64,000 nt of DNA, taken from contig NC_014207.1 of assembly GCF_000093025.1 (NCBI RefSeq), forward strand, positions 1,488,001 through 1,552,000, written 5' to 3'. Source of the DNA: Methylotenera versatilis 301 (GTDB taxonomy: Bacteria > Pseudomonadota > Gammaproteobacteria > Burkholderiales > Methylophilaceae). This document shows positions 1 through 64,000 of the stretch, piece after piece. The notes under the pieces are model-generated. The model did not search any database. It was not told the origin of the DNA and saw nothing but the letters and a program-made list of their open reading frames with translations. Numbering within the stretch: the first letter of the stretch is position 1; each line of letters starts with the position of its first letter. The position numbers and the translations under genes were made by a program.

Positions 1-729
1 TTAATGGCAACAGCACGATTTGTGCTAAAAACTTTGCCAGGGATTGATAGACCAGCTATCGCAGGCATATTTCCTAGTCAAAAAGGTAAAACCTATATAC
101 TGGATTTAGGCGCAAACGCTGATTGCACGCCTGAACAATTACTGCAATTTGCTGTCATGGGAAGTATGTTGGTTTCTTGTGTAGAGCATAAAGAAAAGCC
201 AGCTGTAGGTTTGCTCAACATTGGCTCAGAAGACATTAAAGGTAATGAAGTTGTTAAGCAAACGGGTGAGTTATTGCGCAAAAGCCACCTTAATTTTTAC
301 GGTAACGTAGAAGGCAATGATATTTTTAAAGGTACGACCGATGTCGTTGTTTGTGACGGCTTTGTTGGCAATATCACGTTAAAAGCCTCTGAAGGCTTGG
401 CTCAAATGATGGGACGTTTTCTTGCTCAGGAATTTAAACGTAACTGGCTGACTAAATTAATGGGCATGGTTGCAATGCCAGTATTAAAAGCTTTTAAAAG
501 CCGCATGGATCCGCGTAATTATAATGGCGCGAGTTTTTTAGGTTTACGTGGTATTGTGGTGAAAAGCCATGGTGGGGCAGACAGTATTGCATTTTTAAAT
601 GCCATTCATACTGCCGTTGAAGAATCTCGCAGTGGTGTTCTAAAGCGCATTACTGAACAATTAGAAATTGAGCATATACAATCACAACAGATTGCTTTTG
701 CTAACACAAATAGCTCGGACAACGAATGA
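1..729 (+). CDS. plsX: Phosphate acyltransferase PlsX (C-terminal part)
   Basis: C-terminal about 240 residues of PlsX, which makes acyl-phosphate from acyl-ACP for phospholipid synthesis. The frame is open to the left window edge (a Leu codon precedes the first Met), so roughly the first 100 residues lie outside. Family signatures seen: [10 protein letters not shown] near the start, LDLGANADC, and the GFVGNI segment. The stop overlaps the fabH start in an ATGA, implying translational coupling. The order plsX-fabH-fabD-fabG-acpP-fabF is the standard proteobacterial fatty-acid cluster. Confidence 0.95.
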
Positions 730-1676
730 CGAATTCCAGAATTGCAGGCACAGGGAGCTATCTCCCTAAAAAAATACTCACCAATGCTGACTTGGAAAGC
801 ATGGTTGATACCACGGATGAGTGGATTTTTTCACGTACAGGTATTCGTGAGCGCCATATTGTTGCTGATGATGAATTCACTAGCGATTTAGCCTTGCATG
901 CTTCACGTAATGCCATTGAGGCTGCAGGTATTCAAGCTGGCGATATCGATTTGATTATCGTCGCTACCACAACCCCAGATAAGATTTTCCCGAGCACTGC
1001 CGTAATTTTGCAAAATAAACTGGGTATTGCCGGCTGTCCTGCATTTGATATTCAAGCTGTTTGCAGTGGTTTTGTTTACGCAATCGCTACAGCCGATAAT
1101 TTTATAAAGTCTGGCGCAGCTAAATGCGCTTTAGTCATCGGTGCTGAAGCATTCTCACGAATTGTTGATTGGACTAATCGCGGCAATTGTATTTTGTGGG
1201 GCGATGGTGCAGGTGCTGTCATTCTACAAGCAAGCGAAGAGCAGGGTATCATTTCTACGCATTTGCACGCTGATGGAAATTATGAAAAAATGTTGCACGT
1301 ACCACGTAGCGAAGATCCCAATGGCCGCGATACCGTTGTGATGGAAGGCAATGGCGTGTTTAAAGTGGCAGTGAATACTTTAGATGCGATTGTGGATGAA
1401 ACGCTAGAAGCCAACGGCATGCAAAAATCCGATATCGATTGGTTAGTGCCGCATCAAGCAAATATTCGTATTTTGCAAGCTACTGCCAAAAAATTGGATA
1501 TGAGCATGGATAATGTAGTGGTCACCGTGGATAAGCATGGGAATACATCGGCTGCGTCTATACCATTAGCGCTAGATACGGCTGTTCGTGATGGTCGCAT
1601 TAAACGTGGTGAAACCATTTTAATGGAAGCATTTGGTGGCGGTTTTACTTGGGGTTCTGCCTTAATTAAGTATTAA
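726..1676 (+). CDS. fabH: Beta-ketoacyl-ACP synthase III FabH
   Basis: Starts fatty-acid synthesis by condensing acetyl-CoA with malonyl-ACP. At 316 aa it is full length for the family. The catalytic triad is visible: Cys113 in AVCSGF, His243 in PHQANIR and Asn273 in HGNTSAAS; the GDGAGA motif lies at 159-164. It starts in the ATGA overlap with plsX. An unrelated 77-bp spacer follows before fabD. Nothing unusual seen. Confidence 0.97.
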
Positions 1677-1753
1677 TCACGCTATAGACATTGTCAGTGC
1701 AGATTACCGGCACATAAAACTATTAGCAATCACATAATTAACAGTAAAAATCT

Positions 1754-2680
1754 ATGAATAAATTTGCATTTCTTTTCCCTGGTCAAGGCTCTCAATCAGT
1801 TGGCATGATGAACGGTTTTGGCGAGTCAGCCATTATCCGCGATACTTTTACCGAAGCCTCTGATGTTTTAGGCCTTGATTTCTGGTCTATGGCTACTGAG
1901 CCTAATGAGGCTATTAACGAAACGACTAACACTCAACCTATTATGCTGATTGCTGGTATTGCTACTTGGCGCGTTTGGCAAGCATCTATTGACAAGCTTC
2001 CAAGCGTTTTAGCTGGTCACAGTCTTGGTGAATATACTGCCTTGGTTGCATCGGGGGCTTTATCATTTGCCGATGCGCTTCCATTAGTTCGCTACCGCGC
2101 TAAGGTAATGCAAAGCGCAGTTCCCGCAGGTGTTGGTGCAATGGCTGCAATACTGGGTTTAGATGATGCTGTGGTGCGTGAAGTGTGTGCAGAAGCCGCG
2201 CAAAATGAAGTGCTTGAAGCAGTGAATTTCAACTCTCCTGGTCAGGTGGTCATTGCTGGCAATAAAGCGGCTGTAGAGCGTGGTATGGAGCTCGCGAAAG
2301 CAAAAGGCGCTAAACGTGCTTTACCATTGCCTGTCAGTGTGCCATCTCATTGTGCGCTGATGAAGCCGGCAGCAGTAAAGCTTGCAGAATACTTGAAAAA
2401 TGTAACGGTAAATGCGCCACAAATCTCAGTCATACAAAATGCAGATGTTGCGTCTTATCAAGACGCAGAGAAAATAAAAGATGCCTTGGTGCGCCAGTTA
2501 TATAGTCCTGTGCGCTGGGTCGAAACAGTACAAGCCATTCATGCACAAGGTATTACGCAGGCAGCAGAATGTGGTCCTGGTAAGGTATTAGCCGGTTTGA
2601 CTAAACGTATCGTGGCTGAGCTGTCATGCGTTGCGCTGACTAATAATGAGACTTTGAATGAGTTTCAAAGCCAACTTTAA
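1754..2680 (+). CDS. fabD: Malonyl CoA-ACP transacylase FabD
   Basis: Transfers malonyl from CoA to acyl carrier protein. 308 aa, full length. The nucleophile Ser90 sits in GHSLGEY and the partner His199 in PVSVPSHC; FPGQGSQ is at 8-14. Third gene of the fab operon, 45 bp before fabG. No strong Shine-Dalgarno is visible before the ATG, so translation may rely on an upstream ribosome or an AT-rich leader. Confidence 0.97.
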   Translation: MNKFAFLFPGQGSQSVGMMNGFGESAIIRDTFTEASDVLGLDFWSMATEPNEAINETTNTQPIMLIAGIATWRVWQASIDKLPSVLAGHSLGEYTALVASGALSFADALPLVRYRAKVMQSAVPAGVGAMAAILGLDDAVVREVCAEAAQNEVLEAVNFNSPGQVVIAGNKAAVERGMELAKAKGAKRALPLPVSVPSHCALMKPAAVKLAEYLKNVTVNAPQISVIQNADVASYQDAEKIKDALVRQLYSPVRWVETVQAIHAQGITQAAECGPGKVLAGLTKRIVAELSCVALTNNETLNEFQSQL

Positions 2681-2725
2681 TATAGTTTGATACCAATAAA
2701 AATATAATTTATACAAAGGCTTAAT

Positions 2726-3466
2726 ATGTTAACTGGACAAATTGCTTTAATCACAGGTGCAAGTCGTGGTATTGGCGCAGCTATTGCACAAGCACTTGGT
2801 GAACAAGGTGCGATTGTTATTGGAACAGCAACTTCAGAAAATGGTGCAGCTTCAATCAGCAGCACTTTTGCCAGTGCAAATATCAAAGGCGAAGGCATGG
2901 CATTAAACGTTAATGATGCTGCACAGGTAGCTACTACATTAAAAACTATCAGTGAAAAATATGGTGATGTGAGCATTTTGGTGAATAATGCGGGGATCAC
3001 TCGTGATACGCTATTGATGCGCATGAAAGATGATGATTGGGATGACGTCCTTAGCACGAATCTAACTTCGGTTTTTCGCATGAGCCAAGCTGTATTGCGT
3101 CCAATGATGAAAGCTCGCACAGGTCGTATTATCAGTATTTCATCTGTAGTAGGGCATATGGGCAACGCTGGACAAACGAATTATGCAGCCGCAAAAGCTG
3201 GTATGACAGGTTTCACTAAGTCATTAGCCGCAGAAGTCGGCAGCCGTGGCATCACAGTGAATTGTGTAGCACCAGGCTTTATTGATACTGACATGACTGC
3301 AGAATTACCAGAAGAAGTAACTGCTAAAATGCTTGCACGCATTCCAGCAGGGCGCTTGGGTAACGTAAAAGAGATTGCCGCCACTGTGGCATTCCTTGCC
3401 TCACCAAATGCGGCGTATATCACTGGTGAAACAATCCATGTGAATGGCGGCATGTTAATGGTGTAA
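2726..3466 (+). CDS. fabG: 3-oxoacyl-ACP reductase FabG
   Basis: NADPH-dependent short-chain dehydrogenase that reduces beta-ketoacyl-ACP. 246 aa. The Rossmann motif GASRGIG is at 11-17, NNAG at 87-90, and the catalytic Ser140, Tyr153 and Lys157 lie in the SSVVG and NYAAAKAG segments. The start follows an AAGG about 6 nt upstream. It is followed by an 83-bp spacer carrying a possible promoter for acpP. Confidence 0.97.
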   Translation: MLTGQIALITGASRGIGAAIAQALGEQGAIVIGTATSENGAASISSTFASANIKGEGMALNVNDAAQVATTLKTISEKYGDVSILVNNAGITRDTLLMRMKDDDWDDVLSTNLTSVFRMSQAVLRPMMKARTGRIISISSVVGHMGNAGQTNYAAAKAGMTGFTKSLAAEVGSRGITVNCVAPGFIDTDMTAELPEEVTAKMLARIPAGRLGNVKEIAATVAFLASPNAAYITGETIHVNGGMLMV

Positions 3467-3496
3467 AAGTTTTTTTATATTCTGCTTGAGTTTTGG

Positions 3497-3502
3497 TAGA
3501 AT
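3497..3502 (+). promoter_or_regulatory. Possible acpP promoter -10 box
   Basis: TAGAAT (five of six match to TATAAT) lies 47 bp before the acpP start in an AT-rich spacer. A poor -35 (TTTATA) sits 17 bp upstream. acpP is usually expressed far above its neighbours, so an extra promoter here is plausible, but the call rests only on sequence. Confidence 0.35.
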
Positions 3503-3549
3503 ATCGTCTTAGCTGTATTAAGCTATTTTTAATTTAAAGGGGTATTTAG

Positions 3550-3786
3550 ATGTCTGACATCGAACAACGTGTTAAAAAAATTGTTACTGAGCAACTTGGT
3601 GCAAATGAAGCTGATGTAAAAAACTCATCATCATTTGTAGATGATTTAGGTGCAGATTCGCTCGATACCGTTGAGCTTGTAATGGCACTAGAAGAAGAAT
3701 TCGACTGTGAAATTCCTGATGAAGAAGCAGAAAAAATCACTACAGTTCAATTAGCGATTGATTACATCAATACGAACTTAAAATAA
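3550..3786 (+). CDS. acpP: Acyl carrier protein
   Basis: 78-aa acidic carrier protein. The phosphopantetheine attachment Ser37 is in the DSL motif ([12 protein letters not shown]). A strong Shine-Dalgarno (AAAGGGG) precedes the ATG. It sits between fabG and fabF as usual. The 127-bp gap to fabF holds two strong hairpins (separate entry) that may set the ratio of acpP to fabF transcript. Confidence 0.98.
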
Positions 3787-3794
3787 ATTCACAT

Positions 3795-3889
3795 AGGCGT
3801 TGAGAGCACTGTTATAAGTGGCTAACGCCTTGCAATTGCTGCAAAACCCAGAAATCATTTCACAATTTTTTGTAAAAGGTTTCTGGGTT
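3795..3889 (+). other. Two consecutive hairpins in the acpP-fabF spacer
   Basis: Hairpin 1 pairs AGGCGTT (3795-3801) with AACGCCT (3834-3840), with an inner CACT/AGTG stem. Hairpin 2 pairs AACCCAGAAA (3845-3854) with TTTCTGGGTT (3880-3889), a perfect 10-bp stem. Neither is followed by a clean T-run, so these look more like attenuation, processing or mRNA-stability structures than simple terminators. Function is inferred from position only. Confidence 0.5.
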
Positions 3890-3913
3890 AATCATTTCTA
3901 AGAGACTTTTCTT

Positions 3914-5158
3914 ATGTCTAATGTTACAAATAAACGTCGCGTCGTTGTTACTGGTCTTGGTGTGGTTTCACCGGTAGGTATTGGTGTTAAAACTGCTTGG
4001 GATAACATTATTGCTGGTAAGTCTGGCATTACACAAATCACAAAATTTGATGCTAGCGCATTTTCTTCAACCATTGCTGGTGAAGTGAAAAATTTTAATG
4101 CTGAGGATTTTATTTCTGCAAAAGACGCTAGACGTATGGATACCTTCATTCAATTCGGTTTAGCTGCGGGTATTGAGGCGTTTAAAGATTCAGGCCTTGA
4201 AGTAACAGAAGAAAATGCTGAGCGCATCGGCGTTTCTATTGGCTCTGGTATTGGTGGTATGCAATTTATTGAAGACACTGATATCCTTTATCAAGAGTCA
4301 GGTCCGCGCAAAATCTCACCATTTTTTATTCCTGGCACGATTATTAACATGATCTCAGGTAATTTATCGATCATGTTTGGCTTAAAAGGCCCAAACGTAG
4401 CGATTGTGACGGCTTGTACAACAGGTACACACTCGATTGGCGACGCTTCACGCATGATTGAATATGGCGATGCAGATGTGATGATTGCAGGCGGTGCAGA
4501 AGCTGCTATTACGCGTTTAAGTGTTGGTGGCTTTGCAGCTTCACGTGCTTTATCTACACGTAATGATGACCCTGCAACGGCTAGCCGCCCTTGGGATAAA
4601 GATCGTGACGGTTTTGTGATTGGCGAGGGTGCTGGAGTTTTGGTGCTTGAAGAATATGAGCATGCCAAAGCACGCGGCGCTAGAATCTATGCTGAATTAA
4701 GTGGTTATGGTATGAGCGCTGATGCTTATCATATGACTGCACCAAACATGGATGGGCCACGTAGGTCGATGCGTAACGCGATGAATAATGCGGGTATTGA
4801 TCCTAGCGAAGTCCAATTTATCAATGCGCACGGTACCTCTACACCATTAGGTGACTCTAACGAAACCAATGCGATTAAAGCTGCATTTGGAGACCATGCC
4901 AAGAGTTTAGTAGTTAACTCAACAAAATCAATGACAGGCCACTTGCTTGGTGGTGCTGGTGGGTTAGAGTCAGTATTTACTGTGCTTTCAATCTACAACC
5001 AAGTGTCACCGCCAACGATCAATATCTTTAATCAAGACCCAGAGTGTGACTTAGACTATTGCGCAAACACAGCACGCGATATGAAAATCACCTATGCGTT
5101 AAAGAACAACTTCGGTTTTGGTGGTACGAACGGTAGTCTAGTGTTTAAGAAGGTGTAA
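3914..5158 (+). CDS. fabF: Beta-ketoacyl-ACP synthase II FabF
   Basis: Elongating condensing enzyme of fatty-acid synthesis. 414 aa. Catalytic Cys168 lies in TACTTGTH, His306 in [11 protein letters not shown] and His343 in [10 protein letters not shown]. The C-terminal FGFGGTN motif is intact. It ends 43 bp before a strong intrinsic terminator, so it closes the fab part of the cluster. Confidence 0.97.
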
Positions 5159-5200
5159 AACAGTTTTAACTGTTTCGATTCTTTTTTGAAGCAATAATAA

Positions 5201-5230
5201 GCCTGCGACCTTTATTTCGCAGGCTTTTTT
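5201..5230 (+). terminator. Intrinsic terminator after fabF
   Basis: Stem GCCTGCGA / TCGCAGGC with a short CCTTTATT loop, followed directly by TTTTTT. Textbook Rho-independent form. Confidence 0.9.
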
Positions 5231-5301
5231 CATTATAACAACTGCATGGTGAGATAGCTTCTGCTATGTAATTGGCTGTTGCTATGGTTTAATTACGGCT
5301 T

Positions 5302-6126
5302 ATGAATCATAAAAATACTTATTTGATTAATGGCGACTTTACTCAAAGAATTTCGCCGTTAGATCGTGGTTTTGCTTATGGCGATGGCGTCTTTCGTACG
5401 CTGTTAATGCGTAATGGTCAGCCTGATAGTTGGCCACTACATTATCAAAAGTTGGTGGCAGATTGTGCCGCAATCGGTATTGTTTGCCCAAGTGCAGAGC
5501 TGTTAATAAGCGATATGCAACAGTTGTTTTCAGTGACTGAAAATCAACCGGAAGTAGCTAAGATCATCATCACCAGAGGTGAGGGTGCGCGTGGTTATGC
5601 GCCACCGGCGATTACCAATCCGACCCGTGTTGTTATTAAATCGGCTATGCCTAAATATGCACCAGATATTTTTGTAAAAGGAGTGGATTTACATCAATGT
5701 GAAACACGGTTACCTGAACAGAATAAGCTTGCTGGCATTAAACATCTCAATCGACTTGAGAATGTATTAGCACGTATGGAGTGGAATGATGAAAATTTAT
5801 TTGATGGTCTAATGTTAGACCAACAAAGCAATGTCATTGAATGCACAATGAGCAATATTTTTGCACGTTTTGATGAGGTATTAATCACTCCAGACTTAAG
5901 TTCTTGTGGCGTTGCGGGCATTACAAGGCAGCGTATTATTTGGCTAGCTAGCATGCTCAGTTTAAAGGTCGAGATCAAGCCGTTACCATTTACCAAAATG
6001 GCTCTGGCAGATGAAGTCATTATCTGCAATAGTTTATATGGTGCGTTAGCAGTGAGTAAAGTTGGTCATAAAAAATTCCCAGTACAAAATTTAGCTAAAA
6101 ATTTAAGAGATGCATTGAAGGTATGA
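5302..6126 (+). CDS. pabC: Aminodeoxychorismate lyase PabC
   Basis: PLP class-IV enzyme that releases pyruvate from 4-amino-4-deoxychorismate to give p-aminobenzoate for folate. 274 aa. The DRGFAYGDGVF start motif (21-31) and the Schiff-base Lys147 in GIKHLNRLENVL are clear. It overlaps mltG by ATGA, the usual pabC-mltG pair. Branched-chain aminotransferase IlvE is the related alternative, but the short length and neighbours favour PabC. Confidence 0.93.
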   Translation: MNHKNTYLINGDFTQRISPLDRGFAYGDGVFRTLLMRNGQPDSWPLHYQKLVADCAAIGIVCPSAELLISDMQQLFSVTENQPEVAKIIITRGEGARGYAPPAITNPTRVVIKSAMPKYAPDIFVKGVDLHQCETRLPEQNKLAGIKHLNRLENVLARMEWNDENLFDGLMLDQQSNVIECTMSNIFARFDEVLITPDLSSCGVAGITRQRIIWLASMLSLKVEIKPLPFTKMALADEVIICNSLYGALAVSKVGHKKFPVQNLAKNLRDALKV

Positions 6127-7118
6127 TTAAACGAATAAAAAGATGGCTGTTTTTAAGCTTATTAGTGACCGCGGCATTGGCTGGCTGGCTGGCTTATTAT
6201 GCAGTTTCTTCATTAAAGCTACAGCCCAATAGCCAAGAAATTACTATTCAACCAAAAAGTGGTTTAAAAAGTATTGCTAATCAGTTGGTGCAGCAGGGTG
6301 TGTTAACGGAGCCCTGGCGATTCATCATCATTGCAAAAGCATTGCACAAAGAATCTTACTTACAAGCGGGTGATTACACCTTAAACAGAAACGTAACACC
6401 TTATCAATTATTGCTTTCACTGAATCATGGCAAGGCAACTCAAGGTAGTGTAACGTTTATTGAAGGTCGCACATTTGCACAAATGCGTAATAAGCTTGAA
6501 AAAAATGATGCGGTAAAACAAACGATTACCGTTCTTTCTGAATCTGAAATATTAAGAAAAATCGGATCGGAATATACTGTTGCAGAAGGTTTGTTTTTCC
6601 CCGATACTTATTATTTTGATCGCAATACGGCTGATACTGTGATGCTGCAACGCAGCTATGATGCAATGAAAAGTAAGCTTGACGATGCTTGGAGCAAGCG
6701 CGCAGCAGGGTTGCCATATAAGAATAGTTACCAAGCATTGATTATGGCATCTATTGTCGAAAAAGAGACTGGCAAGGCGAGTGAGCGCCCAATGATTGCA
6801 GGGGTATTTATCAACAGAATGCGTATAGGCATGCGGCTTCAAACTGACCCAACTGTTATTTATGGCATGGGCGCGCAATATAACGGTAACATTCGGAAGA
6901 AAGACTTAATGACTGACACGCCTTATAATACCTACACACGCAACGGCTTGCCTCCCACGCCAATTGCTATGCCGGGATTAGCTTCCATTGAAGCGGCTTT
7001 GCATCCAGCTAGTACTAAAGCCTTGTATTTTGTGGGTAAGGGCGACGGTAGCCATGCATTTTCAAATAGCTTGGAAGAACATAACCGAGCTGTAGTGAAG
7101 TATCAATTAAAAAAATAA
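6123..7118 (+). CDS. mltG: Endolytic murein transglycosylase MltG
   Basis: Inner-membrane YceG-family enzyme that cleaves nascent glycan strands. 331 aa. A single N-terminal membrane segment spans about residues 8-28, followed by a LysM-like region. The catalytic domain carries SIVEKETG with Glu213 as the likely catalytic acid. C-terminal GLPPTPI and the final YFVGKGDGSHAFS block are typical. It normally leads directly into tmk and holB; here only a tmk remnant follows. Confidence 0.95.
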   Translation: MIKRIKRWLFLSLLVTAALAGWLAYYAVSSLKLQPNSQEITIQPKSGLKSIANQLVQQGVLTEPWRFIIIAKALHKESYLQAGDYTLNRNVTPYQLLLSLNHGKATQGSVTFIEGRTFAQMRNKLEKNDAVKQTITVLSESEILRKIGSEYTVAEGLFFPDTYYFDRNTADTVMLQRSYDAMKSKLDDAWSKRAAGLPYKNSYQALIMASIVEKETGKASERPMIAGVFINRMRIGMRLQTDPTVIYGMGAQYNGNIRKKDLMTDTPYNTYTRNGLPPTPIAMPGLASIEAALHPASTKALYFVGKGDGSHAFSNSLEEHNRAVVKYQLKK

Positions 7119-7123
7119 TTATT

Positions 7124-7264
7124 ATGACTAATCAACGCGTTAAACCTAAATTTATCATTCTGGAAGGTATGGATTGCGCTTTGTATTCGCGCGAATCTTA
7201 TAAGTTATCTTCCTTTAGTTCAAAGTGTAAATTGGTATTCATCAATCTGATTGGATTGGTGTAA
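7124..7264 (+). pseudogene. Remnant 5' end of the native tmk, fused to a short unrelated tail
   Basis: 46-codon frame directly after mltG. Its first 17 residues (MTNQRVKPKFIILEGMD) match how thymidylate kinases begin, but the frame departs exactly where the P-loop (GAGKST) should come. The tail (CALYSRESYK...) shows no similarity I recognise and contains a perfect palindrome ATTCGCGCGAAT at 7185-7196. The TAA stop is immediately followed by the ATG of the complete tmk. I read it as the stump of the ancestral tmk left when a replacement gene was inserted. It may still serve to couple translation into the new gene, which has no clear Shine-Dalgarno of its own. Confidence 0.6.
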
Positions 7265-7903
7265 ATGAATAAAGGCTGCATGATTGTATGTGATGGGGGT
7301 AACGGTGCTGGCAAAAGTACGGTTTTAAGAGCCATTGAAGAACATCTCAAAACTAAGCAATATGATTACGTGATGACTAGAGAGCCAGGAGGCACGGTTA
7401 TTGGCGAAAAGATACGTGAGGTACTTTTGTGCTCAGATACGCCTGAGATGTGCGACGTCACAGAATTGATGTTATTTGCAGCTGCTCGAGCACAGCACGT
7501 TAGAGAGAAAATTATTCCTTCAATCAATGCTGGTAAAGTGGTTGTGTCAGACCGTTTTGATTCAGCAACTTACAGCTTTCAACATTATGGCCGAGGGTTG
7601 TCATTAGCGCTTATTCAACAATTAAACAACATAGCACTTGATGGCTTTAAAGCCGACGTCACAATAGTCCTTGATATTGATCCGGTAAAAGGACTGGAGC
7701 GAGTTATCTCACGTGGGAGTGATTTAGATCGCATGGAAATGGCGAATATAGAGTTTCTACATAAAGCAAGAAATGGATACTTAGAGCAAGCAAAAGCTGA
7801 TCCTGAGCGTTTTGCAGTCATTGATGCTTCACAGAGTTTAGATGTTGTTATTTCTGATGCAGTGAAGGTTGTTGAGCGTGTTATTGCGCGAAAGTTAGGT
7901 TGA
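7265..7903 (+). CDS. tmk: Divergent thymidylate kinase (probable xenologue)
   Basis: dTMP kinase, 212 aa: dTMP + ATP to dTDP. P-loop GGNGAGKST at 11-19, TREPGGT at 38-44, DRF at 96-98, and a C-terminal lid region with LDRMEM and the YLEQAKADPERF block. The P-loop has Asn13 where chromosomal Tmk proteins usually carry Asp or Glu. With the truncated native-like tmk start just upstream, this suggests replacement by a gene from elsewhere. Its ATG abuts the stop of the remnant (TAAATG). It now sits before about 4 kb of cargo rather than before holB. Enzyme class is secure; foreign origin is inferred. Confidence 0.85.
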   Translation: MNKGCMIVCDGGNGAGKSTVLRAIEEHLKTKQYDYVMTREPGGTVIGEKIREVLLCSDTPEMCDVTELMLFAAARAQHVREKIIPSINAGKVVVSDRFDSATYSFQHYGRGLSLALIQQLNNIALDGFKADVTIVLDIDPVKGLERVISRGSDLDRMEMANIEFLHKARNGYLEQAKADPERFAVIDASQSLDVVISDAVKVVERVIARKLG

Positions 7904-8107
7904 AAAATACCTATAGAATCTGCAATTTAATTTACAGTCAGCTAGTCTAAGTGTTCGTTTAGACATTCAATTTTCCTCACTATGCTAACCTTCAACTTGC
8001 CAATACAGTTGGTAGGTGACACTAAACATAAGCACCTCCCTAGCAGTGAGTTAATAAGAACTTTATATGGTATTTAACATCAAACCTTTATGTGCTGGAG
8101 GGTTTGA

Positions 8108-8155
8108 ATGAATGTTCATATGCACATATCTTTAACCAGTGATCACAATGCGTGA
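8108..8155 (+). CDS. Possible 15-residue leader peptide upstream of fae
   Basis: ATG at 8108 opens a 15-codon frame (MNVHMHISLTSDHNA) with an excellent Shine-Dalgarno, GGAGGG at 8097-8102, five bases from the ATG. It ends 21 bp before the fae start, which has its own AAGGAGAGAG. Three of its 15 residues are His. The ribosome site is better than those of many real genes here. Whether it is translated, or regulates fae, cannot be told from sequence alone. Confidence 0.35.
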   Translation: MNVHMHISLTSDHNA

Positions 8156-8176
8156 GTACTTGAAGGAGAGAGAATC

Positions 8177-8713
8177 ATGAAAACGTCAACAATTAATAAA
8201 GTTTGTGTAGGTGAGGCTTTAGTCGGAAGTGGTAATGAGGTAGCCCACGTCGACCTTATCATTGGACCCCGTGGAAGTGGCGCTGAAACGGCTTTCTGTA
8301 TTGCCTTAACTAATCAAAAACGTGGTGATAACTCACTACTATCAGTCGTAGCTCCCAACCTCATGACTAAGCCGCCGACTGTGATGTTCAATAAGGTAGA
8401 TATTAAGAATGCGAAACAAGCCGTGCAAATGTTCGGTCCAGCGCAATGCGGTGTTGCTGCAGCTGTAGCCGATAGCGTTAAGGAGGGTATTATTCCTATT
8501 GATGAAGCCAATGATTTATTTATTTGTGTTGGTGTTTTCATTCATTGGGATGCGGAAGATAATGCCAAAATTCAGGATTGGAATTATGAAGCCACTAAGC
8601 TTGCATTGAAGCGGGCCGTTTTAGGTGAGCCCCTGCCATCTGAAGTCATTGCACAAGAACAAGTGGTACATCATCCGCTTGCTGCACATGACTATAAAAA
8701 AGGTGGATTTTAG
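8177..8713 (+). CDS. fae: Formaldehyde-activating enzyme (Fae) family protein
   Basis: Fae condenses formaldehyde with tetrahydromethanopterin, the entry of the H4MPT oxidation pathway of methylotrophs. 178 aa, close to the usual 170. [20 protein letters not shown] (residues 11-30) contains the catalytic His24 of the family; [16 protein letters not shown] and [16 protein letters not shown] follow. Compared with canonical Fae as I remember it, the [13 protein letters not shown] loop and the C-terminal tail ending HDYKKGGF differ, so this may be a second, specialised paralogue. A strong AAGGAGAGAG site precedes the ATG. It lies in the cargo inserted between tmk and holB, beside a stress protein and a formate dehydrogenase. 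Confidence 0.9.
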
Positions 8714-8883
8714 AAGGGCTGATTTAGTCTCGCTGCATGTGGAGACTGCTACGAATGGCAGAGAAACCGTTCGCAAAAACGTTTAGTTGTTTGAATAATG
8801 GTTATTAGCGAAAATAATAGCGGTACTTACTTTTATTGAGTTTATACTTTTTATATTAACTGTCTAAAATCTAGGGGTGACAT

Positions 8884-9327
8884 ATGTATAAGCAGATCCT
8901 TTGTCCCGTTGACGGAAGCGATACTTCGAACTGTGGTATGACAGAAGCTATTAATTTGGCTAAGGCAATTCAGGCAAAGGTCCGCTTTCTATACATAGTA
9001 GACACTTTTCATCCCATGCTTGACGGTATGGAGGTCGGTAATATGACTGAAATTATTGATGGATTACGTGAACATGGTAAAGCTATGCTGGCGCAAACGA
9101 AATTATCAGCTCTGGCTCAAGGAGTTGAAGCTGATACAGTGATACTGGAGAATGACCTTAACAGAGTATCAACGATTATCGTGACGCACGCTAAGGAATG
9201 CCATGCAGATTTAATTTTAATGGGCACCCATGGGCGACGAGGTTTAAGTCATTTACTTATGGGAAGTGATGCTGAGGCGGTGATACGCACCAGCCCAGTA
9301 CCAGTACTCACTGTCCAACTGACTTAA
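8884..9327 (+). CDS. Universal stress protein (UspA family)
   Basis: 147-aa single UspA domain. The N-terminus MYKQILCPVDGSD and the C-terminal nucleotide-binding motif GTHGRRGLSHLLMGS followed by a SPVPVLTV strand are diagnostic; the glycine pattern suggests the ATP-binding subclass. It is 170 bp downstream of fae in the same orientation and converges on the formate dehydrogenase gene. A role in stress, perhaps formaldehyde stress, is inferred only from neighbours. Confidence 0.9.
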   Translation: MYKQILCPVDGSDTSNCGMTEAINLAKAIQAKVRFLYIVDTFHPMLDGMEVGNMTEIIDGLREHGKAMLAQTKLSALAQGVEADTVILENDLNRVSTIIVTHAKECHADLILMGTHGRRGLSHLLMGSDAEAVIRTSPVPVLTVQLT

Positions 9328-9401
9328 AATCACCGCTCAGCATGTAAACAAATACCATTAATAAACTGCAAAAATTTGTATATATCAGGTATAGGCAGTT
9401 G

Positions 9402-10610
9402 TTACCGAGCGCCAGTTCGGTACTTATTTGCTTCTTCCCAGCCACTAGTTGCGTTTCCTGCGCTATAAGAATGTGCGCCAGTACCAGCTAGATGGCCGCC
9501 ATCGACAATCAAGTATTCCTCACGAATTGGCCTCAATCCAAACCAGCATTCAAGAATTTCTCTGGTGCCAGCAGCATAGCGTGCCTGCGCACTTAGGCTG
9601 GTTCCAGAAACATGAGGCGTCATGCCATGGTAAGGCATAGTACGCCAAGGATGGTCTTGAGGTGCTGGTTGTGGAAACCAGACATCGCCAGCGTAGCCTG
9701 CCAGATGTCCATTTTCTAGTGCTCGTGCAACCGCATCTTTGTCGCAAATTTTGCCACGTGCAGTATTAATAAGATAAGCGCCACGCTTCATCTTGGCAAT
9801 CAACTTGTCATCGAACATGTGCTCAGTTTCGGGGTGTAGGGGGCAGTTAATCGTTACCACATCACACACCTTAACCATAGATTCAACATTAGGGTGAAAG
9901 GTAAGATTGAGCTCCTTTTCAACATCAGGAGACAGGCGATATCTGTCTGTATAGTGCAGCTTCACATCAAATGCTTTTAGCCGCCTAAGAACTGCTAGAC
10001 CGATGCGCCCAGCTGCAACCGTACCGACATTCATGCCTTCTAGGTCGTAGGAACGTTCCACGCAGTCAGCGATGTTCCAGCCACCTTTTACCACCCATTG
10101 GTATGAAGGTATATAGTTGCGCACCAGACTTAAAATCATCATCACCACATGCTCTGAGACACTGATACTATTACTGTAACTAACCTCAGCCACAGTTACG
10201 CCATGCCGCATCGCGGCTTCTAGGTCGATATGATCGGAACCGATTCCCGCAGTAATTGCAAGTTCAAGTTTTTTTGCCTTCTTAAAACGCTCTTCTGTCA
10301 GGTAGGCTGGCCAGAAAGGCTGTGAAATAACAATACTAGCGTCGGGTAGTTCTTTTTCAAATGTAGAGTTGGCGCCATCTTTATCTGAGGTCACAACCAG
10401 TTTGTGACCTAGTGATTCTAGAAATTTTCGTAATCCCAGTTCGCCAGATACGCTACCTAATAACTGCCCTGGTTTAAAATCTATAGATTTCGGAGTGGGT
10501 AGCGTCTGGCCACCGGGATAGGACTTAATTGTGGGAACACCATCACGTGCATAAGATTTTGGGTAGCCGGTGACGGGGTCATCGTAGAGTACACAGAGTA
10601 CTTTGGACAT
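9402..10610 (-). CDS. fdh: NAD-dependent formate dehydrogenase
   Basis: Oxidises formate to CO2 with NAD+, metal-free D-2-hydroxyacid dehydrogenase fold. 402 aa, collinear with the Pseudomonas sp. 101/Moraxella enzymes. The N-terminal YPGGQTLPTP and the dinucleotide site TVAAGRIGLAVLRR are present. Asn147, Asp222 (NAD specificity), Arg285 and His333 match Asn146, Asp221, Arg284 and His332 of PseFDH. The position of PseFDH Cys145 is Ser146 here. Most Methylophilaceae rely on the metal-dependent enzyme, so this gene beside fae in an inserted block looks like an acquired C1-detoxification or NADH-supply gene. A peroxiredoxin remnant lies upstream in the same direction. Confidence 0.96.
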   Translation of the reverse strand: MSKVLCVLYDDPVTGYPKSYARDGVPTIKSYPGGQTLPTPKSIDFKPGQLLGSVSGELGLRKFLESLGHKLVVTSDKDGANSTFEKELPDASIVISQPFWPAYLTEERFKKAKKLELAITAGIGSDHIDLEAAMRHGVTVAEVSYSNSISVSEHVVMMILSLVRNYIPSYQWVVKGGWNIADCVERSYDLEGMNVGTVAAGRIGLAVLRRLKAFDVKLHYTDRYRLSPDVEKELNLTFHPNVESMVKVCDVVTINCPLHPETEHMFDDKLIAKMKRGAYLINTARGKICDKDAVARALENGHLAGYAGDVWFPQPAPQDHPWRTMPYHGMTPHVSGTSLSAQARYAAGTREILECWFGLRPIREEYLIVDGGHLAGTGAHSYSAGNATSGWEEANKYRTGAR

Positions 10611-10648
10611 TTTAGTCTCCTTTGCTTAATTGCGTATCAGGCAGTTTT

Positions 10649-10863
10649 TCATGGCAAAGTACCAATCTGTCGCTTAGCAAACTCAACAAGCTCTGTAGTA
10701 CAGACTGGCGTGAAATCTCGGGATGGGAAAACAAAATAACCCACTTATTGAGCGCCCACTCAGAAAGACGAATGACTTCCGCAGTGGTTTGCGCTTCGAA
10801 ATCGGGTACAGTTGCGTTTAACTCTAAATGTACAGACGCAGTATCGACCGAAATTATGCTCAT
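10649..10863 (-). pseudogene. Frameshifted, truncated peroxiredoxin
   Basis: From ATG at 10863, with AGGAGA seven bases before it, the frame reads VPDFEAQTT...WVILFSHPE, the start of an AhpC/TSA (1-Cys type) peroxiredoxin. At about 10715-10720 one base is missing. The next frame continues as DFTPVCTTELVEFAKRQ, exactly the family sequence with the peroxidatic Cys, then runs into unrelated residues and TGA at 10651-10649. The remaining about 140 codons are absent. In the original frame the sequence runs to 10612 with a meaningless tail, and fdh begins just beyond. Both lesions (frameshift and loss of the 3' part) argue for real decay rather than one sequencing error. Confidence 0.85.
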
Positions 10864-11162
10864 GACAAATCTCCTTGCATGAATACAACGGCAGCGCATC
10901 AAAAATCAGTAAACGCTTTGTGCACTGCACATTGTTTACTTACAATTATTAGTCAAAACATTAGAGATAAAGTTCGCCAAATGAATTAGTGCTTTTTTAA
11001 AATTAACGTTAAATAAAGACACAGCTTCTTTGAAGTATTTACAGTACCAAGTAACCTAAAATTTCTAGCCTAGTGATGGTTTTGATTCATTTTTAGACTA
11101 TTAACAAATATTCATTCGATCAATATAAGCTACTATTAGTTAATGCTTTTCTAGGGATAGCT
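10864..11162. other. Intergenic region between peroxiredoxin remnant and HlyIII gene
   Basis: About 300 bp, AT-rich. It must hold divergent promoters for the fdh side (minus) and the HlyIII gene (plus). I see no RNA gene, long repeat or clear attachment site in it. Confidence 0.4.
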
Positions 11163-11165
11163 GTG

Positions 11166-11822
11166 ATGAGAGCTCATACTTTAAGTTTAAAACGAGATCA
11201 GTCTCGAAATGAAGAGTTTGCTAATAGCCTTAGTCACGGCATAGGCTTAATAGCAGCAATAGTTGGGGCGCCTTTTCTAATAATTCATGCAATACAACAT
11301 GGAGATGGTCAGTTTATAGTAGGAGTCTCAGTATTTTCATTAACGACCATACTTCTTTACTTAGCCTCGACGGTCTACCATATTCTACCCAACAGTAAAA
11401 TCAAGCGTATATTTAACGTTATAGACCATTCCATTATTTTTCTGCTTATTGCGGGAACATATACGCCATTTACATTGGGTGTATTACGTGGGGCATGGGG
11501 ATGGGCGCTTTTCGGCGTGATTTGGGGACTTGCCTCAATAGGGATTATTTTAAAGGCTTTAAACAAAGCTTCGCATCCAATATTATCGAATGGCCTGTAT
11601 TTATTAATGGGATGGATTGTGGTTATTGCAATTGAACCATTGATTACGAGAATGCCTACTGCTGGATTGTTATGGTTGCTCGCTGGGGGCCTGTTTTATA
11701 CGGTTGGAATAATATTTTACATATTTGACTCGCGACTAAAGTACGGTCATCTAATTTGGCATGTATTTGTGATGGGAGGCACAGTATGTCATTACTTCGC
11801 AATTTTATGGTATGCGCAATGA
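11166..11822 (+). CDS. HlyIII / PAQR-family membrane protein
   Basis: About 218 aa, seven predicted membrane helices. Family motifs: SHGIGLIAA near residue 23, STVYHILP, VIDHSIIFLLIAGTYTPF, and a C-terminal HLIWHVFVMGGTVCHYFAI, which supply the conserved Ser, Asp and His residues thought to bind metal in this superfamily. A GTG three bases upstream (11163) is an alternative start. Called haemolysin III historically; the true role in bacteria is not settled. It is the last gene of the cargo before holB. Confidence 0.9.
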   Translation: MRAHTLSLKRDQSRNEEFANSLSHGIGLIAAIVGAPFLIIHAIQHGDGQFIVGVSVFSLTTILLYLASTVYHILPNSKIKRIFNVIDHSIIFLLIAGTYTPFTLGVLRGAWGWALFGVIWGLASIGIILKALNKASHPILSNGLYLLMGWIVVIAIEPLITRMPTAGLLWLLAGGLFYTVGIIFYIFDSRLKYGHLIWHVFVMGGTVCHYFAILWYAQ

Positions 11823-11844
11823 CTGGAAAAGTGGTGATACAAGC

Positions 11845-11862
11845 CGTAAAACATAGTTTACG
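11845..11862 (+). terminator. Weak hairpin after HlyIII gene
   Basis: CGTAAA / TTTACG with a 6-nt loop, followed by an AT-rich run (ATTTAATTG). A weak terminator candidate separating the cargo from holB. Confidence 0.35.
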
Positions 11863-11963
11863 ATTTAATTGAATAAAAGTTATTTTTCCCTCGAAAAAAG
11901 TTAAAATACGCTTACATTTTACACATAGTTTTTTAATGAAATTATGATTTATATAGAAAATAT

Positions 11964-12968
11964 ATGGCTACAAAAGTAAAAATTTATCCATGGCAAACTA
12001 AGGCTTGGCAGCTCGTTAATCAAGATGACAAGCGTAGAGCACATGCTTTGTTGTTACATGGTCGGGCTGGCATTGGTAAATATGACTTCGCCCGTGAGCT
12101 TAGCCAGTCGCTTTTATGTGCATATCAAGATGACTTAGGGCATGCTTGCGGCACCTGCTCGAGTTGCAATTGGTTTAAAGAGGAAAGTCACCCAGATTTT
12201 CGCTTGCTGAGTCCAGAGCAAGAGTCTGACCCAGATGAAGAGGGTGCGACTGCGAAGAAGACGAAAAAGAAAACACAAATTTCTGTCGCGCAGATCCGTG
12301 ATTTAAGTGACTTTCTAAGCATGTCTAGCCACCGTAGTGATGGGGCACGCATCGTACTTATTCACCCCGCAGAAGCACTTAATTTGGCTTCAGCCAATGC
12401 GTTACTTAAAATGCTTGAAGAGCCTGCGGAGGGTGTTGTATTCATTCTAGTGGCGCATCAACTACAGCGGTTATTACCGACTATTATCAGTCGTTGCCAA
12501 AAAATAAGCATGCCGATGCCTACTGATACGCAATCACTAGCATGGCTTAGTGAGCAAGGCGTGCCAAATGCTAAAGAGCAGCTAGCTTACTTAGATGGCT
12601 CGCCAATTAAAGTGTTTAATGAACAATTGCAATTCTCGCAACTAGGTGAAATATGGCGGTTATTAGCCCTTGGTGGAAAATTACAGCCACATCTTGCTGC
12701 GCCTACATTAATTGCCAGCTCGGTAGAGTCAGGCATTATTGCCTTGCAAAAATGGATCTATGATATTGTTGCAATGCGATTGTCACGCCAAGTACGTTAC
12801 CATGCAATGCACACCACAGCTTTGCAAGCGTTAGCAGACAAGGTAAACTTGAGTAGCTTGTTTCAGTTACAAAAGAAAATTGAAGCACTGCGTAAACTAG
12901 CGCTGCATCCTTTGAATCATGAATTGCAAATGGAAAGCTTACTTCTTGAATACACTCGAATTTTTTAA
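11964..12968 (+). CDS. holB: DNA polymerase III subunit delta'
   Basis: Clamp-loader subunit, 334 aa. P-loop-like LLLHGRAGIGKYDFA at 30-44; Zn-binding cysteines near 52, 62, 65 and 68 (CGTCSSCNWF); sensor region NALLKMLEEPAEGVVFILVAH and the SRC motif (IISRCQKI). Normally directly downstream of tmk; here it is separated from mltG by more than 4.8 kb. pilZ and tatD follow as in other proteobacteria, so the ancestral order resumes at this gene. Confidence 0.95.
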   Translation: MATKVKIYPWQTKAWQLVNQDDKRRAHALLLHGRAGIGKYDFARELSQSLLCAYQDDLGHACGTCSSCNWFKEESHPDFRLLSPEQESDPDEEGATAKKTKKKTQISVAQIRDLSDFLSMSSHRSDGARIVLIHPAEALNLASANALLKMLEEPAEGVVFILVAHQLQRLLPTIISRCQKISMPMPTDTQSLAWLSEQGVPNAKEQLAYLDGSPIKVFNEQLQFSQLGEIWRLLALGGKLQPHLAAPTLIASSVESGIIALQKWIYDIVAMRLSRQVRYHAMHTTALQALADKVNLSSLFQLQKKIEALRKLALHPLNHELQMESLLLEYTRIF

Positions 12969-13034
12969 TTAAACTTTCTAATTAACTCAAAAGACAACAT
13001 TTATAACTAGTATTTGAATTTGTAGAGATCAATA

Positions 13035-13406
13035 ATGGCTGAAGACCTAGCAGAAAATACTAATAATATTCCAAAACCTGGGGTTTTATCGCTCGCAATT
13101 AAGGAAAAAGTCGCGCTATATGCGGCTTATATGCCGTATGTTAAAGGTGGCGGGTTATTTATCCCAACTAACAAGCCCTTTAAAATTGGCGAAGAAGTTT
13201 TTATGCTGTTAAGTTTGATTGATGATCCGATGAAATTGAAGGTTGTAGGTCATGTGGTATGGGTAACACCCGCAGCTCAAGCTGGCAGACCACAAGGTGT
13301 TGGTGTGCAGTTTAGTGATAAAGATGGCGGCATTGAAGCTAAAAATAAAATTGAAGGCTTACTTGGAAGCGCATTAAAGTCATCTCGCGCAACACATACG
13401 ATGTAA
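13035..13406 (+). CDS. pilZ: PilZ domain protein
   Basis: 123-aa single PilZ domain in the holB-pilZ-tatD context typical of the type IV pilus PilZ protein. GGGLFIPTNKPFKIGEEVFMLL and GHVVWVTP...RPQGVGVQF are recognisable. The N-terminal RxxxR c-di-GMP motif is not evident, as in the PilZ-type proteins that act through PilB/FimX rather than by binding c-di-GMP. Confidence 0.9.
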   Translation: MAEDLAENTNNIPKPGVLSLAIKEKVALYAAYMPYVKGGGLFIPTNKPFKIGEEVFMLLSLIDDPMKLKVVGHVVWVTPAAQAGRPQGVGVQFSDKDGGIEAKNKIEGLLGSALKSSRATHTM

Positions 13407-13473
13407 TTCATCGCCGATGCAACTCACATCGCAATTTTGATGCAATTTATGAAGTAATTTACGAAAACCAAAC

Positions 13474-14247
13474 ATGCTTGTTGACTCCCACTGCCATCTC
13501 AATTTCCCTGAACTTTTAGAAAACTTGCCTGCTATCAAGCAAGCGATGCAAGAGAATAAAGTAGGACATGCATTATGCATATCAGTCACGCTGCCAGACT
13601 TCCCCCAAGTACTCGCTTTAGCTGAAACTAACGATAATTTCTATGCATCAGTAGGCGTGCATCCTGATTACGAAGATATTGACGAACCTAGTGTGGATGA
13701 ACTTCTGAAGCTTGCAGACCATCCAAAGATTATCGCAATTGGTGAAACAGGGCTGGACTACTTTAGATTAACCGGCGATTTAGAATGGCAGCGTACACGT
13801 TTTCGTACGCATATTCGTGCAGCTATTGCTTGTGGCAAGCCCTTAGTTATTCATACCCGTAGCTCAGCTGAAGACACTTTGCGTATTATGCGTGAGGAGA
13901 ATGCGCAGCAGGTGGGCGGCGTCATGCATTGTTTTACTGAGAATCTAGATGTGGCACAGCAAGCGATTGAATTGGGCTTTTATATTTCATTTTCTGGTAT
14001 TGTGACTTTTAAAAATGCACTCACTATTAAAGAGGTTGCAATGCAAGTTCCATTAGACAGAATGCTGGTAGAAACAGACTCACCATACTTAGCCCCCATG
14101 CCTTACCGCGGCAAAACCAATCAACCAAGTTACGTAAAGCATGTGGCCGAAGAGATTGCCCGACTGCGTGGTATTTCTTTGGAAGAGGTTTCACAAGCAA
14201 CCACCAATAATTTCTTCCGTTTATTTAGGCACGCTGTAGCTAACTAG
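13474..14247 (+). CDS. tatD: TatD-family metal-dependent hydrolase
   Basis: 257 aa TIM-barrel deoxyribonuclease-like enzyme. Metal ligands visible: DSHCHL at the N-terminus, the Glu in GETGLDY, His in LVIHTRSS, His in GGVMHCFTE, and Asp in VETDSPYLAP. Closely follows pilZ and precedes a beta-lactamase-fold hydrolase, as in many gamma- and betaproteobacteria. It could be named YcfH by position. Confidence 0.93.
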   Translation: MLVDSHCHLNFPELLENLPAIKQAMQENKVGHALCISVTLPDFPQVLALAETNDNFYASVGVHPDYEDIDEPSVDELLKLADHPKIIAIGETGLDYFRLTGDLEWQRTRFRTHIRAAIACGKPLVIHTRSSAEDTLRIMREENAQQVGGVMHCFTENLDVAQQAIELGFYISFSGIVTFKNALTIKEVAMQVPLDRMLVETDSPYLAPMPYRGKTNQPSYVKHVAEEIARLRGISLEEVSQATTNNFFRLFRHAVAN

Positions 14248-14262
14248 CTACAGATAACATTT

Positions 14263-15027
14263 ATGCAACTGACGATGTTAGGGGTAGGGTCAAGCGCCGG
14301 AACGCCTATGATAGGCTGTAAATGCCCTGCATGTGCTTCAACTGACCCTCGCAACAATCGCACGCGTTGTTCTAGCATTATTCATCTAAAAAATGGTAAG
14401 TCGATCTTAATCGATACAGGGCCTGATTTACGTCAGCAATCGCTTAGGGAGAAGCTTACCAGCATTGATGCTGTGTTATACACCCATACTCATGCTGACC
14501 ATTTACATGGCATTGATGATTTGCGCGCGTTTTGTCAAATTCAGCGCACGCAAATTCCGCTCTATGGTAGCCACGATGCTATGCAACATATCGCTGATAA
14601 GTTTGGCTACACCTTGCGTGAACCCAGTAACTTTTGGGATTTACCTGTATTAAAAACGCATATAATTAGCGCACCATTCCAGCTTTTTGAACAAACCGTC
14701 ATACCAATTCCACTTAAGCATGGCAATAGTGATATTTATGGTTATAGAGTCGGTGATATAGCTTACCTGACTGATGTATCAAGCATTCCTGAGGCCTCGC
14801 TGGCATTGTTACAAGGTTTAAAAGTTCTATTATTAGACTGCCTTAGATATACAACACACTATACACACATTAATTTGGAACAAAGCTTGCACTATGCCAG
14901 TCTCATTCAAGCTGATTCCACTTATTTGATTCATATGACGCATGAGCTTGAATTTGCAGCCTTAAGTGAACAGTTGCCGAAAAATGTATTTGTTGGTTAT
15001 GATGGATTAAAAGTATTTGCTGATTGA
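14263..15027 (+). CDS. MBL-fold metallo-hydrolase (PhnP-like)
   Basis: 254 aa. N-terminal GVGSSAGTPMIGCKCPAC carries the Cys pair typical of PhnP-type phosphodiesterases; metal motif THTHADHLHGID; later HGNSDIYGYR, YLTDVSSIP and a C-terminal HMTHELE. Starts 15 bp after tatD, so probably in the same transcript. The substrate cannot be deduced: cyclic phosphodiester or lipoate-type roles are both known in the family. Confidence 0.88.
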   Translation: MQLTMLGVGSSAGTPMIGCKCPACASTDPRNNRTRCSSIIHLKNGKSILIDTGPDLRQQSLREKLTSIDAVLYTHTHADHLHGIDDLRAFCQIQRTQIPLYGSHDAMQHIADKFGYTLREPSNFWDLPVLKTHIISAPFQLFEQTVIPIPLKHGNSDIYGYRVGDIAYLTDVSSIPEASLALLQGLKVLLLDCLRYTTHYTHINLEQSLHYASLIQADSTYLIHMTHELEFAALSEQLPKNVFVGYDGLKVFAD

Positions 15028-15127
15028 GTCAGCGAAAGTTGTTTACGAACGTTAAACTTAAACGTTCTATTAGTGCGTAAAAAAGCTATAAGTGAGATAA
15101 TTACAAGTCGTTTAGGAGATTTAATCA

Positions 15128-15514
15128 ATGCAATTCACCATCAATAAAACCGTTAAAGTATTACTAACTGCTGCAATGTTAGTCACCGTAAGCTTAAGCC
15201 AAGTTAATGCAGCTTCTGCCAGTAAAACTTATACCGAAGATCAGTTTCTTAACTCATTTAGCGGTAAAACTAAAAAGGTGATTTCTGATAAATTAGGCGC
15301 CCCATTTAAAAAAGAACAGTCAGTTAAACCTGCTGGTGCTACAGGCTTTTTAGGCAAAGTGGGTGCTGATGAGAAAGACTCTAAACGTGTAAACGTAGAA
15401 ATGTGGTACTACAAAAACTTAGTTAAATATGATCCAAAACATGCTTACAAAGAAACGGAGATTACTTTTGTAAATGACAAGGTCATGAATATTGCATTCT
15501 TTAATAATAGATAA
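15128..15514 (+). CDS. Small secreted protein, unknown function
   Basis: 128 aa with a clear Sec signal peptide (positive start, hydrophobic core at about 9-26, cleavage near NAASA). The mature part has GKTKKVISDKLGAP and ends with ITFVNDKVMNIAFFNNR, a pattern reminiscent of BamE/OmlA-like small beta folds, but I would not assign the family. GGAGA precedes the ATG. It is followed by a bidirectional terminator. Confidence 0.75.
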   Translation: MQFTINKTVKVLLTAAMLVTVSLSQVNAASASKTYTEDQFLNSFSGKTKKVISDKLGAPFKKEQSVKPAGATGFLGKVGADEKDSKRVNVEMWYYKNLVKYDPKHAYKETEITFVNDKVMNIAFFNNR

Positions 15515-15544
15515 TATTAAATACGTGCGTTTTTAATAAATAAG

Positions 15545-15566
15545 GCCGAGATCATTCTCGGCTTTA
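15545..15566. terminator. Bidirectional terminator
   Basis: Stem GCCGAG / CTCGGC with ATCATT loop, TTTATT on one side and AATAAA-type sequence on the other. It lies between two converging genes and can serve both. Confidence 0.8.
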
Positions 15567-15577
15567 TTTATTGTAGC

Positions 15578-16141
15578 TTACTGTTTATCACGTAAGCCAT
15601 GCCAGTCTTTCTTTTGCATACACAGCAATAAGCCCCTAGTTACTTTTTTGTTTTCCACATTTGGTTCATGAGCATTTCCGAGTGATTGAACGCACTCTTG
15701 AATTGAGCTCTTTAGATTGTCGGGGCTGCCACCTAACTTCCACCATGAGCTTATTTTGAATGTGTCCATAGGGTCAGCAGGCTTCTTTTTTTCAGGAGAA
15801 GAGATTTCCACGTTGGCAGTATTGGGTTTGCCAGCTACAGTTGGTTTTGCTGTTTGGCGATTATCTTTATTTTCAGATGCTTCTATCACAGGATCAGGCT
15901 CATTTTGCATTGAGGCTATAGGTTCTGCTTCATCTAGGTTTTGAACAGTCCATCCATGATCAGCCATACATTTTGCAACAGCCTCTTTAGATGCGTCTTT
16001 CGACGTACAAGTTTTCTTCATAGCTTCTAAATCATTAGCTGTGGCGCCACGTTTATAAGCAAGCTCACCACAGGCGCTTAGTAGCAATGCTGTCAATAGC
16101 ACACTCGTTTGAATCCATCTTTTTGCATAACTATGCATCAT
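15578..16141 (-). CDS. Lipoprotein with two Cys-pair repeats, unknown function
   Basis: Start taken at ATG 16141 (AGAG just before), giving a normal lipoprotein signal ending in LLSAC; an in-frame start at 16180 would add 13 residues before it. About 187 aa. The mature protein has a Cys...CMADHGW segment near the start and a second Cys...CMQKKDWHG near the end, separated by a Pro/Lys/Glu-rich linker, so it may be an internal duplication. Probably outer-membrane anchored. No function recognised. Confidence 0.75.
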   Translation of the reverse strand: MMHSYAKRWIQTSVLLTALLLSACGELAYKRGATANDLEAMKKTCTSKDASKEAVAKCMADHGWTVQNLDEAEPIASMQNEPDPVIEASENKDNRQTAKPTVAGKPNTANVEISSPEKKKPADPMDTFKISSWWKLGGSPDNLKSSIQECVQSLGNAHEPNVENKKVTRGLLLCMQKKDWHGLRDKQ

Positions 16142-16226
16142 CTCTGCTAAACCCTCACCAGTAACCAATTTGAACAACATCGAATTGTTAGCAAAGTTAG
16201 CACATTTTTCAAATTAACACTTAGCT

Positions 16227-16285
16227 ATTACCTACGCAATATTGCGTATTTCACAGTCATTAGAGTCTCGTTAATCTAGCAACAT
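16227..16285 (+). promoter_or_regulatory. Operator/promoter element A upstream of fmdC
   Basis: A 27-bp element (16227-16253) contains the perfect 16-bp palindrome TACGCAATATTGCGTA (16233-16248). Seventeen bases later comes TTAATCTAGCAACAT (16271-16285). The same two elements, at exactly the same spacing, lie before fmdA. The palindrome sits about where a -35 box would be, and the second block may include a weak -10. This fits a class II activator site for the amide/urea regulon. Confidence 0.7.
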
Positions 16286-16383
16286 GTTTTAAAAGGTGAT
16301 GCAGAAATATCCCACCAAAACTACAGATCAAAGCGATAGATTTTTGTATCTACTGAAAATATTTTTATTAATGGAGAGTTGTA

Positions 16384-17523
16384 ATGACATTTAAACTTAA
16401 GACAAGCCTATTAGCAACTGCTGTAAGTGCTGCGCTGTTGCTACCAGCTATGAGTGCGCAGGCTGGCGGAACTATTTCATTTGGTGAAGATAAATCTGTG
16501 AGTGTTGGTTTTGGTATGCGCGGTGGTTATAGCTCGGTTGAAGATGCTGCCGCTAATGGAAGTCGTTCAAACGATTTTACTTTAGACAGTGCACGTTTGT
16601 ACTTATCAGGTTCTTTTAACAAATACATTAAAGGTATGTTGAATACTGAAAAAAGTAATGGTGAAAGCTGGGAAATTATTGATGCTAACGTCCAGTTGCA
16701 AATGACACCAGAAATCGCTATTTGGGCAGGTCGATTCTTATCACCTAGTGATCGCGCTAACATGGCTGGGCCGTATTACTCAATGGGTGGTGGATATTGG
16801 TCTAATATCGCCTCACGCTACGGTTGGAACGGCGGCATTATTGGTCGTGATGAAGGTGTTGCAATCGTTGGTAGTGCCATGGATAACAAAATCGGTTATT
16901 CATTTGGTGCGTTTGAAGGCGAAAATATTTTTAGATTTAGTGGTGTAGGCGCTCAATCACAATCTAGTGCAGCGGCAAAAGCACTCAATGCTGATGACAA
17001 ACTCATGTATGCAGGTCGACTACAGGTTGATTTCTGGGATGCTGAGCCAGGTTACTATGGAACAGGGAACTATTTTGGCGCAGCAGATATTTTAGCTGTT
17101 GGTATTGCGGGTAGACAGAAATCTGATGGTGCTATTAGTTTAACTAAAGCTGGTGATTACAGCTCATACAGTGTTGATTTCTTATTAGAGAAAAAAGATG
17201 TAGGTCCAGGTACAGCTTCACTAGAAGCGGCTTACTATGACTACGATACTGACGACGTATTCTTGAGTGAGCAAGGTAATGCATACTCAGCTGGTGCAGC
17301 TTACTTGTTTAATGAAGCAGTGGGTTGGGGCAAGTTTATGCCATTTGTTCGCTATCAAACATTTCAGCCAGATACCAATATTGATGTAAAAAAATACGAA
17401 GTTGGCACTAATTACGTCATTGCGCCTTACAACGCATTAATTACGGCTGTCTATTCAGATACAAAAACAGATGGTGCAAGCAATGTAAACGCGATTAATG
17501 TTTCTATGCAGTTTCAGTTTTAA
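16384..17523 (+). CDS. fmdC: Outer-membrane amide/urea porin FmdC-like
   Basis: 379 aa with a Sec signal peptide (cleavage after AMSAQA) and repeated amphipathic beta strands ending in Phe (SMQFQF), typical of a trimeric porin. In Methylophilus methylotrophus FmdC is the porin for short-chain amides and urea next to fmdAB; here the same order fmdC ... fmdA-fmdB and a shared operator support that assignment. Substrate specificity itself is not readable. A strong terminator follows. Confidence 0.85.
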   Translation: MTFKLKTSLLATAVSAALLLPAMSAQAGGTISFGEDKSVSVGFGMRGGYSSVEDAAANGSRSNDFTLDSARLYLSGSFNKYIKGMLNTEKSNGESWEIIDANVQLQMTPEIAIWAGRFLSPSDRANMAGPYYSMGGGYWSNIASRYGWNGGIIGRDEGVAIVGSAMDNKIGYSFGAFEGENIFRFSGVGAQSQSSAAAKALNADDKLMYAGRLQVDFWDAEPGYYGTGNYFGAADILAVGIAGRQKSDGAISLTKAGDYSSYSVDFLLEKKDVGPGTASLEAAYYDYDTDDVFLSEQGNAYSAGAAYLFNEAVGWGKFMPFVRYQTFQPDTNIDVKKYEVGTNYVIAPYNALITAVYSDTKTDGASNVNAINVSMQFQF

Positions 17524-17551
17524 ACCAGTATTTATCTCCTAAGATAATGCT

Positions 17552-17587
17552 AAGGCGCGGTAACGTTTTATGTTGCTGCGCCTTTTC
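17552..17587. terminator. Terminator after fmdC
   Basis: AAGGCGC (17552-17558) pairs with GCGCCTT (17578-17584), followed by TTCT. Lies between fmdC and the convergent 17624-18040 gene. Confidence 0.75.
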
Positions 17588-17623
17588 TATTTGCATTGCA
17601 CTGTTTATGAAAGACTATTAGCC

Positions 17624-18040
17624 TTATTGACCACCTACCATTTGATGAACTTGACAGGCGAGTTGAGCAACGGCATATTCATCTGAACCAAAAGAAATAG
17701 GCCTAAATTCAGGTGTTAATTTTTCTGACGATAATAATTTATTTTTCTGGCTATAAAAGTCAATTGAAGTGACCTTGAATAAGGGTTGTTTGCAATTGAA
17801 CAGGGTGTTTTTAACTACATATTGATAGCTGATTAATCTTTTGTTGCTAGTCAATGATTGGTTATTTTTAAAAATAGTTTTAGTTAAAAAGTAAGGAAAG
17901 CCACTCGCAACATTGTAAGAATCGATGTCGACAAAAATCTCATAATCGGCCTTCTTAATGATGGAGTCCCATTCCACAGCCATTGTATTGATGGATATTG
18001 TTAATAAAACAGCACCCATTAGAAGTTGTTTTTTAATCAT
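17624..18040 (-). CDS. Secreted protein resembling surface-adhesin E family
   Basis: 138 aa with signal peptide (MIKKQLLMGAVLLTISINTMA). The mature start VEWDSIIKK...YEIFVDIDSY, a central SYQYVVKNTLFNC and a C-terminal YAVAQLACQ fit the small one-disulphide proteins annotated as surface-adhesin protein E. Encoded opposite to and between fmdC and fmdA, so it interrupts the cluster on the other strand. Family assignment is tentative and no link to amide use is evident. Confidence 0.7.
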   Translation of the reverse strand: MIKKQLLMGAVLLTISINTMAVEWDSIIKKADYEIFVDIDSYNVASGFPYFLTKTIFKNNQSLTSNKRLISYQYVVKNTLFNCKQPLFKVTSIDFYSQKNKLLSSEKLTPEFRPISFGSDEYAVAQLACQVHQMVGGQ

Positions 18041-18108
18041 AGAGTTGAATCGTTCCGCATTAAAGTATTGGTATTAAATTAGCACAAATCTCTCTTATAA
18101 AAGTGTTA

Positions 18109-18167
18109 ATTACCTACGCAATTTGACGTATTTCATTCCATCCCCCAAGCCCTTAATCTAACACCAT
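18109..18167 (+). promoter_or_regulatory. Operator/promoter element B upstream of fmdA
   Basis: 18109-18135 matches element A at 24 of 27 positions; the palindrome is slightly degraded (TACGCAATTTGACGTA). After 17 unrelated bases TTAATCTAACACCAT follows (18153-18167, 13 of 15 identical). Conservation of both blocks and of the spacing, with free drift between and around them, marks a functional regulatory unit. Confidence 0.72.
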
Positions 18168-18275
18168 TGCAAAACGCTATATCACTGCAAGTTGGTATTG
18201 ATTGAAGCATTTAACTGTGCAAATTTGTTTACTTGTACTTGTGAATTTAATTGAAATATAAGCTGGAGGGTGCCA

Positions 18276-19499
18276 ATGAAAACGTTAGTTAAATTAGATT
18301 TAGATAAAAAACCTTGGGAGCAGGAAGGCCAGATTCATAATCGTTGGCATCCTGATTTACCTATGATCGCCATGGTTAAACCGGGCGACGAGTTCCGTGT
18401 TGAATGTATGGACTGGACAGGGGGCCAAATTGGCAACAACGACAGTGCTAATGACGTACGCGATGTGGATTTAACGCAAGTACATTATTTGAGCGGCCCA
18501 ATTGGTGTGGAAGGTGCTGAGCCAGGCGATTTAATGGTCGTTGAAATATTAGATGTGGGTACTTTTGAAGATAGTCAGTGGGGTTTTAACGGTATTTTCG
18601 CTAAAGAAAATGGCGGTGGCTTTTTAGTCGACCAGTATCCCGAAGCACGCAAATCTATCTGGGACTTTCATGGCATTTATACGACATCACGTCACGTACC
18701 CAATGTTAGATTCGCTGGCATTATGCACCCAGGCTTAATTGGCTGCTTACCTTCAAAAGAGCTGTTAGATAAATGGAATAAACGTGAAGGTGATTTGATT
18801 GCAACTGAACCTGACCGTGTTCCAGAGTTAGCTTTACCGCCAAATCCAAAATCAGCTGTGATGGGAAAAATGTCTGGCGAAGCAGCTAAAAAAGCAGCTT
18901 TAGAAGGCGCCCGTACTGTGCCACCACGTGAGCACGGCGGTAATTGCGACATCAAAAATCTAACCAAAGGTTCAAAAGTATATTTCCCTGTGTATGTCAA
19001 AGATGGCGGCCTCTCTATGGGCGATCTTCACTTCTCACAAGGCGATGGCGAAATTACGTTCTGTGGCGCTATAGAGATGGCAGGTTATTTAGACATCAAA
19101 GTTAGTTTAATTAAAGATGGCGTGAAGAAATATGGCATTAAAAACCCAATTTTCGAACCTAGCGTGCTTACGCCAACTTATAAAGACTACATCATTTTTG
19201 AAGGTATCTCAGTAAATGAGCAGGGCAAGCAGCTTTACTTGGATGTGAATGAGGCTTATCGCCAAGCTTGTTTAAACGCCATTGAGTATATGAAGAAATT
19301 TGGCTACACCGGCGCACAAGCCCTCTCTATTTTAGGCACTGCGCCAGTAGAAGGTCATATCAGCGGCATTGTGGATATTCCTAACGCCTGTGCCACTTTA
19401 TGGCTACCAACGGAGATATTCGACTTCGATATGAAGCCAAATGCGGATGGGCCAAAAGTCATGGTGAAACAAGGCATTGATACCGCTAAAACCAGCTAA
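18276..19499 (+). CDS. fmdA: Formamidase
   Basis: Acetamidase/formamidase family enzyme hydrolysing formamide (and slowly short amides) to formate and ammonia. 407 aa from ATG 18276, chosen because GGAGGG ends five bases before it; GTG at 18270 is in frame but overlaps that site. MKTLVKLDLDKKPWEQEGQIHNRWHPDLP matches the M. methylotrophus type in its start (residues 1-15 quoted in part), and GGNCD, GDLHFSQGDGE and CGAIEM are the conserved core. It is preceded by operator element B and followed 11 bp later by fmdB. The formate product could feed the formate dehydrogenase at 9.4-10.6 kb. Confidence 0.95.
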   Translation: MKTLVKLDLDKKPWEQEGQIHNRWHPDLPMIAMVKPGDEFRVECMDWTGGQIGNNDSANDVRDVDLTQVHYLSGPIGVEGAEPGDLMVVEILDVGTFEDSQWGFNGIFAKENGGGFLVDQYPEARKSIWDFHGIYTTSRHVPNVRFAGIMHPGLIGCLPSKELLDKWNKREGDLIATEPDRVPELALPPNPKSAVMGKMSGEAAKKAALEGARTVPPREHGGNCDIKNLTKGSKVYFPVYVKDGGLSMGDLHFSQGDGEITFCGAIEMAGYLDIKVSLIKDGVKKYGIKNPIFEPSVLTPTYKDYIIFEGISVNEQGKQLYLDVNEAYRQACLNAIEYMKKFGYTGAQALSILGTAPVEGHISGIVDIPNACATLWLPTEIFDFDMKPNADGPKVMVKQGIDTAKTS

Positions 19500-19510
19500 G
19501 GAGCATTTGC

Positions 19511-19849
19511 ATGCCAGTGTATGAATATGAATGTGATACCTGCGGTGTTTTTACTGCACTTAGAAAAATGAGTGAGTCTAGTGAGCCAGCGTTTTGTGAA
19601 GAGTGTGGTTGCGAAAGCCCACGCATTCTTTCAGCGCCTCGCTTAGCGGTAATGGATAGAACACAGCGTGTAGCACATGAACGAAATGAAAAATCTGCGC
19701 ATGACCCGAAAGTAGCAAAACGTTCAAGTTGTGGCTGTGCTGGTTCTCACACGTGCAAAACAAGCACAAAGGTGAACCCAGAAACAGGCAAAGCGGCTTT
19801 GCAAATGCAAACTAAAAAGACAGCAAGACCTTGGATGTTATCGCATTAA
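19511..19849 (+). CDS. fmdB: FmdB family zinc-ribbon protein
   Basis: 112 aa. N-terminal zinc ribbon MPVYEYECDTCG ... CEECGCES gives two Cys pairs, diagnostic of FmdB; a second small Cys cluster (SSCGCAGSHTC) sits near residue 80. In M. methylotrophus FmdB was proposed to regulate formamidase; as a member of a widespread small ribbon family its biochemical role is not established. Probably co-transcribed with fmdA. Confidence 0.9.
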   Translation: MPVYEYECDTCGVFTALRKMSESSEPAFCEECGCESPRILSAPRLAVMDRTQRVAHERNEKSAHDPKVAKRSSCGCAGSHTCKTSTKVNPETGKAALQMQTKKTARPWMLSH

Positions 19850-19968
19850 TTAGTGCAAGAGCGCTGTTTAATTGGTGCAAAAGCACTATAAAAACTTAGT
19901 AAAAAGTTGGTGAGTTTAGTTTTATTTTAATTGTGGTTTTTTTGATTTTTAAATGAGGAGACAGAGTG

Positions 19969-21213
19969 ATGAGTACTTTAAATAGGCGTAACTTTATGAA
20001 AGTTGGTGGCGCTCTAGCTGCGGCACTGCTTTCAGCAGGTATCTTAACTAACACAGCTTTGGCTGCTGATACTTCAACAGCCAAAGTGATGACTACGGGT
20101 CTAGCGGTAACAGACACGACAGTTAAAGTTGGTATCTTACATTCTGCTACAGGCACGATGGCCATTAGTGAAACAGGCTCTATTCAAGCTGAGAAGTTAG
20201 CGATTGAGCAAATTAATGCCATGGGTGGTATTTTGGGCCGTAAGATTGAAGTGATTCAAGAAGATGGCGCATCAGACTGGCCAACTTTTGCTGAAAAAGC
20301 AAAAAAACTACTCGCTTCAGACAAAGTAGCTGCGGTCATGGGTTGCTGGACATCAGCATCACGTAAAGCGGCATTGCCAGTGTTTGAAAAAGAAAATGGT
20401 CTATTGTTCTACCCAACTTTCTACGAGGGTTTAGAGCAATCTAAAAACGTTTTCTACACAGGCCAAGAAGCGACACAGCAAATTCTTGCTGGGTTAGATT
20501 GGATTGCTAAAGAGAAAAAAGCTAAGACTTTCTACCTAATCGGTTCTGACTACATTTGGCCACGTACTTCAATGAAAATCGCACGTAAACATATTGAGCA
20601 GCATTTGCATGGTTCAGTCGTAGGTGAAGAATACATCGCTTTAGGTGACACGCAATTTGGTTCTGTGATTAATAAAATCAAACTGAAAAAACCTGATGTG
20701 ATTTACGCAGCAGTGGTTGGTGGCAGTAACGTTGCATGGTTCAAACAATTAAATGCAGCAGGTTTGAATTCAGGTAAACAAACCATGTTAACGATCTCTG
20801 TGACTGAAGATGAAGTATTAGGCATTGGTGGTGAAAACTTAGCTGGTTTCTACTCAGCGATGAAGTACTTTCAATCTCTAGATACACCAACAAACAAAGC
20901 GTTTGTTGCCGCATTTAAGAAAAAATGGGGTGATAAATCTGTGATTGGTGATGTAACTCAAGCTGCTTACTTAGGCCCATGGCTTTATAAAGCTGCTGTT
21001 GAGCGTGCAGGCAGTTTTGATGTAGATAAAGTACAAGCAGCATTACCTGGCTATGTATTTAAAGATGCGCCAGAAGGTCCTGTGACTGTTGAGAAAAACC
21101 ATCACTTAACAACCAAGTTGCGTATTGGTCAATGGGAAAAAGATGGTCAAGCCAAAATTGTTTATACATCGGCTTACATCAAACCAGATCCATTTCCAAA
21201 AGGTTATCAATAA
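19969..21213 (+). CDS. urtA: Urea/short-chain amide ABC transporter, binding protein
   Basis: 414 aa from ATG 19969 (GAGGAG eight bases upstream; GTG 19966 is the alternative). It has a twin-arginine signal, NRRNFMKVGG, then an Ala-rich hydrophobic stretch, so it is probably exported by Tat. VKVGILHSATGTMAISET, SDWPTFAEKAKKLL, GCWTSASRK and LLFYPTFYEG are hallmarks of UrtA/AmiC-type binding proteins. By position this is FmdD of the Methylophilus fmdDEF set. Last base to urtB about 100 bp. Confidence 0.92.
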   Translation: MSTLNRRNFMKVGGALAAALLSAGILTNTALAADTSTAKVMTTGLAVTDTTVKVGILHSATGTMAISETGSIQAEKLAIEQINAMGGILGRKIEVIQEDGASDWPTFAEKAKKLLASDKVAAVMGCWTSASRKAALPVFEKENGLLFYPTFYEGLEQSKNVFYTGQEATQQILAGLDWIAKEKKAKTFYLIGSDYIWPRTSMKIARKHIEQHLHGSVVGEEYIALGDTQFGSVINKIKLKKPDVIYAAVVGGSNVAWFKQLNAAGLNSGKQTMLTISVTEDEVLGIGGENLAGFYSAMKYFQSLDTPTNKAFVAAFKKKWGDKSVIGDVTQAAYLGPWLYKAAVERAGSFDVDKVQAALPGYVFKDAPEGPVTVEKNHHLTTKLRIGQWEKDGQAKIVYTSAYIKPDPFPKGYQ

Positions 21214-21314
21214 TAGTGAGTTAGTTTGAAAGATGCAGCAGCTTATTGAATAAGCTGCTGCCATCTGAATGTTAAAGCAGTTTTTATCTTAGTAGCGATT
21301 AAGTAGGAGGCCGT

Positions 21315-22232
21315 ATGTTTGGATATTCGATGGCAGATATAGGCAATATCATGGTAATGCAGGGCTTTTCTGGCCTGAGTATGTTTACTGTATTGCTGCT
21401 GATGGCACTTGGCCTAGCCATTATTTTTGGGCAGATGGGCGTCATCAATATGGCGCACGGTGAATTTATGACCATTGGTGCATACACCACAGTCATGCTT
21501 TCTAAAGTCGCAACGACGTATGGTTTTGTGAACTATTACTTTGTTTTTGCCATTATTTTGGCATTTATTCTGGCCTTTGCGTTGGGATATTTTATTGAAT
21601 TTATTATGATTCGGCATCTCTACAAGCGCCCGCTAGATACGCTATTGGCGACATGGGGTTTGAGTTTAGTCATGCAGCAATCATTTCGTTCGACCTTTGG
21701 CGCAAAAGAAGTCAGTGCCGAATTACCTGAATGGATGTTGGGTTCATTCAAGCCAACGCCTGATATTGACATCCCGATTAACGGCGTTTTTGTCATGGTG
21801 CTCGCACTGTTTGTGACTGCAGGTGTTTACATGTTTATGTACCGCTCACGCTGGGGTCTCAGAGTACGTGCAACGGTTCAAAACCGTGTAATGGCTGGCG
21901 CAGTGGGTATCAATACGCAAAAAGTAGACCGTGTGACGTTTGCATTAGGTTGCGGAATCGCCGGGATTGCAGGTGCTGCATTTACCACGATTGCCTCTAC
22001 CGGACCCACAACAGGCACGCTTTATATTGTAGATAGCTTCATGGTGGTGGTGTTTGGTGGCGCAGCTAGCTTGATGGGTACGATTGCCTCAGCATTTGGT
22101 ATCGCGCAAGCGCAATCTATATTGCAATTTTTTATGACCAGCTCTATGGGTAAGGTTTCTACCTTATTAGTGATTGTTGGCATATTAATGATGAAACCAG
22201 AAGGCTTGTTTGCTTCTAAGCTTCGTAAGTAA
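21315..22232 (+). CDS. urtB: Urea/amide ABC transporter permease UrtB
   Basis: 305 aa, LivH-type permease with about eight membrane segments; MALGLAIIFGQMGVINMAHGEFMTIGAY (in part) and the late GGAASLMGTIASAFGIAQ EAA-like loop are conserved. It lacks the long N-terminal periplasmic extension seen in many gammaproteobacterial UrtB proteins. Strong GGAGG precedes the ATG. Equivalent to FmdE. Confidence 0.93.
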   Translation: MFGYSMADIGNIMVMQGFSGLSMFTVLLLMALGLAIIFGQMGVINMAHGEFMTIGAYTTVMLSKVATTYGFVNYYFVFAIILAFILAFALGYFIEFIMIRHLYKRPLDTLLATWGLSLVMQQSFRSTFGAKEVSAELPEWMLGSFKPTPDIDIPINGVFVMVLALFVTAGVYMFMYRSRWGLRVRATVQNRVMAGAVGINTQKVDRVTFALGCGIAGIAGAAFTTIASTGPTTGTLYIVDSFMVVVFGGAASLMGTIASAFGIAQAQSILQFFMTSSMGKVSTLLVIVGILMMKPEGLFASKLRK

Positions 22233-22250
22233 ACAGACAGGAGAATCAAC

Positions 22251-23444
22251 ATGAACGCATCCTTAAGTAAATTAGTAGGTGGCAAAGAAGGGCTGGTTGG
22301 GTTAGCAGTACTTGCCGCAATTATCTTTGTAGCGTTACCGCTAGGCGTAGATATCTTTAGGTTAAATTTGGTTGGCAAATACCTCACTTACGCTTTTGTA
22401 GCTGTGAGCTTGGTATTGCTGTGGGGTAATGGCGGTATTCTAAGCTTGGGACAAGGCATATTTTTTGGTTTAGGCGGCTATGGTATGGCGATGTTTATGA
22501 AGCTTGAGGCATCAGACCCTATTACTACCAAAATACAAACAACCCCTGGTATTCCTGACTTTATGGATTGGAATCAAATCACTTCCTTACCTTGGTTCTG
22601 GGAGCCGTTCAAGAGCTTGCCATTGACGATACTCATCATACTGACAATCCCCGCTTTGTTTGCTTACTTAATCGGATTTGCAATGTTTAAACGTCGCGTA
22701 GGCGGTGTTTACTTCGCGATCATCACGCAAGCGATTGCGCTTATATTAAGCATTTTGATCGTAGGTCAGCAAGGCTTTACCGGTGGTGTGAATGGCATTA
22801 CTGACCTTAAAACTGTTTGGGGATGGGATACACGTAACGACAGTGCGAAATACATTTTGTATTACCTCAATGGCTTTCTGTTGTTTGGTGCAATCTTGCT
22901 TTCAAAATATGTGTTAAACAGTAAATTCGGTATGTTGTTATTAGCGATGCGTGATAAAGAAGAGCGAGTACGTTTTTCTGGTTACGACGTATCAAACTTT
23001 AAAATATTTATTTTCTGTCTAGCCGCGATGATTTCAGCGGTGGGCGGCGCCATGTTTACACTTCAGGTTGGCTTTATGTCGCCATCTTTTGTAGGTATTG
23101 TCCCATCCATTGAAATGGTGATTTTCTGTGCGGTGGGTGGTCGGGCATCTTTAATTGGTGCGGTTTACGGTACGTTATTTGTGAATTTTGGTAAAACATT
23201 CTTTTCAGAAAGTTATCCAGAGCTTTGGCTCTTCATTATGGGTGGATTGTTTATCGCTGTTGTGATGTTCTTCCCAGACGGTTTAGCTGGTGTATGGGCT
23301 AAATATAGCCATAAGCTTAATGTCTTTAAAAAAAAGTCTAGCCTGACTTCTGCTACAGCGATCATTGATTCAACAAAAAATGAGGGTAGTAAAAAAGCAG
23401 TGAATGAGATTGATGTGACTAACATTGAAGGAGCGAAAGCATGA
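22251..23444 (+). CDS. urtC: Urea/amide ABC transporter permease UrtC
   Basis: 397 aa, LivM-type permease: GGILSLGQGIFFGLGGY, RRVGGVYFAIITQA, RDKEERVRFSGYDV and the AVGGRASLIGAVYGT loop. A hydrophilic Ser/Thr/Lys-rich tail of about 45 residues follows the last helix. Its stop overlaps the urtD start by ATGA. Equivalent to FmdF. Confidence 0.93.
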   Translation: MNASLSKLVGGKEGLVGLAVLAAIIFVALPLGVDIFRLNLVGKYLTYAFVAVSLVLLWGNGGILSLGQGIFFGLGGYGMAMFMKLEASDPITTKIQTTPGIPDFMDWNQITSLPWFWEPFKSLPLTILIILTIPALFAYLIGFAMFKRRVGGVYFAIITQAIALILSILIVGQQGFTGGVNGITDLKTVWGWDTRNDSAKYILYYLNGFLLFGAILLSKYVLNSKFGMLLLAMRDKEERVRFSGYDVSNFKIFIFCLAAMISAVGGAMFTLQVGFMSPSFVGIVPSIEMVIFCAVGGRASLIGAVYGTLFVNFGKTFFSESYPELWLFIMGGLFIAVVMFFPDGLAGVWAKYSHKLNVFKKKSSLTSATAIIDSTKNEGSKKAVNEIDVTNIEGAKA

Positions 23445-24184
23445 GTAATACAGACTTTGTGCTAGCTATTGAAGATTTAACGGTATCGTTTGATGGCTTT
23501 AAAGCGGTCGACAATCTGACAATGTACATAGATAGAAATGAGCTTCGTGTCGTCATTGGGCCAAATGGCGCAGGAAAAACTACAGTATTAGATTTAATCT
23601 GTGGCAAAACTAAATCAACTAACGGCTCTATCAAGTTTATGAATAAAGAGCTCACTAAGCTTTCAGAGCATGAAATTGTTCGCGAAGGGGTGGGGCGTAA
23701 ATTTCAAACACCGTCAATTTATGAAAACCTTTCGGTGTATCAAAATTTAGAGGTGTCCTATCCTAAAGGACGTAGCGTTTGGGGTAGCCTATTCTTTAAA
23801 CGTACTGCTGAAGTGAAAGAGCAAGTATTTAAAATTGCAGAAGAAATCATGCTCACTAACTTCTTAGACATGGAAGCTGCATTATTGAGCCATGGTCAAA
23901 AGCAATGGTTAGAGATAGGTATGCTGTTAATGCAGGATCCTCAGTTGCTAATGTTAGATGAGCCCGTAGCTGGAATGAGTGCTAAAGAGCGTGATCAAAC
24001 GGCTGAGCTGCTTAACAAAATAAGCAATAACCGTTCAGTATTGGTGATTGAGCATGACATGGAGTTCGTGAAGAAAATCGCTCACAAAGTTACCGTACTG
24101 CATCAAGGAAAAATCTTGGCTGAAGGTCCTATGGATCAGGTACAAGAAGATGAAAAAGTGATTGAAGTTTACCTTGGACATTAA
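23441..24184 (+). CDS. urtD: Urea/amide ABC transporter ATPase UrtD
   Basis: 247 aa. Walker A GPNGAGKTT at about 39-47, LivG-type GRKFQTPSIYENLSVYQNLE, signature LLSHGQKQWLEIGM and Walker B LLMLDEPVAGM. The signature LSHGQ in place of LSGGQ is usual for this subfamily. Couples ATP hydrolysis to import with UrtE. Confidence 0.95.
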   Translation: MSNTDFVLAIEDLTVSFDGFKAVDNLTMYIDRNELRVVIGPNGAGKTTVLDLICGKTKSTNGSIKFMNKELTKLSEHEIVREGVGRKFQTPSIYENLSVYQNLEVSYPKGRSVWGSLFFKRTAEVKEQVFKIAEEIMLTNFLDMEAALLSHGQKQWLEIGMLLMQDPQLLMLDEPVAGMSAKERDQTAELLNKISNNRSVLVIEHDMEFVKKIAHKVTVLHQGKILAEGPMDQVQEDEKVIEVYLGH

Positions 24185-24222
24185 GTCCAGACCATTAATC
24201 CAGTCCATTAAGGAAACTTGAT

Positions 24223-24912
24223 ATGTTTGAAATTGAAAATCTGCAAGTAAGCTATGGTCAAAGCCAAGTGATACATGGTCTTAACTTTACCGCTAATAAA
24301 AATGAAACGCTCGCTATTATGGGTCGTAATGGCATGGGTAAAACTACGCTGTTTAAATCACTGATGGGTATTTTGCCAAGCAAAACAACAAAAGCTGTTG
24401 TCGACGGTGTTAGCTTAGAAGGGAATGATAGCTACCAGCGAGTTGCCAAAGGTTTAGCTTATGTACCACAGGGACGTATGATTTTCCCTAATATGACAGT
24501 GCAAGAAAACATTGAAACAGGGTTAGAAAAGTCTAAAACGCGTGAGATTCCAGAAGATATTTATGCGCTCTTCCCTGTGTTATACGACATGCGTAAACGC
24601 AAGGGCGGTAATCTGTCTGGGGGACAGCAGCAGCAACTCGCGATTGCTCGGGCGCTGGTGACTAATCCTAAAGTATTGTTGCTTGATGAACCAACTGAAG
24701 GAATCCAGCCGTCTATCATTAAAGACATCGCTAAAGTCTTGAATGAGATTCGTAAAATGCGAGAAATCACCATTATCGTTTCCGAGCAAGTGTTGAGCTT
24801 TACCATGGAAATTGCAGATCGCATTATTGTGATAGACAAAGGGAAGTTCATTCATGAAGATACTCGCGATAATGTAGATGCCGCTAAAATTAAAGGTTAT
24901 TTGTCAGTTTAA
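24223..24912 (+). CDS. urtE: Urea/amide ABC transporter ATPase UrtE
   Basis: 229 aa, LivF type. Walker A GRNGMGKTT, AYVPQGRMIFPNMTVQENI, signature LSGGQQQQLAIARAL, Walker B VLLLDEPTEGIQP, H-loop replaced by Gln (VSEQVLSF), as is usual in UrtE. AAGGAAAC precedes the ATG. Last transporter gene; ureD begins 38 bp later. Confidence 0.95.
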   Translation: MFEIENLQVSYGQSQVIHGLNFTANKNETLAIMGRNGMGKTTLFKSLMGILPSKTTKAVVDGVSLEGNDSYQRVAKGLAYVPQGRMIFPNMTVQENIETGLEKSKTREIPEDIYALFPVLYDMRKRKGGNLSGGQQQQLAIARALVTNPKVLLLDEPTEGIQPSIIKDIAKVLNEIRKMREITIIVSEQVLSFTMEIADRIIVIDKGKFIHEDTRDNVDAAKIKGYLSV

Positions 24913-24949
24913 AATATTTTATGCAAAAAATTTATGGCATCATGGAGTG

Positions 24950-25840
24950 ATGGATGACGCAACAATATTACAAAGCACTAGCCCAGTAGCTCAAGCGCAG
25001 CCTGCACTCAAGCGCTGGGAGGCATGCTTAAGTTTAGATTTTTCTAAACGAATTAACCGCAGTTATTTAGCTAAAAACTTGCACGTAGGCCCACTGGTGT
25101 TGCAAAAATCTTTGCACCCAGAAGGTGATGCTGTGTGTCATGGCATCGTGGTGCATCCACCGGGCGGCGTAGCTGGCGGAGACTCACTCACGCTTAACGT
25201 GAGTCTTAATCAAGGGGCGTTTGCATTACTCACGACGCCCGGCGCAGGTAAGTGGTATAAAGCCAATGGGCAACAAGCCTGCCAGTATTTGAAGTTCAAT
25301 CTTGGGGGGAACACCTGTTTTGAATGGTTACCACAAGAGAATATTTTGTTTGATGGCGCTCAAGTTAAGTTTAGCGCTGAAGTGAGTTTAGACGCTGAAG
25401 CTAAATATGCTGGTTGGGAAATACTATGTTTTGGTCGCCAAGCGCAAAAAGAAGTATGGCAAACGGGTAGCTTGCATCAAAACTTAAGTATTCGTCGAAA
25501 TGGCAAGTTGATTTGGAATGAGCTTAGCTTTTTGAAGCCTGAGCATAAGGTCATGCAATCGATAGTGGGTTTACACGGTAATGCAGTATCAGCAAGTTTT
25601 GTGATTGCTGCAGGTAAAGTTCCAGATGAGGTACTAGCGGCATGTAGAGAAATACAGCCTAAATTAGCCTTAGATATGCAGGCCAGATATGGTGTGACTA
25701 CGATGCCAGAAATTTTTTCTGCAAGATATATCGGTCAATCAGCACAATGTGCAAGGCAATATTTTGAGTCGTTATGGCAGATTTTACGTCCGTGGTATGC
25801 AGGCCTCGAGGCGACAAGGCCGAGAATTTGGAACACCTAG
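24950..25840 (+). CDS. ureD: Urease accessory protein UreD
   Basis: Chaperone that with UreF and UreG loads nickel into the apo-urease. About 296 aa from ATG 24950; a longer in-frame start at 24878 would lie inside urtE and lacks family similarity. Conserved HPEGDAVCHGIVVHPPGGVAGGDSL (in part), TTPGAGKWYK and LPQENILFDGA. The ribosome site is poor (GGAG only two bases before the ATG), so the exact start is uncertain. Confidence 0.9.
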   Translation: MDDATILQSTSPVAQAQPALKRWEACLSLDFSKRINRSYLAKNLHVGPLVLQKSLHPEGDAVCHGIVVHPPGGVAGGDSLTLNVSLNQGAFALLTTPGAGKWYKANGQQACQYLKFNLGGNTCFEWLPQENILFDGAQVKFSAEVSLDAEAKYAGWEILCFGRQAQKEVWQTGSLHQNLSIRRNGKLIWNELSFLKPEHKVMQSIVGLHGNAVSASFVIAAGKVPDEVLAACREIQPKLALDMQARYGVTTMPEIFSARYIGQSAQCARQYFESLWQILRPWYAGLEATRPRIWNT

Positions 25841-25893
25841 ATTTTTTAAAAAGTAACTTGCGCCCGCACAATAATAGACTAATGCCGATTAAA

Positions 25894-25931
25894 AAGAGAG
25901 TTTTTGCATGGAATTGAATGTATGGAATTAA
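25894..25931 (+). promoter_or_regulatory. Duplicated ureA start region with a 7-codon decoy frame
   Basis: AAGAGAG (25894-25900) is well placed for an ATG at 25908, but that ATG opens only MELNVWN and stops at 25929-25931. The true ureA ATG is 14 bases further on (25922), out of frame, within an apparent 14-bp tandem duplication (ATGGAATT at 25908 and 25922). Ribosomes reading the short frame would terminate just inside ureA and might reinitiate. Confidence 0.5.
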
Positions 25932-26224
25932 CCCCTAGAGAAAAAGATAAACTTCTCATCTTTACTGCTGGCTTACTTGCAGAACGTCGCAAGGCGCGAG
26001 GCTTAAAGCTTAATTATCCAGAATCGATTGCTCTTATTTCAGCCGCCATTATGGAAGGTGCGCGCGACGGCAGAACCGTCGCAGAGTTGATGAGCTACGG
26101 CACAACCTTGCTGACACGTGATGATGTGATGGAAGGAATTGCTGAGATGATTCCGGACATTCAGATCGAGGCAACTTTTCCAGATGGCACTAAGCTTGTC
26201 ACCGTTCACCATCCAATTCCGTAA
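25922..26224 (+). CDS. ureA: Urease subunit gamma
   Basis: 100 aa. [23 protein letters not shown]... (start shown in part) is the classic UreA N-terminus, which fixes the start at 25922. Conserved [25 protein letters not shown] and C-terminal [14 protein letters not shown]. Unusual start context: see the duplicated start region. Eleven bases separate it from ureB. Confidence 0.96.
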
Positions 26225-26235
26225 AGGCAGCTCTA

Positions 26236-26544
26236 ATGATTCCAGGTGAAATGAAAATCGCTAACGGTGACATTACAATAAATGCTGGCAGAGCCACTGT
26301 GACAATTGACGTATCTAATATGGGTGACCGACCAATACAAATCGGTTCGCATTATCACTTTTTTGAAACTAACGAAGCTTTGAGTTTTGATAGACAAGCG
26401 GCTTATGGTTTTAGGTTAAATATTGCATCAGGTACGGCTGTCCGTTTTGAGCCGGGTCAAACGCGAACAGTAGTGTTAGTGGCGCTGGCTGGCGAAAGAA
26501 AAGTATATGGCTTCGCCGGTAAAGTGATGGGGTCACTCAAATGA
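26236..26544 (+). CDS. ureB: Urease subunit beta
   Basis: 102 aa. IPGEM near the start, [33 protein letters not shown] and the C-terminal [10 protein letters not shown] are conserved. Structural subunit contacting the UreC active-site flap. The stop lies 10 bp before the ureC ATG. Confidence 0.96.
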
Positions 26545-26554
26545 GCGTAAAACC

Positions 26555-28258
26555 ATGAGTATAAACATAGACAAGCGTGCCTATGCCGAGATGTTTGGTC
26601 CGACAGTGGGCGATAAAGTGCGCTTAGCCGATACCGAACTCTGGATAGAAGTAGAGAAAGATTACACACTCTATGGTGAAGAAGTTAAATTCGGCGGTGG
26701 TAAAGTCATTCGTGATGGTATGGGTCAAGGCCAACTTTGTGCTAAAGACGTTGCCGATACGGTCATTACTAACGCATTGATTATTGATCACTGGGGTATT
26801 GTTAAAGCTGATATTGGTATCAAAAATGGGCGAATTTCCGCGATTGGTAAAGCGGGCAACCCTGATATTCAGTCAGCTGTGACGATTGCAATTGGCGCAG
26901 GCACAGAGATTATTGCAGGCGAAGGCATGATAGTGACAGCAGGTGGGGTGGATACACATATTCACTTTATCTGTCCGCAACAAATCGAAGAGGCTTTGAT
27001 GTCTGGCGTGACAACCATGTTGGGTGGTGGCACAGGCCCAGCCACAGGGACTTTTGCTACTACTTGTACACCAGGCCCTTGGCATATTCACCGTATGTTG
27101 CAGTCAGCTGATGCATTTCCGATGAACTTGGGCTTTTTAGGTAAAGGTAATGTGAGCTTGCCAGAGCCATTGCGTGAACAGGTTGAAGCTGGTGCCATTG
27201 GTTTAAAACTGCATGAAGACTGGGGCACTACGCCAGCAGCGATTGATAACTGCTTGAATGTGGCTGAAGAAATGGACATTCAAGTAGCGATTCACTCTGA
27301 CACTTTGAATGAATCTGGCTTTGTGGAAACCACGATTGCAGCCTTTAAAGACCGCACTATTCACACCTTTCACACCGAAGGCGCGGGTGGTGGTCATGCA
27401 CCAGATATTATTAAAGCGGCTGGTTACGCTAATGTGCTGCCGTCATCTACTAACCCTACACGCCCATTTACGGTCAACACTATTGATGAGCATTTAGATA
27501 TGCTCATGGTTTGCCATCATCTAGACCCAGCCATTGCAGAAGACATTGCTTTTGCCGAAAGTCGTATTCGTCGCGAAACCATTGCAGCGGAGGATATTTT
27601 GCATGACTTAGGCGCATTTTCCATGATGTCATCTGACTCGCAAGCCATGGGGCGCGTGGGGGAGGTGATTATTAGGACTTGGCAAACTGCACATAAAATG
27701 AAAATACAGCGTGGCGCCCTAGCTGAAGATTCAGCTAGCAATGATAATTTTCGTGTGAAACGCTATATTGCCAAATATACGATTAATCCTGCACTTACGC
27801 ATGGTATTGCCGATACCGTAGGCTCAATAGAAGTTGGGAAATTAGCGGACTTAGTCCTGTGGCGACCAGCGTTTTTTGGGGTGAAACCTTCCACTATTCT
27901 AAAAGGCGGCATGATAGCGGCGGCTGCGATGGGCGATCCGAACGCATCTATTCCTACGCCACAACCAGTGCATTACCGCCAAATGTTTGGCGCCTATGGT
28001 GGTGGGCTTAAAACCTCCGTCACTTTTGTTTCGCAAGCGGCTTTGCACAATCCGGCTTTGGCTGCGCTTAATTTAAATAAAACGCTAGTACCTGTACGAG
28101 GCACCCGAACGGTCAGAAAAGTAGACATGATACATAACGGCTATATGCCAAAAATTGATGTAGACCCTGAAACCTATATTGTTCGAGCTGATGGTATTTT
28201 ACTTGCTTGTGAACCAGCAAGTATCTTGCCGATGGCACAGCGCTACTTCTTATTCTAG
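26555..28258 (+). CDS. ureC: Urease subunit alpha (catalytic)
   Basis: 567 aa. Hydrolyses urea at a di-nickel centre. Ligands are all present: His135 and His137 in GVDTHIHF, the Lys218 that is carbamylated (GLKLHEDWG), His247 in VAIHSDT, His273 in [11 protein letters not shown], and Asp361 in [10 protein letters not shown]. The flap Cys320-His321 is in MVCHHLDP. Intact and apparently active. Part of ureDABCEFG behind the urea transporter. Confidence 0.98.
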
Positions 28259-28290
28259 GTCTATTCTGGGTTTATTTTTAGGTTTATTTG

Positions 28291-28788
28291 ATGATTAATA
28301 TTAACAAACGTCTTGGTCACTTTCAGCAAAGCAAAGTCGATGATCAATTGGTGCTGCCTTTTGATTTACGCCAAAGAAGTCGCTTACGTGTGACTTTATC
28401 ATCAGGTCGTGAAGCCGCATTATTGCTTGATCGTGGAACTATCATGCGTGGAGGTGATTTACTTGAAACCGAAGATGGCTATGTCGTAGAAATTGTTGCT
28501 GCACCACAAGCCGTTACCGATGTCACCGCCAAAACGCCTCAAGCCTTAATGTGCGCTGCTTATCATTTAGGCAATCGGCATGTACCCTTGCAAGTGGGTG
28601 ACGGTTGGCTAAGATTGGAGCAAGATCACGTGTTAAATGAAATGTTAGTGGGTTTGGGCATGACCACTACAGATCAAAATGCTCCATTTGAGCCTGAAGC
28701 TGGCGCCTACGGTGGCGGTCACAGACATGATGGGGATGATGACAATTATCAGCGTTTGCCCTCTAAACGGTTGAAACCAAATGCTTAA
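28291..28788 (+). CDS. ureE: Urease accessory protein UreE
   Basis: Nickel-binding metallochaperone, about 165 aa. LPFDLRQRSRLRVTLSSG, the LLDRG block, AAYHLGNRHVPLQV (the core metal His), and a short C-terminal His motif GGHRHDGDDD. ATG 28291 is preferred over the TTG at 28288. The end overlaps ureF. Confidence 0.93.
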   Translation: MININKRLGHFQQSKVDDQLVLPFDLRQRSRLRVTLSSGREAALLLDRGTIMRGGDLLETEDGYVVEIVAAPQAVTDVTAKTPQALMCAAYHLGNRHVPLQVGDGWLRLEQDHVLNEMLVGLGMTTTDQNAPFEPEAGAYGGGHRHDGDDDNYQRLPSKRLKPNA

Positions 28789-29494
28789 GCCATCGAATAT
28801 CGCGACTCATATTGCACCCAATATTGCGTTAAGCCGTTTACTGCAACTTGCCAGCCCTATGTTGCCAGTCGGTGCTTACAGCTATTCACAAGGCTTAGAA
28901 TGGGCCATTGAGTGCGGTGATGTGTATCATCAAGCAAGCGCTAAAACTTGGATAGCCGATGTGCTAGATATCTATCAGCAGCGTTATGAACTACCAATTT
29001 TATATCGCATATACCAAGCTTGGCAGGCTGATGATATGGCTGCTATGAGTGACTGGGATGCAAAATTTCAAGCTGGCCGTGATACCGCTGAAGCGCTAGC
29101 AGAGAGCCGTCAAATGGGCTATTCACTGCGTCGCTTATTAAATGATGTTGGGTCGTTACCATTAGAGTTTCTAGAAAAAATCAATGCGCTCGAAACCCCA
29201 GCTTTTCCTACAATATATGCAGGAATTGCCTATCATTGGCATATTTCTGCACAAGATTTGTTACATGCCTACGCTTGGTCTTGGGTTGAAAATCAAGTCA
29301 GTGCAGCCATGAAAGCTGTGCCGCTTGGACAGGTGGCAGGGCAAAGAATCCTGCTGGAAATAGGAGAGTCTTTACCAGAATGTGTCGCACAAGCGATGTG
29401 TTTAGACGATTTTGCAATCAGTAACTTTGTTCCCGGCCTCAGCATTGCTGGGTGTCGCCATGAAACCCAATATAGTCGATTATTCAGATCATGA
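28781..29494 (+). CDS. ureF: Urease accessory protein UreF
   Basis: 237 aa helical protein; [21 protein letters not shown] is the family opening (21 residues, shown in part: [13 protein letters not shown]), and the C-terminal [21 protein letters not shown] is typical. It acts as a GTPase-gating partner of UreG. Overlaps both ureE and ureG. Confidence 0.93.
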
Positions 29495-30126
29495 TTCCTA
29501 CAAAAATTAAACCCAATACTCAATCAGAACCCTTACGTGTGGGCATAGGCGGGCCTGTCGGTTCAGGCAAAACGGCTTTAACGTTGGCTTTGTGTCAGCG
29601 TCTGCGTGATGTTTATAATATTGCCGTGGTCACTAACGATATTTACACCAAAGAAGATGCCGAGTTTCTAACGCGCAATGAAGCGCTCACGCCAGATCGC
29701 ATTATTGGCGTAGAAACTGGAGGTTGCCCACATACCGCGATTCGTGAAGATGCTTCCATGAACCTAGAGGCAGTATCGCAATTGTGCGAACGTTTTGAGG
29801 CGCTAGATATTGTGTTTATTGAAAGTGGTGGTGATAATCTGGCAGCAACATTTAGCCCAGAACTTTCAGACTTAACCATTTATGTGATTGATGTTGCCGC
29901 GGGTGAAAAAATTCCACGCAAAGGTGGCCCAGGCATTACTAAGTCTGACTTACTTATTATCAATAAAATTGATTTAGCGCCTATGGTTGGCGCTTCTTTA
30001 GAAGTGATGGACAGAGATGCAAAGCGTATGAGAGGTGAGCGCCCGTTTATTTTTACTAACTTAAAAATTGGGCAAGGTTTAGAAGAAATCGTTAAATTTA
30101 TTGAAAAGCAAGGCTTAATGCTTTAG
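29491..30126 (+). CDS. ureG: Urease accessory GTPase UreG
   Basis: 211 aa. P-loop GGPVGSGKT at 20-28, [28 protein letters not shown] with the Cys-Pro-His nickel motif, [15 protein letters not shown] and NKIDLAP. Starts in ATGA-type overlap with ureF, 10 bp before the UreJ gene. Confidence 0.97.
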
Positions 30127-30136
30127 GAGTAATGAT

Positions 30137-30703
30137 ATGAAAAAACAAATCACAATAGCGGCTTTATTTTCATTGTTTTCTGGCATCGCTAGCGCACATC
30201 CAGGACACGGTTTAGACGGTGCATATGCAGGCTTTATGCACCCATTCACAGGTTGGGATCATTTACTGGTGATGCTGGCAATTGGTGTCTGGGCCGCTAA
30301 GTTGGGTGGAAAAGCACGCTGGCAGCTGCCGCTGACATTTGTCGCGATCATGGCGACGGGTGCTGTATTGGGTTTATCAGGTTTAAATTTCGCCTACGCA
30401 GAAACCGCGATTGCCGCCAGTGTCATGGCGATGGGCGTACTGTTGATGATGAGTTTACCGATGAACAAGATGATGCAATTGAGCATTACAGCTTTATTTG
30501 CCTTATTTCATGGGTTGGCGCATGGTATAGAGCTTCAATCACAATCAAGTTCAGCCGCGTTAGGTGGAATGTTATTCGCAACGGCTATGCTGCATAGTCT
30601 AGGCCTTTTGATGGCTTCTCAGCGCGTAAAGATGGTTCATGTGCTTAACAACTCTTTAGCTTGGTTATTGCTGTTGGTAGGTGGCTACTTATTATTAGCT
30701 TAG
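30137..30703 (+). CDS. ureJ: HupE/UreJ family protein
   Basis: 188 aa with a signal-like first helix and about six membrane segments. HPGHGLDG and FMHPFTGWDHLLVMLAIG are the HupE/UreJ hallmark, with His/Asp residues likely binding nickel; a second FHGLAHGIE motif follows. Probably brings nickel to the urease chaperones. Last urease gene. Confidence 0.92.
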   Translation: MKKQITIAALFSLFSGIASAHPGHGLDGAYAGFMHPFTGWDHLLVMLAIGVWAAKLGGKARWQLPLTFVAIMATGAVLGLSGLNFAYAETAIAASVMAMGVLLMMSLPMNKMMQLSITALFALFHGLAHGIELQSQSSSAALGGMLFATAMLHSLGLLMASQRVKMVHVLNNSLAWLLLLVGGYLLLA

Positions 30704-30753
30704 TCAGATATTTATCTGCCTTAGGTTTTAAGCATCTAGTTTTAAACATATGA

Positions 30754-30768
30754 GGGAGATATCCTCCC
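30754..30768. other. Short inverted repeat upstream of the permease-kinase gene
   Basis: GGGAG-ATATC-CTCCC between ureJ and the sensor gene. No T-run follows, so it is not a clear terminator; it could be a regulatory or mRNA structure. Confidence 0.3.
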
Positions 30769-30811
30769 AAGGTACGTTTGTTGCTTACAACAATATACTT
30801 TATGAATATTG

Positions 30812-33800
30812 ATGCAATCGGATGTTGAATTGAACCCTAATAATTTGTCATTGGCACCGCCAGAAAATGCCAAGCCAACACAGCGCATCATTAAAATACG
30901 CCGGGACTACAACACATGGGTGGCGAATGAATCTATAGAGGATTTTGCCCTTCGCTTTACACCTCGATCATTCCGTAAGTGGTCAATTTTTCGCGTTTCA
31001 AATACTGCTTTAAGCGCCATTTCATTTCTGGTCTTAGAGGCCGTTGGCGGCACTATCGCGGTTAATTATGGCGCAGTAAACGCGCTGTGGGCGATTTTAG
31101 CTGTGGGCGTCATTATATTTTTAACCGCGCTACCTATTAGCTTTTATGCGGCTAAATATGGCCTAGACATGGATTTACTTACCCGTGGCGCTAGTTTTGG
31201 CTACATTGGCTCCACTATTTCATCTTTTATTTACGCCTCTTTCACGTTTATTTTATTTGCATTAGAAGCCGCCATTATGGCTTATGCACTAGAGCTATAT
31301 TTTCATTTACCTCTCTACCTCGGTTACTTAGTTAGCGCCCTGGTCGTCATTCCTTTTGTGATTCATGGCGTCACATTAATCAATCGAATTCAGATGTTCA
31401 CACAACCTGTTTGGCTGATACTCATGTGCATGCCTTTTATTGCAATCATGTATCAAGACCCAGAAGTCATCTCACGCATGATGCTCTTTGCGGGTGCATC
31501 TGGCGAGCGGGGGGAGTTTAATCTGCTTCTATTTGGTGCTGCAACTGCAGTAGGGGTGGCTTTAATTCCCCAAATTGGTGAGCAAGTAGACTTTCTTCGC
31601 TTTATGCCAGAAAAAACACCTGAAAATAGTTGGCGGTGGAATTTGGGCGTGCTGACGGCTGGACCTGGCTGGGTATTTGTAGGCATGATAAAAATGGCAG
31701 CGGGCGTTTTATTGGCTTATCTCGTCATTCAAAGTGACATGTCATTTCTACAGGCAACTAATCCCACGCAAATGTATTTAGTGGGTTATCAGTATTTATT
31801 TAGCTCAAAAGAATTAGCTTTGGGTATGACGGCGTTATTTGTTGTGATTTCCCAAGTTAAAATTAATATGACCAATGCTTATGCAGGTTCACTGGCATGG
31901 TCTAACTTTTTTGCTCGGTTAACACATAGCCATCCAGGCCGCGTGGTTTGGGTGGTTTTTAATGCCAGTATCGCAATCGTATTAATGGAGTTAGATGTAT
32001 TTAAAGCCTTAGAGCAGGTATTGGCTTTATATTCAAACATCGCTATTGCATGGATTGCGGCTGTCGTGGCTGATTTAGTCATCAATAAGCCACTTGGCTT
32101 AAGCCCGAAGGGCATTGAATTTAGACGCGCTTATTTGTACGATATTAATCCTGTAGGCGTGGGAGCTATGCTATTGGCTTCGTTGTTTTCTATCACTGCG
32201 TTTTCAGGTGTTTTTGGCGTTGTACCTCAAGCATTTTCTGCTTTTATCGCACTTTTTACCGCATTGATTGCATCGCCAATTATTGCTTGGCTTACTAAGG
32301 GTAAATACTATATTGCGCGCAAACCAATTGTATTTAGCCCAACAACCCGTATCGCTAAATGCACCGTTTGTGAGCGCGAATATGAAACGCCAGATATGGC
32401 GCATTGCCCAGCATATCAAGGCTTTATTTGTTCGCTATGCTGTTGCCTAGATGCACGTTGTAATGATGCTTGCAAGCCTGATGCCAAATTTTCTACCCAA
32501 TGGGAAGCTACCCTAAAGAAAGTATTACCTAAAACGCTTTGGACCTATCTGAATTCTGGTTTAAGTGCCTACTTACTTTTGATGAGTATTACCTTAACTT
32601 TTTTAGCAACCTTGCTATGGCTAATTTATTACCATGAAAGCCAAGTGTTGGCGCAAACCGCCGCTAGCTTATTGCCACAATTACGTTCTGGCTATTTGAA
32701 GATATTTTCTGCACTTGTGTTTGCAAGTGCCATTATTGCTTGGTGGTTGGTATTGACTGGTCAAAGTAGGCGTGTGGCGCAAGAGGAATCTAACCGTCAG
32801 ACAGGTTTATTACAACGTGAAATAGAGTTACATCAAAAAACCGATGCTGAGCTTCAACTAGCACGACAGGTTGCAGATCAAGCTAACCAAGCTAAAAGTC
32901 GCTACATTACCGGTATTAGCCACGAACTACGCACGCCACTCAATAGCATTTTAGGCTACGCACAATTGTTAGATAACGATACGTCTATTCCAGATAGTCG
33001 TTTACAAGCGATACGTGTGATACGTCGCAGCGGCGAACATTTGCTATCACTCATTGAAGGTACGCTCGATATTGCACGTATCGAAGGCGGCAAACTTACT
33101 TTTGATATCAAGCCATTGAGATTCCCAGAATTTATTAAACAAATAGTCAGCATGTTTGAATTGCAAGCGCGTAACAAAGGTATTAATTTTGCCTATGAAG
33201 TGACAAGCGAGCTGCCAAAAATGGTGCGTGCCGACCAAAAGCGCTTAAGTCAAATACTCATTAATATTTTGGGTAACGCGGTCAAGTTTACGCAACATGG
33301 CGGCGTAGTTTTCCGGGTGCAGTATGCACGTGAACTAGTGCAAATTGAGATTGAAGATACTGGCCCTGGCATACAAACCCATGAAATTGATTCTGTATTT
33401 GAGCCATTTGCAAGAGGTAGCGCAGCTGCCAACGATAGAATAGGGGGGACTGGTTTGGGTCTCACTATTAGCAAGTTGTTAACGCAATTAATGGGCGGTG
33501 AAATCAGTGTGAACAGCGTGGTAGGGAAGGGTACCATATTTAAAATTAAGTTATTCTTACCACAAATACACAAAACCCAAGAAATAGAAGCAGTGTTAGC
33601 CGCCCAGCGTATTGGCTATGTAGGCACAAGAAAGAGAATACTGGTGGTAGATAATGAGTATATTGATAGAGAAATGTTAGTCACTCTGCTCCAGCCGCTA
33701 GGTTTTGAAATGGCCGAAGCTGCCAATGGTCTGGAGTGTCTTGAACAACATACAGTATTTAATCCTGATTTAATTTTGATGGATCTTGCTATGCCGATGA

Positions 33801-34258
33801 TGGATGGTTGGGAAGCCAGTTATGTCATACGTAAAGTACGGCAGTCTGATGTGCCAATTGGTATTGTATCGGCTAATGCCTTCGATAAAGGCTTAGAAAA
33901 CACTGCAGGCATAGGTGCTGAAGACTTTATATTAAAACCCGTAGAGCTATCTGAGTTGTTAGATTGGCTAGGTAAACAACTTAATTTAGAATGGATTACC
34001 GCGTCAGAAAATCAGCTATTGCCTGTCGAAGAGCCAAACTTTACGCCTGTATTGGTTGCACCACCTAAAATCTATCTAGATGAGTTGTTAGCGTTAATGA
34101 AAATAGGGTATGTTCGGGGTATTTCTAAAAAAATTGATGAAATAGAGAGTTTAGATGTCGAATATAAAGTATTTGCTATTGCGATGAGAAAGTTTGCACA
34201 ACAATTCCAGTTAGCTGCCATGAAGAAATTTGTGGAAGAGATTAACACCTATGAGTAA
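30812..34258 (+). CDS. NCS1 permease-type hybrid sensor histidine kinase
   Basis: About 1148 aa. Residues about 55-500 form a 12-helix NCS1 (cytosine/purine/allantoin type) permease; about 518-555 hold nine cysteines (CTVC, HC, ICSLCCC, RC, AC), probably a metal site; two more membrane helices lie at about 577-608 and 629-652. A HisKA domain follows with His705 in SHELRTPLNS, then HATPase (NILGNAVKFT, EDTGPGI, GGTGLGLTI), and a receiver with Asp992 in LILMDLAMP and Lys1043. The last about 90 residues form a helical tail without a His, so it is not an Hpt. It presumably senses urea, an amide or a related solute through the permease part and passes phosphate to the adjacent regulator. No good Shine-Dalgarno is seen; ATG 30812 or TTG 30809 are candidates. 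The ligand is inferred. Confidence 0.88.
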   Translation: MQSDVELNPNNLSLAPPENAKPTQRIIKIRRDYNTWVANESIEDFALRFTPRSFRKWSIFRVSNTALSAISFLVLEAVGGTIAVNYGAVNALWAILAVGVIIFLTALPISFYAAKYGLDMDLLTRGASFGYIGSTISSFIYASFTFILFALEAAIMAYALELYFHLPLYLGYLVSALVVIPFVIHGVTLINRIQMFTQPVWLILMCMPFIAIMYQDPEVISRMMLFAGASGERGEFNLLLFGAATAVGVALIPQIGEQVDFLRFMPEKTPENSWRWNLGVLTAGPGWVFVGMIKMAAGVLLAYLVIQSDMSFLQATNPTQMYLVGYQYLFSSKELALGMTALFVVISQVKINMTNAYAGSLAWSNFFARLTHSHPGRVVWVVFNASIAIVLMELDVFKALEQVLALYSNIAIAWIAAVVADLVINKPLGLSPKGIEFRRAYLYDINPVGVGAMLLASLFSITAFSGVFGVVPQAFSAFIALFTALIASPIIAWLTKGKYYIARKPIVFSPTTRIAKCTVCEREYETPDMAHCPAYQGFICSLCCCLDARCNDACKPDAKFSTQWEATLKKVLPKTLWTYLNSGLSAYLLLMSITLTFLATLLWLIYYHESQVLAQTAASLLPQLRSGYLKIFSALVFASAIIAWWLVLTGQSRRVAQEESNRQTGLLQREIELHQKTDAELQLARQVADQANQAKSRYITGISHELRTPLNSILGYAQLLDNDTSIPDSRLQAIRVIRRSGEHLLSLIEGTLDIARIEGGKLTFDIKPLRFPEFIKQIVSMFELQARNKGINFAYEVTSELPKMVRADQKRLSQILINILGNAVKFTQHGGVVFRVQYARELVQIEIEDTGPGIQTHEIDSVFEPFARGSAAANDRIGGTGLGLTISKLLTQLMGGEISVNSVVGKGTIFKIKLFLPQIHKTQEIEAVLAAQRIGYVGTRKRILVVDNEYIDREMLVTLLQPLGFEMAEAANGLECLEQHTVFNPDLILMDLAMPMMDGWEASYVIRKVRQSDVPIGIVSANAFDKGLENTAGIGAEDFILKPVELSELLDWLGKQLNLEWITASENQLLPVEEPNFTPVLVAPPKIYLDELLALMKIGYVRGISKKIDEIESLDVEYKVFAIAMRKFAQQFQLAAMKKFVEEINTYE

Positions 34259-35198
34259 CCTTAAGCCAAGCAGAGACGGTGCGCCTATTGTGCTCATTGT
34301 CGATGATGTGCCCGATAACTTAGCAGTGTTACATGATGCATTGGATGAATCAGGATTTACTGTATTAGTCGCTAATAATGGAGAGGCTGCTCTAGTGGCT
34401 GCGATAGAAGCGCAACCTGGCATTATATTGCTCGATGCTATCATGCCTGGCATGGATGGTTTTGAGGTATGCAGAAAGCTAAAAGCAGACATTAATACTC
34501 GTCATATTCCAATCATTTTCATGACAGGGCTCACTGAGTCTGAACATGTGGTTGCAGCGTTTCAGGCGGGCGGAACTGATTATATTACGAAGCCTATACG
34601 TGCAATAGAAGTGCTAGCAAGAATAGATGCGCACATGCAAACTTCGCGCTTGATGAATCAGGCGCGTGGGGCCTTAGACGCATTCGGTCAGGCTGCTGTT
34701 GCGATTACACCAAGTAATGGCAAGGTTGTATGGCAAACGCCTTTAGCAAGAGAATGGATGCAGCGATATTTTCCAGAGCATTATGCACATTATCAATCCA
34801 AAACGCCGCCACAAGTATTATCTTGGATTGAAAAAGTATCACTCGCTCGAGAAACGCAAGCTGATATACCACTTTTGACAATTGTTTTACCAAGAGGGCG
34901 TTTGAACTTTGTTCCAGCAGAACTTAACGATAGTGAGCAGTGGGTAATTTTGCTGCGAGAAGAGTCTGATGCAGCGCAGATAGAGGCATTGATGACGATA
35001 TTTAAGTTAACTAGCCGAGAGTCAGAAGTTTTGTACTGGGCCACCAAAGGTAAAACCAGCCGCGATATTGGTGACATTCTTGGCTCCAGCCCACGCACCG
35101 TAAATAAACACCTAGAGCATGTGTTTGTTAAGTTAGGCGTAGAAACAAGAACTGCGGCGGCGGCCTTAGCCTCTAGCAAAATTCGTACTATAAAGTAA
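34251..35198 (+). CDS. LuxR-type response regulator paired with the permease-kinase
   Basis: 315 aa from ATG 34251, which overlaps the kinase stop by 8 bp. Receiver domain with Asp62 in ILLDAIMPGMDG and Lys in YITKPI; a central segment of about 110 residues (ARGALDAFGQAAVAI ... WVILLREES) that resembles a degenerate PAS-like linker; C-terminal LuxR helix-turn-helix LTSRESEVLYWATKGKTSRDI (shown in part: LTSRESEVLYWATKG) and SSPRTVNKHLEHVFVKLGV. It is the best in-window candidate for binding the palindromes before fmdC and fmdA. Confidence 0.9.
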   Translation: MSNLKPSRDGAPIVLIVDDVPDNLAVLHDALDESGFTVLVANNGEAALVAAIEAQPGIILLDAIMPGMDGFEVCRKLKADINTRHIPIIFMTGLTESEHVVAAFQAGGTDYITKPIRAIEVLARIDAHMQTSRLMNQARGALDAFGQAAVAITPSNGKVVWQTPLAREWMQRYFPEHYAHYQSKTPPQVLSWIEKVSLARETQADIPLLTIVLPRGRLNFVPAELNDSEQWVILLREESDAAQIEALMTIFKLTSRESEVLYWATKGKTSRDIGDILGSSPRTVNKHLEHVFVKLGVETRTAAAALASSKIRTIK

Positions 35199-35216
35199 TC
35201 AAAATCAAATCATAGA

Positions 35217-37436
35217 TTATCGCCGCCGTGCTGCGATAACATTTGGCACCTGCTGTATCAAGCCCAGTAGGCGGCTTAGTTGTTCCAAATCAGAGATCTC
35301 GATCGAAAACTGCATTAACGCCAGATGATTCCTACTCATCGTGTTGGCCTTGGTGGCGTTGATTTTTTCACGAGCGAATAGGTCGCTGATGTCTCGAAGC
35401 AGGCCTTGACGGTCATGTGCTTCCACTTCGATATCCACGTCCGAGCGGACACTCTGAGAGTTACCCCACTGGGCATTGAGCACGCGATCGTGCCGTTCCT
35501 CTGGTAATCGTGCGATAAACGTACATGCCTTACGATGAATCGTTACCCCATGATCACGCGTGAGGTAGCCAACAATGACATCCTGAGGCATAGGTTTGCA
35601 GCATTTGGCTGTGCTGGTTTGTAAGTTACCGATACCTTCAATCACGATCTCAGTCTGAGATTTTACATTTGAAATGCGTCTGGGAGCGATTGGTGTGTCC
35701 GTTTGCTCAGCTTTTGGAGCCACCTCACCCTGAATAGCGAGGGCAATTTGATGCTCGCTGATATCTCCGCGCCCAATGGCAGCCAGAAAATCTTCAAGTT
35801 TCTGAAATTGTAGTTTCTGCGCTATTTTTTCTTGATTAATGGCTCCTACGCCGGCACGGTGCAACTCGCGATCCAACTTCGCACGACCCTGCGCTGTATT
35901 TTCTTCGAAATGCTGATATTTGAACCAGTGCCTAACCTTGGCACGAGCACCCGGACTTTGCAGGAAACCAAGCGTAGCATTAAGCCAATCGCGGCTAGGT
36001 GAGCCATGTTTTGACGTTAGAATCTCTACGCGCTGACCGTTTTGTAGCTTCGTGTTGAGAGGCACGATGCTTCCATCCACTTTCGCGCCACGCGTGCGAT
36101 GCCCTAAATCAGTATGTAAGGTATAGGCAAAATCAATAGGGGTAGCGCCTGCGGGCAGATCAATTACTTTGCCTTGCGGCGTCAGCACGTAGACTTTGTC
36201 TTGGAACAGTTCGCTCTTAAATTGCTCCAGTAAATCGCCGCTGTCGGCAACTTCGTCTTTCCATGCCAATATCTGGCGCAACCAAGCGACTTTCTCGTCG
36301 AATTTAGCGTCTGATTTACCGCCTTCCTTATAACGCCAGTGGGCTGCAACGCCCAGTTCAGAATGCTGATGCATCTCAACAGTGCGAATCTGAACTTCCA
36401 ACGCCAATCCGCGTGGTCCGCTAACGGCAGTATGCAAAGAACGGTAGTTGTTGCTCTTAGGTCGCGCGATATAGTCGTCGAATTCACCAGGAATAGGCTG
36501 CCATAAGTTATGAATCATGCCCAATACAGTGTAGCAGTCCTTAATTTCGTCCACCAAAATCCGCACCGCACGCACATCATAAAGCTCGTTGAAATCTAGG
36601 CGCTTACTTTTCATCTTCTTTATGATGCTATAAATGTGTTTAGGGCGTCCAGTGACTTCAGCCTTGATTTCGGCATGGCTCAGTTCATATTTTAGTTGGT
36701 TCACAACATCAATGATGTATTGCTCTCGGTCGACGCGTCGCTCATCCAACATTTTCGCTACTTCTTTGTAGAGTTGAGGCTCTAGATAACGTAGCGAGAG
36801 GTCTTCCAACTCCCATTTAATCTGCCACACACCAAGACGGTTGGCCAGCGGTGCAAAAATTCCCTTGCTCTCCTGTGCAATTCGCTTCTGCTGGCTAGGG
36901 CTAGCTCCAGATAAACAGCGCAAAGTATGCGTGCGTTCAGCCAGCTTAATCAGAACGACGCGGATGTCTTGCACCATTGCCAACAACATTTTGCGCAAGC
37001 TCTCTACCTGCTGCGCGTGGTCACCATTTTTCAAGTCAGGGTCATGCAGGCCTTCAATCTCGCTGAATGCTTGAATTTGCTCCATACGTGAAATACCTTC
37101 AACCAAGCCAACAATATTGGAGCCGAATTGAGTTTCCAGCGCTGTACGCCAATCAACGAGCCTCTCTGGTACAGCATGTAGTATCGTTGCGGCAATGGTT
37201 TCCACATCCATGTTCATGTCGATGAGGATGGTCGCCGCTCCCAGTGCATGCTGCAATAGTGGCGTACCTGTCAGTTCAGTACAACCAGCATAGAGCGGAG
37301 TAACTAGATCGCAGGCAAGACGAATTAACTCAACATCAGTGGTCGAGAAACACTTCGATAAAGATTCAATCCAAGAAGAAACATCGCTCTCATTTGATGC
37401 TAGTAAAACAGAATTTTTGTTGTGAATAGAAACCAT
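35217..37436 (-). CDS. relA: (p)ppGpp synthetase RelA
   Basis: 739 aa RSH protein. The N-terminal HD region is degenerate (LHAVPE where hydrolases have HD), so hydrolase activity is probably lost. Synthetase: YDVRAVRILV and EFDDYIARPKSNNYRSLHT, with the acidic FDD typical of RelA rather than SpoT. TGS domain with GKVIDLPAGATPIDFAYTLHT (part), then zinc-finger Cys and a C-terminal ACT domain (VDIEVEAHDRQGLLRDI). Convergent with the response regulator gene. Confidence 0.95.
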   Translation of the reverse strand: MVSIHNKNSVLLASNESDVSSWIESLSKCFSTTDVELIRLACDLVTPLYAGCTELTGTPLLQHALGAATILIDMNMDVETIAATILHAVPERLVDWRTALETQFGSNIVGLVEGISRMEQIQAFSEIEGLHDPDLKNGDHAQQVESLRKMLLAMVQDIRVVLIKLAERTHTLRCLSGASPSQQKRIAQESKGIFAPLANRLGVWQIKWELEDLSLRYLEPQLYKEVAKMLDERRVDREQYIIDVVNQLKYELSHAEIKAEVTGRPKHIYSIIKKMKSKRLDFNELYDVRAVRILVDEIKDCYTVLGMIHNLWQPIPGEFDDYIARPKSNNYRSLHTAVSGPRGLALEVQIRTVEMHQHSELGVAAHWRYKEGGKSDAKFDEKVAWLRQILAWKDEVADSGDLLEQFKSELFQDKVYVLTPQGKVIDLPAGATPIDFAYTLHTDLGHRTRGAKVDGSIVPLNTKLQNGQRVEILTSKHGSPSRDWLNATLGFLQSPGARAKVRHWFKYQHFEENTAQGRAKLDRELHRAGVGAINQEKIAQKLQFQKLEDFLAAIGRGDISEHQIALAIQGEVAPKAEQTDTPIAPRRISNVKSQTEIVIEGIGNLQTSTAKCCKPMPQDVIVGYLTRDHGVTIHRKACTFIARLPEERHDRVLNAQWGNSQSVRSDVDIEVEAHDRQGLLRDISDLFAREKINATKANTMSRNHLALMQFSIEISDLEQLSRLLGLIQQVPNVIAARRR

Positions 37437-37748
37437 GAAATATTATCGCATCAAGGTGCCAGCAAATACAGCTTAAATGTTAGACAGATGACGAAAGTCT
37501 GCGCAAACTTATAACAAGTCAGCATCACTAAGTTTTGTTACGTTCTCACCATTTATGGATTAATTATTTACGCATTTAAAAATAAATGGAAAATGCTGCG
37601 TGGAGAGTAGCTAATACGCTAAGGACTATTCCGAAGTGATTATATCTTTACTTCGTATAATGTATATTATGTTAAATTAAATGTAATAATAGATTATCTA
37701 ATAACTTAAGTATCAGTCACCACTATTCTGATAACTGATACTTAAAGT
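37437..37748. other. Intergenic region between doxX and relA, with hairpins
   Basis: About 310 bp, very AT-rich. It holds a 12-bp perfect stem at its left-gene end (separate terminator entry), a CGAAGT / ACTTCG inverted repeat (37632-37655), and presumably the relA promoter. No gene or RNA family recognised. Confidence 0.4.
37706..37745 (-). terminator. Long hairpin after doxX
   Basis: TTAAGTATCAGT (37706-37717) pairs perfectly with ACTGATACTTAA (37734-37745), 16-nt loop, right after the doxX stop on the minus strand. The T-run is weak, so termination efficiency is uncertain. Confidence 0.6.
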
Positions 37749-38267
37749 CTAATTAAATTTATTATTAATTAGGTGATCAACACTCAACTTACCTGCGCCA
37801 CCAAACAGCAATGGTAAAAACATCAATAGGTAAATAAGTGGTAATTTGTAGTTACCAAATCCGTCGCCATCTTCGTCAACGATTCTGTAACCTTTGAGTA
37901 GCTCGCTTAAGTTGCTTACATGTTCAGGCCAATGCACGGCTGAGATTGCAACTATGGTGAGAATCATTAACGATATTGAGAAAAATCTAGTGGCAAAACC
38001 AAATGCTAGCGCAAACGCGCCTGTAATCTCAAAAAATGTTGAGATGCCCCAACTAATATCAGGTGGTAATAAATTGAATGGAAATGGAAAAGCTAAATCT
38101 GCAAACCAATTGGTGCCGTGTAGTTTTTCAAAGCCAGATTCACCAAATTCCCATGCCAGTAGCAATCTTAAAAATAATTGAGGTACACTTTCTGCTAGAT
38201 TATTTAGTTGGTTGATACCAGCTTTATATAAATTTAAACCGCTGGAGATTAAGTTTGTTGTAGTCAT
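37749..38267 (-). CDS. DoxX family membrane protein
   Basis: 172 aa, four membrane helices. LRLLLAWEFGESGFEKLHGTNWF and ITGAFALAFGFATRFFSI are typical of DoxX. In many bacteria DoxX proteins sit near redox or stress genes; here the next upstream genes are msrQ and msrP. Function not defined biochemically for this branch. Confidence 0.88.
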   Translation of the reverse strand: MTTTNLISSGLNLYKAGINQLNNLAESVPQLFLRLLLAWEFGESGFEKLHGTNWFADLAFPFPFNLLPPDISWGISTFFEITGAFALAFGFATRFFSISLMILTIVAISAVHWPEHVSNLSELLKGYRIVDEDGDGFGNYKLPLIYLLMFLPLLFGGAGKLSVDHLINNKFN

Positions 38268-38346
38268 ATTAAGTCCCTTGTTAATGTTTATTTGTTTCTA
38301 TAATCATTAGTCGCGGAAAATTAAAATGACTTACAAAAAATTAAAA

Positions 38347-38994
38347 CTAAAGACTGTTTATCTGAACTTTACTACTTACTTTTGCGGCTTTTATATATTT
38401 ATAATAGATTCTAATACTGAGTAAAACTATTAATATACAAGCATATAGAAGCGGTTCTCGAATATCTTTCTTAACTAGCCACCAGAAATGCACTATAGCT
38501 AAAATAGCTATTAAATAGACCAATTGATGTAGTTGTTTCCAGCGCTCACGTAAGCGTTTCATCATGCTATTAGTAGATGTTAAGGCTAATGGAACACTTA
38601 ATACGAACGCCGCAAAACCAACAAGAATGCGAGGATGTTTGGCGATGTCTTTAGTGATGTCTAGCCAATCGAATGCAAAGTCTAGCCACAAGTAAGTAAT
38701 AATGTGTAAGCACACGTAAAAGAACATAAATAAGCCTAGCATACGCCTCATTTGTATTTGCCATGCTCGTCCTGTGAGTAAGCGAATGGGCGTTAATGTG
38801 AGCGTTGCCAGTAACATAAATAGTGCCCAGAAGCCAGTTGAACGTTCGATAAACTCGATTGGATTGGCACTTAAGTTATCTGCAACGCCTAGCCAAATTA
38901 AGCGCACTAATGGAATAAGGCATACGGTAAATACAAAGGCCTTAATCCATGTGATTTGTTTCTTTGTTGGATTGTTTTTTAAAAAAGCTAACAT
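38347..38994 (-). CDS. msrQ: Haem-binding subunit MsrQ
   Basis: 215 aa, six-helix ferric-reductase-like membrane protein (YedZ). RRMLGLFMFFYVCLHIITYLWLD holds one haem His and KQLHQLVYLIAILAIVHFWW others. It passes electrons from the quinone pool to MsrP. Follows msrP by 19 bp in the same direction. Confidence 0.94.
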   Translation of the reverse strand: MLAFLKNNPTKKQITWIKAFVFTVCLIPLVRLIWLGVADNLSANPIEFIERSTGFWALFMLLATLTLTPIRLLTGRAWQIQMRRMLGLFMFFYVCLHIITYLWLDFAFDWLDITKDIAKHPRILVGFAAFVLSVPLALTSTNSMMKRLRERWKQLHQLVYLIAILAIVHFWWLVKKDIREPLLYACILIVLLSIRIYYKYIKAAKVSSKVQINSL

Positions 38995-39013
38995 GGCGAT
39001 TACCTTAAGTACC

Positions 39014-40060
39014 TTAAAAGTTTTTACGTAAATCCATACCAGCGTACATCTGCCCTACTTGATCTGCATAACCATTAAACATCTGTGTTTTAATGCGTCC
39101 AGCAAACAAGCCGCCACCAATGCGCTTTTCAGAAGACTGAGTCCAACGCGGATGCTCAACATTCGGATTCACATTGGCATAAAATCCATATTCGTTAGGT
39201 CCTGCTTTCATCCAGCTTGAAACTGGCATTTTTTCAACAAAGCGAATCTTAACAATCGCTTTGGCGCCTTTAAATCCATATTTCCATGGAGTCACTAAGC
39301 GCATAGGTGCGCCATTTTGATTAGGTAATTGTTCACCATATAAACCAACTGCCATAATTGTCAGTGGATTCATCGCTTCATCCATACGCAAGCCTTCTAC
39401 ATAAGGCCAATCAAGCACTTGAAGGTTCTGACCAGGCATTTGCTGTTTATCGGCTAAAGAGATAAATTCCACATATTTTGCATTAGAATTAGGCTCAGCC
39501 CATTTAATCAATTGCGCTAAAGGCAATCCTATCCAAGGAATCACCATAGACCAGCCCTCTACGCAGCGCATGCGGTAGATGCGCTCTTCTAACGGCGCTA
39601 ACTTATAAATATCTTCAATACTTATCGTTTTATTCTTTTTAACTTCGCCTTCGATACTGACTGTCCAAGGATAAGGTTTGAACAGTTTTGAGTTGATCGC
39701 AGGTTCGTTTTTATCTGTACCAAATTCATAATAGTTATTGTAGGTCGTGACATCTTCATAAGCGGTGAGCTTTTCGCCCGCGCCATAAGTAGTTTTAGCA
39801 TAGTTGGCGATTTTTTGATGAGCCCCAAAGGATGGCGCTTTAATAATAGCTGGAGCATTTGCACGCCCTATTAATCGACCTGCACCTTCAGTGGTACCAG
39901 AACTTACGGTGGCGGCTTTAAGTGGGTTACTTAATAAGCTGAGCGCCGCACCTGCGACTAGGCCAAAGCCTGCTTTCTGGATGAACTCACGACGATTGTC
40001 AAAAACCGTTTTAGGTGTAATTTCAGAGGGAATAATGTCAGACTTTCTTTGAATAATCAT
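39014..40060 (-). CDS. msrP: Periplasmic methionine sulfoxide reductase MsrP
   Basis: Molybdenum-cofactor enzyme (YedY) that repairs oxidised periplasmic proteins. 348 aa from ATG 40060 (GAGAG seven bases upstream); a TTG at 40072 is less likely. Twin-arginine signal DNRREFIQKAG. Mo ligand Cys166 in RMRCVEGWSMVIPW. C-terminal RVTPWKYGFKGAK-type core present (LVTPWKYGFKGAK). Forms an operon with msrQ. Confidence 0.95.
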   Translation of the reverse strand: MIIQRKSDIIPSEITPKTVFDNRREFIQKAGFGLVAGAALSLLSNPLKAATVSSGTTEGAGRLIGRANAPAIIKAPSFGAHQKIANYAKTTYGAGEKLTAYEDVTTYNNYYEFGTDKNEPAINSKLFKPYPWTVSIEGEVKKNKTISIEDIYKLAPLEERIYRMRCVEGWSMVIPWIGLPLAQLIKWAEPNSNAKYVEFISLADKQQMPGQNLQVLDWPYVEGLRMDEAMNPLTIMAVGLYGEQLPNQNGAPMRLVTPWKYGFKGAKAIVKIRFVEKMPVSSWMKAGPNEYGFYANVNPNVEHPRWTQSSEKRIGGGLFAGRIKTQMFNGYADQVGQMYAGMDLRKNF

Positions 40061-40195
40061 GGCGGCTCTCAATTAAAGGTGCAATTAAAAAGATTGATGA
40101 GATGTTTCTGTTGCCTATTAGTCGCCCCTGAATAGATTCCCTTACAATATATTCAACTAATTTTTTATAACCGTAAAAATTAAAAATCTTAAAAC

Positions 40196-41098
40196 TTAAA
40201 ACAAGCCAGCAGTTTCTTGATCTATCTCTGCATCCAAAGCCTTGTCATTGGTGTTTTTAGCAATGAGTTTAGCGTTCTCAATCAGGCTTTTAGCCGTTGC
40301 AATATCACCTTTTGCAACTTTAACTTGCGCCAACACATAACTGCCCTGTGCTTCATAGTAGGCACCACCCTGCTCTTTGGCGAACTTGATGATTTTATTC
40401 AGTATATTTTCAGCGCTGGTGTAACTCTTGGTAATCACGTAATAACGGCCTAGCTCAACGCTAGAGTGGGCGTATTGATCTAAAGTTCCAGCAGTATCAT
40501 GCATTAAATAGGCTTTAAGTTGGTATTCAACAGCCAAATCATTTTGATTCAATTTGTGATGGGTTGATGCAACTTTTTCGTAGCTTTCGCCGCGTTCATT
40601 GTCATTTGCAGCAAGTTTAGTCCCCGCCATATACTCAGGTAAGGCTTGAGCATACTGATTGTTTTCAAAATAAACATCACCCATTGCATTATGCGCAACA
40701 CGTTCAAATGCCTGATTGTTGGCAGCTTTAGCATTTACCAGCGACTGCTGAAAACTTGCTATCGCCGAATCATCCTGCTTAAGTGCATGATAAGTGCGGC
40801 CAATCAGCAAAGTGGTGCTGGTCTTGTCAAAAACGTCGGTTGATAAGTTATTTGCTTGTTTAAAAGACGATAACGCTAAGTCAAATTTTGTCGTTGCAGT
40901 CAAGGCGCGCCCCTGGCAAATGAAAGCCTCAACCTCTTTATTATTGTTGCTTAATGCTTTCTCAGCTTGCTTCAAGGCAGTGACAGCATCGCCTTTATTC
41001 AGAGCTGATTTGCAAGCAGAAACTTCCGCACTTTCTGCATAAACATTATTTAAAAACAATGTGATAAAAATTGAACTTAAAGTAATTTGTAACTTCAT
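40196..41098 (-). CDS. Secreted TPR-repeat protein
   Basis: 300 aa with signal peptide (MKLQITLSSIFITLFLNNVYA in part). Successive tetratricopeptide-like helix pairs: ALKQAEKALSNNNKEVEAFI, FDLALSSFKQANNLS, YHALKQDDSAIASFQQSL, NQYAQALPEYMAGTKLA and later ones. Likely a periplasmic scaffold. Partner unknown; no clear operon link to its neighbours. Confidence 0.85.
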   Translation of the reverse strand: MKLQITLSSIFITLFLNNVYAESAEVSACKSALNKGDAVTALKQAEKALSNNNKEVEAFICQGRALTATTKFDLALSSFKQANNLSTDVFDKTSTTLLIGRTYHALKQDDSAIASFQQSLVNAKAANNQAFERVAHNAMGDVYFENNQYAQALPEYMAGTKLAANDNERGESYEKVASTHHKLNQNDLAVEYQLKAYLMHDTAGTLDQYAHSSVELGRYYVITKSYTSAENILNKIIKFAKEQGGAYYEAQGSYVLAQVKVAKGDIATAKSLIENAKLIAKNTNDKALDAEIDQETAGLF

Positions 41099-41165
41099 TT
41101 GTTGTTTATCTTTCTAGTTAATTCGCGCTAATTAATTCAGGTTTTATTTGACTGATTTACAGAAG

Positions 41166-41972
41166 TTATAAATAAACTGACCAGTTGTGAGCGCCATCAC
41201 CTTTAGCAAAAAAGCTAGGGTTCAATAAAGAATCTTTGGTGTTATAAAGCAATGAATGATTAGACATATCCACTATATCGCCACCCGCTTCCATCAATAC
41301 GCAATGTGCCGCTGCGGTGTCCCATTCTGAGGTAGGTCCTAACCTTGGATACACGTCCGCCAAACCTTCAGCCACTAAACAGATTTTTAGAGAGCTGCCC
41401 ATGCTAATTAGTTCAGGCGCTACACCTGCGACGCTTTCTAAATTGCGCATGAATTGCTGCATTTTTTCATTGCAGTGCGAACGACTACCTGCGACAGTTG
41501 GCTGTTTTAGATTTAATAATCGAGTATGAATACTTTGAGTGTGATTTGTTTCTAGCTGCTTATAAGCACCATGGCCGTGGCTGGCGTAATACAACAAGCC
41601 AGTCACTGGGGCGTACACGACGCCAAGCACAGGCTGATGGCGATCTATAAAGGCAATATTAACGGTAAATTCACCATTTCTTTTGACGAACTCCCGCGTG
41701 CCATCCAAAGGATCTATCAGCCAGTATTGTTGCCACTGGCGGCGCGTTTCAAAACCTATACTGTCTGATTCTTCAGAAAGAATAGCAATATCTGGCGTGA
41801 GCTTGCTTAAAGCCTGAACAATCACTTGGTGTGCGGCTAAATCAGCCTGAGTAAGCGGTGAGTTGTCATCTTTTTTAACGACATTAAAATCTGTTGAATA
41901 TACCTGCATGATGGCGTCACCGGCGGCTTTCGCGATAACAATGACTTGCTCAAGATATTGATGGTAGCTCAT
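41166..41972 (-). CDS. cysQ: 3'(2'),5'-bisphosphate nucleotidase CysQ
   Basis: Removes the 3'-phosphate of PAP formed in sulfate assimilation. 268 aa from ATG 41972. Inositol-monophosphatase-fold signatures: ILSEESD, WLIDPLDGTREFVKRNGEF, and SEWDTAAAHCVLMEAGG. Immediately downstream of ligA (8 bp). Confidence 0.93.
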   Translation of the reverse strand: MSYHQYLEQVIVIAKAAGDAIMQVYSTDFNVVKKDDNSPLTQADLAAHQVIVQALSKLTPDIAILSEESDSIGFETRRQWQQYWLIDPLDGTREFVKRNGEFTVNIAFIDRHQPVLGVVYAPVTGLLYYASHGHGAYKQLETNHTQSIHTRLLNLKQPTVAGSRSHCNEKMQQFMRNLESVAGVAPELISMGSSLKICLVAEGLADVYPRLGPTSEWDTAAAHCVLMEAGGDIVDMSNHSLLYNTKDSLLNPSFFAKGDGAHNWSVYL

Positions 41973-41980
41973 TAACAATC

Positions 41981-44050
<2,070 letters not shown>

Positions 44051-44092
44051 CTAGCAATGAGATTACCAACATACTGAATATTACCTAGTACG

Positions 44093-45595
44093 TTAAGAGA
44101 ATAGTCTATGTGCGCTATCTGAGCCAGGAACGATGCCACGTACTAACATGGTGGCTTGCAACACCTTAATTTGCTGACGAATTTTCTCGACTTGAATATC
44201 ACCCAGCACTTTGTTATTACTATCCACCAATGTTGCGTTCAGCCCTATTTCCATTTGTCTTGCTACTTGTATCATCTGATTAAAGGTTTCAGCCGACTGT
44301 TTAACATGTGGAATGTCTAGTTGGAACGTAATACCTTTTACCACTGAGGTTCTGAGCATTTCTGGGCTAAACGGATGATCGTCACGATTGAACATCACAA
44401 AGGATGGATGTTGCTTATTAGCTATATCATCAGATGATTGATCGTAATATTTAAAAGTGCCATCTGGGGTAAGTGTTAAGCCTTGCGCCTCTGCCAAGCC
44501 GCGTAATTTGGTGCCAGTAAAAGCACCGCTATCACCATGCATTAAATGAAACCCAATGGTCTTATCCACTTCTATACAAAATAAATCTAAAGAGTTGGCT
44601 GTATTCAGTGCATCACCCGCATTTTGCCATTCCACATGACCATTAATATCTAACCCTAAAGTTTCAACCGCTAATTGAAAGCGGTTTAATGTGCTACGCT
44701 CCACTGCTCCGCCGCGGTCTGCCAACTGCATGCTGCAAGCCACTTTTGAAATAAGTCTATTCAATGCTTCTTGATTAGTTTGCATCTCTTTTAACAAATG
44801 CCATTGTTTGTTAGAGTCTAAAACATGCACAAAAATTGGTTTATCAAAGTTATCAAACAATGAAGTTAAGGCGTGATTTAAGGCGCTAATAGGCGTGTCC
44901 GTAGATAAATACAATAAAGCCGTTAAATCCATTTGCCCATGCAGCATTTCAGGCAAGCTCACAGAAGCCTCTGCATGTAGATTATTTTTTGTTTGTGGAT
45001 TTTGCTCTATTGGGTCTTGCTTAGTTGAAGCTTGGTCAAACACGGCTTTGAAATCATTATTTTGGGTATTTACAGCATCTTGCACTGGTGCTTGTTGATG
45101 CTGATCTTGTTTATTATTATCAGAAACTAGTCTGTCTAATTTTGAATTGATGAGTTCGCTGTAGGTATCATCAATAGACTCTTCTTTTTGCATTAGCAAC
45201 TCTGCAGCATTTTCATTCGGTAAGGCTACAAACCTATCATCAGACTCTTCATATTTTGTGTGTAATGGCTGCTTACTAACTGCCGTTGTTTCATCAATTG
45301 AGAAGTGATTGCTAGCCCTGTTATCTGCAGCGCTATCAAATTGATTGGTATGGAATTTTGGTTCATTTAAGTTGCGAGTTTCAAAGCTTGGCTCACCAGT
45401 ACCAAGCTCATCTAGACTATCTTCTAAATCAGTATTGTCTAAATTATCGTCATCCAGTAAAGCATCTCTTTGCAAAGGTGAAAAGCTCTTTTCCACTTGA
45501 TTGTGGAATCGTCTTTCCTGCCACCAATTAATAACAAGCACGGCTAATATAATCAGCGCGCCTATGGCGATTAAGGCTATTTGTAATTCACTCAT
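44093..45595 (-). CDS. zipA: Cell division protein ZipA-like
   Basis: 500 aa. N-terminal membrane anchor (residues about 5-24), charged segment, a long Asp/Asn/Gln-rich linker of low complexity, and a C-terminal ZipA-type FtsZ-binding domain from about 360 (HLMHGDSGAFTGTKLRGLAEAQGL in part, then FQLDIPHVKQSAETF). A second folded region at about 215-340 also resembles that fold. Longer than E. coli ZipA (328 aa). Position between smc and ligA supports the call. Confidence 0.85.
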   Translation of the reverse strand: MSELQIALIAIGALIILAVLVINWWQERRFHNQVEKSFSPLQRDALLDDDNLDNTDLEDSLDELGTGEPSFETRNLNEPKFHTNQFDSAADNRASNHFSIDETTAVSKQPLHTKYEESDDRFVALPNENAAELLMQKEESIDDTYSELINSKLDRLVSDNNKQDQHQQAPVQDAVNTQNNDFKAVFDQASTKQDPIEQNPQTKNNLHAEASVSLPEMLHGQMDLTALLYLSTDTPISALNHALTSLFDNFDKPIFVHVLDSNKQWHLLKEMQTNQEALNRLISKVACSMQLADRGGAVERSTLNRFQLAVETLGLDINGHVEWQNAGDALNTANSLDLFCIEVDKTIGFHLMHGDSGAFTGTKLRGLAEAQGLTLTPDGTFKYYDQSSDDIANKQHPSFVMFNRDDHPFSPEMLRTSVVKGITFQLDIPHVKQSAETFNQMIQVARQMEIGLNATLVDSNNKVLGDIQVEKIRQQIKVLQATMLVRGIVPGSDSAHRLFS

Positions 45596-45682
45596 TTACA
45601 TTTAACTTTCAAAATTGCTCTCATCATTATTTCTTTCAGTACTACTTTAAATCGTTGCTATATTGCTAATGTATGCCACTGA

Positions 45683-48600
45683 TTAAACCGCTACTTCTTC
45701 CATCATGCGCACCGCAGCTTCCATATCCACATCCACAATACGTGAAACGCCAGACTCTTGCATAGTAACACCTATCAATTGCTGCGCCATTTCCATGGTT
45801 ATTTTATTATGACTTACGTATAAAAACTGCGTTTTCTCAGACATTTTTTTCACCATGCTGCAAAAACGCTCAGTATTACTGTCATCCAAAGGTGCATCCA
45901 CTTCATCCATCAAACAAAATGGTGCTGGATTCAACCTAAATAAAGCAAATACCAAGGCTAAAGCAGTGAGTGCTTTTTCACCACCAGATAACAAATGTAT
46001 CGTACTGTTTTTCTTGCCCGGAGGTTGAGCAAAAACTTGCATACCCGTATCTAATATCTCTTCACCCAAAAGCTCTAATCTTGCCTGCCCGCCGCCAAAT
46101 AGCGTGGTGAACAACTCCATAAAATGGCGATTAGCCTCATCAAACGTGGCTTGCAGGCGCCCTCTTGTTTCTTTATCTATCTTCCGAATGGCATCTTCTA
46201 ATGTTTCGCTAGCATCAGTTAAGTCTTTACATTGGCTATCCAAATATTGTTTGCGAGTTTGCTCGGTTTCCAGTTCTTGAATAGCGGCCAAATTCACCGC
46301 GCCTAGCTCCTCTATATCCAGAACAAGCTTGTCGCGTTTGCTTTCTAAATCAATCACTTTGAGCTTACTCTCACCCCCATTAGCCGTTAGATGCTCCGTA
46401 AGCTCAGCCTCACTCAATTGCGAAGCCGATAGCTCAGCCTGACATTGTTCAAAATACAAGCGTGCTTCCTGCTCACTAAGCCGGCTTGCTTCGAGCTTAT
46501 CTCGCAAGGGATGCAATAACTGTTCATTCTGCATACGCATGCGCTCTTGCTGTTGCAAAGCCTGTTCGCAATCACTCATTTGGTTGCGTGCATTGACAAA
46601 AGTGAGTTCTTGCTGTTGTTTGTTGTTAATCGCGGTTTCTAAATTAGCTTTTAACGCCTCCATTTTGGTGGCAGCCAATGTGGCTTCCACTTCATTACAG
46701 CGTAATTTAAGGCTGGTATTTTCTTCAAGTAAATGATTAATTTTATTATTTAATTCATTGATATTATTGTTATTTAATTTAATATTAAAAGACTTCTCTT
46801 GATGCGCGCGCTCTAATGATTGCAGTTGGTTTCTGGCCTCATTAAACGCCAGTTCAGTTTGCTGCCTGTTTTTATCAGCCGCGTCTTTTTCATGTTGTAA
46901 CTGCTGAAAACCTTGTGAAATCTCAGTCACCAATTGCTCTTTCAATGCCGTTTCCGCTTTGAGTTTAACTAGTTTCTGACTCGTCAATGCGATATCCGCT
47001 TGCAATGTTTTTTCTCGCTGCAAGGCATTCGATTGCTGCTGCTTAAGTTGTTGCAGCGCCATACTTAACTGATGCGCCTGCTGAGTCACCGTTTTTAATT
47101 GCAGGCTGCGTGTTTGATGCTCGTGACGCAAGGTTTGCAGTTGTTGTTCTAACTCAGTGACTTTATTAGTAGCTACAACTAAACTTTTTTGCAAGTCAGG
47201 TAGTTTCTTCACCAATGCATCAAGTTGAGCCTGTCTTTCCAATACGCCATGCAATATAGATTGCGCGCCAAAGTAAGTCACACTTTGTGCTGTGTATATA
47301 TCACCTTGCTTGTTCACCAAATACTCACCGTAAGCTAAGCCTTTGCGCGCAGCATTTGCATCTACGCCTTCCTCAAGCACATACGCGCCTGCCAGCCAAT
47401 CTTGTAGAACAGCTTGTAAATCTGGTGTTATTTTTTCCATCAACGAATATAGTGAATTTTGCTGCGGACTAGCTGCAGCATTGTTCGCAGCGGCTAATTC
47501 AGATGTTATCGCTAAACTTAACGCGCTGGGTGGCCTACTAGCTGGTAAGCCGTTATTTTCACTGATTTCAGCAGTTGTAAGCGCGTTTAATCTTGCGCCC
47601 AAAGCCGACTCCAAGGCGGTTTCCCAACCTGCCTTTATGCTGACTTTTTGCCAAATACGCGCATTGTTATCTAGACCAGCATTTTTTAACCAGCTTGATA
47701 GCGCAGCTTCATTATTGCCATTACGCATGGTTTGTTGAATTTTATTTAAAGAGCCTATCTCAGCTTCTAATAAGTTTAATTCTCGTTGCTGAACTAAATG
47801 GTTATCTCGACTTGCTTTGAGTGATAAATTTAGCGCTTGTTCATTTTGCAATACTTCTGCCGCATGTTTTTCTAAACTGGCAATCTCAGCTTCTGCCTTA
47901 GCCAACTGTTGCTCTTTCTCTGCTAGCACTTCATCCGCTGGAAATTGAATCCCATTCAAATTTTGTTGCAGACGTTGCAAATGCTCGTTCGTTTCAGTGA
48001 TGGTGCGGGCTATATGCCCAATATTCGCTTGCTCCAGTTTTAAGCGTTGCTCAGCATGTGTCAGAGCTGCTTGGCTAGCGTTAAAGGCTGTCAAAGCCTG
48101 TTGGTAACGACCAGATAAGGCTGGAACAGCCTCACGAGCTTCTTCTACCAATAACTCTACCGCTGAAAAATCTGTATTTGCTAGATTTAATTCATTTTGA
48201 GCATTTAGTAAACTCTCTTGTAAATTACTTTGTTGCGTGATGTTTTTCTCTAACTGAGTATTGATTTGTTGCAACTGTAACTGCATGCGCTCACGTGCAT
48301 CTGCAGTATTTTTTACTTGATTCTCAAGATTTGAAACCTCTGCATTGGCTTCATAATACTTAGCTTGCGCCTGATTCACTGCCTCAGTCGCGGAAAAATT
48401 CTTCTGCCTAGCCACTTCTAGCGCACTTTCATTACTTCTCAAGCTCGCCATTTGCGCTTCAAGTTCATTCACTAGCTTTTCTACCTGACGCTGCGCTTTC
48501 TCCCATTGCGCGCTGGCATCACGTTTTTTAAGCAACCATACTTGGCCTTTCGTAATGGTTAAAGCCGCCTGTAAACGGTGATATTCCGCTGCAACAACAG

Positions 48601-49234
48601 CTTGAGACTGTAAGCGTGCAATTTGCTTATCCAGCTCACGCAGAATATCTTCTACTCTAATGAGATTTTCACGCGTATCTCGCAAACGTAGCTCAGTTTC
48701 GCGACGGCGTTCCTTATATTTACTAATACCAGCCGCTTCTTCTAAGAAAATACGCAATTCTTCTGGTTTAGCTTCAACAATCCGATTAATCGTATTTTGA
48801 CCAATAATGGCGTAAGCTCGACCACCTAAACCTGTGCCTAAAAACAAATCAGCCACATCGCGACGTCGCACCACAGTATTATTAATATAATAGGTTGAGC
48901 CTTTATCACGCTCAATCACGCGCTTAACTGAAATTTCTGCGTATTGGCTCCACTCGCCCGTGGCGCCGCCTAAGCTATTATCAAATATCAACTCAACACT
49001 GGCGCGTGAAATAGGCTTACGATTGCCAGATCCGTTAAAAATAACGGCATCCATACTGTCGCCACGCATTTCTTTTGCTGACGACTCGCCCAATACCCAA
49101 CGCACAGATTCCATGACGTTGGATTTACCACAACCATTAGGCCCAACGACACCCACGCGCTGACCATGGATATGCAACGTTGTTGGATCAACAAACGATT
49201 TAAAGCCAGCAAGTTTTAAGTGAGTTAAACGCAA
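45683..49234 (-). CDS. smc: Chromosome segregation protein SMC
   Basis: 1183 aa, full length. N-terminal ATPase half MRLTHLKLAGFKSFVDPTTL (in part) with Walker A GPNGCGKSN at 32-40; two long coiled coils rich in Gln/Glu/Leu; a hinge around 510-640 that is shortened and poorly conserved; C-terminal signature LLSGGEKALTALAL and Walker B FCLMDEVDAPLDD. Divergent from queF. Leads the smc-zipA-ligA-cysQ series. Confidence 0.96.
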   Translation of the reverse strand: MRLTHLKLAGFKSFVDPTTLHIHGQRVGVVGPNGCGKSNVMESVRWVLGESSAKEMRGDSMDAVIFNGSGNRKPISRASVELIFDNSLGGATGEWSQYAEISVKRVIERDKGSTYYINNTVVRRRDVADLFLGTGLGGRAYAIIGQNTINRIVEAKPEELRIFLEEAAGISKYKERRRETELRLRDTRENLIRVEDILRELDKQIARLQSQAVVAAEYHRLQAALTITKGQVWLLKKRDASAQWEKAQRQVEKLVNELEAQMASLRSNESALEVARQKNFSATEAVNQAQAKYYEANAEVSNLENQVKNTADARERMQLQLQQINTQLEKNITQQSNLQESLLNAQNELNLANTDFSAVELLVEEAREAVPALSGRYQQALTAFNASQAALTHAEQRLKLEQANIGHIARTITETNEHLQRLQQNLNGIQFPADEVLAEKEQQLAKAEAEIASLEKHAAEVLQNEQALNLSLKASRDNHLVQQRELNLLEAEIGSLNKIQQTMRNGNNEAALSSWLKNAGLDNNARIWQKVSIKAGWETALESALGARLNALTTAEISENNGLPASRPPSALSLAITSELAAANNAAASPQQNSLYSLMEKITPDLQAVLQDWLAGAYVLEEGVDANAARKGLAYGEYLVNKQGDIYTAQSVTYFGAQSILHGVLERQAQLDALVKKLPDLQKSLVVATNKVTELEQQLQTLRHEHQTRSLQLKTVTQQAHQLSMALQQLKQQQSNALQREKTLQADIALTSQKLVKLKAETALKEQLVTEISQGFQQLQHEKDAADKNRQQTELAFNEARNQLQSLERAHQEKSFNIKLNNNNINELNNKINHLLEENTSLKLRCNEVEATLAATKMEALKANLETAINNKQQQELTFVNARNQMSDCEQALQQQERMRMQNEQLLHPLRDKLEASRLSEQEARLYFEQCQAELSASQLSEAELTEHLTANGGESKLKVIDLESKRDKLVLDIEELGAVNLAAIQELETEQTRKQYLDSQCKDLTDASETLEDAIRKIDKETRGRLQATFDEANRHFMELFTTLFGGGQARLELLGEEILDTGMQVFAQPPGKKNSTIHLLSGGEKALTALALVFALFRLNPAPFCLMDEVDAPLDDSNTERFCSMVKKMSEKTQFLYVSHNKITMEMAQQLIGVTMQESGVSRIVDVDMEAAVRMMEEVAV

Positions 49235-49284
49235 ATTGAATAGAAATTATTTAAGCTAAATTTTTGTAGAATTTTATAAGCTAG

Positions 49285-49290
49285 TATAAT
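49285..49290 (+). promoter_or_regulatory. queF promoter -10 box
   Basis: Perfect TATAAT 25 bp before the queF ATG; the -35 is weak (TTGTAG with 15-bp spacing). The leader would be only about 20 nt, too short for a preQ1 riboswitch. Confidence 0.5.
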
Positions 49291-49315
49291 AACTTTTTTT
49301 AAGCAAAAACACCCT

Positions 49316-49762
49316 ATGACTACACAATCAATCGGCGGCAAACCAACCGCACAACCCACTAAAACACTAGAAACGTTTGAAAATCCAAATCAAGCACGCG
49401 ATTTCCACATTCATATGGAAATTCCTGAGTTCACCTGCCTTTGTCCAAAAACAGGTCAGCCAGATTTTGCTATCATTTATTTGGACTACATCCCAGACCA
49501 AACCTGCGTTGAGTTAAAAAGCTTAAAACTATATATGTGGTCTTTCCGTGACGAAGGCTGTTTTCACGAAGCTGTGACGAATACGATACTAGATGACCTA
49601 ATTGCAGCCACTCAACCAAAATTCATGCGGGTAACTGCCAAGTTTTATGTACGAGGCGGAGTATTTACTAATGTAGTCGCTGAACATCGTAAAGCGGGCT
49701 GGCAACCACTACCGCGCGTTGAACTCACGCAATTTGAGAGCCAATCCAATATTCGAGGCTAG
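49316..49762 (+). CDS. queF: NADPH-dependent 7-cyano-7-deazaguanine reductase QueF
   Basis: Reduces preQ0 to preQ1 in queuosine synthesis. 148 aa, the single-domain type. Nucleophile Cys43 in [12 protein letters not shown] with Asp50; [20 protein letters not shown] is the QueF motif. Starts 81 bp from the divergent smc start. Confidence 0.96.
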
Positions 49763-49818
49763 TTTTAAAGTAATTTTGAAATAAATTCGCCACAATTCAA
49801 AAATGCTGGTGAAAATCA

Positions 49819-49847
49819 TTGACAATAGTTCGCACCATCATTAATAT
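49819..49847 (+). promoter_or_regulatory. tRNA promoter
   Basis: Perfect -35 TTGACA (49819-49824), 17-bp spacer, -10 TAATAT (49842-49847), followed by a GC-rich discriminator (GGCGCCTCGC), the form expected of a stringently controlled stable-RNA promoter. Serves tRNA-Ala and perhaps tRNA-Glu. Confidence 0.75.
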
Positions 49848-49899
49848 GGCGCCTCGCTGATGACGCAAGTAAATCACCAGCGAAATTTGATGTAGATTT

Positions 49900-49975
<76 letters not shown>

Positions 49976-50063
49976 AATAACAAAAATTACTAAAATTCTG
50001 CTTAGTTAATTAAGTGTTTTGTAGTATGATGTTGCACTTGTAATACGGTACAGAAATTCTTAG

Positions 50064-50139
50064 GTCCCCATCGTCTAGAGGCCTAGGACACCTCCCTTTC
50101 ACGGAGGCGACCGGGGTTCGAATCCCCGTGGGGACGCCA
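50064..50139 (+). tRNA. tRNA-Glu (TTC)
   Basis: 76 nt with CCA encoded. Acceptor GTCCCCA / TGGGGAC; anticodon stem CCTCC/GGAGG with loop CTTTCAC, anticodon TTC; T arm CGGGGTTCGAATCCCCG. 88 bp after tRNA-Ala, probably one transcript. Confidence 0.97.
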
Positions 50140-50446
50140 ATACAACCTTAAATGGTTGATTCGCAAATAAATCACACGCAGTAATAAGTTTCAAACTCAA
50201 GTGTTACACACAACAGCTACACTCGAGGTATGACTTTTTCTATCCAAGCGCATTAAATCATCTAAAACGATAATATCCGTTACTCTAATTTAACCAATGC
50301 TTTCGTTGTTAATACATCAATCGCAAATGTTTAGAAACCACTTGTCGCCCCTCTAGTTTCCCTTAAGAACTCTTTAGATTTCTGAATTTAACCCTCTATT
50401 TTTATCGTCATGTATCTTTTGTTTTTGATTAGCGTACAATAATCAT
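50140..50446. other. Gene-poor stretch between tRNA-Glu and the IS element
   Basis: About 300 bp. No convincing gene, RNA or long repeat. Together with the small phage-like frames around the IS element it may be the eroded edge of an inserted element. Confidence 0.4.
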
Positions 50447-50518
50447 ATGACAGATATTAATCAATCAAATAGGGGTGGTAAGCGTGTCGGGGCTGGCAGA
50501 AAGCCTTGGGGTTGTTGA
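50447..50518 (+). pseudogene. Small GAGRKP-motif frame cut by the IS element
   Basis: ATG 50447 begins MTDINQSNRGGKRVGAGRKP; the GGKRxGAGRKP pattern is common at the N-terminus of phage small terminase and related small DNA-binding proteins. After two more residues the frame crosses the left end of the IS element (50513) and stops. Downstream sequence beyond the IS does not restore an obvious continuation. I read it as the stump of a phage-type gene. Confidence 0.45.
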
Positions 50519-50599
50519 ATTGCACTCAGAATTGACCCACCTAACGATATAAATTGCACTAGAAATTGACCCACGTACCGATACTATTCTGCTCAAGCT

Positions 50600-52141
50600 A
50601 TGAGCAGGAGAATGGGAGTGATCACCGTGGAACTATTAAGTGTAATCAGACGCTGGCATTTGCGTGATCAAATGTCGATTCGTGAGATTGCTAAAAGGAC
50701 TGGCTTATCTCGCAACACCATCAAGAAATACCTGCGCAATGACATTGTTATCCCTCAATATATGGGGCAAGGACGTGTCAGCAAATTAAGTCCCTATCTA
50801 GACAAGCTGCAGCAATGGCTTAAAACCGAATCCAATCGCGGGCGTAAAGAACGGCGTAGCGTAAAGCAGCTCTATCATGACTTAGTCAAGCTGGGTTACC
50901 TTGGTTCTTATGACCGCGTGGTCGCCTATGCCAAGCAATGGCGACTGCAGCAACAGCAACTGGCTGGCACCATCGGTCGCGGTGCTTTCATTCCTCTGAC
51001 ATTCGCCCCTGGTGAAGCCTTTCAGTTCGATTGGAGCGAGGACTGGGCTATCATCGGCAACGAGCGCACGAAACTACAGGTTGCCCATTTCAAACTTGCT
51101 CACAGTCGCGCCTTTTACTTGCGGGCTTATCCACTACAAACCCATGAGATGTTGTTCGATGCACATCATCGCGCATTCTTATGCTTAGGTGGCGTTCCTA
51201 AGCGCGGCATCTACGACAACATGCGCACTGCAATTGATAAGGTTGGCCGTGGTAAACAACGCACCGTGAATGCAAGGTTTAAAGCCATGACCAGTCATTA
51301 CCTGTTTGAAGCTGAGTTCTGCAATCCAGCCTCTGGTTGGGAGAAAGGCCAAGTTGAGAAGAATGTGCAGGATGCACGACATCGGCTGTGGCATCAAGCG
51401 CCACCATTTGCCAGTTTGGAAACGCTGAACGATTGGCTGACCGAAAGCTGTATGGCCTTATGGCAGCAAATCACCCATCCGGAAGATAGACAACAAACCA
51501 TTGCAGATGTTTGGGAATTGGAGCGCCAGATGCTAATGCCCGTGCCTCAATCCTTTGATGGCTTTGTGGAGTACACCAAGCGTGTCACACCAACTTGCTT
51601 AGTCAACTTTGAACGAAATCGTTACAGTGTGCCAGCCTCTTTTGCTAATCGACATGTGAGTTTACGTGTCTATGCAGATCACTTAACCATGGTGTCAGAA
51701 ATGGCTGTCATTGCTGAACACAAACGCATCATCAATCGTCATCATCGCAGTAGCGTGACGTGTTATGAATGGCAGCACTACTTGAGTGTATTGCAGCGTA
51801 AACCTGGTGCCTTACGTAATGGCGCACCATTTACGGCATTGCCTGAGGCATTCAAGCAACTGCAAACCAAGTTATTAAAAAGAGCTGGAGGTGACAGAGA
51901 GATGGTCGAAGTACTGTCGCTGGTATTGCATTATGATCAGGCACAAGTACTCGCTGCGATTGAAGAGTCATTGGCATTAGGCGTAGCGTCTAAACCGAAC
52001 ATCCTTAATATATTAAGGCGAATGATCAGTCCTGCGCCGCCGCCATTAGCAGATACGCCGCAACGTTTGTCATTGAATGAAGAGCCTATCGCAAATGTTG
52101 AACGTTACGATGGCTTAAGGGAGGTGCGTCATGCAGCATGA
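50600..52141 (+). CDS. istA: IS21 transposase IstA
   Basis: 513 aa. N-terminal helix-turn-helix ([20 protein letters not shown]); DDE catalytic core with [19 protein letters not shown] and [11 protein letters not shown]-terminal RYSVP motif typical of IstA. Later starts (ATG 50612, GTG 50627) are possible. The stop overlaps istB. Confidence 0.94.
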
Positions 52142-52904
52142 GGTGATGATGACCACTTTAAAAGGATTAAAGCTGTATGGCATGGCACAAGCGGCAGATG
52201 AGCTTCATCAACAAGGCGTACCTAGCTACGAATCAGCCCAACTCATATTAGGCAGCCTGTTAAAAGCTGAAATAGCAGAACGAGAGATACGTTCAATTAA
52301 CTATCAAGTCAAGATTGCGAAGTTTCCAGTCTATCGTGACCTGACTGGTTTTGATTTTAGCCAGAGTTCAGCAAACGAACCTTTAATTAAGCAATTGCAC
52401 CGGTGTGCCTTTACTGAAGATGCGCAGAATGTGGTACTGATTGGAGGACCTGGTACAGGTAAAACCCACTTAGCTACAGCCATTGGTGTTCAAGCGATTG
52501 AGCATCATCTAAAACGTGTACGTTTCTTCTCTACGATTGAATTGGTCAACACATTAGAGTTAGAGAAGGCTGCTGGCAAACAAGGACAATTGGCGTTTAG
52601 GCTGATGTATGTAGATCTAGTAATTTTAGATGAACTGGGATATTTACCATTCAGCCAAGCAGGTGGTGCTTTGTTGTTTCATCTACTGAGTAAGTTGTAT
52701 GAACATACCAGCGTCATTATCACGACTAATTTAGGCTTTGCTGAATGGGGTAATGTCTTTGGAGATCAAAAGATGACAACGGCATTATTAGATCGCTTAA
52801 CGCATCGATGCCATATTGTTGAAACAGGCAATGATAGCTTCCGCTATAAACACAGTACTGCACACAGTCAAAAGGAGAGAGACATCAAGATACCAACCCA
52901 ATAA
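52131..52904 (+). CDS. istB: IS21 helper ATPase IstB
   Basis: 257 aa AAA+ DnaC-like protein. Walker [10 protein letters not shown], Walker [13 protein letters not shown], sensor [16 protein letters not shown], arginine-finger region [13 protein letters not shown]. Overlaps istA by 11 bp. Assists target capture by IstA. Confidence 0.95.
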
Positions 52905-53022
52905 ATTTATGCTAAATTAACAGCTAAGGGTGGGTCAATTTTAAATGCAATTGGTGGGTCAGTTATTAATGCAATTCAACACCGCACTAACTCAATAACA
53001 TTTTTATAGAAAGAAATATTTT

Positions 53023-53229
53023 ATGACAACTCCAGTATTCACCTACTCAACACAGAACGGCAAACGTGTAGTCTCAGTAGATGGAAGCTTCAAGCATCCT
53101 ACAGACCGCACTACAGCTCCAGCAGGTACACATGATATTAAGACAACTCTTACAGGTGGTAAGTTAATCAGTATCGCAGGTGATTTGTATGAGCCGTTAG
53201 ATGTAGCAGCATCATTGAATAAAATCTAA
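53023..53229 (+). CDS. Small protein of unknown function next to the IS
   Basis: 68 aa (MTTPVFTYSTQNGKRVVSVD start). Rich in Thr/Lys, no membrane segment or signal. AAAGAAA lies upstream as a weak ribosome site, and a G-U containing hairpin (AAGATTCTC / GGGAGTCTT, 53246-53269) follows as a possible terminator. It looks like a small phage or plasmid protein but I do not recognise it. Confidence 0.5.
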   Translation: MTTPVFTYSTQNGKRVVSVDGSFKHPTDRTTAPAGTHDIKTTLTGGKLISIAGDLYEPLDVAASLNKI

Positions 53230-53380
53230 TAGACAAGTATTTTTAAGATTCTCTGTAAAGGGAGTCTTAGGGATGCAATATTATTAAATTAATTTATTAC
53301 TTTTGATGTGGTAAAAGCATGTGGTAAAACTGGAGACTTTAAACCCTGTAAGTGCTTGATTCTATTGACTTTAGGGTGAT

Positions 53381-53470
53381 TGGCGGAAGAGGTGAGATTC
53401 GAACTCACGGTGGGCTCGCACCCACGACAGTTTTCAAGACTGTAGCATTAAACCGCTCTGCCACTCTTCC
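53381..53470 (-). tRNA. tRNA-Ser (TGA)
   Basis: 90-nt class II tRNA read on the minus strand, CCA encoded. Acceptor GGAAGAG / CTCTTCC, anticodon loop CTTGAAA with anticodon TGA, long variable arm (CGTGGGTGCGAGCCCACCG), T arm GTGAGTTCGAATCTCAC. The 3' end faces the IS/phage-remnant region, the usual side of tRNA-targeted integration. Confidence 0.96.
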
Positions 53471-53502
53471 TTCATTTCCGCATCAATTTCAGCGAAAGCA
53501 GG

Positions 53503-53531
53503 ATTATAGCAAAGAATTTGTAATATGGAAG
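53503..53531 (-). promoter_or_regulatory. tRNA-Ser promoter
   Basis: Minus-strand TATAAT (53508-53503) with a weak -35 CTTCCA (53531-53526) at 17-bp spacing, about 33 bp before the tRNA. It sits just past the def stop codon, giving the tRNA its own promoter. Confidence 0.65.
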
Positions 53532-53533
53532 CC

Positions 53534-54082
53534 TCAATCATCAATAATATTTTGTCCGGGGAAAAACACTTCGGTATAGCCGAAATCTTTTAGATTTTTA
53601 ATTCGCATTGGATATAGCACGCCATCCAAGTGGTCACATTCGTGTTGCACTACACGAGCATGAAAGCCGCTTACTAACCTGTCGATAGGATTTCCGTATT
53701 GATCGAAGCCTGCGTAATGTAAACGCAGATAACGCGGTACTATGCCTCGCATGCCCGGCACAGATAAGCACCCTTCCCAACCATCTTCCACATCGTCACC
53801 TATTGGTGTAATAACTGGGTTGATGAGTACGGTATATGGCACTGCATCAGCATCTGGGTAACGTGGATTTTTATTTTCATCAGAAGATTTTTGGCCAAAG
53901 ATAACCACACGTAAGCTTTCGCCTATCTGCGGTGCCGCAATACCCGCGCCGTTCATTGCCTGCATGGTGTCTTCCAAATCTTGAATCAAGCTATGTAACT
54001 CAGGTGTATCAAATTTTTCAACTGGAGCGGCTTTGAGCAACAAACATGGTTCACCCATGCGTAACACTGGTTTAACTGCCAT
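53534..54082 (-). CDS. def: Peptide deformylase
   Basis: 182 aa. The three family motifs are intact: [18 protein letters not shown] and QHECDHLDG (Fe ligands Cys and two His, catalytic Glu). Not in the usual def-fmt pair, so this is probably a second deformylase of the genome. Ends 51 bp before the tRNA-Ser promoter region's -10. Confidence 0.95.
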
Positions 54083-54087
54083 CTTGT

Positions 54088-54849
54088 TTAAATATCCTTT
54101 TGCTTAAACCCGTTTTGTTTAACGAGTTGCGCAATAATGTTGCGAACTCGCACCATCGTTTGATTTAAATTATCGACTAACTCTTCGTATTGAATGCCGT
54201 GCAGACTATCACCGCGCCCTGCTGCGTGGTTAGCCACAGGGCAAATAGCAGCATAACTTATACCTAACTCACGAGCGAGTGCAGCCTCTGGCATACCTGT
54301 CATACCTACCATAGTAGCGCCGTCGCGCTCAAGCCTGTTGATTTCAGCGGCAGTTTCTAATCGCGGACCTTGTGTAGTGGCGTAAATGCCAGTTGTGATT
54401 AAAGTCTCGCCAATCTCTTTGGCTGCTTGCTCCCATTTGGCACGTAAGTTTGGGCAATATGGCTCAGTAAAATCAATATGCTTAACCGGTAAATCAATAC
54501 CATCAAAATATGTATTTTTTCGGCCGTGTGTGTAATCTAAAATTTGATGAGGCATGGCAATTACACCTGGCGCTAAGTCTTTATGAATACCGCCTACAGT
54601 GGCAACAGCTGCAATTTCAGTGACGCCTTGTAAATGTAAGGCTGAAATGTTGGCACGATAATTGACTTCATGCGGCGGAATGGTATGCCCGTTACCGTGA
54701 CGCGCTAAAAACACTACTTCACGACCTTCAATTTTGCCAAATATGAGTGGCTGTGAAGGCTCGCCATAGGGTGTACGTACAATCAAACGTCTTGTGATTT
54801 CTAAATTATCTAACTGAGTTAAACCTGTACCGCCAATAATTGCTAACAT
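54088..54849 (-). CDS. S-methyl-5'-thioinosine/thioadenosine phosphorylase
   Basis: 253 aa nucleoside phosphorylase of the MTAP group. [46 protein letters not shown], and [16 protein letters not shown] are conserved. The sequence resembles the Pseudomonas methylthioinosine-preferring enzyme more than eukaryotic MTAP, but I cannot fix the base preference by eye. 5 bp upstream of def in the same direction. Confidence 0.9.
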
Positions 54850-54987
54850 TACTTACAACCTATCTATGTGTATATCTATCACTATGGCATGAGGAAACGT
54901 TGGTTGGCAAGTCCGAGAGGCTTTCAATTACCTTATATAACTTCAGCGAGGATAGTTAATTACAATTGAAAATATATGATTAAAACG

Positions 54988-55401
54988 TTAAGCCTTAACG
55001 GCAAACGATTTTAAAGTAGTGAAAACTTCCGTTTGAATTAACCATTCTCCATTTTCATGCATTTGCCATTTTGCTGAATAAACTCCACCCACCAAAACAA
55101 CTCTTTGATTTAGAAAGTATTTCCCCGCCCAGCTTCCACGCTCTTCAGCACATGCAAATTGCTTACGAACACTTAAACCTGTTGTTCGTCTTCTATAACA
55201 AACAATAGGGTCAGAACTAAATGATTCTGACCAGCGCCGATGCTGTTCATGTATTCCTCTTGACTGAACACCTCGTCCTGTCATCACAAAATAGTCTGGG
55301 GCAAAGAACCTACAAATTGCATCTACATCTCGATGCAAAATAGCGTCGTTATAACGTCTTCTTGCCTTGCAAATTTCGTGTTGGGGATCTAGATTTTTCA
55401 A
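54988..55401 (-). CDS. SnoaL/DUF4440-like protein
   Basis: 137 aa NTF2-fold protein. Pattern: RRRYNDAILHRDVDAICRFFAPDYFVMTG, GIHEQHRRWSESF, and a C-terminal AKWQMHENGEWLIQTEVFTTL. Such proteins are small hydrolase/isomerase-like or ligand-binding domains; no substrate is evident. 25 bp after the narL-type gene, same strand, so possibly co-transcribed. Confidence 0.8.
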   Translation of the reverse strand: MKNLDPQHEICKARRRYNDAILHRDVDAICRFFAPDYFVMTGRGVQSRGIHEQHRRWSESFSSDPIVCYRRRTTGLSVRKQFACAEERGSWAGKYFLNQRVVLVGGVYSAKWQMHENGEWLIQTEVFTTLKSFAVKA

Positions 55402-55426
55402 TTGATTAACGTCCAGCCGACTTGGT

Positions 55427-56065
55427 CTATTTTTTTCTATGTGCCCAAACGGCTGCTTCTAGCCGACTGGTTAACTTTAGCTTACTCAGCAAATGTTTGA
55501 TGTGTACTTTAACGGTTGTGTCACTGATGCCTAAAGAACGTGCAATAGTCTTATTGTTCAAGCCATTTGCCAAACACTCGAGAATTTCTCTTTCACGCTC
55601 AGTCAATGAAACCTCTTCCTCGCTTCGGCTTAAAGATGGACTAATTAGCGCGTTTTTAAGAATTTCCGTAAGGCTCTCATGTAAAACTGTAACGCCTGAC
55701 ATTGCCTTTTTTAAATTATCACAAAGGTCTTCTGGTTCCATGTCTTTTAATAAGTAGCCATCAGCACCTGCACGCAAAGCCTCGAGTAAATCCGCTTCAG
55801 CATCTGACACGGTTAGCACAATACATTTCGATTCTAGCTTTGCCTCTTTAATACGAGAGAGCGTTTCGATACCATTCATGCCCTTCATGTTTAAATCAAT
55901 CAACGCTAAATCTGGCTTCAACTGCTCTGCTAATAACAAACCCTCAGCACCAGAAGCAGCCTCGCCAATGACAACGAACGCTGGATCTGCCGAGATCATT
56001 TGACTGACGCCCCGACGGAATAAAGCGTGATCATCGATAATAATGACAGATGTAGGTTTGGTCAT
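55427..56065 (-). CDS. NarL-family response regulator
   Basis: 212 aa from ATG 56065 (GGAGAG four bases upstream; GTG 56077 is less likely). Receiver with Asp57 in LALIDLNMKGMNG, Lys in YLLKDMEP; LuxR helix-turn-helix LTEREREILECLANGLNNKT (part) ending KVHIKHLLSKLKLTSRLEAAVWA. Partner of the kinase 70 bp upstream. The target is unknown; the dmm operon is close by. Confidence 0.92.
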   Translation of the reverse strand: MTKPTSVIIIDDHALFRRGVSQMISADPAFVVIGEAASGAEGLLLAEQLKPDLALIDLNMKGMNGIETLSRIKEAKLESKCIVLTVSDAEADLLEALRAGADGYLLKDMEPEDLCDNLKKAMSGVTVLHESLTEILKNALISPSLSRSEEEVSLTEREREILECLANGLNNKTIARSLGISDTTVKVHIKHLLSKLKLTSRLEAAVWAHRKK

Positions 56066-56135
56066 ATTGCTCTCCACTTTTCTAAATTTATTTTTATTTA
56101 TGCTTTGAATTGATACTAATCTCGTTATTTATTGC

Positions 56136-57965
56136 TTATTTTGGATGAAATAACAGTCTGACACGCGTTCCACCAAGTCGCCTAGGGAGAATGTCAATTT
56201 TTCCACCTAAGCAATGTGCACGCTCCGTCATAATCGCCAAGCCGTAGTGGTGCGGCTTAGTCTTGTCAAACGCTACGCCGTTACCATCATCATCAATTGT
56301 CACTATGACGTCTCCAGATGACTGTAAAACGAGTGCAATGGTGACTTTCTCAGCGCCTGAATGTCGCACGATGTTTGACAATGCCTCTCGAACCACATGC
56401 AATAAATGAAACTCCTCATTGACGCTCAGCCGACATTCTTGCAAACGATTATCAAGCGTAATATTCAAACTTGACCTCTGTGAGAACTCTTCAATGGCTT
56501 CTTCAAGCACATGATCAAGCCCACGAACGTCCATCTGCACTCTAAATGTAGTCAGTAACTCTCGTAATTCTCGATAGGCATTATCTAAGCCCTCACGCAT
56601 ATCATTGACGATAGTATCTGCACCAGATTCAATCAATTGTGTTCCAAAGTTAGTCTGCAAACGTGCAATTTGAAACTTCATATACGACAATGACTGTGCG
56701 AGTGAGTCATGTAACTCTCTAGCTATAACCGCCCGCTCTTCTAGTAATGCCACGCGACGACTTTCCTGCTCTTTGGCTTGGAATCCCATCGACAAAGCCA
56801 ACATCTGAGCGGTTACTTCAAATAACTGTAATTCAGTGTCCTCAAAATAATGATTAGCCTCTGTCTCTAATAATAATATACCCAACCAGCCATTGGGACT
56901 TGGTAAAGGGATCGTCACGCATTGCACACATTCACCTTTAATTAATTTGGTTTCATGATTAACCAAAGTCTGATTATTACTTTCATCAAACATGTTTTCA
57001 TCAAAAGTCAGTGGCCAATAGCTAGAAAATAGCGCACGTTGCGCTGAGATTCTTGATCCTTTTTCACTAAAAACCAATGCGGCATTGCTAACGCCTAAAG
57101 TGCGCTCAAGTGAATAAAGCGTCTTTTTGATTGTAAGCTCACTCAGCCCAGAGTTTCCAATCAACTTAGTTAGTTTTAACAAAAAATCCTGAGAAAGAAT
57201 CATTTTCCGCATCTTTTCAGTACTGGTTTTATTGATCCACTTGGTTTCCACTTGAATGCCTTCAAGGCGGGCAGCCATTTCAGCTGATAACCTTTCTAGC
57301 AACTCAAACTCATCATCAAATTGCTTATTACCTTCGCTTAAAATTAAATCATTTGGAACAGAAGCGATTATTTTACCGAGTCGATTGACTAGGATGCTCC
57401 ATGACATCAACATGATGCACGCCCCTATGCAAAAAACGAGTACTAAGCAAACTAGTTGAAGTAAAGAAACTAAAGACTGCTTAATGACAATATCTTTTTC
57501 AGCAGAAGAAACAAAGTCGTCGTATGCCTTAATAACGCCTTGCCCCTTATCGACTAGTATTGCTTGGGAATCTCCATGCACTCTTGCATCAGCAAAATCT
57601 TTTCGGGCAGATAATAATTTTTTGTATGCAATATCTAACTTTGTATCTTTTTGATTTTTAGCCCATGAATATAAAACATCTTCAAATTCATTTTGACTCT
57701 CATTGAGTCGGTTAAAGATTTCTTCCTTGCGATTAAAGTTGCTTTCTAGTTGGCTTACCCCTAACTTCCAAACGGATTGATCCTGATAGGCACGATGAAT
57801 GACGGAGAGATGATCGGGAATGTAGTCAAACAAAAATAATGACCCTGCTTGCATCAACAGAACCGTCAAGACCATAGAAACAACTAATGCATGTAAATTT
57901 GCATAAAGCTTATGTTTCATGACAAATTTACGTATTAATTTAAGAATATTCAAAATATTTTGCAT
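56136..57965 (-). CDS. NarX-type sensor histidine kinase
   Basis: 609 aa. Two membrane helices (about 27-47 and 165-187) enclose a periplasmic domain of about 115 residues; then HAMP-like linker, GAF-like region (about 260-395), HisKA_3 with His419 in RAVIARELHDSLAQSL, and HATPase (REALSNIVRHSGAEKV, DDDGNGVAF). The periplasmic part is not a recognisable nitrate P-box domain, so nitrate sensing should not be assumed. The start overlaps the divergent PAS gene region. Confidence 0.88.
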   Translation of the reverse strand: MQNILNILKLIRKFVMKHKLYANLHALVVSMVLTVLLMQAGSLFLFDYIPDHLSVIHRAYQDQSVWKLGVSQLESNFNRKEEIFNRLNESQNEFEDVLYSWAKNQKDTKLDIAYKKLLSARKDFADARVHGDSQAILVDKGQGVIKAYDDFVSSAEKDIVIKQSLVSLLQLVCLVLVFCIGACIMLMSWSILVNRLGKIIASVPNDLILSEGNKQFDDEFELLERLSAEMAARLEGIQVETKWINKTSTEKMRKMILSQDFLLKLTKLIGNSGLSELTIKKTLYSLERTLGVSNAALVFSEKGSRISAQRALFSSYWPLTFDENMFDESNNQTLVNHETKLIKGECVQCVTIPLPSPNGWLGILLLETEANHYFEDTELQLFEVTAQMLALSMGFQAKEQESRRVALLEERAVIARELHDSLAQSLSYMKFQIARLQTNFGTQLIESGADTIVNDMREGLDNAYRELRELLTTFRVQMDVRGLDHVLEEAIEEFSQRSSLNITLDNRLQECRLSVNEEFHLLHVVREALSNIVRHSGAEKVTIALVLQSSGDVIVTIDDDGNGVAFDKTKPHHYGLAIMTERAHCLGGKIDILPRRLGGTRVRLLFHPK

Positions 57966-58031
57966 ATTTGCTCTGGTTCTTTTTATACTCTAATACTGTC
58001 ATATTACAGCTTCAAAATTGGGCATAACGTA

Positions 58032-59393
58032 ATGAGTATATTTATTTTTTCTACGCTAATCATTGGTATTATTTTCTTTGTGATACTGGGTTCATGGTAC
58101 AACATTCAAGGACCTTTTTTACTACATGTTGTCATGTTAATTTCAACAGCGGTTGCTATATTTTCTGCCGCACTGGTGATTGTCATTCAGCCCTTATTCA
58201 CCTCAAAAAAATCTCGCATCAATCAAAACTTGAATCAAGAAGCTGCATGGGGTCGAGAAGTTTCTAGCACACTCTCTTCACCAGCAGCCATGCTAGATGG
58301 ATATGTTGTTAAATTTATCAATACACCATTTCTCCAAATGCTAGGTATGGCCGATATGGCAGATCAGATTATCGGCATGCCCTTTACTAATTTGATACAT
58401 CCAACAGATCACCAAAGTTTTGCGAATCTCAACGCAGAGGCGACAACTGGTAAAACTAAAAGTGACCCAACAAAAATTCGACTAATTTGCGCTGATGGTA
58501 CTACTTTGCCTTCGAACGCCAGCCTCACCCGCATGCGCGAAGATGGTCAAAATAGCCTTACACTTTTTCAATTCACACCAATTTCTGCAACTAGTCCACT
58601 CACTAACGATTTTGAGTCTCAGTTTAATTACCACCTCATTATCGATAGGCTGGAGGAAATCGTTTTTCAACTGAGTGCTGAAGGGAGAATAATTTTCCTT
58701 AATCCGGCATGGGAAAGTTTACTTGAGCTCAAAGTTCAAGATTGCCTAAACAAATCACTTTTGGACTTTTTTCATCCCGAAGACAGACCTATGCTAGAAG
58801 CCAGACTTAACTCCTTAACGCAAGGTAAAAGACCTAACTGCACTCTAGAAGCTCGGCTTCTTTCTGTTCACGGCTTCCCTAACTGGGTTGTTATGCGCGC
58901 TAAAACCACCTCTGCATCTGCTGGTGAAAGAACTAGCGTCATCGGCACCATGACCAACATCCAAAACAATAAAGAGGCTGAAGCAAGCGTATTAGCGAGT
59001 CGTCGTGCATCTAATTCTTTATTAAGCCATATCCCTGCCTTAGTCTATCGAGGTAGAAATGACCGTTTTTGGACATTTGAATATGTGAGTGACGGTTGTA
59101 TCGACCTCACTGGTTATGATCCTCAAGACTTTCTTAACAGTAATAACCTTAATTTCAATTTAATTATTCACCCAGATGATCGAGCTGACGTATGGGAATC
59201 AGTGAATCAGCAACTCGGTCTAAGTGAAAAGTTCAAACTCATTTACCGCATTGTTACTCGTAAAGGTGAGACTAAACTCGTACAAGAATACGGGCGAGGC
59301 ATATTCTCTAGCACAGGTGAGCTGTTAGCTCTGGAAGGATTTATTACCGAAATTCCAGAGCAACAATATCGAGTGAAATCGCTACTTCATTAA
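58032..59393 (+). CDS. Membrane PAS-domain protein without an output domain
   Basis: About 453 aa from ATG 58032. Two N-terminal membrane helices (about 2-20 and 27-50), then three PAS domains: near 75-185 (SSPAAMLDGYVVKFINTPFL), 205-320 (DRLEEIVFQLSAEGRIIFLNPAWE, in part) and 335-450 (LVYRGRNDRFWTFEYVSDGC). No kinase, GGDEF, EAL or DNA-binding domain follows. Divergent from the NarX-type kinase, it may be an accessory sensor for that system. A start at 57960 would overlap the kinase gene and is less likely. Confidence 0.82.
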   Translation: MSIFIFSTLIIGIIFFVILGSWYNIQGPFLLHVVMLISTAVAIFSAALVIVIQPLFTSKKSRINQNLNQEAAWGREVSSTLSSPAAMLDGYVVKFINTPFLQMLGMADMADQIIGMPFTNLIHPTDHQSFANLNAEATTGKTKSDPTKIRLICADGTTLPSNASLTRMREDGQNSLTLFQFTPISATSPLTNDFESQFNYHLIIDRLEEIVFQLSAEGRIIFLNPAWESLLELKVQDCLNKSLLDFFHPEDRPMLEARLNSLTQGKRPNCTLEARLLSVHGFPNWVVMRAKTTSASAGERTSVIGTMTNIQNNKEAEASVLASRRASNSLLSHIPALVYRGRNDRFWTFEYVSDGCIDLTGYDPQDFLNSNNLNFNLIIHPDDRADVWESVNQQLGLSEKFKLIYRIVTRKGETKLVQEYGRGIFSSTGELLALEGFITEIPEQQYRVKSLLH

Positions 59394-59408
59394 GTGTGAA
59401 GTAGCGAT
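59378..59408. terminator. Convergent terminator between PAS gene and dmmC
   Basis: ATCGCTACTTCA (59378-59389) pairs perfectly with TGAAGTAGCGAT (59397-59408), loop TTAAGTG. The stem includes the last codons of the PAS gene. Flanked by A-rich and T-rich runs, it can serve both converging transcripts. Confidence 0.75.
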
Positions 59409-59413
59409 AAAAA

Positions 59414-60454
59414 TTACTCAGGTTGTGTTCCTACAGCCATAGCTGAACCATCATCAAACTGAGAAAGCCATTCAACCATCATTGGATGAAACTTTGTCAT
59501 GCCCTTATATTCAATCAGGTCTGGGTGCATGGTCTTTTGAACGCGATGCAAACGCTTTGCCCATCTTGGATAGCTAGAAAGTTCTCTTAAACTCATCAAA
59601 TAACAGCGAATACTGAAAACAATTCCATTGCTACGTGGCAATCTAAATAAAGACTGTAACTCCACACGAAGATGCACTTTGTCTGCAACATTCTCAGGAT
59701 TTACCGTATTTCTATCTGTACCCCACAGCGGATAGTTTTCAGGTGAAGTGTCCAAACGTGGATTCACTGTCATCGTCCAGTTAAGTCTACGTACTGGACT
59801 ACCCAATTGTAGATTAAGCAAATATTTAAGCGCTCTATCCATCACACCTAGTTCAGTCGCCCGTGGCACTGGCGCATGCCACTCTCTCCATGACATTCCC
59901 ACATCAAACGCTAAAGACCAATCGGCCTGACTGGTCACAAAACCAGCATCTGCATATAAGGTTTCATCACGTTGGTCGAGTAACACGAAGTCACCCTGCA
60001 CTTGTTTGCTCATAAATTCAAATGGATCCATAGGCATCGTTGAAGCATCGCCAAATACGAAGCTTTGCTTAATGTTTAAGGGTTTGTTTTCCCATGTCCA
60101 ATTTAGGCCCTCTTTTTTTAAAGAAAAATGTTCAGGGTAATCATTGGAAAGCGCTTCCATGGTCAGTTCAACAAAGTCCCATTGCGCATCCATCATGTGC
60201 GGTAAAGCTGCATATCTACCACGATCTAGATCTAGCGTTAGCTGCTTGTCTAAGCATTCCCCAACATAGTGCTCATCTACATCAAAAGCGAATTCAGAAA
60301 CGCTACCAGTCTTACCTTTAACGTGCGGCTCTATATTGACCGAGTACATATACTGATCTTCTGCAAACGGAAACGGAAAGCGTTTAATTGCATTAGGAGA
60401 GTTACTGTATTTATAGTCATTGCGAAATGTTTCTTGTTTAAATGCTAACGCCAT
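59414..60454 (-). CDS. dmmC: Dimethylamine monooxygenase subunit DmmC (haem N-demethylase, DUF3445)
   Basis: 346 aa from ATG 60454, chosen because AAGGTGA lies five bases before it; a TTG at 60475 is the other option. The haem-dependent oxidative N-demethylase alpha-subunit family: RFPFPFAEDQYMY, DRGRYAALPHMMDAQWDFVELTM (part), FVLLDQRDETLYADAGFV, SWREWHAPVPRA, LFRLPRSNGIVFSIRCYL. It forms the presumed catalytic subunit that oxidises dimethylamine to methylamine and formaldehyde. The order D-A-B-C matches the dmmDABC operon of marine and pseudomonad strains. Last gene of the operon. Confidence 0.88.
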   Translation of the reverse strand: MALAFKQETFRNDYKYSNSPNAIKRFPFPFAEDQYMYSVNIEPHVKGKTGSVSEFAFDVDEHYVGECLDKQLTLDLDRGRYAALPHMMDAQWDFVELTMEALSNDYPEHFSLKKEGLNWTWENKPLNIKQSFVFGDASTMPMDPFEFMSKQVQGDFVLLDQRDETLYADAGFVTSQADWSLAFDVGMSWREWHAPVPRATELGVMDRALKYLLNLQLGSPVRRLNWTMTVNPRLDTSPENYPLWGTDRNTVNPENVADKVHLRVELQSLFRLPRSNGIVFSIRCYLMSLRELSSYPRWAKRLHRVQKTMHPDLIEYKGMTKFHPMMVEWLSQFDDGSAMAVGTQPE

Positions 60455-60520
60455 TTTATTCACCTTAATTTTCAATTTTCAATATCAACTGGTCTTAAAA
60501 CATCAAACTATTCTCGTGAT

Positions 60521-61474
60521 CTAAAGATCCAAAACCAATCGGTCACATCTAGCGCGAGAGACGCAAGGCATGATTTTTTTACCAGCAGCTTTTTCTGCAT
60601 CGGTTAAAAAATGATCGTGGTGCAACAGCGCGCCATCTGATTCAAGCACATTGACCTCACAACGCCCACAAACGCCACCTCGACACAAGTAATCCGCCTC
60701 GACACCAGCAGCTTCAATAGCTTCCAGCATGCTCATTTCTGCAGGGACATGCACTTCAATGTTAGATTTCGCCAGTTGGATTTTAAATGGCTCGCCGATA
60801 CCTGGTGACAGGAACTGTTCGCTATGAATATGGTTTTCAGGCCAGCCCAAGTTTCTGGCAGTTTCGATGACTGCAACTACCATAGGATTTGGCCCGCAAA
60901 CATAGACGTGTGTGCCTAATGGTTGTTTGCTTAACAAGGCAAGTAAATCAAGGCGCTCACCTTTGCTGTCCGCATAACAATGAAGTTTGTCGCTGCAAAT
61001 GGCCTTTAATTTGTCTGCGAATGCGCCATGTTCAGGGGATCTGAATGCATAGTGCAATTCAAAATTTGCATTCAATCTGTTCAAATCAATCAATTGCGAC
61101 ATGAATGGCGTAATGCCAATTCCGCCAGCAATCAATATATGTTTATGGGCTTTTTTGGCCAGTGAAAAAAGATTCACAGGATAAGTGATTTGTAACGAGG
61201 TGCCAACCTCAACGTTTTCATGCATAAACACTGAGCCACCTCTAGACTGCTCTTGCTTGCGAACTGAGATATGGTAAGCGTCAGTATCTGCTGGCGAACC
61301 CATGAGCGAGTATGGGTTGCGGTGCACCCTTCCGCCGACATTCATGGATACAACTACATGGCTTCCACCTGAAAATGCAGGAAATGGTGAGCCATCCCTT
61401 TTAACAAAAGTGAAATGCTTAACTAGTGGCGTTACTTGCTCGACGGCAGCAACTTTGATGTCAATCATACTCAT
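60521..61474 (-). CDS. dmmB: Dimethylamine monooxygenase reductase subunit DmmB
   Basis: 317 aa flavin reductase with a C-terminal plant-type ferredoxin. FAD/FMN motif HRNPYSLMGSP at 51-61, NAD-binding IAGGIGITPFMSQ at 115-127, CGPNPMV, then 2Fe-2S Cys264, Cys269, Cys272 and Cys304 (CRGGVCGRC ... MPCVSR). VanB/PDR-type electron donor to the haem subunit. The ATG overlaps the dmmA stop. Confidence 0.93.
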   Translation of the reverse strand: MSMIDIKVAAVEQVTPLVKHFTFVKRDGSPFPAFSGGSHVVVSMNVGGRVHRNPYSLMGSPADTDAYHISVRKQEQSRGGSVFMHENVEVGTSLQITYPVNLFSLAKKAHKHILIAGGIGITPFMSQLIDLNRLNANFELHYAFRSPEHGAFADKLKAICSDKLHCYADSKGERLDLLALLSKQPLGTHVYVCGPNPMVVAVIETARNLGWPENHIHSEQFLSPGIGEPFKIQLAKSNIEVHVPAEMSMLEAIEAAGVEADYLCRGGVCGRCEVNVLESDGALLHHDHFLTDAEKAAGKKIMPCVSRARCDRLVLDL

Positions 61475-62067
61475 GGATATATTTCCTCAATTTCTGGTAA
61501 TTCACCTGGCGACTCAGCGTCGATCATCAAGCCCATGTAAGCGCCCAACTGACGAGAAAAGTGATCGCGAACGAAAAGCATGCGGCCACAGCCGCTACAC
61601 TCCCCAATATTAGTTGTGACGCCATGTGTTGTCGCTTTGCAATGTACGCAATAGATAGGTCTTGCCAAGGTACCAGTCAGCTCTTTCATCATGCCGGCAT
61701 CTTCAATGCCGAATTTATTCGCTACCTTCGCTACTGACCACATAAAATCCTCAGAGCCTGCAATATATAGACGCATGCCCATACACATACCCTGCAATAC
61801 ACTCTCTAACTTAGCTAAAACTTCTTGCTCAGCCTCTAATATATGCAAGCCCTCGGGCACTACTTTAACAAGCGTTTTAGAGTAATCTGCCTCAGCATAG
61901 GGTGTATATAACACCGTGATTGCTTGCTTGGGATGCATCAACTGAAATAGCTTCAAAACAGCCATTCCGCCCTGACCTTGTGCTACCACTAAATGCGAGG
62001 TCGCTTTTTCATGCCACAACAATGAAGTATAGACAGGCTTACTTCTAATCCAATATCCACGTTCCAT
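61471..62067 (-). CDS. dmmA: Dimethylamine monooxygenase subunit DmmA
   Basis: 198 aa. A Rossmann-like N-terminal part (HLVVAQGQGGMAVLKLFQ, IAGSEDFMWSVAKVANKFGI) and a C-terminal Cys cluster, Cys140, Cys143, Cys157 and Cys160 (YCVHCKA ... CSGCGRM), probably a metal or Fe-S site. This two-part architecture is that of DmmA-family proteins. Tightly packed between dmmD (2 bp) and dmmB (overlap). Confidence 0.85.
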   Translation of the reverse strand: MERGYWIRSKPVYTSLLWHEKATSHLVVAQGQGGMAVLKLFQLMHPKQAITVLYTPYAEADYSKTLVKVVPEGLHILEAEQEVLAKLESVLQGMCMGMRLYIAGSEDFMWSVAKVANKFGIEDAGMMKELTGTLARPIYCVHCKATTHGVTTNIGECSGCGRMLFVRDHFSRQLGAYMGLMIDAESPGELPEIEEIYP

Positions 62068-62069
62068 GA

Positions 62070-63188
62070 CTAACCTTTCACTCTTTCAGGATAGGTGCGG
62101 ATGCGCATAGGGTCATAAAATGGCGTTTGAGCCACTCTTGCCTTGCAGGTGGATTTTTTACCGACTATTTCTACCTCAGTACCAATTGCTGAGTATTCAG
62201 GTTTGATATGCATCATCGCGATGGATTGCATTAAATATTGACTGTAACTGCCGCTAGTCACTACACCAACTTCAACACCATCTTTCATGATCTTGGCGCC
62301 AGCTTCAACTGCGCTTGCGCTCTGACAAACTACACCGCCTTGCTTAACGCGCTCCTGACCTTTTGACTTTAATACCGCCGCTTTGCCTGTATATTCAACT
62401 GCTTTATCAAGATCAATAGCCCAGCCTAAACCTGCCTCCCAAGGCGTTGTGTCACCTTCAGGCATTTCAAATGGGAAGAACTGCAGCGCGGCTTCTACAC
62501 GCGTTAACTCTAAGCAATTCCATGATGCCGGCAGGATGCCAAATGGCTTCCCAAGCTCAAGAATTTTGTCCCAAATGGTCACAATGTCTTTTGCAGTACT
62601 ATAAATCTCGTAACCACGTTCAGCCGCATATCCGCCACGGCCAATAATCACGTCAATGCCAAATATCGTTGTTTTTACAAAACCAAAATAGGGCAATTCA
62701 GACAATATAATGCCAACATGTGGGGTAAGAATTTCAAGAGATTTCGGGCCTTGTAATGACAGCACATGCGTATCATTATCTTTTTGAACTGTAATATTTT
62801 TGCCAGCAGACAACTTACGTAGATTGTCTGGCGTTTTACCACTTCCATGAGAGACTTTAAACTCATTGGCGCCTAGACGAATAATCATAATGTCGTCACA
62901 TAAAACACCAGCATCATTCACTTCTACTGCGATAATTCCATTATTGACCTTAAGCTTAGTGATATCTTTGGCAACTATCGCATTTAATACCGCCTCGGCA
63001 TCAGCGCCAGTGACATCCACAAGATTAAGTGCTGAAACATCAAATAAGCCTGCACGACTACGCACCGCAACCGTTTCTTCATTTGGGTCAGTGTGATAAC
63101 TCCAAGGAATAGCCATATCATTCCATGTGTCGCCATCTAAATTTGATCCAAGCGCCGCGTGTCTACCGTTGAGAATAGAATTTCGCAT
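62070..63188 (-). CDS. dmmD: GcvT-like aminomethyltransferase DmmD
   Basis: 372 aa folate-binding GcvT/YgfZ fold protein: VRSRAGLFDVSALNLVDVTG (part), LSLQGPKSLEIL, GGYAAERGYEIYS, LELTRVEAALQFFPFEMP, and the C-terminal beta-barrel with VGVVTSGSYSQYLMQSIAM (part). In dmm operons DmmD is thought to deal with the methyl/formaldehyde unit via tetrahydrofolate. First gene of the operon, with AAGGAAAATA before its ATG and an intrinsic terminator upstream, so it has its own promoter region. Confidence 0.85.
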   Translation of the reverse strand: MRNSILNGRHAALGSNLDGDTWNDMAIPWSYHTDPNEETVAVRSRAGLFDVSALNLVDVTGADAEAVLNAIVAKDITKLKVNNGIIAVEVNDAGVLCDDIMIIRLGANEFKVSHGSGKTPDNLRKLSAGKNITVQKDNDTHVLSLQGPKSLEILTPHVGIILSELPYFGFVKTTIFGIDVIIGRGGYAAERGYEIYSTAKDIVTIWDKILELGKPFGILPASWNCLELTRVEAALQFFPFEMPEGDTTPWEAGLGWAIDLDKAVEYTGKAAVLKSKGQERVKQGGVVCQSASAVEAGAKIMKDGVEVGVVTSGSYSQYLMQSIAMMHIKPEYSAIGTEVEIVGKKSTCKARVAQTPFYDPMRIRTYPERVKG

Positions 63189-63250
63189 TATTTTCCTTAC
63201 TTAATAAGATGTAATTGTTAAGAGATTGATTACACATTATCGGAATAGAA

Positions 63251-63295
63251 ATTCAGAGAAAATTCTCTTGAAGGTGTACTACTAAGGAGGTAGTA
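63251..63295 (-). promoter_or_regulatory. Inverted repeats in the dmmD upstream region
   Basis: AGAGAA-AA-TTCTCT (63255-63268), extending to TTCA...TGAA flanks with one bulge, and TACTAC-TAAGGAG-GTAGTA (63277-63295). Both lie within about 110 bp upstream of the dmmD start and are operator candidates; no factor can be named. Confidence 0.5.
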
Positions 63296-63330
63296 AATAC
63301 AGTAGGATGGATTTAGACGAAATTAAGGAA

Positions 63331-63366
63331 AATGGCGTGTAGCCTAGATCTTAGCCGCACGCCATT
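63331..63366 (-). terminator. Terminator between etfA and dmmD
   Basis: AATGGCGTG (63331-63339) pairs perfectly with CACGCCATT (63358-63366) around an 18-nt loop; on the minus strand it ends in TTTTCC. Separates the etfA transcript from dmmDABC. Confidence 0.8.
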
Positions 63367-63398
63367 TGTAGAGTTTAATACTTGTAATTCTTTTGTTA

Positions 63399-64000
63399 CT
63401 AAGCAGCTAATTGACTGTTGAGTTCTTCTTCAAAATCAAAAATATCTGCAACGATACCGTACTTAGCAATAGTGAAAATTGACGCGCTTGGGTCAGTATT
63501 CACAGCAACAATAGTCGGTACATGTTTCATACCAGCCATATGCTGAATCGAACCAGAAATACCCAAAGCTACATAAAGTTTGCATGAACCAACAACCTTA
63601 CCTGACTGTCCGACTTGCCTTGATTTTGGTAACCAGCCAGCATCGGCGATAGGCCGTGAGCAACATAAAGTAGCGCCAGCTGTTTCCGCTAACTCTCTAA
63701 ACTGCTCAACGTTGGTTTCTTCGCCAATACCACGGCCGATAGACATAATAAAATCAACAGTTGTAATATCAATATCATTACCACCACCCTGCTCTACAAA
63801 GTTTTTATTTTGGCTGCGTGACTGAACAGTTGGTAAGTCAAAGCTGCTCACAGCTGGGCTGCCTGAACCTTCTAAAGGCTTAAACACGCTGGCACGAATG
63901 GTCATGACCACAATACTCTTACCTGGAAAGTCCACTTCAACGTTCACTTTTTGATTATAACCGCCACGCGTTGCGACTAAATCACTGCCTTGATATTCGA
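63399..64000 (-). CDS. etfA: Electron transfer flavoprotein subunit alpha (C-terminal part)
   Basis: Open to the right window edge on the minus strand; about 200 C-terminal residues are visible. ETF-alpha FAD domain: SIGRGIGEETNVEQFRELAE (part), SRPIADAGWLPKSRQVGQSG, LYVALGISGSIQHMAGMK, VNTDPSASIFTIAKYGIVAD. ETF takes electrons from trimethylamine and dimethylamine dehydrogenases in methylotrophs such as Methylophilus, so its place beside dmmDABC suggests a methylated-amine locus extending beyond the window. Confidence 0.93.
   Translation of the reverse strand, partial: EYQGSDLVATRGGYNQKVNVEVDFPGKSIVVMTIRASVFKPLEGSGSPAVSSFDLPTVQSRSQNKNFVEQGGGNDIDITTVDFIMSIGRGIGEETNVEQFRELAETAGATLCCSRPIADAGWLPKSRQVGQSGKVVGSCKLYVALGISGSIQHMAGMKHVPTIVAVNTDPSASIFTIAKYGIVADIFDFEEELNSQLAA

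Follow-up and report, generated by a model that had tools for sequence, protein, structure and literature searches.

A probable urea or short-chain amide sensor kinase with an NCS1-type permease domain in the fmd-urt-ure cluster of Methylotenera versatilis 301

The fmd-urt-ure cluster of Methylotenera ends with a gene for a histidine kinase that begins as a permease, which raises the question of what this protein senses and which genes it controls. We analysed it in a window of 64 kb (64,000 nucleotides of contig NC_014207.1 of M. versatilis 301) and in its relatives. Judged from sequence, the protein is probably a urea/short-chain-amide transceptor, in which an NCS1-type permease would serve as the ligand-binding sensor of a two-component kinase controlling uptake genes.

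The sensor gene runs in one frame of 1148 codons from the ATG at 30812 to the stop codon ending at 34258, with an in-frame TTG at 30809 just before the ATG. The initial annotation had described a permease, two extra helices, HisKA, HATPase and a receiver in one chain of about 1148 residues, and the frame, Pfam, fold and profiles bear this out. The chain and its adjoining regulator are laid out as follows.

30812..34258, + strand: sensor (NCS1-type permease, Cys-rich segment, two TM helices, HisKA, HATPase, receiver), 1148 aa; open frame, Pfam, fold and profile comparison
30929..32326, + strand: NCS1-type permease domain with breaks in TM1 and TM6, about aa 40-505; AlphaFold, Foldseek, hhalign
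32360..32473, + strand: Cys-rich segment with eight conserved cysteines (aa 517-554); alignment
32573..32761, + strand: two additional TM helices, about aa 588-606 and 632-650; hydropathy, model
32891..33091, + strand: HisKA with phospho-acceptor His704; Pfam PF00512
33233..33559, + strand: HATPase_c; Pfam PF02518
33638..33964, + strand: receiver domain with Asp991; Pfam PF00072
34251..35198, + strand: LuxR-type response regulator (REC + GerE), overlapping the sensor's end; Pfam

Pfam matches and positions together reveal the features of a hybrid histidine kinase with a LuxR-type partner, namely HisKA with His704, HATPase, a receiver with Asp991 and an adjoining regulator, for which a TTG at 34230 is an alternative start. 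Of 80 relatives, 77 have a homologue of this regulator in the flank that was fetched, usually as the adjacent gene. The sensor gene is whole in six further Methylotenera genomes (permease part 74-99% identical), and is therefore no assembly accident; in one of the six, a TAA lies inside the match and the frame begins a few codons later. Promoter and terminator scans around the gene returned no more than shuffled sequences did. The Cys-rich segment between the permease and the extra helices was absent from the initial description.

With the permease part alone, no Pfam model matched up to E 10, PDB sequence searches gave nothing useful, and the NCBIfam cytosine permease model matched weakly (E 1.1e-5, 24 bits vs a cut-off of 326); NCS1 membership was therefore tested by profiles and fold. 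Alignment of 18 family members to ten canonical NCS1 (PF02133) proteins by hhalign yielded a probability of 98.8 and an E value of 1.1e-16, a comparison that bridges to NCS1 via the canonical proteins, the window protein itself having no Pfam match. The AlphaFold model of the permease, of middling confidence (mean pLDDT 75.3), adopts a LeuT-type fold with helix breaks at aa 69-73 (TM1) and 250-253 (TM6). Its nearest folds by Foldseek were CodB (E 2.4e-7) and Mhp1 (E 6.7e-7), which account for the five best PDB matches, followed by a sodium-coupled sialic acid symporter as the sixth. Profile and predicted fold thus place the permease part in NCS1, nearest CodB and Mhp1, consistent with the type originally proposed, which the direct Pfam and PDB sequence searches would have missed. 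Unlike CodB and Mhp1, with which it shares the predicted fold and the profile match, the sensor permease lies below Pfam detection and its chain carries a signalling output. At the Mhp1 positions W117 and W220, two tryptophans of the pocket, the family has F/L and mostly L, respectively, and Q121 and S312 of Mhp1 are replaced by E and K. As far as the alignment goes, the non-tryptophan residues at the two pocket positions speak against a nucleobase, hydantoin or allantoin substrate.

We then compared residues between the fusions and their stand-alone relatives by counting alignment columns (156 fusion and 22 stand-alone rows, unthinned), with the following positions on the window.

31025..31039, + strand: TM1 sensor signature F72, L75, E76; column counts
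31265..31267, + strand: E152 in TM3, aligned with Mhp1 Q121; hhalign and HMMER alignment to Mhp1
31571..31591, + strand: QIGEQVD motif at the TM6 break (aa 254-260); column counts
31859..31861, + strand: K350 in TM8, aligned with Mhp1 S312; column counts, hhalign and HMMER mapping

E152 is E in 154 of the 155 fusion rows with a letter there and in 22/22 stand-alone rows; Q254, E257, Q258 and D260 each occur in 156/156 fusion rows; and K350, at the position of Mhp1 S312 (a sodium ligand), is K in 156/156 fusion and 20/22 stand-alone rows, with R in the other 2. The pocket residues E152, Q254, E257, Q258, K350, N352 and N355 are equally conserved in fusions and close stand-alone forms. What sets the sensors apart are residues of TM1 and TM8: positions 72, 75 and 358 differ from all 20 close stand-alone permeases, which carry Y72 and D75 in TM1, and E76 is found in fusions only.

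These stand-alone sisters form one clade with the sensor permease, with 43-54% identity and like pocket residues, and differ from it in length (about 535-624 aa), in having no signalling domain and in Y72/D75 of TM1; their urease-linked branch has a shortened Cys motif. In 17 of the 21 loci opened they adjoin a ure gene, fmdA or a gene for an aliphatic amidase, appearing as 'cytosine/allantoin permeases' in urease clusters of Klebsiella and Acinetobacter and beside fmdA in Moraxella and Methylovirgula. Such permeases, lying mostly near urease and formamidase genes, may be the sisters or the ancestors of the sensor, in which the pocket may have been retained and coupled transport lost or altered. 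The order of fusions and stand-alone forms, like the root, is not trusted in our tree because it has two very long outgroup branches.

Each of the eight cysteines behind the permease is invariant (38/38 rows of alignment A3, 32/32 rows of A1), and part of the motif is already present in stand-alone permeases without a signalling domain. Pfam gave no match in the segment between permease and kinase, where long helices and a Cys-rich piece appear in the AlphaFold model. Modelled separately and without an alignment, the Cys-rich segment gave a poor result (pLDDT 62.9), which was set aside. The fusion linker occurs in 65 of 397 sampled Pseudomonadota genomes, and in a search of these 397 for the linker on other transporters (at most nine candidates scored per genome, coordinates compared by eye) the listed matches sit in permease frames, except for a 41-aa fragment. 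The same permease module is also joined to GGDEF-EAL outputs.

The initial annotation had put the sensor directly after the urt and ure genes, an arrangement upheld by NCBIfam, Pfam and matches to annotated records (ureA, ureB and ureE not singly).

16384..17523, + strand: fmdC-like outer-membrane porin gene; by position and literature (excerpts of PMC10781810), no Pfam match
18270..19849, + strand: fmdA (formamidase) and an fmdB-like zinc-ribbon gene (ORF 19511-19849); NCBIfam FormamaseFmdA
19966..24912, + strand: urtABCDE (urea/amide ABC transporter); NCBIfam UrtA, UrtB, UrtC, with D and E via annotated records
24878..30703, + strand: ureD to ureG and ureJ; UreC by NCBIfam, UreJ by Pfam, UreD, UreF and UreG via annotated records

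UrtA, UrtB, UrtC, UreC and FmdA scored over the NCBIfam cut-offs, and UrtD, UrtE, UreD, UreF and UreG were named via matches to places so annotated in plasmid records. The linkage extends beyond Methylotenera: urt, ure or fmdA genes (at least two urt genes, ureC/ureG or fmdA in a flank of up to 10 kb) lie near the fusion in 62 of 80 fetched relatives, the opposite of homologues confined to unrelated loci, e.g. pyrimidine loci, which the initial annotation had named as the refuting case. Genes of urt are known nearby in 34/80 loci. Among the 18/80 loci without such a neighbour, 7 are shorter than 20 kb, and among loci of at least 20 kb, 11/60 are without urt, ure or fmd neighbours. In the class sample, UrtA over the cut-off was found in 12 of 18 family-positive genomes vs 69 of 352 others (p 3.5e-5). 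One genome with two fusions (G180) had neither UrtA nor urease in our search; what is sensed may thus differ in part of the family.

A candidate for the regulator's target is a palindrome with the consensus TACGTCA-NN-TGACGTA, which a de novo search recovered from 17 divergent regions between the sensor gene and urtA or fmdA. Its information content was 22.1 bits against 8.7-8.9 in four shuffled sets, with a sampler designed to pick a single site in every region; all 17 sites read TACG...CGTA. In held-out loci, a score of at least 10 within 1.4 kb upstream of urtA was reached in 26 of 32 sensor loci vs 0 of 38 regions from genomes without the sensor family (p 8e-14), a threshold picked after the scores were seen; at 13.5, about the lowest training score, the counts were 11/32 vs 0/38 (p 6e-5). 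Three of the 26 held-out sites are located over 1.2 kb upstream of the urtA match, and the site was absent from both fmdA upstream regions in the held-out loci (2/2). The palindrome was found upstream of urtA in 20/28 cases and of ureC in 0/45 (ureA not a query); among the genes tested it accompanies urtA, fmd and some sensor promoters, not ure or regulator genes. In the window, two sites are predicted.

18115..18130, + strand: predicted regulator site TACGCAATTTGACGTA, 140 nt upstream of fmdA; matrix score
16233..16248, + strand: predicted regulator site TACGCAATATTGCGTA, 136 nt upstream of the fmdC-like gene; matrix score

The site at 18115 has the best matrix score in the 64 kb (20.7 vs a maximum of 18.9 in 50 shuffles), while the second-best, at 16233 (13.9), is alone within the range of the shuffle maxima and is kept in relatives. 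Across the whole genome, a consensus set after seeing both sites matched three times, at these two and once inside a coding frame, with 0 matches for the reversed control; neither looser patterns (14 vs 20 in the control) nor the exact core (2 vs 2) were enriched. The conserved palindrome is thus predicted to tie the sensor system to urt and fmd promoters, and together with the 62/80 linkage it supports the original reading of a urea-locus sensor.

Urea or a short-chain amide (formamide, acetamide) would bind the permease pocket from outside, and the conformational change would be relayed to the HisKA/HATPase core by way of the Cys-rich segment and the extra helix pair. Linkage and domain types suggest that phosphate would then move to the LuxR-type regulator encoded next door, which is predicted to bind the palindrome at uptake promoters, here those of fmdC and of fmdA-fmdB-urtABCDE. 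We infer that the kinase is triggered when substrate binds, and not by transport or some other cue.

An unlikely alternative is that the permease domain still imports urea or amides and sensing equals uptake, the kinase responding to the transport flux; for CbrA, such a mechanism has been discussed with histidine. The seven pocket residues, as conserved in fusions as in stand-alone forms, agree with this, as does K350, placed at a sodium-ligand position of Mhp1 by the alignment. CbrA, whose transporter is proton-coupled, has a lysine occupying the Na2 site (excerpts of PMC13022988). Against an importer stand the differences from the 20 close stand-alone permeases at 72, 75 and 358, the fusion-only E76, and the dedicated importer at hand where urt is nearby (34/80 loci). 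It is also rather improbable that the protein senses nitrogen status or another compound (e.g. cyanate, a nucleobase or an unknown amide), the position near urt reflecting a broad nitrogen response. The 11/60 longer loci without urt, ure or fmd neighbours and G180 would fit such a sensor, but a palindrome restricted, among the genes tested, to urtA, fmd and some sensor promoters, and sister permeases adjoining urease, formamidase and aliphatic amidase genes, do not.

Urease needs nickel, and the Cys-rich segment might itself be a source of signal; the invariance of its eight cysteines (38/38 and 32/32 aligned fusions) would suit a kinase reading a metal (zinc, nickel) or redox state with the permease as an anchor. 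This is very improbable, since part of the motif already exists in permeases without a signalling domain, the pocket residues are just as strictly conserved, and the palindrome lies before urtA and not ureC.

As a urea/amide transceptor, the protein resembles CbrA, MxtR/CrbS and PrlS, SLC5/SSS kinases that join a LeuT-fold transporter-like N-terminus and a histidine kinase in one chain for nutrient control; among them, a receiver is present in MxtR, and PrlS works with a partner of LuxR type (excerpts of PMC7918813). The comparison with SLC5-type CbrA drawn in the initial annotation is thus fair as to working principle. Unlike that group, the sensor has an NCS1 rather than an SSS domain, with CodB and Mhp1 as best folds, the Cys-rich segment and two TM helices apparently in place of the STAC and PAS domains of CbrA, and linkage to urea and amide genes. 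In Methylophilus methylotrophus, the fmdCABDEF cluster corresponds in gene content to the Methylotenera cluster; formamide and urea induce it, and ammonia represses it. The excerpts of this review (PMC10781810) name no sensor, and the word two-component is absent from the paper; a putative positive regulator is placed within fmd itself, which counts against the transceptor reading. In Ectopseudomonas, a urtABCDE operon comes with a hybrid kinase and a LuxR regulator, the permease part not being mentioned in the excerpts (PMC13296017). GrtK of Burkholderia glumae was discarded as unrelated, being a PilS-like kinase (excerpts of PMC12918730). In the open-access literature, outside which most subscription papers lie, no paper on an NCS1-kinase fusion was found, nor was an NCS1-type nutrient sensor found described.

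If correct, the transceptor reading would provide the sensor so far missing for a nitrogen source in use across Proteobacteria, and would set a second fold family next to SLC5 among the transporter-kinase transceptors. Where one locus pairs a transporter with a receptor from the same clade, it becomes possible to ask which residues turn the transporter into the receptor. For the urea uptake cluster on Klebsiella plasmids it would also point to a regulator that can be tested; the main text of a recent preprint on this cluster does not use the term histidine kinase (PMC13060141). There is about an even chance that the whole NCS1-type clade handles urea and short-chain amides, the stand-alone members being unrecognised urea/amide permeases of urease and formamidase loci and one branch having become transceptors by a small number of TM1/TM8 substitutions, a linker with Cys-rich and two-helix parts and interchangeable outputs (kinase or GGDEF-EAL). 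Under that reading, the sisters annotated as cytosine/allantoin permeases include one that ends the Klebsiella urease gene cluster.

The initial annotation had proposed a single open frame here, and that frame is present in the window sequence; Pfam, hydropathy and a predicted model agree with it in placing a permease-like domain, two further helices, HisKA, HATPase and a receiver in one chain.

30812-34258, + strand: the sensor, 1148 aa
34251-35198, + strand: LuxR-type response regulator (the regulator), its gene start overlapping the sensor gene end

A Cys-rich segment lies between the permease-like domain and the two further helices, with which it forms the linker; the HisKA phospho-acceptor position is His704, and the receiver aspartate is Asp991. 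On the same strand, 5′ of the sensor, are an fmdC-like porin gene, fmdA, an fmdB-like gene, urtABCDE and ure genes. The permease family is hardly visible to Pfam: Transp_cyt_pur was absent from a listing of 25 out of 27 Pfam families for 32 scanned fusion N-termini, and matched two of eight members in a set including stand-alone relatives. A profile of 18 family members aligned with a probability of 98.8% to ten canonical NCS1 proteins, which in turn match Mhp1 and CodB. In the sensor model, built from 38 sequences (pLDDT 75.3, pTM 0.73), TM1 and TM6 are broken as in the LeuT fold, and CodB and Mhp1 are the closest structures, so that on the profile alignment and model the NCS1 assignment can be regarded as established at superfamily level.

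Nucleobase transport by the permease domain is unlikely. Four Mhp1 residues, which make substrate or sodium contacts, were placed by profile alignment: Q121 aligns with sensor E152, W117 with L148 (F in most members), W220 near L251 across a gapped stretch, and S312 with K350. An invariant lysine in place of a sodium ligand points to sodium independence. The lysine K196 of CbrA sits on a different helix. The CbrA preprint argues likewise for sodium independence from K196 (PMC13022988). When fusions were compared with 20 stand-alone permeases (the same clade without a signalling domain), only positions 72, 75, 190 and 358 discriminated at ≥90% on both sides; E76 occurs in 155/155 fusion rows with a letter and 0/22 stand-alone rows, differences that may reflect one single event, as the alignment includes related sequences without thinning.

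Among the seven unusual members covered by an output scan, two combine PAS (a weak match in one of them) with GGDEF-EAL, one is a kinase-receiver-Hpt chain, one is PAS-PAS-kinase-receiver, and three have a kinase without a receiver. With such varied outputs, permease plus linker looks like a portable sensor module; among the matches listed from the 397-genome sample the linker, one 41-aa fragment aside, is joined to this permease only. The GGDEF-EAL fusions (L050:7258-10809 and L051:7349-11020) represent cyclic-di-GMP output, and neither UrtA nor urease was found in the source genome of L051 (G180). A metagenome-assembled relative (L073:10001-12079) has an in-frame stop codon inside the matched stretch.

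The family matched 10 genomes among 61 relatives and 18/370 of the class, including G307 with the stand-alone form only. A stand-alone query matched 73/397 phylum genomes, eight of them only weakly via other NCS1 proteins, and the fusion linker is present in 65/397 (one 41-aa fragment left out of the count). Plasmid records matched in 535 of 72,556 cases, 506 across ≥80% of the query and 342 from Klebsiella.

The fusions are linked to urea and amide genes. Of at least 579 stretches encoding relatives in the genome collection, the best 80 were taken as named loci, and 62 of these have at least two urt genes, ureC or ureG, or fmdA (≥36% identity) in the fetched flank; among the 60 loci of ≥20 kb, 49 are positive. 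The urt genes are present in 34/80, and a regulator homologue in 77/80. On a Klebsiella plasmid (L017:11989-16219), the sensor and regulator frame are oriented divergently to urtABCDE plus a formamidase gene, and the intervening region contains a conserved site; its incomplete gene table shows no gene across the regulator frame.

Of the 21 stand-alone permease loci opened, 17 have ure genes (9), fmdA (7) or, in one case, an aliphatic amidase gene nearby. These loci cannot be counted as independent: Acinetobacter plasmids account for three, and a single family, chosen for searching on account of such a gene, supplies eight from five of its genomes. The L207 copy is broken, and no such neighbour was found in four loci (two Streptomyces, one Arthrobacter, one A. 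baumannii record). Stand-alone permease, fmdA and sensor occur together in G293, G796, G800 and G803, and likewise in Methylovirgula. Members at L182:6962-8569, L180:6971-8578, L187:6971-8578 and L188:5663-7270 belong to urease clusters, which they close in Klebsiella and open in Acinetobacter; their annotation reads cytosine permease, allantoin permease or hypothetical protein, and they are candidate urea permeases. A distant (27%) NCS1 permease beside hydantoinase genes in Paracoccus aminophilus (L016:8013-9641) also ends in a Cys-containing tail. For the sensor itself the ligand would be urea or a short-chain amide, and its binding would drive signalling.

A Gibbs sampler run on 17 divergent regions, sensor/urtA (16) and sensor/fmdA (1), yielded a 16-base palindrome (consensus TACGTCA-NN-TGACGTA) of 22.1 bits versus 8.7-8.9 in four shuffled sets; TACG...CGTA occurs in all 17 sites, the sampler picking one per region by design. 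The resulting matrix, run on other data, showed that the site goes with the sensor: scores ≥10, a cut chosen after the data were seen, occurred in the 1.4 kb preceding the urtA match in 26/32 held-out sensor loci and in 0/38 regions from genomes without a family member (top score 8.8), and at 13.5 the counts were 11/32 versus 0/38. Within ~420 bases, the site was found at urtA in 20/28 (shuffled, 0/28) and at the sensor gene in 7/72, and was not found at ureC (0/45), ureG (0/37), ureJ (0/27), ureD (0/8; ureA had no query), the regulator gene (0/73) or fmdA (0/2). Across the 1.6 Mb of the 80 loci, among which are five training loci, there are 15 exact-core matches (reversed control, 0): four before fmdA, four before urtA, four before the sensor and three elsewhere. 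The best window sites are:

18115: upstream of fmdA, score 20.7, above the highest score reached in 50 shuffles (18.9)
16233: upstream of fmdC, score 13.9, alone not above the shuffle maxima

Conservation extends to seven other Methylophilaceae genomes: both sites are present in five, and one site in the two in which fmdC adjoins fmdA. Since these genomes are close kin, the independent support is weak. Neither exact core nor loose pattern is enriched in the own genome; a consensus set after the sites were seen gave three matches there, of which two are the window sites and the third falls within a coding frame; its reversed control gave none.

The regulator would bind this palindrome, probably as an activator, which would fit the induction of the Methylophilus methylotrophus fmd cluster by formamide and urea (PMC10781810); a second regulator, named in that review as a putative positive one inside the fmd cluster itself, counsels caution in assigning activation to this one. 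Downstream of the system, a weaker palindrome match (37649-37664, score 10.2) is located between open frames.
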